From: Rhea pennata
Taxonomy: Eukaryota > Chordata > Aves > Rheiformes > Rheidae
DNA: 64,000 bases
Assembly (NCBI RefSeq): GCF_028389875.1
Contig: NC_084666.1
Coordinates: 32,582,308 to 32,646,307, forward strand
Direction: 5' to 3'
The position numbers were made by a program, and so were the translations under genes. Under the pieces are notes generated by a model. That model worked only from the letters and a program-made list of their open reading frames with translations. It did not search any database and had not been told where the DNA came from. Within the stretch, counting starts at the first letter, position 1. Every line of letters begins with the position of its first letter. Shown one piece after another: positions 1 through 64,000 of this stretch.

Positions 1-3000
1 CATAAAAATCAGTCTGATATGAGCAGGAGAAGAGAGTTTGATGAGGAGTCTTTGGAGAGTTTTAGTAGCATGCCTGATCCAGTAGACCCAACTACTGTGA
101 CAAAAACATTTAAATCTAGAAAAGCATCAGCACAAGCAAGCTTGGCATCAAGAGATAAAACACCTAAATCGAAGAGTAAGAGGAAGAGTTCTTCTCAACT
201 AAAAGGCAGAATTAAAAGTACTGGTAGGTTGTAAAGTAATTTTAGATACTGGGGCAAGCTCAACTTTAATAACAATTTTTGTTCTAGAGAATTTACTCTC
301 CATAAATGATACCTTTAACTTTTATTTCAAGAACTCTTCGTTGAAGTGTGAATTCATTTTACATAACAAAGGTACGCAATTTTTTTTGAGTATTAGTTTT
401 CAAAAAAAAAAAAGTAAATGATTTGGGCATCACAATTGAACACACAGTGGATGTAGATATATTAAGACAGCGAACAAACTGCCAAGAGAATCTTTTCATT
501 GTGTCTTCATTTTGAAATTTGATGACTTACTGAAGGATATGCTTCAGTGAAATACAGAATTAGCCTAATATAGTGACCCTCTGGGGAGAGAGGGACAGGA
601 CTAGCTAGCATGCATGATACTGTTGCGGTCAATTAAGATTTAATGATGCCATAAAGCATCAGTGTGCAGAGGAAGATTTCTGGCTAGGAAACATCCATTG
701 GTGTTTTGCATCTTTGAAGTGGCCCCTGAACCCTAACCCTAACCCTTCCCCTCTCCTATAAGGTTATGAAAGTGCAAGCGCTTCTAGTATGTGTGAACCC
801 TGCAAAAGCAATAAAAGCAGACACTCTGAAGAGGTTGTTCACGCAAAGGTGTTCAGCAAAAGAAATCGAGAACAGTTGGAAAAAATAATTAAATACAGTA
901 GATCTACTGAAATGTCTTCAGGTATTTTTTTTTTTTTTTTTTTGAATTTCAGTAATTATTTTTTGTTATGTGGATTTCTTTGTGTAAAGGACCTCTGTAC
1001 TTAGTTGCCAGTATACTATTTAAAAGTAGTGTATTATGACAAGACAGAACACATTTGAGTGTGCAGGTTTTAATTTCTAAGGATGCTATAAACGTTAAAA
1101 ACTGATGATTGGCTGTTAATGGCTGTTTGGTGTTTTCTATAGATTAGATACTTGATTAAAATAATTAAAAACTGGAACTGTTACAGTATAACAAAGAACA
1201 ACCTAGTCCGATCTCACTTGTTGTCCTTTTCCATAAATCGATGAACTGTGCAACAAATCAAACTTTGTTTAGCATTTACTGCTATGTAATTCTAGCATTT
1301 AAACTACATCTTGTACTGCATGCATGTTTTCTTTCTATTCACACTTAAAGGAGCTCTGTTAAATAACACTCAAGTTAAACCTTATCACATAGAAAACCCT
1401 TATGTTTTTACCATCTGCACTGCTTCTTCTTGCATCTAGATCATAAAACAGTCTTTTCATTAGGTTTTGCCAGTACCTTTTTATTTGAAAGATGCAGATA
1501 ATTTAGTCATCATAGCATGATGTAAAGCTGCATTTACTGATGTACATGTCAAACTTCTGCCGTTTAAGTTCTCACAATAAGCAGTTTTGTCATTTGGATG
1601 ATTAAGCAGTCTTCCTCCTGCTGTTTTGTATAGACCCTGTCTTTATTTCTGGTGCGCGTTTTTGTGTTTATCACTGTCTATCCCCACTTTCCTACAGCGC
1701 ATGCTAGGAGAATTCTGCAGCAGTCTAACAGAAATGCATGCATTGAAGCGCCAGGTAATGCATTCACTGCTTAGCTTCAACAGTGTCCTATTATTTACTT
1801 TCTTTTCCCTCTTAGCTTTAGTCCTGTAACTCAGAATGTGTTTCAGGAGTCCAGTGAACTAGTGTACCACATACTAATAGTTCTATTGCAGTACTTTGTA
1901 AATAAGGCAAGAAAAGTTATTTGTATTGTTGCGTATAATGCAGATTACAAACTGCTTTGAACTGCAGTTGTGGAAAACATGTTGATTATATTCCTTGTTA
2001 ATTGAAATAAATAGAAGACAAACAGGTTGACTGTATGTCAAAATAAAACTAATTTCAGTAGGCTCTTTAGGGATATTTAAAAGCTAATGTTACATTTTAG
2101 TAATTGTGGCAAGGGGAGTGATTTTTGATAGCTTTTTGTAGGTTGGAAAAGCCTTCTTCAGTTTAAAAATTTTGCTGAACTACTTAACTGCAGATAATGA
2201 AATTGCAAAGTAACTTTTGCTGTATTGCTTATAACTTCATTACCTTGAATACTAACAAATATGCTTCCATTAAGCTAAGCTGACTTTTTCAAATTTAACT
2301 TTTCCATTCAACACTATCCAAAGTGTATACGTAATAATTAAACTGTTTTGACATGGTCATAATTCTTAATTTTCAAAGGGAAGGAGACTGTTACTAAGCA
2401 TCGTGTTGTCCCTGTACATAACATAAGGAGCTTAAGAGTAACAGGCTTTGTGTGCCTCGGAAGTGATTTGTATTAGATATGTGAGAATGTAGACATATGC
2501 TTGTAGAGGGTGTTGTGTGTGACGGAGTGGCTTTCTTGAATTCTGTCTAGAGTGCTCCTTTTTCATTTTGCTTGTTTTGCAAAAGTATGAAATGTAGTGT
2601 ATAGACTTGAGACCTTTGGCCATCTTGTCTGAAACGTTCAGTGTTCATGAATGCTGATTTTCTACTCTGAAAACAACATTCTGAAGTATACAGTATTCTC
2701 TTTAATAAATAATTAAAGATGCCTTTCAGAACTGCAAGCATTTGTATAAGTTGCTTTTTTCTTAATGTTTTTTTATTTGTATAAAGAATTACTTAAGTAT
2801 GTTTAAATTTTTGTTGCGTTCAGGAAATAAGTAAATATTAAAACTGCAGCTATATAATAGAATCCAGACTAACTGAGGTTCAATTTGCATATGTAATAGG
2901 CAGTTCTTTTTCAGCTAGGTGTATGTTAAGGACTTAAATATTCACTGATTTCTTTCCTTTTACTGCAGAAACTGGTAGTGATCTTTCTATGTTTGAAGCT

Positions 3001-6000
3001 TTGCGGGACACAATTTATTCTGAAGTAGCTACTCTGATTTCTCAAAATGAGTCTCGTCCTCATTTTCTCATTGAACTTTTCCATGAGCTTCAGCTGCTAA
3101 ATACAGATTACCTGAGACAGAGGGCACTGTATGCTTTGCAGGTATGTGCAAAAATTAGAATCTTCTGTATGAATCAAACAAATCTTAGATTCTTTTTTAC
3201 AGTGTAGATTTACAATCTTTTCCAGGATATAGTGACTAGGCATTTATCTGAGACTCGTGAAAAACGGAAATGCGCAAAATCACTGAATTCTGCTACATGG
3301 ATGGCATCAAATTCTGAACTCACTCCCAGTGAAAGCCTTGCTTCTACAGATGATGTAAGTTCTTATTTCAAGTTCAGAAACTAATTTACTATGTCAGCTT
3401 CTATCTTTTAGTTTATATGCATGCTTTTTCACTGGACTACGCACAGTAGTGATCGAAATCCATATCAGCTTACAGAGACCTCTGAAAGCATATAAGAGCA
3501 TCTTCCAAAGTAATTAAGTGGTACAGGATTTTTTACATTAGAAATCGGTGTTTTAGGAACAGACCTTGAAAAATAGTATGAAGGGAGTAAATCTAAAACT
3601 GTTATTCCAAAAGGCCTAAATCTTCCTGTAAGGAAGGTCAGGGCATGTACTCATCAGCCAAATTCCCAAGGAATTCTTGCTGTTTTTCATTTAAGAGATC
3701 ACTGTGCCTCTGCACAGTTTTGTATGTATTTATAGTTGAACTACTTGAAAAAAAAATGATAGAATCACCTAATTGGCTTATATTCTGAAAGTAAGGTTGT
3801 TCCACACACAAACCACAATATGTGGCTGAACAGAATTGTTGGCTTGTTGACATCTCTGTGAGAGAATGATACATTCCTGCCTTATATGCCATTGTTTGGG
3901 GTTTTTTAGGAAACATTTGAGAAAAACATACCTACAGGAGCGTGTCAAGATTGTGAACAAAATGATGCAGACAATGGGAGTACCATGTCTACATCTTCTA
4001 ATTTTGAACCTTTTGCCACTGATGACCTTGGTAAGAATGATGTAATCTATAATACTGTACGTATTACTCCCTCGCTTGCTCTCCTGAAATATCAGCAACT
4101 GACTACACTTAAATAGTATGCTAGGCTTTGATTTCAGTGTGTGACCACGTGTTCTGTAATATAACACTTTAAGCAATTAGCCACTTGTGCAACACTTTGA
4201 CTTGGTCAAGGTGTATAATAAACAGAATTCTAGTTGAGTTATAATGTTTTAAATTTCAAAACCTGTGGCTATGAATTCATTGTTGTTATTGTTTATTTGT
4301 CTTACTCATTTTGAAATTTTTATTTAGATTAAAAGATGTTTTTATTCTAAATATAGGCAACACAGTGATTCACTTAGATCAAGCTTTGGCTAGGATGAGG
4401 GAATATGAGCGTATGAAAATTGAAGCTGAAAGTACCCTTGACTCTGAGGGCTGCTCTAGTAATTTTCAGGGTGCTTCTGCTGCTAAATTAGAAGGTATGC
4501 ACGTATATACATATTTTGCGTAGTTTTAGAAAATAATCAGTCTAAATATCAAGAATCATATAGTTGGCTGACTTGCTATCCTCTTCATTTATGTTGAAAA
4601 CTTAGCAAAGTTTCATAGGATCTTTACACAATGAAGTAAATGTTTTAAAAAGAAAAAAAATCATATTTTGAAATTAATGTTTCTTTAATAGTAATGTTAA
4701 ATGACCTAAATTTGTTTCCCTGCCTCCTTCTCGCACAAGGTCCAAATACCGGTGAAAATGTCTGTGGGCCACAGTCAAATGAAGTTTCTGCTGTTCCATG
4801 TCCTCGTATAGATACTCAGCAGCTTGACCGGCAAATTAAAGCAATTATGAAAGAGGTCATTCCTTTTCTGAAGGTAAGAACTCTTTTCAATAGCATATTA
4901 ACTAGGAGAATAAGAGGAGAACATACATCCTTGCATAGAAAAATGCTTATACTGAAATAATGGGAAAAGCAATAGCTTTTTCATATTGGAGGTGTTTTAA
5001 GTAGCTTTCAAATTTATTCTTCATCTAATGTATTCTAAAACAAATTTTTTTTTACTTGTGCTTTTGTGCACCTACATAGATATATTTCTGTCCCTGAAAG
5101 GTAGGACCAAACTACTGGATTTGATTTTTTGATGAGCCTGTAAATAAAAAAATACGCACTCTACAAACTAAGCCTTTATTCTTATGATGTCCATACAATC
5201 AAATATCTTTCAGGTTCTCATTTTATTCAAAATGATAACTCACATTTTAGCTACAGTTGCCATATATGTTAAATTGCAAATATTGCTGAGGATGTAGTAA
5301 GGGTTAAAATTCCAGAAGCAAAAGGATTTAATAGGAGAAAGAAGTAGTGCATCTAGATTACTTAGGGTTAATGAGTGTAGACTTCGTGAAGCATAGAGAC
5401 ATCTTTGTTTGGAGCTGACCAAGTCAAACAAAAATATTTGAAAATGCTAATGAATGTACTTCTGAAATATTTGCTTCCCTTTAGCAAGGACGCCTGAGGT
5501 AATTTTAATGAGAACTGTTACTTACTATGTAATTTGAGATATTTTTGAAGAATCGCTCAGTAAGTTGTTTATTTCTAGCATTATTTTTTTCCTACTTAAA
5601 AAGTATCTAAGGCAGATGTGAGTTTGTGAAATTATGTGAATGAGGTGAGAAATGCAATTTTTATTGGAGGAGAAATATTCACACCTCATATTCTATGCAT
5701 GATTAAAGAAGAAAAAAGGTCAAGTTGTAAGATGTTTTAAGTCATCTCCCTGTACTCTTTCATAGCCAGTATATAAGCTTAGGCTTGTCTAACAAGGTAT
5801 TTGGTTGACGCTTTCGAACGCTCCATGTATTATTGACATGCCACAGTTTTGGTGTCTGAAGACTTGCCATTTGCTTGCAATTCTGAAAAACTTTAGATAT
5901 CGTAGTGTATTTGGTAGTACACTTGAATACACAGCTGCAGCACATGAAGATTCTTAGTTTGTCCAGATATTAAAAGATGGCATGTACTAATGTATTAGAA

Positions 6001-9000
6001 AAGCGAGACAAAGCTTTGTGTGCCTTGGAGAATCAGTAATTAAATATGTGTATCTGCCATAAATGTGTTCTGTAAGTTTGTTTCATGAGGTGAGTTAGAA
6101 CTCAAGTGAGTTGTTTCTGGGGTGTTTTTCCTTCAGTGCATAGGTGGTGATTTTTTTTTTTTTAATAAATGCCTTCCAATATTTGAGATAACAGCTAATA
6201 TTTTTTTTTAAGTGGTAACTGGTTAAATCTAGTCTGTAATATTTGTTTAGGAACACATGGATGAAATATGCTCTTCTCAATTACTGACATCAGTAAGACG
6301 TATGGTCTTGACTCTTACACAACAAAACGATGAAAGTAAAGAATTTGTCAAGTTCTTTCACAAGCAACTTGGCAGTATACTGCAGGTTAGTATTTTTTTT
6401 TTTTTTCAGTGTTGTTTTTTGCAACACTATTATAGTTTGGATTATTGGCAACAGGCAAGTTAGCTTCCCCTAACCTGTATTTTACAACTTCAATACGATA
6501 GCTACTTTTCTCCTTTAGTGTTGGTGCTGTGTAATGAGCATTACCTTGTTTCCCTTAGTCAAAGGTTTACCATCCACAGAACGTTTTTTCCATTGCTGTA
6601 ATGAGATGTATTTAAAAATACTGAGTTCACATAATGTATGTGTTGTTCCTTGGAAGCAGACATGTTTGCACATTTTTAAAAAATTTAACTAGTTTGAGGA
6701 AATGTTCTGCTATTTACTTCAGGCAGACCTCTGTCTGGTGATAGTCTTTGTGGACATCTTGTGCAAGTTACTAAAAACAGGTTACTATTTTTGGATAGGA
6801 ATGTGGAGTTTAAATCATTAATCTGTAAGTTCTTTCATGACTACAGATTCTATTTAAAAAATGTTTAAGACACAACACTGTTTAAAAAAAAAAGAAAATC
6901 TTTATACATTGCTCTTTATTATATACTTTAATCCTGAGATTTATTAGGAATACGACAAGTACTTGGTCTTTGAACTTCTGGAGCCCTTTCCAAAAGCTAA
7001 AGAATTATTTCTCTTTGCAGGATTCACTGGCAAAATTTGCTGGTAGAAAATTAAAAGATTGTGGGGAGGATCTTCTTGTGGAGATCTCTGAAGTGTTATT
7101 TAATGAATTAGCTTTTTTTAAACTGATGCAAGACCTTGACAACAACAGTATTTCTGTAAAGCAGAGGTGTAAAAGAAAAATGGAAACAACTGAAGTCATA
7201 CAGTCTAATGCTAAAGAGGTTTGTTCAATTATACTTTCTGAAAATTTAGTTCTTCTGAATTTCCTAAATATGCCTTAAATTTTAATTACTTCATTTTATA
7301 CATTTTTTTTCACCATACACAGTTAGCGATTAGTACTATGCCTGTGTTATAGTATTTTGATTGTGTAGAAACATGAACTGGTTTTCCTCAACAGCTGTGG
7401 TGTCCTTTATTTTTAAAGATGTCTATTTGCATGTTTTCTGTCTATATTTCAGAAGAAATGTGTTTTAATGGTTGTATAGTCAATTGGAACAGTCAGTTGA
7501 CAAAATAATGTTAATATTTGGAGCTATTGAGTAGTCAGAATATTTAAATTGACATATTGAGTGCATTATTTTGTCATGCCCCCTGAGTACATCACCTCTC
7601 CAGCTGAGCCTACATCTTCTTTCGATGGTCTTTTACGACCCATCTTGTTCGTAAGACTTCATTCTAATTAGTTAGTCACTGAAGAGTTGGTTGGTTGTGA
7701 TGCGTAGGAAGTATGACTTCAATGCATTTGAGTGTAAAATACATACTCTTAAGTAGGATTTGAGACTATAGTACATATTCTGTTCTTAGAATGTAATTTT
7801 TTTGATTGGTCTTAGCACTTTAAAGGTGTTGTATCATCATCTTTAATTGCAGTACTGCAGTGTTTTAGGAATGTGGCTTTTTAGGTATAGTTTAAAAAGA
7901 AGTGCCAAACAGATGTTCATTTAATACTAAATCATACACAGTCATGAAGTATGCTGCTTCTTGTGAAGTATAAGTGTGACCTCAGTATCTTTTCAGCTTT
8001 TTTTTAAAAAAACAAAACAACAACAACAAAAAAAAAGAACACAAATACCAAGAAAGAACTCAACTTCTTTATGAACTTCATTTGTCTGGCACAGAACTGA
8101 AGTACTGTATGTAGTTTTAAGTCTATCATCAGCTAAACTTCAGGATACGTCAACTTAGATATACCAGTAATATGGGTAATGTGAGATGAGACTCTGGAGT
8201 GTCTTGTAAAGAGATCAAAGAAATAGTGTGAATCTGGAAGGGCTTGGACTTAACTTCACTCCTATTAAATCTGGAGCAGCTCCTTGTATCTCAGTTTCAT
8301 AAGGGATCATTTATACAAAACCCTGAGAATGCTTGGAGCCAGCGTAGATCTGGCAGTTCATCTCATTGCCTGAAAGAGAGAGAATTAGGGTCAAGGTCAG
8401 TGTTTGCATTGTTGCAGTGAAAATTTCAGTCAGATTTGGAAGCGTCAGAGATGAGATAGAGCTGGTAGGTCCTGCTTATTTTGTACAGACCCGTACAAAT
8501 GTCCCTACTTGATCTTCTCACAGCTTTCAGAACTGGGACCCTGACACAGGCACATCTGATCTTGCTTTATGTTGCAGCTGCTTTGAAGCCAGTGAACTAA
8601 CTACTTTGGGATTTGACATAGAAAAACACAGCTCATCATGTTGAAGAGAGCTGGCATTTTGAATTCTGTATGTTTAGTATAATCCAACCACAGGCTGGAG
8701 AAATACCCCATGCAAATGTGACTTCTTTAAATAGAAAAGACTAGCAGTTCTTAATATTTTACAACGCTGAAGTTGTGAAGATGTCTGTGTAAAGCTCTCT
8801 CATGTTATCAAAATTCCTGTAGATTACTGCAGACTTGAGATAGCAATTCTACTTAAAATAGGCGTTTCAGGCAGCCTTTCATGAACAGTCAGTTTGGTTC
8901 AGTATTTCAAAGTTATTTTAGTTTAGAATTGAAGACAGTTTGTGTTTCTTTTAGGCAAAAAATGGTCTCCAGGTGGATGTTTGTTCATCTGCTGAAGATG

Positions 9001-12000
9001 TCGATGAGGACAAAGTATGTTTATGCTTCTTAACTGTCTCTATTCCTCAAATAATTTCACCGATCTGTTATTCCTGCTTTTTTTATCATATAAATCTAGT
9101 ATCCCTAAGCAGCTCATTTTTTAGTATTTATAATTTTTTTTTGTTGTTTATTCCAGTTTAATACTGCAAAGCTGCTGCCTGTGAAAAGTTTGCATTTTTT
9201 CTTTTTAAAAAACAAGTCATCATCTCTCAGGAAGCACATTCAGATCAGCAAAAATAGTATTGAATTCAAGACTTTTCTACTTATTGTTGATGACCTGAAT
9301 GTGGAATGAGCTTTGCTTTAGGAGTGATTAATTAAAAAGGACAAATTTTGTTGAATGTTGTGTAACTAGAGTGGAATACTTGTTTGTTCTGAATGTTTAT
9401 TATTGGGTTTGTTCTCAGGCCATCCTCTGTAGTTTCAGCTCAAAGCACTGAAAGTGTAGTGACTCCTTGAATTAAACAGTAAGGACAGTCAAGTTCTGTA
9501 AATAGAGAGCTAGTACTTAACTACTTTTGGTTATGTTTTATTTAATGTTATGGAATAAATTGTTATTTCTTTTAAAGATGAGACAGATGTTTGGAGTTGG
9601 GGCACATGATGTTGAGGTGCTGAGCATCAAAGACTATGCGTTCTGAATATTAGATATTAGGAACTAAAATATCTTCCTTTTCTCTTTAAGTTCATTTTGA
9701 AAATTGCTGAAACATCATTGTGTTCAAGGGGAAGGGTGATGTGAAGTGGTGTACTTTTTTGCTGTTCAGCTTTCTCCAACCAAGGGGAAGATGCAGCTGA
9801 TGTTTTAACTATAATGTTGAGTGCTTTCCTAAATGGACATAGTATGAGTTCTTGGTTCCTTCTTGGGCCTCTGTCATTCTCTTTGGAAGGAAAAGAAGTG
9901 CAAATCTGCATATCAATTGTTACAATTCCTTTAGTATGGAAGACTTCTGCAAGAAGATCTGGTGTTAAACTCAGGGCTTTACTTGGGGTTCATACCGACT
10001 GAGCAGAATTTTCTCACTCAATGTGTTTAGCAAGTCAGTCAAACTGCTGAGTAGCTATTGCCAAAGAAGTTACAAGTGATTGGGAATATTCCTAATTTGT
10101 ATCAGAGGTCATTTAAGAGTGGCAATAAAATCACTAGAAAGTAATAATGCAAGTGCTAATTTATTCCTGTTGATAATGACAAGAAAGAAGTTTTAAAGCT
10201 AGCATGCTGATGCTTGCTTTGCGTAATGTAAGCCCTTTCAGACAATGAAATACTCATTCGTGATGCACTTGATAGTTGTGTCTGAACAGTTCATGATCTC
10301 TGATAGCTGGTTCTGTTGCTCTATTTCAGGAGTAGCTTTGTCACGTTCCTTCAATAGCCTTATGTTTCCTTCTTAAACATGAGTTGCTAGTATGTAGATT
10401 TCCGATTTTGAGAAACAAAAGTGACTCTTTGAGGTAGGAGCTCTAACTTAATCTTTAGAAAAACAAACACAAAATTGCACTGTATTCCTTGCTTTCTTAG
10501 GACAAGGATGAGACCCAAACTATTAAACCAGTACAGGACCCAGAAATATATGACGGTAATGAAGTTTCTGAAAATACTAGATCTGATGCTTCTGATCAAG
10601 ATGAAGATGAGGAAAGTGAAAGAGGTCCAGTGTCAATAAGTAAGCTCTTTTTCTAGCTTGTTACTTAAAACTTTCACTGTAGTTTTGACCAACTACTTTT
10701 ATAACAGAACTTACTTGAAGTACAGTTGTGTAGTACTTCCTCACAAATTTTCTGGTTGGTTCTTCTCCAGTGAAAACTTTTTTCAAGTAATATGCCTCCT
10801 AGCAGCTTGTTAAGGCTTACATATTACAATTAGAGGAGCTTTTTCTTTCTTTGTAATCAGTAGATCTGTAGAAGATTATATGGGAATCAGATTCATGGTT
10901 AGTTACATATCCTGTCTCAGCTAAGTCAGATTTCTCAAGTTTTGAACTAATTGATTTGGAAGCTGCTGAAATTTCTGCAGTTCTTCAGTTAAATGCTGAT
11001 CTTTGAATATGTTTTTACCTAAACTAATGTACTTCTGTAATTCTTTTTGTCTTATTTGTCTTCTCACAACGACTATTCCTGGCTTAGTTTTCTCTTATAT
11101 TTACATTCTTCACACAGACTTGTTTAATAACCTGGCTGTTTCATGCCACCACACTGGTAGTAATTGGTTCCACCACAGAGTAATATGGTACATGTGGAGA
11201 AAAGGATCCATGAAAGTAAATTGTCATCACCTTATTTTCAAAGAAAGTTTTCAAGTAAGAGTCATAACTGATCACTGCAATGACTTCTTAGATACTTTCT
11301 TCCAAAAGGGTTTTGATTTTGCAGCTTGACTCTTATTCTGTCAGATGCATTAGGAAGAGTTCTTAGAAAAATCCAACAAATTGCGACAGTATGTAAATAT
11401 AATCTTAAGATTTTTTTATACCAATTTACTTCAGGTTTATCAAAAGCAGAAACACAAGCTCTGACTAATTATGGAAGTGGAGAAGATGAGAACGAAGATG
11501 AAGAAATAGAATTTGAAGAAGGACCTGTTGATGTGCAGACATCGCTACAAGCCAGTAGTGAAGCTGCAACTGAAAACCAGCAGGTATCACCAAAGTTTTA
11601 AACACAGGAAGAAAAACAAGCCAGTGCATAAGTTTACATAATTTACCTTTTAGACAAATATTTGTATATAATATTGCAGTTTTTCTTGTTACACTGTTTT
11701 CAGGCTAACAAATATACAGAAAGGATACAAGAAATTGTAGGATGGCAATAACTGCTATAAAATAAAACTTCTTCTGTTCATTCCTCACCTGAATTTATTA
11801 TTGGTAATAAATTATAATAAATAATAATTATAATTATAATATAATAAATATTATTGGTAGGTAATGCAGTAAGGTTGGAAGGGACCTCTGGAGATCATCC
11901 AGTCCAACCTCCCTGCTCAGCAGGGTCACCTAGAGCATGGTAGACAGGGTTGCGTCCAGGTGGGCCTTGAATATCTCTGGAGAAGGAGACTCCACAACCT

Positions 12001-12936
12001 CTCTGGGCAACCTGGTCCAGTGCTCCGTCACTCTCACAGGGAAGAAATTCCCCCTCACGGTCAGGCGGAACTGCCTGTGCTTCAGTTTCTGCCCTTTGCT
12101 TCTTGTCCTGTCACAGGGGACAACTGAAAAGAGTTTGTCCCGTCCCCTTGACACCTTCCCTTCAGGTACTTATCCACACTGATAAGATCCCCCCTCAGTC
12201 TTCTCTTCCCCAGGCTGAAGAGGCCCAGCTCTCGCAGCTGTTCCTCATAGGGCAGATGCTCCGGCCCTCTGATCATCTTTGTCGCCCTATGCTGGACTCT
12301 CTCTAGTAGCTCCGTATCTCTCTTGTAGTGGGGATAATAAACTAATGTTGCTGTTTGGCTACAATTATTGTTTGTTTTTAGAAAGTTTCTGCTATAACCT
12401 CTGTTCTCTAAAGTTGATAGAGGAAAAAAGACTAAGTAGAGTATGATAGATACTTTACAAAATTTTTTCTTGGGTGTTTAATTACACCATTCACTTCCCC
12501 CCCCCTTCCAAAATGTATATTTGCTATTAGGTAAATCGTTAAAAAGCTGCAGCAGAAAAGATGATAAACTTTCAATAAAACATCAACAAGAAAACATTCT
12601 TTCTTTTTGCTTGTAGATATGAAATTCTAATTGGGCTTTCTTTTGCAGAAGCCTTTCACTCTTATATTCCGTATTCCAGCATGTCTTTGATATGTCTTTA
12701 TCAGTATATGTAATACATTTTTCTAGAACTGTGGTGAAATGTTATTCATTATTATTGCCACTTCATTATTAGTTTCCTTAGAAGTTCTTAGGTGTGTGTG
12801 ACATGGTCTTGGAGACTTATTTACTGGAGAGCAAATTGATTTCAGGACTCTCTTGAAATTCTGATTTACTCAAAAGTTATTAACATTTAAGCAAGAATGT
12901 AATTGGAGTATTTCACGCTTTAAAGGCAAAAGCAAT

Positions 12937-12968
<32 letters not shown>

Positions 12969-15900
12969 CTGGTAGGATCAGAGTATTTACCTAGGAATTA
13001 TTAGAGTGAAAATGAAAATAAGTGATTGAATAAAACACGTCATTGTTAATAATTTCTTAAATTATGCATGACCAGCTAATGAATAAACACTAGGACTTCT
13101 TAATTTTATTTTAAACTAATTAAGAGACAAAAGCATGGCACAAGTGTACAGTGTACTTCTGTTTAGAATGAGAAAGTAAACTAAACAATGAGTTGTGAGA
13201 CTGATTGGTAGAGTTTGTTCTAACTACTTTTCTCCTTCCTCAATAGACTTTTAACCAAGAATTGAATAAGACAAAAGACAGTGAGATTTTGTCATCTGAA
13301 CAAGAATCTGTTAAAGGTAAAACCCATTCAAAATTTGTGCAGTAGTTGAGAAATTAGTCCATTTTCATAAATTAACATACTGTGAGAATTTTATTGCACA
13401 GACTTTGTAATGAAAACGTATAACAAGGAAGTTGATCAAAATTGCAACAGTTTATTGGGCTATTTTTTGTCTTTTTTGACTTTAATATATCTGTATTGAT
13501 ACAGAGATAGTAAGCCTTTTAAATAGAACATAATCTTATGCATTTGATGTGTGACAATAGCAGGAATGTCAGTTATGATTGTTGCAGCCATTTGCACACA
13601 TTTGTAGCTATATAATTTATTTGAGGCTATTATAATGTTTTGATGTTAGGATTTGTCTAGTATCTTTCTCCTACTACTACCTTTTGGCGATTGAAATCAC
13701 TTGGTATTTTAAAGATGTATTTGTGTAACACCGTATTAAACCATGACTAATATCAAACCCACCATCCCACTGGAAAGGTGATGGGATGGAGTTTATTCTA
13801 TGAAGCTTAACTTGGCTTTTGTATGAGAGTCAAAAGTCGGAAACATTACCAGGTGATATGAATATTATTTCTGTTATAACTGCTGTGACCTTCTGCTCTG
13901 TCTCTCTTGCAGCTGCTGTTTCTGTATTTAACACTAGACCATAAATTTATAGAAGCTGGACTTTTTGTTTGTTTTTTGTTTTTAAGCTATATTAAATCAG
14001 ACAATCAGATACTGTCTTGTGATAATTACTGATACAAGTCTGTAAAACTCTTTATGTGCAAGCAAATGATGTTGTATTTCTACCAGCTGTGTTGATCTGA
14101 GATAATTTCACTGATCTGAATTTACTTTCATTGCTGATTTGCGGCTTTGAATAATGATTTTTAAAAATAATCTTCTGAGTTATGCTCAGAATCTTTTATT
14201 ATTTCTACCTAATTGAAATGTAACTTTGTGGTTTTAGGCGAACAAGATGTGGCTGCTGTTTTACCTCATTACCTCAATGTCTTGGAGAATACACCACCTT
14301 TAACAGTCAATAGTTCAGAGTCCTTTATAACAAATATCAAAACAGAAGAATCAAGCTCATCTTTACCAGTCAATGAAACTCAGACACTAGATTCAGCATG
14401 TGTAGGAAGCAAATCATGTACTGGAAGTTCTGAAAGCTCCATGGCTGGCAGCCCTGATACAGAGTCACCGGTATTAGTGAATGAATATGTGCGTAACTTC
14501 AGTTAAGATGTATTCAAGAGAAATGACTTTTTTTTTTCCCCCTATATCAGTCTTTTGCCTAGTTTCTAGATTTGCACTATTTTCATCCATTAACTTGATA
14601 TGGACATGGTTTTTCAATGTACTTATTTAATAGTCAAAACCTCTGGTTTTGGAGTGGAAAATAAACCAAAGTAGTGCTATTTTCTTATGTCATTAATTTT
14701 ATTAACAGGAAGCTGGTTCTGGAAATGTTAGTCAAAAATCTGATGAAGATGACTTTGTGAAAGTTGAAGACTTGCCCCTTAAACTTACAGTGTATTCAGA
14801 GGTATTTTACTTACTATTTATGGGTTTGTTAGTTGGAAGTGCACACTATAAATGTCTTAATTATCTAGACAATTTAAGAATTATCTAGAATTCTGAATTT
14901 GGTTTTGTCTATTTACAAAGGCAGATCTAATGAAGAAAATGGCAACAGAGACCCAGACCAGCAGTTTGTGTGATGAATTACTGGATGGTGGTGTAGCTCA
15001 AGATCAAGAATTAGTAGGAGATGCCCAAACTCTGAAAGAACCTGGTAAAGATTATTTTATTTTCTAAATCATGTATGCCTATTGGGAAAATATCCTAAAA
15101 TGGTTTAGAGTTTAAGTATCTTGTTATCTCTGACTAAAGGAAGAAATTATGGTGATGCTGAAAGTATTATTTTTCATTATCTTGCATTAGAAAATGATAA
15201 GAAGGGGTTTTGCTTTTTGTGCCCTCTGGTTATTTCTGTTAGAAGATTCTAATAAATGAAAAATTGTACAAATTACCATATTTTAAATGTATGGTGTAAC
15301 TTACTGGCTATGCAGTAATGTTTTCATTTTTTGTTACGAGAGCTTAGATTTAATAATATTAAAAACTTCTGTTGATAGCATCTGACTGATATAATAACAT
15401 CCCATGTAGTTTGCTGACACACTGTTCAGTCTTTAAGTTTATAATAGAAAAAAATGTCAAGAGACTTCAGAATAGTAAGATACCTCTCTGTGGGAGAAAA
15501 AATAGTTTTTGATACAAAGCATGCCATGAGATTGGAAATACTCAGTATGGAGCACTAAAGAAGTAAAGATTTCCATTGACTTTCATGAAATACTATTTCT
15601 GCAGCTACAAAAACTTGATTGTATAGGTCAATGAAAAAAATTTTTCTTCATGAAGTGTAGATACTGTTAGATGTTACAATACTAGAGGCTTCTGCTGTAC
15701 CTCTAGGCAGGTAGAATTCCTTAGTGGGCAGGTATGGCTACTTCTGTCAGCATAGCTATATCAGCCTCACAAGCAGTATAAGCTGACAGAACACTCTTTT
15801 TCTTCATGCAGAGGTGATGATAGCACTTTTTTGTGTTTGTTTTTTGGGTGTTTTTTTTGGTGGCTGTTGGGTTTTTTTTGTTTTTTGGGGAGGGGGTATC

Positions 15901-16340
15901 TTGTGGGGGGGGGGGACGGGATGGGGGGTTTTGGGGAGGGGGTTAGTGTGAGGGAAAATGTGTCTTCCCCTGTTTCTTTCCGTACCATCACCATTCTGCT
16001 TGCCATAGCTATGCTAGCGGAAATCTGACCAGTGAATACTGATGCAGATGCTTGGTGGGAACAGTCTGCCTAAGAATACCATATTGTGCAAAATTTGAAG
16101 TTAATATTCAAAATGAAATACTTTTTTCTGCGCCAGTGGAGTGGCTGTACCTATTCAAGTAAGCCATGACTCAAAGTACTTGTGAAGGAAAGGTGAGGAT
16201 GAAATGTTTCAACAAGGTGTTTCCAGGGGTGCTTGAACAGCTGGAATGTGTTCAAGAGCTATATTTGATGCCTTGTAGCTGCTAGACAATAATGACTGTA
16301 CTCTTATTTTACAGAAACTGTTGGAGCTCAAAGTGCATGA
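1..16340 (+). CDS. PCM1: Pericentriolar material 1 protein, C-terminal part (5' end outside window)
   Basis: PCM1 is the coiled-coil scaffold of centriolar satellites, needed for delivering proteins to the centrosome and cilium base. I read 17 coding exons: 1-223, 763-921, 2969-3141, 3226-3354, 3910-4030, 4357-4494, 4740-4873, 6251-6385, 7021-7218, 8955-9014, 10501-10639, 11435-11583, 13247-13316, 14238-14488, 14709-14801, 14921-15044 and 16315-16340. They total 2322 nt, 773 codons plus TGA, in one open frame from base 1. Hallmarks are the conserved [20 protein letters not shown] block in exon 3, [11 protein letters not shown] in exon 6, [11 protein letters not shown] in exon 9 and the acidic [10 protein letters not shown] stretch in exon 12. 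Exon 15 carries [13 protein letters not shown], which matches the known GABARAP-binding LIR of human PCM1. The protein ends ETVGAQSA. Exon 13 and the first part of exon 14 are the least conserved by eye. The donor after exon 9 (GTTTGT) is weak. The upstream part of the gene is not in the window. Confidence 0.96.
731..747 (+). repeat. Short telomere-type motif inside a PCM1 3' splice site
   Basis: Two CCCTAA units followed by CCCTT occupy 731-747. They run directly into the CT-rich tract and the AG at 761-762 that accepts PCM1 exon 2, so part of the polypyrimidine region is telomere-like sequence. It is only about 2.8 units and may be chance. Confidence 0.6.
1698..1754 (+). CDS. PCM1: Candidate 57-nt cassette exon of PCM1
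   Basis: This lies in the 2-kb intron between the exons ending at 921 and starting at 2969. A pyrimidine-rich tract ending CCTACAG precedes it and a good donor (CAG|GTAATG) follows. It is exactly 19 codons long. Both neighbouring exons meet in phase 1, and in that phase it has no stop; it would insert [19 protein letters not shown] before ETGSD. The peptide is basic and polar like the surrounding linker. Length, phase and splice sites all favour a frame-preserving alternative exon. I cannot confirm its use without transcripts. Confidence 0.6.
7219..8954 (+). other. PCM1 intron, no internal feature
   Basis: This is an AT-rich intron of about 1.7 kb containing only an A/CAA-rich low-complexity patch near 8007-8040. 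I see no further exon or transposon here. The larger introns at 922-2968 (apart from the cassette candidate), 4874-6250 and 9015-10500 are similar. Confidence 0.6.
11866..12338 (-). mobile_element. CR1 LINE fragment, 5'-truncated, antisense in a PCM1 intron
   Basis: Read on the minus strand this is the 3' end of a CR1 non-LTR retrotransposon. It encodes the C-terminal ORF2 tail ([20 protein letters not shown], then [20 protein letters not shown] in another frame) and ends with the CR1 3' UTR core (CTCCAGAGGTCCCTTCCAACC in reverse complement of 11874-11895). Compared with the copy at 45.4-46.5 kb it has lost one G in the GGGACGGGG run, which breaks the frame. An AT-rich tract (about 11805-11862) abuts its 3' end. 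It lies between PCM1 exons 12 and 13, opposite to the gene. Confidence 0.93.
12939..12968. repeat. T30 homopolymer in PCM1 intron
   Basis: An uninterrupted run of about 30 T on the plus strand lies between PCM1 exons 12 and 13. It is likely length-variable, and assemblies are often wrong over such runs. Confidence 0.85.
15828..15956 (+). repeat. T/G low-complexity tract with dense G-runs (G-quadruplex potential)
   Basis: The last PCM1 intron holds a T-and-G-only stretch followed by closely spaced G-runs: 15887-15890, 15892-15896, 15904-15915, 15918-15920, 15923-15928, 15933-15936 and 15938-15942. This far exceeds the usual four-run rule for a G-quadruplex. It is on the transcribed-sense strand, so the pre-mRNA would carry it too. 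An open reading frame through this stretch is composition-driven and not a gene. Confidence 0.8.
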
Positions 16341-16650
16341 GAATAATCTGCATATATCTGCATATATATTCTACGTGTATACAAATGCATATAGAAGATC
16401 AGCACTAATTTACCAGAATTCTGAATGTGTATAAAAATGTAAATTAGTTTTTGACACACTGCCTCTTAGGATAGGTATGCTGACTTCTGCCTGTGGCAGT
16501 TCAAACAGCTGGAACTGAGTCCTCTCCTATTCAGTTTCACTGCACTGTTCTTCTGTCTTAATCTTTTTTATTTTTTATTGTGATTTGTTTAGTAATTTTA
16601 AAATTGTTCAAAACTGTAGTTTTAAATAAAGTTTGGACTTGTCTGTAAAT
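16341..16650 (+). terminator. PCM1: PCM1 3' UTR with AATAAA poly(A) signal
   Basis: About 285 nt after the PCM1 stop codon there is an AATAAA at 16625-16630 within a T-rich context (TTTAAATAAAGTTTGG). It is the first canonical hexamer downstream of the stop. The cleavage position is an estimate. Confidence 0.65.
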
Positions 16651-18607
16651 TTGTCTTTTGAAAAATGTTCCTCTGGCTTACAAAACAGTATACAAATCTT
16701 ATTCTTGAAAGCTCACTCACTTGAGCATTGTCATTTTAGCAGATATTTTCAGTGTTTAACTGTTTCCTCCTCCAGTTCAAAGATATACTATTAATTTTTG
16801 CAGAACAAGAAGAAACTTAGGGGGAGAAGTTTCATCTTTTACAATATAACCTGTACACATGGTACCTGCCTGCACAATGCCTGATAGCATAAGTATTAGT
16901 GGCATGTAAAAAATGTTACTGTTCATGGCCTATGGAATTCAGCCCAGAAAAATATGCTGATTGGAACAAAGTAAATGCAACTTTTTTGTAGATAACTTTA
17001 GAAAGCATCCTATCTTTCTGCATTTCTTTTATACTGAAAAGGCATAAACCTGTTGTAAAATTTTACTATCCTTTTGCATGTAACACTTAAAATTGCGCAA
17101 ATGAAAAATTAGAATTTGCTCCCAAAGTGCAATAAAGTTTGTGAAGGGCTTTCATGTAGAAAGGAAGAAATACAGGAAAACAAGATTAAAGTTACTGTTT
17201 AACAAAGTCAAAGCTGGTTGAAGTCAGAACCTAATGAACTCATGGCAAAGGCCTAATTAGGGTTCTAGAAAACTAGATTAGGAATCTTGAAATAGAATTA
17301 ACTTTTTTCTTCACTCTTTTGTATTCTTGGTGGGATCAGAGTTGCAAATGTTAAGTCCTAGAATTGAGCTAGAAGTAGCTTATCAGTATATCTGCTACAA
17401 TGTAGAGCCTGTGTTTACCCTAAAGGAAAACAAAGCCCCCCCCCCCACCCCCCCATGTAGTTTAAAGTAAAAAGCTGAGATCTTAAATTCAAAATTGTCT
17501 TTTGGGTTAGTGTGCTAATACAGCTGTAGGGTGTAAGAGGTGTTCTAGTGACTCTTGATAAAGAAGGCTAAATATCCCTGAAGAAGCCCAAGTAAAGTGT
17601 GAGTAAAATGACAATGAATTTGACTATTGCTGTTTATTCACATGCTTTTGAGGTTGTGTGGTGTACTGTAGTTCAGAGAATATAACTTACTTTTTTAAGA
17701 GTTTTTGGCTGATATATTTTTAGTTTTGTGAGTCTTCCTGAGTCTGTAAAAGGGCAGATTGGAGATGAGAGGTCTGATTGTAAGGGCAAATCTATATCCA
17801 AAGGTAAAAAGATGAGTTAGTTACCATTCAAGTTGTAAACTTGTGCTACTGCATAAAGATAAAACACTTTTGAGGGCAGAGAAAATACAATTGGACAAGA
17901 GCTACCTGTGAAGATGATGGGGGGGAAAAAATAAAGCTTTTAATCAGTAATTTGGCCTAGGAATGATTCGGTATACTCAAAAGAGGACATGTTCATGATG
18001 CACAACAATAAGCTGTAGAATTTGTGCATGTTCAAGACATAAAACTAGGTTATGAGAGACATCACTTACTTAAACTGTAAGCTCAAGAAACAGCAGCACA
18101 AAACATTATCTTGCTAGAGTTCAGTAATGGTTGGTGCATGCCAATAACTGTTTGTAACAGGTTTTTACTTAACTACAATGAAGATCTTTTTGCTTTGCTA
18201 TTATCTACCTTCTGCCATCACAAAAAACTGACTGCATTCCTGCAGTATGTAATTAATTGGATGTTCTAAATCTTATGAACATTTACTGATTAAGAGGGGT
18301 AGTGCTGGTGAGCTACTGTTTGACATATGATCAAATTACACAGTTGAAGAAATATGCATAAAATCTATTATAACTTTGAGGAATGAAAAATTTTGTGACA
18401 GCCAAACATTACTGTGTTGGCAGGTGGTATGAAAACATAGTAATATGTGATCTTAAAGCATAACATTATTCCCAAGAAACAGCTGGTGGCTGAAATAACT
18501 GTTAGATGTCAAAATCTAAAAGAGATATCTAATCTAATGAAGGATTGACTGACTGTCATGTGGAGAGTGATTGGATGTGCAGTTATGGAAAAGAGTGTTT
18601 ATCCTAA
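16651..18607. other. Intergenic DNA after PCM1
   Basis: AT-rich DNA with no supported exon. A C-run, C11-A-C7, lies at 17436-17454. A further AATAAA occurs near 17131 and could serve a longer PCM1 3' UTR. No transposon was recognised. Confidence 0.6.
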
Positions 18608-19030
18608 ATGCATTCAAACACTAGCAGTGAAAAAAACCAAAGAAATACCAGAATACCATCAGAACTGAATACTGATCTTGCCACACCAGCAGGAATATCA
18701 CTGCTGCAGGTGTTTGATGAAGCAAGCTCTTTGAAAGAGAAATCTTTTTCTATTCAGAGTGACTCTTGCTGTAACCTTTTCAGGGTGGATAGGGAAGCCT
18801 GGTCTAATACAACACAGATAAGGCCAGAAGTTGCAACTGAAGAGTTCAAAAAAATGCTGCTTCAAATATCAGGGATTGGAACTGAAGAACTGTTTACATT
18901 TGAAGATGCTAAGAATACTAAAGAAAGAAAGATGCTAAACGTGAGGAAGAAGTTGAAGGTAAAGAGAGCAACAGCTATAGACATTAGGAAGAGATGTGAG
19001 GGAGAAGAACAGGCAACAGTAATCAGGTAA
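18608..19030 (+). other. Unassigned 140-codon ORF, not recognised
   Basis: This open frame begins with an ATG directly preceded by an in-frame TAA and ends a few bases into a good-looking donor (ATCAG|GTAAAC at about 19021-19032). The translation is hydrophilic, with an acidic middle (GTEELFTFEDA) and a basic C-terminal part (RKKLKVKRATAIDIRKR). There is no signal peptide, membrane segment or motif I recognise. No convincing splice acceptor lies upstream. It sits between the 3' ends of two convergent genes. An ORF of this size is near what chance gives in 64 kb, so it may be non-coding. Confidence 0.25.
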
Positions 19031-19686
19031 ACTATCTTCATACAAATCATTGATGAAAAGTTTGTCTTTAGTCAGTCTAAAATGAAGTGTATAAAACACA
19101 TCCCACCATTTTTTTACTTAAAATGATTACAGGAGAGCATGTGACTGAAGCACTTACCAAATACATACCAAGATGATAGAGTATCTGGAGTTGGCTTAAT
19201 ACTTGAGCTCATTTGATGTGAGATACAAGGTAATAATGTTTTCATGCCTGATAAATAGCTTGCTTTCTAACCTATCTCGTGCAGAGTGAGGAGTGGGCTG
19301 TCCCCTTCGCACATAGTAAAGAAGCTGTGGGAAGCACTTGTATGTGTGACTAAGCAGTTGAATAAGATTGTTTTTGTACATCACACCTGCTCTGAAGCCT
19401 TCCCTATTGGGAAGAAAAAAAAAATAACAGTAAATGCTGAAGTAGGAATAGACATTTTTTTTTTGCAACTATTCAAGACTGAATTTTATTTGCACTGTTC
19501 ATCACTTTAGAACAGTTATGTGCAAAAGAATAAGTAAAAACAGTGTGGATAATCAATTTCTAAAGTGAAAATACTCCTCTTTAGCGAATGTACTTTTATT
19601 AAGAGCTCATCTTTTACAGGGAAATTCAGGTTCAACACCTTTTTATGTATGGTGAATGACTAACCCAAGAAATAATGCATTGGTAG

Positions 19687-19801
19687 AGGATGAATCCAAA
19701 TTATATTAGAAGTACAGGATGAATCCAAATTATATTAGAAGTACAGGATGAATCCAAATTATATTAGAAGTACAGGATGAATCCAAATTATATTAGAAGT
19801 A
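19687..19801. repeat. Tandem repeat, 29-bp unit, 4 near-perfect copies
   Basis: The unit starts AGGATGAATCC and ends TTAGAAGTAC. Copies lie at 19687-19715, 19716-19744, 19745-19773 and 19774-19801, the last cut by one or two bases. The copies I compared are identical, which suggests a recent or length-variable minisatellite. It lies between the unassigned ORF and the 3' end of the TFIIE-alpha gene. Confidence 0.95.
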
Positions 19802-20164
19802 AACTTATTTATGCTACCAGAAGAAATTGCTCCATCTGGGAGGAAGGTGGAGTAGCTGATTTCTTAAAAATAATTGTGACATTTTATTGGATTGTTTATC
19901 TCATTACAGTAATGGAATGATTCATACTTCAAAACTAATTACAGTATTCACACTAAATCTAAGCATTAAGACAACAGAAAACCCACAGTAACTTTAGGTT
20001 GCTTTTGTTTGTACTCCTTGTTCAAAATGCTAACACTATAGCAAAAGTCAGTCCTTCACTGGTAGTTTTTGAAGAACAAATCAAATAGTTTAACTCATCT
20101 TTTCCTCATCTCAAAAGGAAGTGTCACTTATCCTGCACAAGCTTTTATATTCAGTGTAATAGTG

Positions 20165-20170
20165 TTTATT
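20165..20170 (-). terminator. AATAAA hexamer overlapping the stop codon of the TFIIE-alpha gene
   Basis: On the minus strand the gene ends GAA TAA AC, so the stop codon is embedded in a canonical AATAAA. If used, the 3' UTR would be only a few tens of bases or shorter. The next minus-strand AATAAA lies near 19881-19886, giving a more ordinary 3' UTR of about 280 nt. Which is used cannot be told from sequence. Confidence 0.35.
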
Positions 20171-23100
20171 CAAAGACAGACTGGAACATTTCTTGTCCTA
20201 CTTTTACGTAAGCTTCTCTCTCTTCATTTGTCATGAGACGCACAAGCTCTGGATTTTCATTAACTTCACTATATGAGTGAGGCTGACCAGCTACCATTAA
20301 AATGGGATCTAGGGTTTCCTGTTCCTCCTCCTGTTCAAAGTTGCTGCCAACCACTTCTGTTACTTCTGTTCTTGAATGCTTAGTGTCTTCCTCAGATTCA
20401 CTCGTGTTGCTTTCTGATTCAGGTAGCTTGCTTTTGACAAGAGGAGCATGCTCAGTGCCAGAAGATGACTTGGATTCATGGATCAGAAGAGTCTTGATAA
20501 TTTCACTATCAGTGACATTTTTTTTACCACTTTCTTCAATTTCTTCTGAAGTATGTACTCCTAATGCAGAATATCAGGTGTTAGAGGCATTGATAGTAGC
20601 CACATAACTATGGTAATCACAGGCATCCTCCATAACACAAATAAGATGAATTTTCTACTCTACATTTTGTTTACTCACGCTTCAGAGTTCTCTTAAAATG
20701 CCTGCATTTGAGAATTTTACAGTAACAGTTGTCGCTTTAAATATGCTGTCAGAATGAGCCCTTTTCAGGGCATGGTGCCCTGAAAAAAATGGCTTAATAA
20801 TACCACCTAGTATACCTAATCATATACTAGTCTAAAGGCTATTTTTCAGAAGCGCTAAGGCTGACAGTCACTAGTGCAGAACTGGAGTAACTGTGTATTC
20901 TGAACCAAGCCCACTACCTTTTCAATAGGAACCCTATGCTGAAATATATTTGCCTCTAAAGCTTACCAGCAGTACTGTTGGTGGCTGCTGTTGCTCCTTC
21001 CACAGTACTCTGAGACATCCAAACAGGTTGTTCTTTAGTTGCTTTTTCTCTTTTCTTCTTGGGCTCAGAGTCTTGAACATCAATAACAAAGTTTTGGATG
21101 TACATATTACCAAAAGAGGAACTCCTGTTGGCCCATTTTTCAGGTCGTGTGCTAGATGCCAGCATGCTTGAACATGCCTTATGATCAAAGCTGAAAGAAA
21201 TGTTACCCATTTTTGAGAGCTCAAATACAAGCCTCAGTCAAAAAAAATAAAAAATAAAAAAAAATTGGTCAGCTGCCTAGCCTCTCCATTTTAAAACAAT
21301 TTTCACTGTCTCCATTATCAGAGACCAGTGATTCTGCACCATGTTGCACTTTCTCTTCTGTAGCGCATGCCTGCATGAAACATAGTCATAGAGTAACATT
21401 TTCTCACAGGAAAGCCTGTGAACAATATTAGCCAAAGGAGCAGAAACCTGGAGAACTATGTACTCCTTGAAACAGAACAGGCAGCAAAAAAAGAAGTCCT
21501 AAATGCAAACCAATGATTTAAAAAGTCATAATACAAACATCTTCGTTAAGCAGCTTGCGATCTTATACACTAGGCAGTACAGGACAACAAAATAGAAAGT
21601 GAGCTGTAAATTAAGTGTTCAACAAAGGTTTTACAACTGGAAAGTTTTTGGGGATAGGAGTTGTATTGATCAAGAGTTCCAGAGTTGCATTTGTACCTCT
21701 CTGATAATTCTGGGATTTCTGTAGGCTGGGGCTCCAGCAAGTCGTATGGCAGTACAATGTCCTCAGTCTCTTGCAATAGCAGAAAGATAGGTTCAATCTG
21801 CTCATTGAATCTTGCTAGCAAAGTTCGAGCATCTCGCTTGGGAAGTGCTGAGGCGTCCTCCTCTACTTCAGTACTGCAATAAGTGCAGCGGAAAGTCTCT
21901 GCAACATAATCCAGATTAGGAATTCCCATATAAGGGAAGAAAAAGTTTAGCAATAATTTGTAAAGAAATCCACAGCCTGGACAATTATCGACAAGTTCTG
22001 AATTCTCTAGACTCAAAATCCATTTTGTTCACATCATCAAAGGAACTTATGTTAATTAAAGGCAAGCATAAGAAGGGAGAAGACATTTGCAAGCATAGAT
22101 GGCATCTGTTAATGGTACTTCTGAAGTTCGAAAAGACTCATTTAGAGGCAAAGCCTATGCTTGTGTCACAAGGAAAGAGTTTTAAAGCGTGTGTTTTACT
22201 AGAAAAAAATATTAAAATACAGAGGGATAGTTTTTCCAACTGATAGTTCAATAGCTTCACATTGCAATTTCAAGATGATCATATAAAGTGTTGTTCATTC
22301 TTCCTGGCTCTGACATCCTTTCTAGGTATCACAATCCATGTGTTAACATAGTAACTGCTATTAAAAAAAAAAAAAAATTTTTTTAAACCATACTCTATCT
22401 AGTTCAGTCTTTGAGAAGAGAAGCTCCTGAGTTCTGGTGTCATCTCTGCTATGGATTTGTTGTGTGGCCTTGGGAGGTGTCAGAACTTCTGTGTTTCCAG
22501 ATCAGTACAGAAGTGACAGAAACTACTTCTCTGCTGCTGAGTTGCATTATTTTTATTACAGTGGGGGGGGGGGCAGAGTTTTTATTAAAGCTTCACCATA
22601 TCTTCCATCAGAAGAGCTGAAAATGCATATGGATTAACTAACATTCAAAACATGAGTGTAAAATGAGTAGTGTATTCTCATTTCCATATGAGGAAATGCA
22701 ACACAGGACTTGGTAAGTAATCTTACCCAAGTTAGCGGCTAGTTGATAGCAAAGCTGAGGCCAGGATCTGAATCTCAAGCCCAGCTCTTAAATTCCAGAT
22801 TATGCCTCCTCTTGCTCAGCCTGTTTTACAAATACAGCTTTTTCTCTTACCCTTGCCTCCCAGCTTCTTATCCCGGTTCATGCCCTTGTCCCACCAGCAA
22901 ACGAGGTATATCCTACCAAGCATGGTTTCATTGTGAAGGTCATACAGGAACCACCTCCATGCTGTCCAAATTATTCAAGGTAAGAGCAAGTAAGCAGTAA
23001 ACATACCTGTAAATACATCAAACAGCTGGTTGACTTCCAGGTCTGTGTAAGTGCTGGAGCAAGATGGACATTTGAAAGATGACCTGGTAGTTGAATCTCG

Positions 23101-23454
23101 CTCATCTGCTTCTATCTTCCGGCGTATATGATCCAGTTTGTATTTTACCACATCCACCAGCACCTTATAGTTGATATAATAGTAATTGTGCCTTGTGCTC
23201 TTCCCATTAGGCCCTGTTTCAACTCGCATACGCAACTTGACAAATTTATCTGCTTTGAGCGTGTTGAGGATGGTACGCAATTGCTTACGTTCATATTTGA
23301 GCAACTGTAACAAGTCATCTTCTTTGACACAGGGGTAGCGGATCAATATATCGAGGGCCAATGAGTACTCTATTCCATAGAAACCACGCACCATGTATTT
23401 GGCTAGACGCTTTAATGCTGCTGGGACCTCGGTAATGACATTCTGTTCTTCCAT
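20166..23454 (-). CDS. General transcription factor IIE subunit alpha-like protein (diverged GTF2E1 paralogue)
   Basis: TFIIE-alpha joins the RNA polymerase II preinitiation complex, recruits TFIIH and helps promoter opening. Coding exons are 23454-23007, 21898-21697, 21190-20967 and 20560-20166, 1269 nt or 422 residues plus TAA, against 439 in human GTF2E1. Residues about 14-100 form the winged-helix region ([30 protein letters not shown]). A zinc ribbon has Cys129, Cys132, Cys154 and Cys157, the same numbering I recall for human, and is split by intron 1 just before Cys154. [16 protein letters not shown] follows. The C terminus keeps an acidic patch and [11 protein letters not shown], ending FQSVFE. 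A splice-acceptor-like TTTCAG lies six bases before the ATG, so a non-coding 5' exon is possible. The middle (exon 3 and early exon 4) is strongly diverged. No stops or frameshifts were seen, so it looks functional. The location differs from human GTF2E1, so I call it a paralogue and give no symbol. Confidence 0.88.
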
Positions 23455-23533
23455 CAGGAGCTGAAATGAGAAATACTAGTACCACGTACGAAATGGAGGC
23501 AGGCTGCGGCGAGTCTTTCTTAGCACTCACAGG

Positions 23534-23543
23534 TTTATATAAA
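23534..23543 (-). promoter_or_regulatory. Possible TATA box upstream of the TFIIE-alpha-like gene
   Basis: TTTATATAAA, self-complementary, lies 80-90 bp upstream of the ATG. A start site about 30 bp downstream would give a 5' UTR of roughly 50 nt. The competing reading is that the promoter is the GC-rich block at 24.3-25.1 kb with an intron before the coding exon. Weak evidence. Confidence 0.25.
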
Positions 23544-23654
23544 GCAGCTATTTACTTTGCTACTCTTCTGTAATAATCCTCACTGAACAGATTAAAATCC
23601 TTAATCTGCACCTGGGAATGGGTAGAATATGCAGATATCAAAGATTACCTGATC

Positions 23655-23679
23655 TTCAGGTATAATGATTATACCTGAA
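23655..23679. repeat. 25-nt near-perfect palindrome
   Basis: Two 12-nt arms, TTCAGGTATAAT and ATTATACCTGAA, flank a single G. They are exact reverse complements. It lies about 200 bp upstream of the TFIIE-alpha-like start codon. It could be a dimeric protein-binding site or chance; no function is claimed. Confidence 0.85.
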
Positions 23680-24329
23680 ATACTGAAGCCGTCTTCTGTG
23701 TAAAGAAATCATTGAGGAAGATTAGGTTAGAACAAGTTCGCAATGTTCCTCTTTACTGAGGGCAGTGTAGTTAGCTTTCATGTCAAGGTCTACCCAAATT
23801 AGCTGTTTTCTTTCACAATCATCCAAGTAAGATCTGAAGTAAACACTGCATGAACTAGAAATTACAGCACAAGGAATAAATGAAGCACAAAATCTTTAGG
23901 TTAATTCACAAAGAGCGTGAAGTAGAGAAGACTTTTCTCCCCTTTTTTGGAAAAGCCATGAGAGGTATTTGGGCACCTCTTAACTTGCTCTTTGCTTTTT
24001 AACTACTGGTCGCTGTGATCAGGCAAAAGCCTGACTGTCAGAGCACAAGATATCGCGTCTCGTCCGATGTTGACCTCGCTCAGCACTGTGTGCCTGGGGC
24101 TGAGCCTGCTCAGGCCATGCAAAATCACCAGGGAACACCGGTAGCAGAACGTTTTGCTCCTTGGCACCCTTCTACGTTGTAGAAATAGGGCCTTTGACAT
24201 CAACCAGTTCCTAAGCCCATTAACTGGAACGTGACCGTGCCGCTCCGATTAAACTGTCATTACCATTCCTTATTAAGGAGGAGCGGAAGAGCAAGAAATA
24301 ATTTCTCAGTTAATTGCTGCATCCCAGTT

Positions 24330-25080
24330 CGCTTGCTGCGATTTCCTGCGGTAACACCTGACGCAGCAGGCTGCGGTCAGATTGCTCCGCCGTGAGCCAC
24401 GAGCGCGGCGGTGAGAGCGGAGCCGCCGCGTGAGGCGGTGGCGCGGCAGGAAGGCGGTTTGTGGCACAGTTACACTGGTGTCAACACGTGCTGCCGAGGG
24501 GCGCCTTGCTCAAGCCCTGCTGCTTAGTGTTTCATTGCTATGTGGCACTTCCAGGTGACCTCCAAGAGAAGTCCCAGTTAAAACGGACAAAAAGCATTTT
24601 GCAGCAGCACCAGCAATTAGTCTGTAAGTATGTTTGCACCTGACAGGGGAAGCGCTGGTTCTTTTCAACATCCTTTGGTTACCTAAACCAAATGTAAGCC
24701 TGCCGGTCTGGGGCTAAAGATGACAGCTAAAAACAGAGAAAGTCATAGGATCACATTGCGGGGGATACCGGCAGGGCCTAGGAGAGGGGAACGGCGCCCC
24801 ACTGACGGGAGAGGGGCTGGTGTCCTGCACGCTGTGGTGATCCTGGCAGAGAGCAGAGGTCAAGGAAGAGCAGCACGCGCTGGCAAGGCCGAAGCCAAAC
24901 GCTTCGTCGCTCCAGGGGAAGCTGTGGCTGGCCTTGCTCCTTGCTTGCCTCGGCTGCGTAAGAGCAGAGCCCCGGCCCACAGAGAAACGCAATCCTGAGT
25001 TTCCCACAGGAAAGGCGTGTGTGTGGGGGCGCTGGGGTAGGCTCTCGGCCCAGGTATTCTCTAGACGACTCCTTATCTCA
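24330..25080. promoter_or_regulatory. GC/CpG-rich block, candidate promoter of the TFIIE-alpha-like gene
   Basis: CpG-dense sequence (for example around 24385-24455, rich in GCGGCG and GCCGCC) rises from AT-rich flanks 0.9-1.6 kb upstream of the minus-strand gene, with a second GC-rich part near 24760-25060. It fits a housekeeping-type promoter with a spliced 5' UTR, consistent with the acceptor seen just before the ATG. I could not settle on the matching donor. Long frames through the block on both strands are composition effects. Confidence 0.45.
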
Positions 25081-28000
25081 GGTTTTGGTTAGGAACTCGC
25101 GTAGCTAAAGCGAGCAATACTTCTGAAGTACTGGAAGTCTGGATTGCGCTGAAGTGCTGCCAAACACCTCGGTGTTAAAAGCCTTTCTCAGGTCGGTCTC
25201 ATAACTACACAAACTAGTCAAATAAAGAAAGGGGGGCAACACCCTGCAGGTAGTGTAATGTTTGTGAATATAGCCGGAGAGTAGAGTGGAAAGCATTTTT
25301 CCACTTTGAGAAAAAATAATCCACAAGACTCGCTGGCCATTTGCAGTGGAAATGTAGATACACAGAGCTTTGAACGTAGAAGGAAATTGCTTTCTCTTTA
25401 AACTAAAAAAATTGGCTGAATTTACCCTAACTAGAGACCATGCACGAGAAAGACAAAACCCATCAAGAAGAGTTACTTTAAATTACAAGAAAACATAACA
25501 TATGTATTCTATATTAAAAAGTATTTCAAACAAAAGTAAAAAAAAGGCATTCTCTACCAAGAAGAGGAAGAAGTAGCAGCAGTTATTTCCTATAGAAACA
25601 AAGCAACTTTAAGCAGGAATCTGCTCCAGAGCTGAGCTGCAGTTTCCTTTAAGGAGAAAGGTATTTTGCTACCCCTATGGATTTTTTATTTTCCAGTTAA
25701 TACTATTGACAAGATATTTCACAAATCATGGTCCAGCTTCCATCTTTAGCTGCCTTTAAAATACTTGTTTTTATTAGGGTAAGAGCTCTATTCTTAATAC
25801 ATTAGCTGTCTTTAAGATTACTTAGAAACATAGATGCAAGAGAGGCCCTTCTGGTTATAGTTAATATGGAAGCTACTATAATCTTTATTAAGGAGAAAGA
25901 ACACAGCTCTTCAACTTCTCCATAAACAGCAGTAGGAACTACATTTTGGACCATCTCTTTGTTGACACAGAGTTGTTCATAGTCAACTATCAAAAGCAGA
26001 ATTTCAAGTTAACAGTCATCATCATAGAGAGCAAGTTCTGCAAGGTTTTCTGGAGCCATTTGCTTAATTAACATCCTACATGAGCTGCTGAAAAGACAAA
26101 CTAGGTCCCTCATTGTATTTTGATCAGCTCTTACTCATTAAAAGCACTAAAATTGAAACACTTATAAAAGTAGACACTAAAATAATCACATCACTTGCAA
26201 CTAGGTTAAAAATCCTTATAATTACCTCCCTTGTATATGTAGAAAACTTCAGGTTACTACTGTAGAAGAATCACTCCTTTCCTAAGGGCCTGGAGTAACT
26301 GTGCAGAAAGCTTAAGTATTTCCCAGCCTTTTCCTAGGCCTATCTGTGATAAGCCCTAATTAACACTCAGCTGGAGCAAGGAAGTCGCCAGATCCCATTC
26401 ATTAGCAACTGAATGAATTCAGCCTTGTACACATTGCAGCATAATAAAGCTGCAAATGTTATTGCTCAATAGAGTACACCTAGAACAGACAAGGAGTGAA
26501 ATTTTAAGTGACTGCAATCTCTGGTTAGTGTTTTCATTAGCATGACTTTAGAAGACCAGAAGTATCACCATAACTAACTTTTTGATTGCAAAACAAAGAT
26601 TTATCTTAGATGATAATTTGCATAATTAGTGCTTAGAGGTTTTCGTAACTGAGCAAACCTGAAAACTTGAATATCTTGCAGAAAAGGAAACAATGTCTTT
26701 ACTAATTTTTATATTTCTGCTTGTTAATCTTTTTAGGTGATTTAGGTTTTCAAAGAGCTGAAATTGCTAAAAGCAAATTTTAACTGTATTTCTTTAACAT
26801 ATTAAATTATGAATGCTATTACTTCCTTTTATAGATGAAATATTTGAGTTCATAAACATTGTCTAAATAAGGCTACAAAACACTGTACAGTCCAGGATTA
26901 AAATGCTTAATTTTATTAGCATTACAGTCATAAAATTACTCCTCAAATCCACGAGTGTTTTCCGTATATTTTCCTAGATGTGAGTAGTGGTGGTTAGCTG
27001 TATGGGTTTTGTAGTGACGTGACTTAAGTATTCTTGGTAGGTGTTGTAACATACTTTTACTGTTTGCTTTTTGCTTTTACTGTTTGCTTGCACTGTTGTG
27101 CTTTCACTGTTGTTTTTTTATTGGAACTCTGATTTTCCAATTTGCCCAGCATATGAGGTCTCTATGTCCATGGCTATCCTCAAAGGTGCAGGAATTTGTC
27201 TGCATAGAACAAATTGTGGGAGAGTGAAAACCTCATTACAAGAAGGGTGGTGACTCTGAGGAATACTCAATACCAGAATGGAAACTCCGACTTTATTAGC
27301 TGTATTAGCTTTATTAGCATGAATTCAGGTCTCAAAGTATTTCAAAGGTTCGGACCATTAGGAGACTGTGGTTTAGAAACTGCAGGAACAGATGACTCGA
27401 TAGCAGATCTGAGGTTAGCTCTGCTTTTGCCTGTAGCTCGTGATAGCAGGGATCTGTTTTACGCCTCGTGCTGAATAAAATACTGCTGCTACTCTTTCTC
27501 ATTCTGTTAATTAAGAAATTGTCTGGGGGACATGTACAACTGAGAAGTACGATCGGTACAGACAAAGTGCATGCCTTCAGCTGCAGATTTTAAGTCTCGT
27601 GTGGATAAAATTAAGTAGATAGAGATTATTCCACATAGTAAATTCCTTTCCTATTGCGTTACGCTAGAGCATGCAAAGGAGCAAGGCTGCTCCTGGCACC
27701 TGTTGATTTTAGTCTGTGGGAAATGTTTATAAGGAATAATACCTGTGGATTTCCATATGTGTTTTGAATAGAGAAGGTGTCATGTAACCTCGGAGCTGTT
27801 ATTCATGTGACAGTCCTGTGCATGGGGGTGTGGAAATAGGTGACAAGAAAATACAAAGTATCTTTCTAAATTAAGCGGTATGGTGGTCTGGTTGCTAACA
27901 TAGCTTTCCATGAGCGGAAATGGCACGTGCCAGAGCAACCTGTGGCTAGTAACGGGGTCTGCTGGGCAAGGGCACAGTAGAGGTCCACCTTGGCAGCGGA

Positions 28001-31000
28001 GGCACCGCTCAGGTAGGTGCCTGCTTGGGTGGCCGCCGGGAGGCAGTTCTGCGTGAGCTCGCGCTGAGCCGGCCACGGGCTTCGTCCTGCACGCTCAGCA
28101 CAGGAGGGAAAATTGTAAGCAGGGGAGAATAAAGCCTGGTTTGAGCAGGCGTTTCTGCCTGCGTACAGCCCTGGCAGCGAGCGCCGTGGGAATCGCGGTT
28201 CTTGCTCTCGTGTTGCCGCAGCGTTGTGCAACAAAGGCACCACTGAAAGCAGGAGCTTGCGATGGAGAAAGGGAAAGTAATTTACTGGCTTCGTTTTAAC
28301 GCTGGAGCATTTATCTGGAGCGACGTGGACGTTGGCTGCACATGCAAAGTACTTGAGGAGGCAGGTAGTCAGCTGAGCAGTCCCAGGTGGGAGAAATAAA
28401 TAAAGGGAGTCGGATCAGAGGTTGCATGAGAAAATAAATGGGCCACTGCTCTGGAAAGCAACAGTATGATCAAAATATTCATGGAATAAATAGGGTGTGT
28501 TTTACCTGACAGCTGGCAGGGCACAGGCTGGTGTAAATGGCCTCTTGAGAGAGTGAGATGTGTATTCCGGAGAGGATGTGAGCTGCCATAAGTTGCTTTC
28601 TGTCCTCCCTTTGCCCAGCCCCTGCTGTTCTGCCTTTCTCTTAAGGCACACACAAGCTGTATTCTGCGTTCTCCATAGCAACTTATATCCAACTCTCCCT
28701 CAATTTAAAAAAAAAAATAATATAGGCACTCCAAAATGAGAAAAGGCCAAGATTAAGGTTAAACACCCGTAATCACTTGCTCCTTGGTACAAAAGGGTTC
28801 TTAGTTGCACAGCCACATCTCTCTTTTTGCCCAGGTTGTCCCTTTTGCCAAGGCTCTGTCTCACTCAACGTGCACGCAATTAATTTTCATCCCTTAGTGT
28901 GTGGCCCTGAGCTCAGTTTGTTTCATGAACCATGTGCTGATGTGATTCATTTCCTTATCATTTTTCTACAGTGTTCTACCTGCATTACCTAATTCCATGA
29001 TCCTTGAAGACATGCCAGCATCCAACTAAATCAACTTTGAGGGCTTTGGACCTATATTTTCAGATTAGTTTACACTGTAGTCTTAACAATATCAGGAAAG
29101 AGAAAGGATATTGTGCCTATTTTGCAGATGGAGCTCCAAAGTACAGAATTTGAAACCAAGACTGATGGGCAATTTTGAGAGCCTGAACTGAGAGAGGCAA
29201 AAACTCAGGACGGATTTTAGCGCTCTGTGATTGCAGCATAGCTCTCTTGGTCATTAATTGTGGCTGTGATTGGTATTTCCAGAATAAGACCATTGGGATC
29301 GCAGACTGGGTCTTCACCAAATAACACAACCTGTTGGGCTGTCTTTGTAGTACTGGCAGAAACAGGGAGACAACTTAGTTCTCCTGATTGGTCTACCACA
29401 GTCTCCTTTCTCTTGTAAAGCCTTATCTATCTATCTCATTTATTGCCTTGAAAACTGAAATAAAGCCTTAGTCTTTCTCCTTTGTTATGCCATCCTCAAG
29501 CCTTAAAGAACACAGCCTGTCCTGTGCAGTGACTGAAACAAGGGATTTCTGTAAAAGGTAGTTTGGGAACATGTATCCCTTTCAAAAAGAAACGGGAACG
29601 AGTGGCTGCCGTGCTGGTACATTTGTTGACTTCTGGATGGTTAGCCTTAGTGTTCTTTTAATGTAGCTTCATTTTTAAGTCTAAAGAACAGTTGCTTGGG
29701 ATAATATCTTTTTAAATTTTAGTATTTTTTTTCTTAGAGGTGTCAGTTTTAGATCTACTGTCTTCTAGCATATAAGTAATTGAAAAATGTGGTAACAGCA
29801 GTTACTAGCCACACAGGATGGGGACATGTTTTGGTTGGAGTTTCAGATGACAGCAAAGAAATGCTTAGTTTTGGGAGCAATGGGGTCAGCAGAGGAATGT
29901 ACTGTAGTCATTACATCTTCACAGCCTGCTACTCTCTACTGCCTTTCTGTTTTACTCCTCTCTCCTCTGGTATCTCCACCTGGCTCCTACTTCTGCCTTG
30001 TTTTCTGTTTTGCTCTCTCCATCCAGCTGCTTCGGTTTCTTCCTCCCATCTGGCTCATACAGATGGCACATGTGCCTTCTGGAGTTGGCTGAGGGTATTG
30101 TACGAGAATGTTTCCAGTGCTCAGCAGATGTATGCTTCTTGCTGGAAGGCAGACATAGCATTTGGGGAACTAAGCTGATGTGAATCATACGAAACTACTC
30201 AAGGTTTCATAAACAGAGGCCAAATTCAGATGGTGGGGTGTAGCCTGAGAAGAAGCTATGCCTAATCCTGACAACTCCAGCTACTAGATTTATAAATTAA
30301 AAAAATGATGGTGTTTCAGCACTTTGCCACAACAGTCTTTATAATCTCTTAATTTGTTTTACTATAGGTTAAAATATTTTTCTGTCTTTCTCAAAGAGAT
30401 GAACCATGTTTACTGAAATATTAAGAGGGAAAAGTCTAGGGATAACTTTTTTTCTATGTTGGCTATTTGCCTAATGGAGGAAGTTCAGCAAGGTTAAAAG
30501 AAAATCAAAACTCTAATAGTGGGAGACATTGAGCAAGCCTACTGACTGGAGTTACTTTAAACATGTAATACCCAACAGGGACAGCCTCAGTACTGACAGT
30601 CTATTCCTTATGCATAACTCAACTCTTGAGCTAGGAGAACATACTTTGCAAAACAAATTAGACCAAGAGAAGTTGTCCCATATGCAAGTAATATAATTTA
30701 GAGCTGATTTACTGTAATACAGAAAATCAGTGCAGTTCTCAGTGAGTAAATTGCTCAATGTTGATATGTAAACCAGACAAACTCCTTCCTAAGTGTTGTC
30801 CTCTCTTCTAAGAATAGAGTGTGGGAGCAGGCTAAGCTACCAAAGACCTTAATCTTTGATGATACTCAAAGTTATGATGTGCTGAAAAACTGGCAGGCAG
30901 ACTTACAGGGAACAACTCCATGATCTACTTACTTCTTGATTACAGTTCTTGGGCAGTTTGCATGTTGTGTCACTAGGCTGTTTAGCAGTCAAAGGCACAT

Positions 31001-33977
31001 TCTATATAATGCATAAATATGGAGAGTCTGTCCCAAGGTAAGTGGTATTTCTGTGGTTTCTGCCTCTGCTTTGATGAAGCCTTATTCTTCCTGGCTCACC
31101 TTGTTCTTCTGGTGCTAAGGATGAAATGTTTAGCTACTTGGAGGAGCTTCATTACTGCTTCTCACCACCACTTCTGGCCTTCCAAAATAGGATGCCAGGA
31201 CAGGACCAGCTGATGATCCCTGAATGATGCTTATAAGCATAAGCAGGTTATTTGCCTGCTATTACCACTAAAGTGACATCCAAGCTTTCAAGAATGCTAT
31301 TTGGATTTGTTTCTTTCTCCTTCCACACTGACAGCCCAGAGAACTGGCAGCAATGGTGTGTGCTGGGAAGGCGGAGTATTTGTTGTTAACCTTGGTGCCT
31401 TCTGCAAACTCTTCACTGTTCCCTCAGTCCACTCTACACCATGCCTGCTGTCTCCAGCTATCATCTATTTAATCTTACTGCTCTCCTTGCAGGTAATTTC
31501 TAGGGCATCTGTAGGCGTTGCTCTGAAGCTTTGCTTCCAAGCAGAATTCAAGTGTAATTTACTCTAACAGAAGCTCACTCTCGTGTGTTTCAACACCATT
31601 GCCCAGATTTTGGAAGGATCAAATTCCTTTCCTGTGTTCTCCCTATGCTCGATAGCTGCCAGTGTTTTGCTTTTTGAGATAGGACATGCCATTCTTTCTT
31701 CCTCTGAAATGGCATGATCTTCACTGCATGGGTTTCTGAAGTTTTAAAGCTCTAAAATCTTCTTGGCAAGTTGATATTTTTGCATTCAAAAGCTAGTGTC
31801 CAAACAAACCCTTTGTCTTTCCTGTACTGTTTTGTTTGATCAAATACAGAATAAACTGTATTAATTCTTTGTATTTATATTAACAGGAAAAATTTGCTGG
31901 AAACTAAAATACTGAAGCTGTCCTTCACAGAACTAAACTATGCAGTAATCAAAGGGAAAAAAAAAAAAAGGCATGTTTGTTCCAAGTGCTGTAAACAACA
32001 GGATGTTGCTCTCTGATGAAAGAAATCGGGTGACTTTTTTTCAAGACAAAACTAGGAATGCTTTCTGTATGTGTAACAATAAGAAATTAAACTTTTTCTC
32101 TGTCCTGAGAAAACCCTCAGAACAAGTTCTTTCACAGTTGACACATGAAGGTTAAAACAATAATTGATTTTTTCATGTTCCTCACTGTTTTGATATCAAG
32201 GCAGGCAAAGGAAGATGTCTTCTCCCCCTCACCCCAATATCTGTTTTAATCAATAGGAGACATGCATGCAGGCTGTGGATACGCCTCTGGATTTAGCTTT
32301 GCTGTTACAATTAGAAAGCATTTTCAAGTGCATAAATGTAGGTTGTCTTGCACAACAGATATACTGAAAGCTTATTAGTTAAAGACTGTAAATAGTCTAC
32401 TCTAAAGTAGGACAGGACTAGTTAAGCAAGTAAAATTATTTTTAAATAACAGAATAATTTGATTATGCCTTTGTTATGCAACTAGCTCCAAAGAAGTCCG
32501 AACAAACCCTGACCAGATTAGGGTGTTAACTCAGCAGTACATAATTTGTCCTTTACAATACAGACAGTAAACATTTGACTTGGTTTGTTTTGTATGAATC
32601 ATCTGATCTAGAACTGCATTTTATACTACGCATATGTTTCTCCCAGTCTAAAAATCAGCACAAGTAGTGTAATATGCTAACATAATTTTTTTCAAATGAC
32701 ATATGCAAATAAAGTGATTAGACACACAGCTTTTTTTTTTTTTGGGGGGGGGGTCAGTGTAAATAGTGGGAGGTGAATTTCTGTACACGGTCAGTGTGTC
32801 GGTGCTTTACACCTGCTTGCTCAATTTGCTGCTTACAGCCAGTCACATAAGGCCCACAGCATCAGCGCTTCCTTTTCTTCAACCAGAAGCCATATTCTTA
32901 ATGTGGCAGTTGCTGAAGTTATCTGGCAAATAACTGAGATTGCTGCAAGCTGGTAACCTGCTTACTGAAAATAAGGAAACATTTAACATCTTTTAATACT
33001 CCTTTTAGAAAATTAAGTGATATTAAATAAATTTTAGCCAGTCATACCAAGATAAAAATCTGCTATCCCTCTCAGACTTACAAGCAACAATTTCTTCCTT
33101 CTCTGTAGACTTCCTACTTAACGCTAAGAAGTTATTGAAAACTTGTAGACTTGGCAGTCTGACCAGACAACTGTTTTAATACAAACCATTCTGAGCTTGC
33201 TGCATTACACTTCTGCTGTTTTGAATGTCCCAGATATGAAAAATCCAGTCGGTCAGATGTCATGAACTTGCAGGTTTTAATTAGAATGCCTTAAGCAACA
33301 CTGTCTCTGGGCACACCAAAGAGACAGTAAACACTTGCATCACATGAGTGGTGAGATTTTATTATTAACTTATGGCTGCAGTATCAATTGAGATATAACT
33401 AGCATCTCTTTCCTAAGGTGCTCAGAAGGTATTGCAAATGAACTAACATCTATCCAGGTCCCTAAGCTTGTTCTCTCCAGTGTTTTCTTTTAACTTGTTA
33501 TAAAACACAGTTGATGTTAGAAATAAATCCCAGCATGCAGCCAGTGACATAGATAGATAAAATCATAGATAAAAATCACTGCTTTACATGCTAACTGCTT
33601 CCTGGGATCCTAACGTGCCTGCATTTCCCTCTATGTAAGTCATTCTTTATTTCTAAAAGACTTACTTTCTTAGTTAGTATTCTGGCCACTGTTGTTATCT
33701 GACTTGGCTTTCCACTGCCCCCCCTTGAGAGGAGAGAGAGAAAAAAAAAAAAGAAAAGGTGGTATTAGTTGTCAAGTACTTCTCATTATGGTACTAGCTT
33801 TTAACTGCCAGATAGCTTAAGGAGGAAATAAGAATGTCAGACACTGCTAAAATCAGTCAATTTGGAAGTGAATGCTCTTTCTGCCATGTGATATGCAACA
33901 TGCATGATGACTTCCTCTGAGGTATGAAGTCAGTGCATATATATAGTCCAGTCAAATAAAGAAATTCTTAAAGAATA
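25081..33977. other. Intergenic DNA between TFIIE-alpha-like gene and ASAH1
   Basis: AT-rich DNA of about 9 kb. I see no conserved protein, CR1 copy or RNA gene. Small features are a T12G9 run near 32731-32751, an A-run near 31958-31970 and the GC-rich patch at 27.9-28.3 kb listed separately. Frames up to 132 codons here (for example 29780-30178) look like chance. Confidence 0.55.
27930..28260. promoter_or_regulatory. Isolated GC/CpG-enriched patch in intergenic DNA
   Basis: CpGs and GC content rise clearly here (for example GCCGCCGGGAGG, GCTCGCGCTGAGCCGGCC near 28031-28075) within otherwise AT-rich DNA, with no gene recognised on either strand. It could be a promoter of a non-coding transcript, an enhancer or an old exon. 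No motif settles it. Confidence 0.3.
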
Positions 33978-33983
33978 TTTATT
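33978..33983 (-). terminator. ASAH1: Candidate ASAH1 poly(A) signal
   Basis: AATAAA on the minus strand, about 665 nt downstream of the ASAH1 stop codon. It is the first canonical hexamer I noticed on that strand after the stop. The 3' UTR would be about 0.7 kb. Confidence 0.4.
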
Positions 33984-34645
33984 GTATTAGTATTCATTAT
34001 TTTTGGGACAACAGAAAAATCTGTTTAAAAATTTGTTAATATGGCAAGGAAGAACTTCAGCAAGAGATCTGCACAACAGTGAACAGATATTTTGACTTTA
34101 GACTTTTCCCCAAGACCTTCTTTCTGTAATTAAATATGACCTCTTGGTAGGTTATTTTATACCAAGACAGCTTAGACATATCCTTATATTGAACTAGAAG
34201 ACTAGTTATTCCTCCCAAACATTTAGGAAAGCATAACAGAACTACACTGTCATAGATAATCCATCTAACAGAATTTAGAAGTCTTGTCATGCTTAGTAGG
34301 TGCTATTTTAACGCATCTGTAATTTAAAAGCATTCTTAATTTGAACAAACAAAAATACTCTTAAGATTGAAGAGATCTAGAGCTAACCACTGAACTTGTT
34401 TTGCAGAAATAGCTGAAATTGAAACAGATGTACATTAGTACATATTTCTGGTCAGCAGAACTGCTGATTAGGAAGCAAGAAAGTCCAGTGCAAGATAAGG
34501 TCCTCCATTGCTAGAAGCTCATTGACATTTCCATATATCCATTACATTTCTGAAGAAAGAAGTTAGGCTGAGGAATCTCTTTCCAGAAGTAATTTTTTCT
34601 TGGAGGGCCTTCTGTGCAGACAAGCAACATAGGAAGGATCCAGGA

Positions 34646-35372
34646 CTACCAAGGGCTACAGGGATCTGGACATTCCCGCAGGTAAGTCTCTGTATGACCA
34701 TTATACACCTCCATCAGCGTTGTGCACACCGTCAGCTAACAGGGCATGGGAAAAAGGAAAAAAAGAAAGCCTCATTATAGGAATAAGTGAAAAGTTGACT
34801 CAGATTCTAGCTGAAGAGCTCAACTAAAACCATCTCATCTAGCTAGCAGAGTCTAATTTCTAGATTTGTATAAAAAGTCAACATGCAATGAGAAAGAGCT
34901 CACATCCTCAGCCAAAAATGCTACCTGCACTGAAAATATTAGAAAATATTAACTAAACTTTGATTGAAAATCTTTCTTCATGCCCTTTGAGTCTTTTCTT
35001 TTTTTTAAGCTTCCAAACCTCAAGTTCGTCAGATTGCAACATCTTCTGTTGCAACAAGAGTGTTAGTGTGCCTAAACATGAGGTATATTAACTTGTTTCA
35101 CATGAAATCTGAAGGCATGGATCACATGATAATTCAGATTAGAAGTGTGCTCATGATGTCTCAAGTGCAACTTCCCCCTCAAACCAGGGTCAGCTATGAA
35201 GTCAGACCAGGCTGGTCAGGGCTTTAAAGCCATAGTACCTTTGATAAAACATTATTCTAACACTTACATTTTCCTTTTATGATGTTACTTGGAAGTTTTT
35301 GTTTTTACATGTGTGTTTTTACCCAGCAACCCACTTACCTCTCAAAATTTACCACTAAATAGCACAGTAAAT

Positions 35373-35412
<40 letters not shown>

Positions 35413-38400
35413 GTTAAAAAAAAAAAAAAGGCAAACCTAACTCAAACCAGTGTATTCTTCATCTTCCCTTCTCATATAGTGAAGCACAGTGCATCTGAAT
35501 ATAAGGAAGAACTTCCCTGTGAGAGTGACAGAGCACTGGACCAGGTTGTCCGGAGAGGTTGTGGAGTTTCCTTCTCCGGAGATCTTCAAGGCCCGCCTGG
35601 ATGCAACCCTGTCTAATATGCTCTAGGTGACCCTGCTGAGCAGAGGGGTTGGACTAGATGATCTCCAGAGGTCCCTTCCAACCTTACTGATTCTGTGAGT
35701 CTGTGAAGCATACAGATGCCTCTAACCTTTCCTGCTCATTTCCATGCTCCTTCTTCCTTTTGCCCTCTGACTCTTTCCAGTGGAGCTACTGTGCTTTCAT
35801 TGTGATCCAGTTCTAGTGGGTATCAGGCTGAGAACACGTTCTGCTCGATAGCTTTCTTTCAAAATGAGCAGGTCAAAGTTTGGTGAAAGGCTGCCACTAG
35901 TTTTTAGAAGCCAGAGCAGATTTATTTTTCATGCTTAAATTCTAGCTTCACAGGTTTTGTACAATATCTTAAACTTCACTTACAGTACAAGTTCAGCCCT
36001 CCTGTAAGTTGGTAGAATAGTGTCGTAAAACCTGAATGTAGTACTTTGACCATCTCCTTATATATACATTAGATGTCTGTCCCTGCCCTCCCAAATTTGG
36101 AAAAAAAAAAAAAAAAAAACAGCATTACCTTATTGAGGACAGGCTTTGTGGAGAGAACATCATAGATACTTGGTAATGAGATATTCTGAAATAAAATAGT
36201 GCGCTGATGTTAGTGGACATTACCTAGCTCTGTGTGTAAATGCTGAGAACCACAACTTTTCTGATGTCTCATTTAGGTAATAAGATAAAGCTTTAGGAAT
36301 ATCTTGGTATCTTCTGATCTTGAGACAGAAGAACGTGGGTTGAAAAAAAAAACCCGAGCAGGCTAAATCTCACTATAGCATGTGAAACTTGAGTTTCAGA
36401 GTCTGTTGCCTGTTAGTTGTTGAATTTCACTAGCAATAAAACAGTTCAGGAAACACTGGTATTTCTCAAGTTGTCTTCAGGTTTATCACTCTATATATGC
36501 TGCAGAAGAAAACACTTCTAGAAAACCTGTATTTGAATAAAGTAAAGCAGTGAAAAGCCTCAAGCTATGGAAGGGGAAAGCGTAGAACTAGAAAACATCC
36601 GTGCAAAAAGCCAGCTGGTACTCTACTATACAGAAGTGTAGACAATTGTCACAAAAACATTAACTGCTTTTGTCATTACAGCTCAGATTGCAAATGCCCT
36701 GATTATCCCTGGCTGTGTTAGATCACTTCTATGATGTAACCTGAGTTAAGCATTTCAAAACAGCAAGATCAAGTATTCAGAGGATGTTTACCTCTTGCTG
36801 TGTCTGGTTCAGGCACTTCATTGCAGGTGTTCTACGATTATCCAAGATTAGTGGAGGCTTCCAGCGGTCATAGTTTGTTTCTACCACATACCATGTGCCT
36901 TTCTTGATATCAAGGCTGAAAGAGATATACATGAGTTTGTGTTTCACTTACCTAAGTAAATACTCTATGAAACTAACTTTTTTAGGCCTATTATAGGTAT
37001 ATTTCAGTGATATTAAAAAACTGAATTATTGCACAAGAGAAGTCACAAGAGACACAGGGCACAATCATCAGTGGAACCTGACCTCTTCTGGAAGAGTCTA
37101 GTCAGGTGAAACATACTTACTCCCAGATATCCAGAGTAGCTGTTCTAGAACGAGTTATCACACAGCCTTCTCCGGAATTTTTTCCGCCCAATATAAAGTA
37201 AGCTGGAGCCAACAGTCTTGTTTTTGACAATTTGTCTTTTGCATCCTGGTAACTGCAGATAACAATCAAGTTTTAGACTATTAAATGCTATAAATGGTTC
37301 AAATACTGAAGAACTAGTTTCAGACACAGGAAAAAAATTGGGTAGTTAAACCTTTCTTCCCCCTTCAGACATGTACACAAAGGCTGTATCATAATGAAAG
37401 AACACATTTCAGCAAAGCTTCTCCACTCAGTTTGTACTTAAAGTAGGGTTGTCAACAGGTGTTCCTTGCACACTTTTTCTTTTTAAACATGAGAAACAGG
37501 AATAAAATTATGATGTACTCTAGCAATGTGACATTCCACCTAATTCATTTACTCTATCAGAGCTTTATTTCTGATTACTTCCTACTCTATACTACTAACT
37601 GTTGGATATGCTAGATGTAGAATACTTTTATGTCTTCAGATGCTAGTAGTGTCATTAAAAAAAAAAAAAAACTGAGGATTTTTAAAGGAAATCACATGTC
37701 ATGTTTCCCCTTCCCCACTGCTGACATGAAGGATCAGCAAAGACAGGAATTATTTAATGTTAAGACCAAGAGAAAAATACTTGTATCATTAGATACTTAA
37801 TATGAGACATCTACCTACAATATTCATGCCAGTCAGGAACAAAACAAGTCAAAACAGTGAAATATGTGGGTGGGGGGGAGAGGGGAAGTACAATACCTTG
37901 TAGCGTTCTCTAGTACTGTTCTGGTAAGAAAGCCCATCCACACACCATCTCTTCTACCAAGAAACCATTCAAATATTCCTGCAAAATACCACTGGTTATA
38001 ATATTTTCTTTTCATAAGCTTCTGTCATGTAAAGAAATGAGCATAACTCACCAATATAACCACCATCAAGGCTGAAACGCTCATTCATTGTTAGCGTGAA
38101 TGTGTCCTGAAAAGTATTAAACATATCAACCCTTATCCATTGCCAGCATTAGAATCAGTAATAAACAAAGGCAACATTTTAACTTACATGCCAATCCTGC
38201 TTTGCGTTCATTAGATTACTAGCCTTTGAGTAAGGGGCTGCAAGAAAAAGCCTACACCAAGAACCAGTTTGTTAATCTCTGGGTAAATAGAAATGATAGT
38301 TTACAGTTTCTTCCCTTACACAGCAATCTAATAATCTATGGGTTTATGCTAGCAAGTCAAGCCTACAGTGATTTTTCTTTTGGACTTTGTTACATCACTG

Positions 38401-41400
38401 AATTACAAGTTTCTCAGACCCCTAAAAACTAGTCCAATTTGAAGATGAATTCTTAAGTTCTATTTAAGTAAATTCTGATATGTTAATGCTGTTCGGATGA
38501 GCGTACAGCCATATACGATTTGAATTTTATGTTGCAAGTAGTGCACATTAAACTCTAATCTCAATCTTGTCTAACTAGAGGGTTTGCCCATGTCCTCCTC
38601 TGTGGCATGCAGCTATACTGGATCATTTTCAAGATGGAGTCTCGTCAATTTATTGGGAGCAGAAAACAAAACCGGAGTTTATGCCAGAAATTAACTCTAT
38701 TATGAAAAGTGTCAACAGTGAGCACATAGAGAAGATAGAGCTGCGTTAAGTTGCGGCACCTGGTACAGTTCTGTACGTTAGTTTTTAAGGTCTAGATAAA
38801 ATCTAAATTTAAAGTGCCTAAAAATCAATTATCTCTATCTTGGAAAAGGAGGTCTACATTATATTTAAAACAGCACTCAAGTGTGCAGTTTCTACCCTGG
38901 GAACACAGCAATTTCCTTGTATTTGCTAGCAAGAAATACCAACCACTTGAGGAAACATTTGTTTTGTATTCACTACTACTGTTTGTCCATTTAGAATGCA
39001 ATGTTTTTGAAGTGCTCTTTAAGAATGAAATAAATTCATAAACTAAATGAAATGGCTGTTTGAACAATTTCCTTTTATAAGAAACAGTGCAGCACTTTTT
39101 TCTTCTACCTTTCTTCAAATATCTGTATTATGTATTGGAACAATTAAGAGCTCAGGACAAAAGATTAAAGGAAGACAGTTTATATCTTAAAGGAAAGTCT
39201 GAAACATTATTAATTCATTGACAAAAAACCTTTCATACTTACTGGTTTGACTCCAGACACCATGCCAATATATCCTGCAAAATTTGTAGACTTAAATACT
39301 GTTTTGTTATTTCTCTGGAAGTCCAGGTTTACCACTATAGGCTTCAGTTCCCGAGTTACAGTCCAGGAATTATTTTTAACATCCCACCTGCAGAAGATGG
39401 CACAGTGTTTGAAACTACTCCAACCCATAGCTTTTAACATTTCCAACCACAAAATACCTATTTCCTGTGTGTGATGCCTGTCCTTTGATCTCACTCGCTC
39501 AGAATCCCAAAACCCACCACCACCAGGTAGTTACCTAAACAACATAAGCAAGGACCAGCTAGGAAGTCTTAATGCATATGCAGTCTATGAAAAGAAAGTT
39601 TTGTGCAAACCAACAGCACAAACACTATTTGGAATTAAAAGGCACCAACGGAGTATCTGGCTTATTTTGGAAACACACAGCTTTATTCTGCTCCTACTGG
39701 CAAGCGGAGGCAGCTAGAGGTGCGGCTTCAGTCACTGAACTACTGATTCTTGAGAGTGTGTGTAGTCTGTACTGGCTGACCCAGCCACATCAAATTCTTA
39801 TTTTTCAAAGGGAGAGGACAGAAACACATCTCATTGTATTTGTTTGTACTTAAGGGAAGACCCAATTCTAGTTTGTAAGGTACTTTTTCTGCAGAGTGTG
39901 TATTTGAGGAGACGCTGAAGAACACTTTATTAGGTAAATAAATTCTCTGGAAATAAAATTCTAGGAACAACTTTGGAAAATTGTTTCAATTTTCAGGGAA
40001 CATGTCCCCAGTCTTTCTGACAAAAGGGAAGCAGTTCAACACACAGCTAATCAAGGGATAGATTGAGTCACAGTTGTCCATATTTGAGTTTTTGTTAGGC
40101 AAATGAGAATTTTAATGAAGTCGAACATTTATATTCCAACTGGGCGTTAAGAATCATCTGGGTAAGCGATGTTACAAAATACACTGGGATAATAAAAGCA
40201 GAAAACTGAAATACCCAATTATGAGGCATGAACTGAGAGCACTAAAAGAGAATCTAGTACTAATCAAAAAATTGCAGAGTATTCAAAGGAAGATTAAGTA
40301 AAGACAAATACAGTGTCATATCTAAATAAATGACAATGCTAGATCAAGGGAATACAAACCACTGGCTTCAGAGGAGAAGTAATTAATGATGGAAGATTTC
40401 TGTAGAGCATAAAGTAACTATCTGAGAAAAGCACTGTACACCAAAATTGGTACTTCTGTCTCATCACTTAAGAAGGTATATTGAGCCTTTGAGTTAAGGT
40501 CACGTAGACTGTTCTTTGCTACAAAAATTCTAGACAAATTTAATTGTAGCCGGAAAAGCACTAACAGTTAACATAACTGCTTTCCAAAGTCATTCCTGAA
40601 AAATGCAAAGCAGTATGACATGGTATCAGCAGAAAAACCTTTTGCTTATTCTAACACTTTTTGCAGTATACAGCGCAGAACTGCTTGTTAGTTTTCAACA
40701 ACATCCAATTCATCATTTAGTCTCAAAGAAAGTATATATATAAATTAGAAGTTCAACTGTCTCTCTCTCTCTCAAAAAAAAATCCCCCCACCCCAAAAAA
40801 ATCAACAAACAAATGTAACCCACCTAACAGACACTGTCTTAGGCACTTACCCAAGAAAGAGTCCAAAATCCAAGTTTCTGGCATGGTACAGCTTCCCTGT
40901 ATTAAAACAAATAATAATAATTACACATATATATAAAGTTTTGTAAAGAAAGGGACATAAGTTTCAGCTTAGGAAAATAATCATATATGTAGTAAAAATA
41001 CCATTGTATAGACTTCTTTTGTATAAAGATAAAAAAAAGCAGCTTTTTTCTTTCTATGAAATATATGTTTTGCTATAATTGAAATCAAACAATCTCTTAA
41101 ATTGCTGTCCAGCTCAGCATAAAATGCTTTTCATATCAACTTAATACATTGATAATAAATCTAGGTTTCTATTTTTAAAAATGAACCTTCTGTAAGGTTC
41201 CCTCTGAGAATCCTTCTGAAGTTTCCTCCATTGGAACAGGTGCAGACAAGGGCTGCTAAAGCAGTTACGAGAATGGAGGGTCTGTTTTAAGAAAGGAGAT
41301 TAGTTTTCTCTAGGATGACACATTTGCCACAGTTAGAAACTAGATGCAAAATGGACTGCACTGGAATCACGCTCAACACTGAAAAAACATCAGATGTTTG

Positions 41401-44400
41401 GCTGGTGTTTCTTTTTCATAGAAAGGCAAATGCCATATTGTAAAAAGATATCCCTTTCTTTGTAGATACCTTTTTCTTCTTTAAACCTAAAACACGCGCC
41501 ATCTCTTAGTCCCTCTCAAGGTACACCTTTTCATTATCATTGCTTTCAGTTTCCTTTACTAGACCTGCTTTCTTGCAGTTAAAGTTGTATTCTGTAATTG
41601 AGGTGGACCTTTCCCTACACAGGACAAAAGCAGAAAGACTATTCTGGTATGCATTACCTGTTTTATCTTCTGCCACTATTGAAGTGCAAACAGTAAAAAT
41701 TTCATAGAAGATGTTAAAAATAACAATTTCCCCTAGAACAAAAAGAGACAAAGTTCAAGGAATTGATTTTTTTTGTAAATACAGAACAATAATTATAAAA
41801 AAAGACTACTGCAAGACACATCATTCTATATTTCTCTTCAGAATTTCTATTTGGATCTCATTTGATCTGTGAAATGACAAAAAGGTAAACAAAAGAATCA
41901 ATCTCTTGGCCTTCTGCCTTACTATACAGAAAACTGACAGTTCTTACAATTTCCTTCTCCAGAAGCTTCAAAGTGTCTTCGAAGTATACAAACTTTAAAG
42001 ATTTACTTTAAAGAAATAATTTATACACAAGTTGCTACAAGCACCTGTATTTCCTTGTGAGAGCTTTTGACTAAGCAGTGTATGTACTGCATATAGTGGA
42101 AGAAAACGAAAGAGGAAGAAACAGGCCTGTGGACCTTCTCTGTCTAGAATCTGGAAGAAATCAGGGTCTAATACTTGCTTGGAACTTCATTTCTTTTGTG
42201 GAAGAGAAGGGAAGGAAGATGTGGCAAGGATCATGGGGGAAAGAAAGCATGGTTTATATTATGCTAATGAAGCATTGAAAAACATTACCCAAAGGAATTC
42301 CAGATGCATTTGCAATCCCTTGGAGTTCTTCATTGAAAGGATAAGGAAATGTGGAAGTCAGATGAGCCTGAAAGCAAAAATTTCGTATGTTGTCTGTGTA
42401 AATGAATACAATTTATTCATTTGTTTATTTAACTTTCCAATAGAGGCATCCTCATTAGCACTACAAAACTATATTTAAGTCCTCTACAATTATAGAAGTT
42501 GAGGACATTTCTACAGTACTTGAAAGAAAAGTAGGTATTTAAGGACAGTAAAGCTATTATTAATCAAAATATTGACATGTGAGCAATGAAGATTAGTGCA
42601 GTATCTAGTTAATGTTAGCAGCAAAAAGACCCTTAACATGTAAGAGCTCAACTGAGACAGAGCTTGAGGCTATTGGTGTTGAAGAGAATCCTTATCTTTC
42701 ACAAACTGTCTTGACTTCCTGTATATGCCACCTTTATGTCACTCACTCTCAGGCACACAGTCATACTGCAGCAAGCTGAATGATGGGTGGCCAGCGTGAC
42801 CTAAGGCTGCTATAAACTGAGATGACAGCAGATCTGACCATATACAGTCTCTAGCACTCTTCTTTTTTCCCCTGTTCTGATCCTGTGCCAAAGCCTATTT
42901 TAATCAGATTGAATTCTTCCTCAAAATCAAGTGTAATCAACATTGACTCTGGATTCAGACATTTATTGCCGTTTTCAAAACCTGATTTGATTCTACTGAT
43001 TAAAAGGAGCTCACCATAGCAACAGCATCCCAGCCAAGTGCGTACTAGAGAGACCAGGCATTTATGCTATTGAAAATGGCTTAATGTGACTAATCCAAAC
43101 TTGAGAAATTCTTAAGAAAAATTAAAGGAGGAAAGGACACAGGTGTTTTAGGTTTGATGGCTTCAGTATAATTTAACTCTTCAAACTAACATTTTTTTCC
43201 TCAAGAATCTAACAGAAAGAATTATTGCATGTAAGTTTTTTAATTAGCCAAATTCAGTAACGTTCTGGTAGTTAGAGAATAAAGTAGTAAAATATTTAAG
43301 CTGACAATACTTACTATTTTGTGATCCACTATGTCAACAATTTTGCCACTAGGGAAGAACGTATTTGCTATATCCTTAATATTCTGGACTACGGTCTTCA
43401 ACTAAAAAGAACAAGGAATTTTACTGAATATAAAATCTTGATCTTAAGAATTATTAGAATACTTTTCAACACAATGTTGTGTTGAAAAACATTTATGAGA
43501 TGTGCTAAGTATAGTATTAACGCTGAGAAAAGCATCCCCAATTTCCATAATCATTTAAGAATTCAGCCATGGAATAGTCACTCTTCAACCTTTATTTAAA
43601 TGACCATGTAAATCAGCTCTTGTATCTCCCTTTATTAGAGACAGAGAATTATAGGAAAAAGCCATTCTTGTCCTCTGCTCCTATGATCACATCTATGGAT
43701 AATATTCTGCATTTTTCCATCTTTAAAAATATCATTTAATTAAAAGCTCTTTGCTTAAACATCAATGTTCACAAAGCCAAAAATACTAGATAAGCTTCTT
43801 AGAAAAGTATACCAGGAAGAGCTTTTGGTTTGCAAAATGTGAATTGCAACAAATGCCACTCCATCTGATTTAACTCAGCTCATGAGAGATAAGACCCTTC
43901 AAAATTGTACGTGCAACCTGATGCTTCTGAAGCCCATTGTTTTAATCTAGACTTTTAAAATAAATATAATTGTGTAAGTAGAATTAGTCTAGCTTTCAGA
44001 GTTGAAAGATCAAAGTCAGCAGCGTTATACTAAAAAATGGCCTATTTGGGGAAATCAAGCATTATTAAAATGAATTTTAAGCAACCTTCAAAAGAATGGT
44101 TGTTTTAAATAAGCTGAAAGACTTGAGCAGTTAAAAAAAAAGTTTCTCTTGTGTAACAAATTTATTGTGGTCTATCAGGCCATAGAGAGAGTCATTCCCA
44201 GCAAAACCCCAGTGCCACAACCAATGCTCTTTAAAAGGCAGTAAGTTCTTCATTCTTCCTCTGCTGTTTCGTCACCTCAGTCACTGTTTCCAGATTAACA
44301 GCCGGGCAGAGGAGAAAGGATGATGCCTCAGATTCACTTCAGTTTAAAGACTTATTTTGGTGTACTCCTCTCACATCATTCTGTATTACTTTGTAAATAA

Positions 44401-47400
44401 ATACATTTCATAAATGAAAATCTGCTTTACGGTGCACAATTTTTTATTCCTGTGTCCCAACTATCAGTGCCCCTGCACTTGATCCTGCTAGCTTAAGTGT
44501 TGCACAGAAAGATCTTTATCCAAGCAATTATCTTATTCTAAAACCATATAAAAAAAGAAAAAGAAACGAGAAATACTAACCCTTTCTTAATAAAGTTTCA
44601 TCTCAGATACTCCTTCTAAACCTTTTCCATAATAAAAGACTAAATGCTAGTTTTATATATGCTAAGCTTAAAAGTAACCTCTGCATTTCATACCTCTGTC
44701 TTTTTGTCATGTATCAACTTATCCCATCTTTTGCTAGGAGGTAAATCAAGATTTATGACATATGTGGGAACATGCCCTTGGAACCTGAAAGATAAGTGCC
44801 ACAGTTTAAATTTAAAGAAGGCTTTGAAAAATGCATAATTTTGACAAAATTAAGTGCTTTTGTTTTGTAATCTGTAGTTTCTAGATCTGTAACATGAACA
44901 AATCATAACAAAAATCTTAAACAGCTCATACTTCTAAATCACAACATTTTTTGTAAATTGTTAAGAGAAGTCTAATCAGATTACTTACGTTGGTCCTGAA
45001 GGAGGGTATGTTTTAGTTCTGCAGTCTTCTCCATACTGTGGAGACAGTTAAGTGTTACTATTTACCTTCTTTATTAAAGCACTTAATATTCTAGCAGACT
45101 TAGCTTCAAATTAAACCTTTAGGACTAGTCAGCTAATTCAGTTCATGGTAATTTGATACTAAAGGGAAAGTCTAGCAAACTTGAGAAGGGGAGCAGAGGA
45201 AAATAAAAGAGGTAGTGGACAAATACCATCTGCCCTACGCTGTCATACAGAACTTCAGCTAACTTATCCAACGTAGTCCAAGAAAAGCCTACTTTTATTC
45301 AGTGTGGCTCAGTTAAACACCAGACTGACACATGAATAAAGAAGAGCACTTGAAGAATATTTTCTTCAGAAAACCTCAGTAACATTTAATTTTGGTACAG
45401 ACCAGTCTGTTCTATTCAATGCATGATCTCATTTCGTTACATCATTCATGAGGTGGATTGAGAACTGGCTGAAAGGCAGAGCTCACAGGGTCGTCATTGG
45501 TGACACGGAGTCTAGATGGAGGCCTGTGGCTAGTGGCATCCCCCAGGGTTTAGTACTGGGTCCCATCCTGTTCAGCTTCTTCATCAATGACCTGGCTGAG
45601 GGAGCAGAGTGCCTCCTCAGCAAGTTTGCTGATGATACCAAGCTGGGAGGAGCAGCTGACACACCTGAGGGCTGTGCTGCCTTTCAGAGAGACCTGGACA
45701 GGCTGGAGAGCTGGGCAGAGAGGAACCTCATGAGGTTCAACAAGGGCAAGTGCAGAGTCCTGCACCTAGGGAGGAATAACCCCAGGCACCAGTACAAGCT
45801 GGGGGCTGACCTTCTGGAGAGCAGCTCTGCAGAGAAGGACCTGGGAGTGCTGGTGGATGACAAGTTGACCATGAGCCAGCAATGTGCCCTTGTGGGCAAG
45901 AAAGCCAATGGTCTCCTGGGGTGCATTGGGAAGAGTGCTGCCAGCAGGTCGAGGGAGGTGATCCTGCCCCTCTACTCAGCCCTGAGGAGGCCTCATCTCG
46001 AGTCCTGTGTCCAGCTCTGGGCTCCACAGGACGAGAGAGACATGGAGCTACTGGAGAGAGTCCAGCATAGGGCTACAAAGATGATCAGAGGGCTGGAGCA
46101 CCTGCCCTATGAGGAATGGCTGCGAGAGCTGGGCCTCTTCAGCCTGGGGAAGACAAGACTGAGGGGGGATCTTATCAATGTGGACAAGTACCTGAAGGGA
46201 GGGTGTCAAGGGGACGGGGACAAAATCTTTTCAGTTGTCCCGTGTGACAGGACAAGAAGCAATGGGCAGAAACTGAAGCACAGGCAGTTCTGCCTGACCG
46301 TGAGGGGGAATTTCTTCCCTGTGAGAGTGACGGAGCACTGGACCAGGTTGCCCAAAGAGGTTGTGGAGTCTCCTTCTCTGGAGATCTTCAAGGCCCACCT
46401 GGATGCAACCCTGTCTAACAGACTGTAGGTGCCCCTGCTGAGCAGGGAGGTTGGACTAGATGATCTCCAGAGGTCCCTTCCAACCTTACTGATTCTATGA
46501 TTCATAATTACATTCAGTACGAAGCTTAATTTTATAGTTGGGACAGAGAAAGTACATGAACTTTCATGCAAATTACTTAACCATGGGCATGACCTATACA
46601 ATAAAACTTTTTGCTTCCTATGGAAAAGTGCTGCCAAACTGGTGCTAAGTACAATTACAGCCACATTTCAGAAATATAACTAAAAACTAGTTAGCTTCAT
46701 TCCTGTAAACATGGCTAATTACAAATGAAAGTTTGAGAACTATATTCAGATGTACTCAAAGCGAATGTAAGGTGTTTCCCTCCCCAGTTACATACAACAT
46801 GTACACACACCTTCATTCATATGCATATGCATATTCATATATACAGGCCCCAGTCATTATAGCATGTTTTGCACAATCGAATACAAGCAGATGCATATTA
46901 GTTGCACATGTTCTTCAAGTCAGTTGGGAGCAGACCTGATCTGGTCTGAAACCATTTAGGCACATTAGCAAGCTCTGCAAAGGCAGTACATCCTCTCCCT
47001 CCCTGAACTACTACTCGACTAGGCAGTTCTGCACCAACGCAGCTACCAGCCCTGGAGGCGGGAGCCAGCAGGCTAGCTCCTCGCTATCGCTGCTGCTGCT
47101 GCTGTTCTGGGCCTGCACGTGGACAATCCCATCCTTTTCTTGCTATTTCACTCTATAGCTTCAGCTTTAAAGAACCTGACTGATTTGCCAATCCAACTTT
47201 TCTGGGCTTTATTCAGCTAACTATGCATCTCAGAATGTACAAAATGAACGTACATTTGCTACTCTGTAAGTACACACAAAAGCTCCCAAGGCACAAATAT
47301 GTGGAAGACAGAAAAAAAATAAATCATGTAGGAAAACCCTCTTTCCTCCCAGCATTATTTTAACTTGACTGTACTAATTAATTATTTCACTGGTGTATCC

Positions 47401-50400
47401 TTATAATGCATTCTGACTCTCTGGTCAGACAAGATCTCTAGCAGCTACATATCTATGATTAACAAGCTAACTAACCTCCCAGCTGTCCTTAGGCAAATCA
47501 CATTATCCACTTTTAAGGGATTAATCTAGCAAAAGCAATGTCTTGCACAATGTCGCAAACTCTTGAATACTGACATAATTTGTTACAACCAAAACCAGGA
47601 ATTTTAAGGTCAGATTTATTTTCATGCATTATTTTAGGGTTTGTATTTTGTATTATTTCCAGTGGCTGAGAGAAAGCTTGAAGCAAAGTTCAGTTTTCCT
47701 ACATATGAGATGGAAGTCTAGGACTATGCTGCTTCTTGCTAAGAATAAATGCGTTTCCTAGATTTCAGTGTAGTGCAGTTACAGCCTTGGCACAGCTGGA
47801 ACAAAAAGTCAAATTCAGAAGGCTATTTTACTTTCAAAATAAGGAAGTTAGGCAAAGACATCACAAGACAAGTAGGCAACAAGAACTAGAAGCTTCATGT
47901 GCAGCCAATAAAATACTTAACAGCCTTAATGCAACTGTTTGTGAAATTTCACAATCTGCAATACTAGAAAAACTGCAATAAGTTAGAAAAAGTGGTATCA
48001 CATGTACATCTACTGCAGTGATGGCACAATACATTCAGACATTTCAATAACAAAACATTCCAAAATATGCTTCTTGTAATAAAGTCTGTAATAAAGACTA
48101 TTGCAGAAAGTGATCCAAAACAGTTCCTTTCACATTCAGAAGAGAATCTCTTTTTAGCTGAGGAAAAAAAAAATCGAATAACCGGGCAACAAGCTGAACT
48201 TGTACAAGGTTAGTAAAAAGGCATGCACCTAAGTGATCAATTGTACATGAAAACTTTTAGGTTAAGATTGTCATGAAATAACTTTGGCATGGGTGTCTTG
48301 CTTCCTCGAAGGGTTACTATCAGTTTTCATTTTCAAAGAGTTTATATCAAACACTACTCGACTTTTCCATCAATAAAAAGCCCAGTTTGTGTGTCAGTAT
48401 CATCTGTGTGCACACAGAGCAAACGGCAATCAATCTAGAAAACTTATTTCAGAATATTTTAAGTGATATTCCTCGTGCTAAACGTTATGTCATTTCTCTT
48501 TCTTTCTCTCTTCCTCTCTCCCTTGGGATTTTCATCTTCCATTTGGAACTATTTTTATCTTCCTTGTTCTCTGCAACCTAAGCCACAAAAGAGGCAGGGA
48601 AAGGACAGTTAAAGAGTTAATGCAGAAATACAGAGTACAGAGAAAACATCCCCTCCTTACAGACCAGTAATTTTAGACTTCTCAACTATTTATACACAAA
48701 GCAAGTGAAACAAATGAATAACTCCCCAAACAACCTGAAGATATTCTCAGCATCAATTAAACTAGTTAAGTTAGCATTAAGATAGCTGAACAAAGCCAAG
48801 ATTATCAATTTCTTTAGAAACTCTAAGATACGATGGCACGGAAAGAGTAACTCAAGAAGATGTTAAAAAACCCCGGAATACCTGAAAGGTTTTTTTTATA
48901 CAAATTTCATCCAGCGACGGGCAAAAATCTGCTTACCTTTTGTGATCACTACAGACTAACTGCGAAGTTTTCCAACAAGATGAAAAGAAAGAAGAAAGAC
49001 TGCCCTAAACACTTTTTTTTTTTTTTTTTTTTTTTAACAATTTAGTTTTAGGAAGGCGAATTTTCTGCTTTGAAAGCCTAATGTAACCAAACATACAGAG
49101 ATCAATGCAGATTTGTTTTCCTAGGTCTTCAGAAAGATCACATGCACTTGCTGCTCTAGCTTTTCTCAGTTACTGCACAAAAATGACATTTGTTACTCAA
49201 GGGTTTCTTAACAGCAGCAGAAAAAATAACAGGCACTTTCTATCAACAGAATGAAATAAGCAGCTACTAAATTACTGCTGTGGTCAGCAAGATCCTCTTC
49301 TCCACAGGAGCTTGAGACTAGAAGATTAATAAATGTTGTCTGAGAGAAGCACAAGCAGCCTTCTAGCAGAAACCATCTAACTGTCCAGAGAGAATCATCT
49401 GTACTTTCAAACTCTGTAACTTCAAAATTTTTGAAATTAAAAAAAAAAAAAAAAAAAACAGTGAGAGAGCACGAGCAGAAGCTCTCTAACAGGAGGAGGT
49501 TGCCATAAATTTCCTTTTTGAATGTGCACCAACCCTGCTGTGCGGAATGCAGCTATTCTTGAGTGATTAAGTGATTCCCAACCCTTTTTTCCCTACCCTT
49601 TTATTAAAAAGCATCTTTCACAAATCCGTTGTATATTTTGATTACTTGATGCACAGCTGATTGTGGAATTTGTATGTATGTAACGATGCAAAAATGGATG
49701 TGTGGCAGCATAAAACCAAAACCTTAAAAGAAAGAAAGCTCTATGAAGGAGAAAAACAATGTCATATGTGGAAAGAAAAAATAATAAGCAAAACATGGAA
49801 GTAATGCAGAAGAGTTATGCTATGGTACGCATGTAAGTGGAGCAGAATAGGAACAGAGTAGCTAAACAAACTGTCAAGCTGAATTGCTACCTGGAAAAAA
49901 ACCCAATTAATAACAGTTACTGTGCACTACATAACTGCCTATTAACATAATAAAGAGAAATAATGCACAGATCAAGGACTGCTGAGCAAGTATTTTAAAA
50001 ATCAGCCTGAATTCATTAACATAAAGTAAGTTGAACTTCCAGTCTAAACAATGCCAGCTACAAGACTTTATTACTCCTAAAAGTACTTTTGAGGTAGACA
50101 GCATCAAGCAGCCTTCTCTAATACTCAACACAAGTGTTCCTTTTCTCCATCTTTTAAATAAAATACAACATTATCTTTTTTTATGAAATAAGACTGTATG
50201 ATTTAAGAGCATGGTATTCAATTTTTTTAAAACAAAACAGTCTGTCACATTCTGTATCTTTCGGTCTGCAAATTCTCCACCCGAGACAGCTCCCTCTCTC
50301 CCCCTGCGCTTGCAGGCCGCGCCGGCGCAGCGCTCTGCCACACCGCGCTAGCCCGGCCGGCGTTCACCGCCGGAACCCAGGCACGACGAGCGCTCCGGCA

Positions 50401-50881
50401 GCACGGCGGACGAAGGCGGGACAAGCCGCGCAGCTCCCGACAGCAGCTGCAGGACACCTGCGCAGGCTGCGGGCAGCCGCAGCCCGCGCAACTTCTGATG
50501 CGCTTCAGGGCGCAACCGCGCAACCTGCGCTAACGAAACGGAAGGAAAATAGCCCCAGTGGCTCTAAACTGGAAGGCAACGCTCAGTGATTAATTCCAGC
50601 TTTTCAACCAACAAACAAACCAACAAAACAACCGACCCCCCCCACGCCCCCAGCGCAGTACCGCGGCGCGGAGCCCCCTGCGCGGCCCGCAACGCGAGGC
50701 GAGACCCAGCTCCCACGCCTGCCGCCCTGCCCGCCGCGGGCTCTGCCGCAGGGCGCCTTTCCCGCAACTCCCTCCTCGCCCGCCGCGCCGCGCCGCTCAC
50801 CGGGTCCGGGGCCAGCACGAGCAGCGCGGCGGCGGCCAGCAGCGCGGCGAGCGGCAGCGGCGCCCGGCCACAACCCGCCAT
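34646..50881 (-). CDS. ASAH1: Acid ceramidase (N-acylsphingosine amidohydrolase 1)
   Basis: A lysosomal hydrolase that splits ceramide into sphingosine and fatty acid; the precursor self-cleaves to alpha and beta subunits. Fourteen coding exons (minus strand): 50881-50801, 45035-44989, 44784-44694, 43401-43315, 42367-42289, 41732-41658, 40896-40851, 39387-39243, 38106-38052, 37978-37897, 37252-37121, 36915-36792, 36185-36129 and 34735-34646. They sum to 1191 nt, 396 residues plus TAG (human 395), with phases matching at every junction. The start ATG is in a strong Kozak context (GCCATGG). Residues about 6-24 are a hydrophobic signal peptide. The catalytic, N-terminal-nucleophile cysteine is Cys144 in [12 protein letters not shown] (Cys143 in human), where autocleavage occurs. 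Other conserved blocks are [53 protein letters not shown] and TNYDRWK. It ends CPDPCSPW. Intron 1 (5.8 kb) and intron 13 each hold a CR1 copy in the opposite orientation. The gene appears intact. Confidence 0.97.
35375..35414. repeat. (GT)n microsatellite in ASAH1 intron 13
   Basis: About 20 GT units with one GC interruption, followed at once by an A13 run. Likely length-variable. Confidence 0.95.
35495..35706 (+). mobile_element. CR1 LINE 3'-end fragment, antisense in ASAH1 intron 13
   Basis: About 210 bp of CR1 3' end: the ORF2 tail region (GAACTTCCCTGTGAGAGTGA, then GACCAGGTTG), the 3' UTR core (GATGATCTCCAGAGGTCCC) and the terminal ATTCTGTG-type repeat at 35690-35704. It is severely 5'-truncated and its frame is broken relative to the longer copy at 45.4-46.5 kb. 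The orientation is opposite to ASAH1. Confidence 0.93.
36101..36119. repeat. A19 homopolymer next to ASAH1 exon 13
   Basis: A run of about 19 A on the plus strand (T-run on the transcribed strand), 10 bp downstream of the exon 13 donor. Assembly length is uncertain. Confidence 0.8.
45446..46504 (+). mobile_element. CR1 LINE, 5'-truncated, with an uninterrupted reverse transcriptase C-terminal ORF, in ASAH1 intron 1
   Basis: A CR1 retrotransposon copy of about 1.06 kb, opposite to ASAH1. One open frame from 45448 to 46428 (326 codons) covers the second half of the CR1 reverse transcriptase and its C-terminal tail. It includes motif B ([20 protein letters not shown]), the catalytic motif C (FADDTKLGG), the thumb and [19 protein letters not shown], ending at a stop just before the 3' UTR. 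The CR1 3' UTR core and terminal ATTCTATGATTC repeat lie at 46447-46504. The endonuclease domain and N-terminal RT motifs are missing, so it cannot be autonomous; the ATG is not the original start. Intact coding over 1 kb suggests a fairly recent insertion. Confidence 0.95.
46818..46845. repeat. ATGCAT/CATATG low-complexity tract in ASAH1 intron 1
   Basis: Alternating CATATG and ATGCAT words (TCATATGCATATGCATATTC), a purine-pyrimidine alternating tract. A (CTG)5 stretch lies nearby at about 47088-47103. The rest of intron 1 (46505-50800) holds homopolymers (T23 at 49013-49035, A20 at 49439-49458) and no recognised gene. Confidence 0.6.
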
Positions 50882-51130
50882 GGCCCGGCCCGGCTCGGCC
50901 CGGCCCGGCACCGCCCGGGCGCCGCCTGTCACGCGGCGCGGCCCACCTGACGCGCCGCGGCCATGTTGGGTGGGAGGAGCCGCGGCGCTGTCGCCCCCTC
51001 GGGCAGCCCCCTACCGGGGAAATGTCTGCGCAGCGCGGGCGCGCAGTGGCGTGACGGGGCTCGCCCGCGGAGCTGCCGTCTCCCGGGGCATGCGGGAGGG
51101 GAGAATACCGCGCAGGCCTCGCTTTTCTCT
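50270..51130 (-). promoter_or_regulatory. ASAH1: CpG island promoter of ASAH1
   Basis: A dense CpG block covers the ASAH1 first exon, the first part of intron 1 and about 250 bp upstream, ending sharply near 51130. No TATA box was seen close upstream of 50881. CpG-island promoters often fire in both directions, but I see no supported plus-strand gene; the long plus-strand frame 50586-51194 is a GC-composition artefact. Confidence 0.75.
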
Positions 51131-53503
51131 TCTTTTCCTTCCTTCCTCTCACAAGAAAATCCTATATAAACCTGTTCCTCTTAGGCAACGCTAAGAGCAA
51201 ACCTGTGGCACCAGTTTTCCCTTGGTGAGTACTGTGCTGGGTAGTTACTCTGCGCTTGGCAGGTTTTATGGCGGTGAGCTGCGAGACAGGCGTTTTCCTC
51301 TGTGCTGTGCACCCAAGAACAGGGGAAATGGGCAACTGGACGATGGAGCTGCTGGAATAAAACGAGGAGCAGGTGGAGGAGTATCGGCTCCATCAGCCCA
51401 GGCAGGTTGCCCGTTGCCTGTACCCCGACCCACAGAAAAGGTGTACCTGTTGAAAGAGAAAGCACACGCCAGCACTCGGAATAAGCTGCATACTCCAAGC
51501 AAGTTACAAGGAAAAAAGTGTAACTTCAGTGTCAATGAATGAATATATAATCTAAAAGTATGTTATCAACTGTTCTTAGTGGCATTGTGTTAAGTATAAA
51601 ATACAAAGCTGCCTAGAGTGCCTCTGTTTTAGTTCACTTTAGTGCCCAACTCAGCTTGTAGGCATGTCGTGTTCTTCAGCTCAGAAAAAACAAGTAGTAC
51701 ATTAATGTAATGATTTAATTGGCTATATAATTAACTCTCATAAAATGGGTGTGGAAAGAAAGGAAGTCTGTGGCAAATATTTGGAGGGAAAGTTGTATGG
51801 CATTGCAGAAATAAAGAGGATGTAGGAAAAGCATTTAAGGCGTGAAAGCTGTGGGCAAATAGAGCGTGTGCAGCTGTGTGTAGGAAGGAACCAACTCAAA
51901 ACTTAAGATTAAAGCTGTACAGAGTTCCAGAAATGGAGATTTAAAGGAAAAAAAAAGGCATTAAGCACATGTGGAAGAAGGTACAACCAATCAAGGGATT
52001 TAAGAAGTGAGGAAAACTGTAACACTGTAATAGTATTTTCATGGGAATGTCTTTCACAAATAGGAAATCAGGGAGTTTCTGTAAGGCCTAGTCACATTGT
52101 TTTTGATTGAGAACAAATACCTCACTGTTCTACAGTGAGAAATAGCCAGATTAAGTTGGTCCTGCTATTTTATTTCCTAAACATCTGTAGCACCTTTTTC
52201 TGGAAAAGCTGACTAACCTCAGATCTAATTTCTGGAGCAGACAGTTAATCTAGATGTCTTACCATCCACAGTAGAAAGATGTCCTCTAAAAGCTCTCTCA
52301 CAGGTGTGCTGACAAGTAACATTTTTAACAGCAGAGAATCAACAAGGACTTTGAGAAATTACAAATGCTTTTTGAACGCTCTGAGGACAAACTATACCAC
52401 GTTTCCCTTTCACAACTTCTGGAGTCTCTTTGTACCTTTGGTTTAGTACTCTCACCGGTAATGAAATTTAAGGAATTAGTAACATCCTTCAGTACTTGTG
52501 CTTGTTACTGTGGCTATTCTGCCGTGTTTCTATCAGCAGGCATGGTCTCCAGGGTCCACACCAGTTCTTCAGGTCCTCCATTTTATTGTCCAGGTTTCCT
52601 TGATCAGTTTTCAAAAATCTAAGTGAAGTCAGAAGAAAAGAGTTTAAGATGCATAGTCTACTCATTACTGTACCACCTAATATATTAGTATTTACTGTCC
52701 ACTCTGGTGTTTCCTCTTCCACTCAAGATGGTTTCATTTTATTTCCTCTGACTATTTTTTTTCCTCCTTCTTCCTTCCTAGCTTCTTAGCTCCATAACGA
52801 ACTTCAGTTGCCTTTACTGTCACTTACAGTGACACTTACATGCCTACAACACCTTGTATTTGCATATTTACACAGATAAGTAGGAAATGGAAAATTCCAC
52901 AAGTGATTCTCAGGCTTTTCTTCAGATTCTGAATACTCTTTCAGCATCCTTTACAATGATGTATCAGATTTATGCTTCCAGCTGCAGCTATATTTGAATA
53001 ATCATTTCAGTTAATTGTATCAGACATGATTTCATTTAAACAATATATTCATGAAAGGAAGAACAGGTGCTGTAACATACATCAGTCTGCTTTGACTATC
53101 AGCATTCACTTCAGATATATTTTAAGATTCATAGTGATTCTTACCAGTGAAATCTGCAATGAAATGCAAAGTTCTTGAAGACCTTGAGATTATTCAAAGT
53201 CAAAAGTAATATGGTAAAGGACAGCAAAAATGTCATAGCCACTTCATTCTTTAAATTGTGTGCTCACTTAAGAGCCCATGCTTGTTGCGGCCCATGGAGC
53301 AATTACTGCGACCCACAGCCTGCCTCTATTCATGCTGCCTCTTTTTCAATGTTTTTTTGGGGCAATAACTTTGGCAGTAAACCACTTCCAGATCCATGAT
53401 GTTGCAACAGTTGTACATCAGGTTACATTCCAGAGAGGAACACAGAACACAACCAGAACTCCTTAATGAGCCCTAATCCTGGACCCAGTTGAGGAGCCCT
53501 GGG

Positions 53504-53530
53504 AAAAAAAAAAAAAAAAAAAAAAAAAAA
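53504..53530. repeat. A27 homopolymer
   Basis: An uninterrupted A-run preceded by GAGGAGCCCTGGG. It could be the poly(A) tail of an old retroposed transcript, but no parent sequence or flanking duplication was recognised. Confidence 0.8.
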
Positions 53531-56030
53531 CCCTAAAAACAAGCTATGCTTTTTGCAGTAATGGCACAGCTTGCAGCTATGCTGCACTTTCACCCAGGAA
53601 TTCCTCAGCTTCTGCCTGGAGCCTTTGCCAACAATCATCTACTCACCTGGACTTCTTCCTCCAAATTAGGGGAAGCACAGATATGTCAGACCTCCTGGGC
53701 ATATGCAGCACATCTTTTCAAAAATTACAGGCATTCAAACTATGGTCTTTAGCCACTTTGGAAAAGGCAGTATAGCCCACATCCTTAGAAAAATTGAGGC
53801 AGAGAATGTAAGGACAGGCATTGCTATTCAAAATCCTCTAAGCTATGTACACAAGAGCTCACCTCATTGACTATTTCTGATATTGACAGAAAGCTAGCCA
53901 CACAGTATACCTTCCTGGTTGTCTTTTAACTCTTAAATAAAAGACAGGTTTGGGGGTCCTCCCCACTTAGAAGATAGGTCTAAAGCAATTTTTATTCGAA
54001 AGCAATTGAGTTATATATACACACTGCTGGGCAAGCTCAAAAACATTCTCTAAGACTACTAATCCCAGGCAGCTTTCTGTCTGCATTACATCATTGTACA
54101 TTCTTTTCCCTGAGGCTTAAGCCATATTGTAAATAGCTCTTCATTGGAACTTGCTACTTTATATACCTGTAGTTTCTCTTGGAGTCACACCCTTAATACA
54201 AGCCAAATATTAACATATGTTGCAATCAATCGGATTTTATAACCGAGTTTTTGATGAGTGAAAGAATTTTAATGCAGTTCTGGAAATGCTTACAAAAATT
54301 TAGAATTGAAGATCAAATTTGCTGATTGCATTAAAACACTGGCAAAAAATTGTAGTCTCACTACAATTAGCTTTGAAGGAATGTATTGTTAATAAAAATT
54401 GACATGGAATAAATGAGAGCTTTCAGTCATTCCTGATATGTGATTAAAGAATAAGCTGAATTGAAATTTTATACCAGAATTAGCAATAAAACATGCAAAA
54501 GCTGATCTGATGAAATTTTTAGGCGACAAATTAGTTGAGACTAATGAAAAGGACAGTCTTCAGAGATGCCTAATAAAAAACTAGGTAGAAGGAAAACACT
54601 ACTGTAGATAAAACAAAAAATGAGTTTACTAACAGATGCCCTGATGTTCTCTAGAGCCATAGTCATTAATCAAAACAGCCTCCATATGACAGCTATGTTA
54701 TTCTTGAAATACAATATCCAGTTTTATTACTCCATCACAGTGTAATACATGTGAAATAAATATTGCCCGTAGCTAAAAGTCTAGGGTACAAGTGGAGACA
54801 AGAACAATCCTGAATGAGATAAACTTGGAGGCGGGGGGTGGGGAAGGAAACAAACAGCTTGCTGTACAGGATAAGTGATATGAAACAATGGAAGTGTATG
54901 CAAGAAGAAACAGCAGAGAAGTCTTCAGCTGCCCATTTTCCCTTTCTAAATACAGGAGAAAGGATATCCCAGGAGTATGAAAAGCAAAGGAGGGGGAAAA
55001 CAACAACAACAAAAAAAACCTAACTCCCCCCCAAAAGCTCGTGTCCCCAAGTGCCTTTTATAACAATAAGCTGTGTTTATAGAATTTTTTTTTAAAATGA
55101 AGCTATTTAAGCTAACATAAAAAAGATAAAGTGTTTACCAGTCTGTGACCATGTGATACTATTACATTTTTGTTAAGAGTATGTCACAAAATATAGTAAT
55201 TAAATAAGTGACAGTTAAGGGGGGAAAGGCAGTTCTCCAAAAAAATTACTGAAGTTCAAAAAATATTTATTGAGCGGTGTCTTTTGTACTTACCTCTGAA
55301 AACTAAGGGAAAAATTCTCATTTGTGAATTCAATTTGTTAGTAATTTCTTCCCCCTCCATTCAGCATGGCCTCAGGCCTGGCTTTTATTGAATTTCTTAG
55401 TATTCTGATATTACTATCAATGCTAAAATATAGTGTCTCACAGAGCAGCCAGAATGATAGGACGGTCTCTAAGGATTTTCCATTTGAGAAAATTAAAAGC
55501 ATAACTATCCCATTATAGTTGCACAAACTAACTCCCCAGATAGATACTTGCATAAAAAAGTAAAGAGTGTATATATATTACATAAATAGTACATAAAATA
55601 ATACAAAAATATATGTACAAAACATTATGCAGGCAGTAAAGGATATCTAATGGATAGAGCTGGGCAGGGAAAGCTTAAAAACAACTTAGAAAAAAAGAAA
55701 AATCCAGAAACAACTGAGCTTAATAATTTCTCTGTTACAGTGTGAATTTGCCCAGCCCATGGAGTTTTTAATTTCCCAGTTCCATAAATGTATATGGGCT
55801 ATATCCTTATTTTTCTAAATCATTAGAAAAATAAATACTTTTATGACTAACCTCAACTAGCTTTCCCTACATAGTTACAATTTGTTTCAATGCAGAAAAT
55901 TCAACAGAGGATTTAAACAATTACAAGGTACTTAAATTCTTTATGCTTTTTCCCTCAAGACCAACTGCCTGTGAAATTAGACCAGTTTAAATTGCCACTA
56001 CAGGCTAGACTTTATTGGTCTGTTCTTGGG

Positions 56031-56031
<1 letters not shown>

Positions 56032-56065
<34 letters not shown>

Positions 56066-56067
56066 AA
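56032..56067. repeat. T27-A9 block
   Basis: A run of 27 T directly followed by 9 A, able to fold as a short A:T hairpin. It may be a microsatellite or an assembly-uncertain stretch. Confidence 0.8.
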
Positions 56068-57059
56068 GAGAGACCTTGTTACCTTGCACAGGCTTAGAGC
56101 TTTGCATTATTTGTGCAGTTCAAACTGACAGCCAGAAGAGGGCTAAAAATCCTCAACGTTGTCACCAAGTAACCTTTATGAAGCAGATTAAGGAAGCTGT
56201 GACCAAGGTTGTTCCTATGGAGATGTTTTTATTGAAAAGACTTTAGATACTCACAACAGAAACAGGAAACCACAATTTATAGGAGATACTAAGAATGCAT
56301 ATTATATAACATGACCTTTAAAAAAGTCTCTTGTTTTATTTAATATTAAACATAACTGAAATCCATGATGTAGACAAACCAGCTAGATCTCAGCTGAAAT
56401 CAATTTCCTCCTCCTCTCATAAAACAAGCAACTTGCTAACACAAAACAGTCATCCTCTTTTCTTACAAAGCAGCTGCATTTCCATTTGTAATAGGATTTT
56501 TGTGACTTGTCCACACTCTTGCCAGTACATTTATTCACCTGAACAATGGGCCTCTTCTGAATGTTGTTTTATAGTCTGAAAATTCCAGCCCAAATCCTCA
56601 CCTGATGCAGAGTAGAAGTCCTACTTGGGATCTGATAAGATGTATTCAAAGACATTCATTTTCAATTATTTGTTCAATACAGTTAGAGATTTCGTAATGA
56701 TTCAATGCATTAACAGTACTTTGCTCTTGTTCTCTTTGTGCCCTTAATGACCACCTCCCAGTTCAGGTTCCTTTCATCAACTTTGGAAAATCCAGTGAGT
56801 CAAATAATTTGTTTTCAGTTAGATAATTACCTAACAATTTCAATAGCATGTAGTTTTAGAGTAAGCTTAATAATAATATTACTGAAAGATGACATTAGTT
56901 TGATGCTTAATTACAACTCTCAGGTGATCCTTTACAAATAGCATAATAAAAACATCAACAAAATACCTTCTGTAAAAACCTCATCATTATAAAACGTTTT
57001 ACTCTTGGTTTTTAACTTGACCATATCACTGAAGATGCAGAAGATGGGTCAGCTGGTTG

Positions 57060-60000
57060 TCACTTGCAGTACCTATCCGCTTTCAATTTTGCTCTCCTAT
57101 ATGGAAAGAGTAATGAAACAAGATTGAGATTAAAACAGAAGATGATTACATTTGAATATTTTATGTGCCTCAAAGTGTTAAGGAGACATTAAAAACTTTA
57201 CTTCAAATCATGTATTAACAACTGAAAATAGATATATTAATTTTGTTTTTTAAACTGCTAGAACTGTAGTATGACAAGTTAACCTCAACTTTCCTCCAAA
57301 TCATCACAGATTGCATTTTGTCAGATCACTCAGAAGAATGCAATCAGATCTAGTGTAATTCGAAACTGACACTCAAACTGCAGTGATGGTGTACTCTCAC
57401 ATCACTTGCAATTAGGCGACATCAGAAACAGTCTTCTGCAATCTGTCCATTTGAATTAGTGCAAACATTCTGTTATGTGGCATACTGACACAAGATGTTT
57501 TAAGATTTTCTATAATTTTCTATATTTTCCTAAAGTTTTATATTCTTTGCTCAATTAAAAATGTCGTGTTCCCACTAGATCACAGAAAGCCAGTTCTTAA
57601 TATGAGCTATTTCTCTATAAACATGCAGCTCTCCCTTCCCCAAAGTGTTCTGGTGCCATGGGTGTAGAAACTGATAAAAATTAGCCTAATTCTTGCATCC
57701 TTAGCAGTAAACAAACTGAACAAACCTAGTTAAAGATTTTAACAAGAATTCATTTCTAGATAAATTCAGACCTGGGAACTTCCAGCTAAAGTAGTAAGAA
57801 TTCAGAACAAAAGCCAAAACACAGGTAGCAGAGCACATACTAGAGCGGACAGTTTACTGAAATTCCATCGCCCTATAGTTTTTAATTAGCACTTTTTTTT
57901 TTTTGTACTTCAAAATACCTGTCAAGCAGTGTTTCGTGAAAAGTGCCTTCCTTTCTGGCTTTTCTGAGTGCTTTTGTGTCTTCTTTGCTTATTTTGAGCT
58001 TTTTGTCTTGAAAACTTTGGAATTTCTTTCTATAAAGAGAAAAAAAAGTGTAAAAAGTGCAACTTTTTTGGAGTTTTGTGTTTCAATAAAACAGCAGCTG
58101 TAATCAGAATCTTAATGCCTATTATGCAGTAGGCAACTGGCCTAATAAAATCCAAGCAAACCATCACGATATCAAATATTGCCCTAAGACTTCTATAAAT
58201 ACGAACTATGCAAGTATTTTTGGCATTCTAATTGGGAATGACATGATTAGCATGAAGTGATTATGAGTTTTAAAGAGCCCCTTCAACTATCAGCATGACA
58301 AGTCAGGGAGGAAAGACCCTTAATGTTTTCCTAAAACAAAATTTTTGGCATTTGAGCGTGGAGAAGTGACAGGGATAGCTGATTTTAGAATGCTGCCTGT
58401 TAATAGCTTTCAATTACATACACGTAATTGATTTCACACTGTTTAACATTTCCTTTGTCTTCTTCTGGAACGTCATCTTTCTTCTTAGTTTCTCTTTCAG
58501 CACAACTACGAATCTAGTCATTGAGAGAAAAACAAAACAGAAAATGCATATTTAAACAAACAAACAAACAGAAGTTACAGGTTAAAGAAGACAATACATC
58601 CTTTGTAACAAAATATAAGTCACAGTAACTTTTTAAGTTTTCAGATCTTCAATTCGTTAGTTCACAACTGAAGACAACTGTAACAAAAGCAGTAGCTCGA
58701 GCCTGAAGGGAGTGGAAGGATTAAGTCTAGCCCTGGATACCACTGTAAATCATATAATCTCCTTCATCTCTAAGAAGCACCACTACAGTTAAAATTAGGA
58801 AAAGTAAAATACTTTTCTGTCTCTCCTGGAAATACGTTAGCTTATGTAATCCTGGCACTCTTGCCTTTTTTGAGGCCAAATCACAGGACAGCTTATAGAG
58901 TACAATTATAACTGCTAACTATGAACTGTAGTAAACTGGATAAGATTGAATATTCATACCAATCCTGCATTAACTGTACAATTTCTACATAAGTTCTATT
59001 ACCTTTATCATTTCTTCCTCTCCTGCAGTTTTACTTTTGGCTTCTATGTCTCCTTCTTCATTACATCTAATAAAACGGCTGTTCGCTGCTAGTAATGCCA
59101 TTTTTTTCTGCATAAATAATATCACACATTGTTAACATAAAGAATTTGTATATAAATCTTGATTTATAACATTTATCCTCTGTGATACATGAGAAAGCTC
59201 TGTAATTGTGCTCTGTTCTTTTCTGTATTGATGCTATAACAGCTGGCTAGCTGTATTATCATCTCCTTCATTTCCGAGTTGTATATAGCTGCCAAAATGC
59301 AGTAACTTGAAGTATTTTAAGAACCTCTAAAGAAATATGATAAATACATGGTAGTTAGTGAAATAAAAAGTTAAATACTGTTGAGATTTCAAAAGGTTTT
59401 TACTGCATGGACAAGGAATATTTTACTGCCTCACTATATAAACCTAATTCAAAATACAGTCGAATGCCAGCAATATCAAATGAATTATTCCAGTCAGCTT
59501 ACATCTTGGAAGACAGGTTCCCATTGCTCTCTTGATCCTATAGCATCTGAACGTCCAACAACGAGTCCATCTGAATTTATACCAAGGTATTTGCCATAAC
59601 CAGACTTCAGAGCAATCCTCAAAGAGAAAACATAAAATAGAATAAAGACTAAAAACAATAAAGAGTATTTTGAGTTAAAGCAATTCACGATATCCAACAT
59701 ATCACAGACATGTTATCAATATACATTTTTAACAATCTCTTCAAAATTACTGTATTGACACCCGAAGCAAAGATCTTAAAAAAAAAAGTTTGATTTTTTT
59801 TAAATGCTTACCTTGTATCAGACAGCTTTACTGCTGTAAACTGCTCAGGAGGGCTAGGGCCTTCATCATCTGAAGGATGAATTTTCCATTATTTAGGTAT
59901 GAAATATTAAACATTCGATACCTTAAACTGTTAGCACTGTGGATTTTAAAACAGCCTGATGAATTATACAACAGCTATTGCTGCATACTTGCATGCTATG

Positions 60001-63000
60001 GAATGCTGTGATACTAGATTTCTGGAAAATTACTTTTGAATGTACATGCTCAAAAAAAAAAAAAAAAAGCAATGCTGTTGCTTATTTATGGTCATAGAGA
60101 TAGAGTGCTTGAAACAAGACACAAAATAAAGACAGTCCTTGCTTCAAGAAGTTCACAACTGAGAATGTTGTAATTCTCCAGATGGCTATGAAAAGCTTAA
60201 TGTCCTTGTAATATTATTTTTCCATAACAAAACATATTATGGTTCAGCTAAGGTAACACAGGTAACTATTCTGAAACCCTCTCCATCCCTCAAAACTGAA
60301 ATGAGATAATACTGCCATTTTTGCCTTGACTTACCTCACTTTGAAGAGGAAATGCACCTTCAGGGTTTTGGAACAGCCCTTGTTTGACTGTTGGCTCTCC
60401 GATTCAAAGTGAGGGACAAGTTAATTACCTAGCCACTCTTGCTGTCAACTTAAACAACAGAAGAGCAAGTATAGCAACACAAGGACTTGACACTGACAAT
60501 AAGCCCTGAAACTCATCTGACTTGAGTTTGCTCTTCAACTGACATCATACAGATTTTATAGGATTTAATAAAAGTTATACTGTTTTTTAACTAGTAGGTG
60601 GTAAGGCTTTTAATGGATGATCATCTCTAAAGCGGTTCAATTTACTGGACACATAAGAGAGCAAGAAACCAGATAACTGAAACTGATTGGTAGTCATTAA
60701 TTTTAAGTCATCTACATGCCACAGCTAAGATCCTTAAATTATTTACTTTTAATCTGTAAAACTGCTCATATTTAGACCATGCTAATTTAAATCAGAAGCT
60801 TTTATGCCTTGCACTACTAAAACTGCCTTTCTTTCTTTTTAAACAGATTTCCCAAAACAAACCTTTATGTGGTGCTCCAAGTGTAAACAAGCCATTGTCA
60901 AGAGCATGGATGTAAGCTCCTTTGTCCATTTCTATAGCTATGGTTCCTGTAATTTCACCAAAATTGCTGATGGCCCACCAGTTTCCTAAAATGCAAAAAC
61001 ATGGTATGTAACAGAATAATTAAAACTTTTGGTTACAGTAGTTCAAGGGATAGTATTCCTGTGTCTTCTCTGAGATTTGAGTCATTCTAGAGATGGCAAT
61101 GTGCTACTGTATTCTAGGATCTCTGTGCGTTATGTTACACTACAAAGCCAATTTAATGGTGAGCTGCTGCTGAAAGGCAGTCTTACTATTCTATCTCCAC
61201 CCTGCCATCCTGAGTCATGGGCCCCTACACTTCATCCCTTCTTTGAGCTATAAGGCCCCAAAGCAGGTTGATTCAGCCAGAGCTGACCCAGCAGAAGATA
61301 TATCTTGCAAAGAGGTATTTCTTCTCTAGATCAGCCTCCTGCAGTTTTTTGGCCACATCCAATTATTAGATTCTCCAACACAAGAAGGACAATAAAGTCA
61401 TCTCTTTCAGTAGCAACTTGCTGTTAAATTACTTCATGTGAGCTGTAATCCTTAGATCTAAGTTGTTCAAGCTAATTATGTTTGGACATTTGAGTCACAG
61501 AAAACCCTACCAAAAGCAAAGACAGCCCTATGCACGTTCCTTGAGTGAAAGCTGTTACAACATTCATATTTTTAATAGGCAAAATAGCATATCAAGAGAA
61601 AAACTTGAAGTGTTTTCTACCGAAAAGCAATAATTGTTAATTTTCACATGGTGCCTTCTTTCCACCCAGTTAATTCTGCAAGTCAGTCTTGAGCAGAACT
61701 AATGCTCCCCTAACTCTACACAACATAGGGCTAAGGGTCTTGTCTTGACCCATACAGTCACAGCTTGTAGGTCATCATATGACTTTTCCAAATCTTTTTC
61801 AGCACTCTTCTGAAATCTGGGTAAACTAAAGAATTCAGAACACACATAACACTATTTCACATTCTTCTAGTCTAAAACACAATAGTATGTTTTTTCACTG
61901 GTCATTTTTTGTTTGAATAGAGAAATAATGAAGACTTCACTTGCACTGCTATAGTTTTGCCCACATGCATATAATAGAAGATAATGTTTATCCTGTAAGC
62001 AGTCCTACGCAGTATGTATCTACATCCCTTATGACTTTGTGGTTACTTTTTAGCTGTTCTTGTCAGTGAAGCGAGCTGATGAATCAAGGACAAGAGAACT
62101 CTGAAGAGCAACTGTCTGTCAAGTTACCACTCATGATCAAAACCTACATACAACTTTGATCCTCTAATTTCAGGAAAAAGGAAGAAGTAAGATTATAATT
62201 TACTACTAACTAGTATTTGTGTCTTCAGTTTCAATTAACTGTAACAGTTTATAACGTGAATACATCACAGGCAGTTAAGTATGAGATACTGAAAACAATC
62301 CGATACACTCTTGCTTTTGAAATGATCAGAGGCTGATCTGACAGAGCTGGTTCTCGCTCATCATAAAGTAATCAGTGACAGAGCAGGAACTGAAAACATA
62401 GCTGATCCAATTACTATTCTGTGAGTAACAGTAACACATGCGATTGGTTACATACGTTGAAATGCACTCATTGAATAGTAGCACTATAGTGCTAGAAAAT
62501 TCACAGATACAGGGCAGAAGGCTCTTCTCCTGAACCAAGTACTATGCAGCAAGCGAGACTCAAGCAGATAATGATGTCGAGATTAAGAGAGTACATACTT
62601 TAGCTAAAAAGACAAGCACAAAATCCACCTCACTTGGGCCAGAAGTTCCACTCGGAGCCTGGGAAGAGGGTAACTTGCAGGTTTACAACTCTTTGCCACC
62701 AGGCATTGTTTGCACGGGGATTACGTTCAGTTTAAGGAGCCCTCTGAAAATCCCTCGGGCTCCCGCCGCCACCACCTGTCATTGCTGCGGTACCGCGTCG
62801 CTCCCGGAAAGCGGCTCACCGACAGTGTCGAGCTGCTCTTCCGCATCCTCCTCCCGCTTCCTTTTCTTGTCTTTGTGCTTCTTCTTGCTGCAAAGGGAGA
62901 CAGGGCGGGGTGGGAAGGGGCCCGCGCGGCTCCCGCGAGGGGGCCCGGCGGGGAGCGCCCGCGGGGGGCCGCCCCCGGCTCTCACCTTTTCTGCTTCGCC

Positions 63001-63047
63001 CCTTTGAGGACGAGCTTGGTGGACTTCACGCAGGAATACTCCGCCAT
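57060..63047 (-). CDS. FRG1: FRG1 nuclear RNA- and actin-associated protein
   Basis: FRG1 is a conserved nuclear and nucleolar protein with a fascin-like beta-trefoil, linked to pre-mRNA splicing and actin bundling; the human gene lies near the facioscapulohumeral dystrophy region. Nine coding exons (minus strand): 63047-62986, 62887-62820, 60985-60863, 59869-59812, 59617-59503, 59107-59003, 58513-58422, 58029-57919 and 57096-57060. Total 771 nt, 256 residues plus TGA (human 258). It starts [16 protein letters not shown], then a lysine-rich nuclear-localisation stretch ([13 protein letters not shown]). The trefoil core has [53 protein letters not shown] and REQWEPVFQ. It ends KADRYCK. The exon 7 donor was placed at AATTACGT|GTATGT because this keeps the expected INYVKKFQ. 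The donor after exon 3 (GTTTGT) is weak and the exon 5 acceptor is TTTGAG. It appears complete and highly conserved. Confidence 0.97.
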
Positions 63048-63190
63048 GTCCGGCTACGGCAAGCGCGCAGGGCCCGCCCCGTGACGCGCCGACGGAAGCC
63101 CCGGAGCGACAAGCTTCCCCTTCGCGTGTGGTCTGTTGGTAACTGAGCATGCGCGGAGGGCGCGCCTGCGCTCTGCGCGCCTGCTCGGCG
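62740..63190 (-). promoter_or_regulatory. FRG1: CpG-rich promoter and first exons of FRG1
   Basis: High CpG density over FRG1 exons 1 and 2, the GC-rich first intron (62888-62985) and about 140 bp upstream, dropping off near 63190. The start ATG lies in GGACATGGCGG, a good Kozak context. Frames on both strands here are GC artefacts. Confidence 0.7.
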
Positions 63191-63199
63191 GTTACCGTA

Positions 63200-64000
63200 T
63201 CTTCTCAAAATGCAGCGCTCCCTTTTCTGTCTAGTGTGGCCTTGCCAGTACATGCGTGACTGGGCTGTGGGTTAGAGCAGTCGTTAACAGTTTGCTTTTA
63301 GCCTTGTGGTCTGTGTTTCTGCTTCACAACAATGGCCCCCAAAGCTCGTCTCCTTTTTCTGATCACGCTGACTTGTCAAATGAAAGACGCCAGCTCGACC
63401 AAACTTTTCCGCGCGTGTACACCTGACCGTCCGTCCTTGTTATTTCTGATTTTGTAACTCATCTATGCTTTCAAACTTTTCTCAGCACCACGAAGGAACC
63501 TGCTAGAAGTGAAGGATGAAATTCTCATATATGGTTAGGTCAAGGTTTTTAATGCCACCGAAATCACAGCCACTTGATAAAAATGCGTAGCTTTCCTCAG
63601 TGAATGATACTAGAGCTTGTGGATGATTTCAGACGCCGCTACAGCTACTTTTATCAGGTTCAGGGCCCCTGGCTATCTTTGCCCAAGTGCTTGGTGAGAC
63701 ATCTGTGGTTTCTGTCTATGTACCTAACCTGACTATCCCCTACTTTTGTCTGTGGAGCTGTGTCTGAGTGGTTATGTCTGCTATATAAAGTGAAAGGAAC
63801 AGTGTGTCCTTAATGGATTTTTGGAGGTTTTGGCATGTGTCTCATTTTGAAGTCCAAACTCTGCTAAGGATGGATTAGTCAGCTTTGTGGAGAATGAGGC
63901 TGGGAAGAAGCATGAATTTGTCAGTAAAAGTGATTCGAATCAAGCTGCTGGTGGATGTGTATCGAGAGTGCTTTTTGTGTCTCCGGCACTCTAAATTCCT
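63200..64000. other. Upstream flank of FRG1, no gene recognised
   Basis: Mixed-composition DNA with scattered CpGs near 63405-63435. I found no exon with splice sites and a recognisable protein, and no repeat. A neighbouring gene may begin beyond the window. Confidence 0.5.

Follow-up and report, generated by a model that had tools for sequence, protein, structure and literature searches.

At the junction of PCM1 and ASAH1 in a bird or near relative lies a complete, intron-bearing gene for TFIIE-alpha (20166..23454 of the window, by which we mean the whole 64,000-nucleotide stretch of DNA analysed). The gene itself is confirmed; judged from its sequence, it is probably a functional second TFIIE-alpha, a paralogue of GTF2E1, whether the duplication was early or late. 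This reading follows from an unexpected place combined with an unusually changed sequence. In vertebrates, TFIIE-alpha is usually counted among the general factors encoded by a single gene. If a remodelled second copy has indeed been kept, TFIIE would be added to the core factors that have specialised paralogues (TBP, TFIIA and the TAFs), and the TFIIE–TFIIH contact as a regulated step would become a question that can be asked in a living animal.

Structure and identity of the gene

The four coding exons (Table 1) join into a single frame on the minus strand, read from 23454 to 20166 (1269 nt, 422 codons and the stop, which is included in the coordinates of exon 4), and there is no internal stop codon. 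All three introns begin with GT and end with AG. A retrocopy is rejected because these introns have been kept, as the initial annotation had argued. That annotation had also described a complete 422-residue protein with a winged helix, a zinc ribbon at the human residue numbers and a C-terminal [11 protein letters not shown] block; each of these elements was found. In a phmmer comparison with PDB sequences, a chain named General transcription factor IIE subunit 1 (E 2.8e-151) aligned end to end (query residues 2–422 with residues 2–439 of the chain). The TFIIE-alpha proteins among the matches are those of human, to which this chain of 439 residues belongs, and of yeast.

The extended winged helix was recognized by the Pfam model TFIIE_alpha (PF02002; 101.6 bits, cut-off 22.9), and the acidic C-terminal domain of metazoan-type TFIIE-alpha by TFIIE-A_C (PF11521; 97.9 bits, cut-off 22). 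The window protein, human and yeast share all four zinc-ribbon cysteines (C129, C132, C154 and C157), which fall at the human residue numbers, the alignment of the window protein with human being gapless over residues 1–196; the general zinc-ribbon model PF08271 was reported for human TFIIE-alpha and not for the window protein. The human counterpart of the C-terminal block is VAGRPFSYSEV. Structure prediction for the exon 1 product alone gave a mean pLDDT of 52.9, too low for use. No relatives were found in viral contigs, genome contigs, plasmids or phages, as expected of a vertebrate gene.

Table 1. Coordinates of the TFIIE-alpha gene and its neighbours in the window
Feature	Position	Strand	Remarks
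PCM1, 3' part	2938..14503	+	Flanking; convergent with the TFIIE-alpha gene; PCM1_C matches
TFIIE-alpha coding exon 4	20166..20560	-	Acidic C-terminal domain (TFIIE-A_C), [11 protein letters not shown] block, stop
TFIIE-alpha coding exon 3	20967..21190	-	Linker; 35% identity to human
TFIIE-alpha coding exon 2	21697..21898	-	Second half of zinc ribbon (C154, C157) and region beyond, up to about residue 217
TFIIE-alpha coding exon 1	23007..23454	-	Residues 1–149 plus the first base of codon 150; first half of zinc ribbon (C129, C132) and extended winged helix
CpG-rich stretch	24001..24600	.	Upstream of the TFIIE-alpha gene; putative promoter or 5' noncoding exon
ASAH1, located exons	34649..41688	-	Flanking, upstream, same strand as the TFIIE-alpha gene
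FRG1, located exons	59063..60980	-	Next gene past ASAH1

Genomic neighbourhood

The placement between PCM1 and ASAH1, noted at the outset, is borne out by matches to both flanking genes. All three candidate PCM1 open reading frames that were tested matched PCM1_C (profile positions 1–59, 413–464 and 489–577). The exons of ASAH1 and FRG1 were placed with probes for these genes, the ASAH1 piece 41653–41688 by probe only. When joined, the ASAH1 pieces were named acid ceramidase, with 148 of 214 aligned residues (69%) identical to chain 6mhm_B (human acid ceramidase, beta subunit), and the FRG1 pieces were named Protein FRG1, with 102 of 112 (91%) identical to chain 2yug_A (a mammalian FRG1, probably that of mouse); both identities come from exon pieces trimmed by eye and are slightly flattering. 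A probable first exon of ASAH1 lies near 51 kb, judged by eye from the list of open reading frames.

Could this nevertheless be the only GTF2E1 of its lineage, either a true orthologue that moved with its introns to the PCM1–ASAH1 junction, or one still in an ancestral place that mammals left? Among the alternatives to a second copy, this one is the strongest. In its favour, all the domains are retained and no further copy was seen in the window: in a search for a second TFIIE-alpha fragment, scores outside the gene's own exons and strand were at most 47 among the 14 best places listed. Human GTF2E1 lies beside RABL3 in 3q13, a setting that differs from the one here, and bird GTF2E1 would be expected at the RABL3 locus, which counts against a sole orthologue, as does the divergence described below; we consider this explanation unlikely. 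A pig study lists both GTF2E1 and RABL3 in the selection signature of one breed (PMC7318759). A RABL3 probe detected no remnant of that gene in the window, its best score (42) being below all the maxima for shuffled probes (46, 48 and 44).

Divergence from human GTF2E1 and age of the split

The comparison with human GTF2E1 (PDB entries including 5iy6 and 5gpy) covers the whole length, including the winged helix, the four-cysteine zinc ribbon and the acidic C-terminal domain. The window protein is 17 residues shorter and 58% identical overall (244/420), with 75% identity in the core, residues 1–196 (147/196). By exon, identity amounts to 73% for exon 1 (109/149), 74% for exon 2 (50/68), 46% for exon 4 (59/129) and only 26 of 74 residues for exon 3, the most changed part, in agreement with the earlier observation that divergence is greatest there. 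Values of 58% and 75% seem low for a bird orthologue of human GTF2E1, going by the identity generally expected of one. By analogy with FRG1, which stands at 91% at the same locus, where the beta subunit of the lysosomal enzyme ASAH1 stands at 69%, 75% would appear low for the core of a general factor in an orthologue; beside FRG1, the overall value and that of exon 3 speak against a sole orthologue.

How long ago, then, might the two genes have parted? One possibility is that the gene was duplicated at the DNA level within this lineage and then diverged rapidly. This would be a special case of the second copy, differing from it in age and not in function, and we regard it as possible but doubtful. 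Apart from the low identity to human, it draws on the Pfam scores, which are higher for human than for the window protein (TFIIE_alpha, 128.6 versus 101.6 bits; TFIIE-A_C, 114.8 versus 97.9 bits) and would fit faster change on the window copy, bearing in mind that the human sequence may be in the seed. A relative-rate comparison of the core with yeast did not point in this direction: at six sites only the human residue matched yeast, and at ten only the window residue did (two-sided P 0.45), so that by this measure there seems to be no sign of faster change on the window copy than on the human one, yeast being the sole outgroup and conservative changes being able to arise twice. With all the differences placed on the window branch, chance would be expected to give about 3.6 matches to yeast, against the ten observed (P 0.002), and with all of them on the human branch, 3.1 against the six observed (P 0.08). 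The underlying model is crude: BLOSUM62 frequencies take no account of site constraint, and such constraint makes coincidences more frequent. The lack of a RABL3 remnant is a further point against a recent duplicate.

From the excess of ten matches over 3.6, it appears that the human branch has probably changed as well, and hence that the genes parted long ago or that the window gene is the true orthologue; a core without rate excess and changes on both branches are indeed what favours a sole orthologue. On balance, an old split from the human gene, with loss in mammals, is more likely than a recent burst of change. The young, fast-evolving spare copy that was originally proposed is thus weakened by the yeast comparison, whereas the Pfam scores still lean towards it. 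Within the preferred reading of a second gene, a more speculative possibility is an ancient TFIIE-alpha of pre-amniote origin, lost in mammals and kept in birds or reptiles, that with its remodelled TFIIH-docking tail would, in a tissue such as the germ line, form an alternative preinitiation complex.

Constraint on the coding sequence

The core of yeast Tfa1 aligns with that of the window protein, with 58 of the 183 compared sites identical (the comparison omits alignment column 1 and every column that lacks a yeast residue); its best-scoring stretch stops at or before window residue 199, and a match to the C-terminal domain was unreported for the yeast chains. Among these 183 core sites, those at which human and yeast agree were changed in the window protein in 6 of 54 cases, and those at which they differ in 38 of 129 (Fisher P 0.008). 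This distribution has the look of protein-level constraint and fits purifying selection on the folded core.

A pseudogene on its way out is very improbable, and is rejected on account of the intact frame, without stop or frameshift, the concentration of conservation in the folded domains, and simulations of drift. When neutral drift was simulated to the observed core divergence, the frame was stop-free in 2 of 300 runs, or in 17 of 300 if half of the change was assigned to the window branch. A very young neutral copy could be stop-free by chance (53 of 300 runs at 93% core identity), and would be compatible with the count of stop codons taken by itself, but the domain pattern appears to speak against it.

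The TFIIH-docking tail

The window TFIIE-alpha would be expected to pair with TFIIE-beta, sit on Pol II and recruit TFIIH like an ordinary TFIIE-alpha. Its linker and its acidic p62-docking segment seem to have been remodelled. Human TFIIE-alpha docks on the TFIIH subunit p62 by way of Phe387 and Val390, which occupy two pockets of the p62 PH domain (PMC11266705). The acidic string of the window protein has one Phe (366), with Glu at +3 where human has Phe387-x-x-Val390, and the Pro of the Asp-Pro that follows this Phe is at +11 and not, as in human, at +7; the Phe-x-x-Val is thus not kept in place, in an alignment that here crosses a poorly conserved region. The TFIIE-alpha family as a whole is not defined by this p62 motif. 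The same paper quotes, for binding to the p62 PH domain, a Kd of 3.82 uM for the yeast Elf1 tail, which is without that Val, and of 45 nM for TFIIE-alpha (PMC11266705). Because the Elf1 tail binds about 85-fold less tightly, it is plausible that the window tail docks on p62 more weakly than the human one. With such a remodelled docking segment, TFIIH recruitment by the window TFIIE-alpha may be weaker, or differently regulated; the altered acidic tail would seem to be the most telling functional change in the protein.

Relation to other core-factor paralogues

Vertebrate paralogues of core factors offer a comparison, TBPL2 (TRF3) and TFIIA/ALF in particular: like them, the window gene would be a spare beside the general factor. 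Roles in the oocyte and testis have been published for these two (PMC7755920, PMC5006001). Elsewhere, GTF2E1 is named as a predicted microRNA target in a budgerigar study (PMC5896495) and comes up in connection with a comparison of winged helices (PMC11293857). In the part of the open-licence literature that was sampled, neither a second vertebrate TFIIE-alpha nor TFIIE paralogues nor the location of bird GTF2E1 was seen described, a weak negative.

Promoter, 3' end and other features of the locus

The CpG-rich stretch upstream of the gene has a GC content of 0.51–0.58 and a CpG observed/expected ratio of 0.72–1.05 (three 300-base windows inside the stretch), and an acceptor-like TTTCAG lies a few bases ahead of the ATG. 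Together these suggest a promoter of the gene's own and a noncoding first exon, both of them putative. A second CpG-rich region (27901–28350; GC 0.57–0.63, CpG observed/expected 0.73–0.98) lies between the TFIIE-alpha gene and the located ASAH1 exons; no gene was identified there, and one open reading frame within it had no Pfam match.

Between the exons located for ASAH1 and the probable start of that gene is a 333-codon open frame on the plus strand (45427–46425) with a match to RVT_1 (47.8 bits), a reverse-transcriptase frame of CR1-like appearance. Taken together with the order of the genes, this retrotransposon frame agrees with an origin in a bird or near relative. Pieces resembling it were seen by eye near 11895–12477 and 35371–35613. 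A 140-codon open frame, also on the plus strand (18608–19027), lies between the 3' part of PCM1 and the TFIIE-alpha gene and ends at a donor-like CAG/GTAAAC; it gave two weak PDB matches only (best E 0.48) and none in Pfam at E 0.1, and is possibly a chance open frame.

At the 3' end of the TFIIE-alpha gene, a polyadenylation-like AATAAA (20165–20170, minus strand) overlaps the stop codon, and further such signals start at 19888, 19600 and 19490. Directly downstream of the gene is a tandem array (19683–19801) of 4.1 copies of a 29-base unit, with 98% matches.
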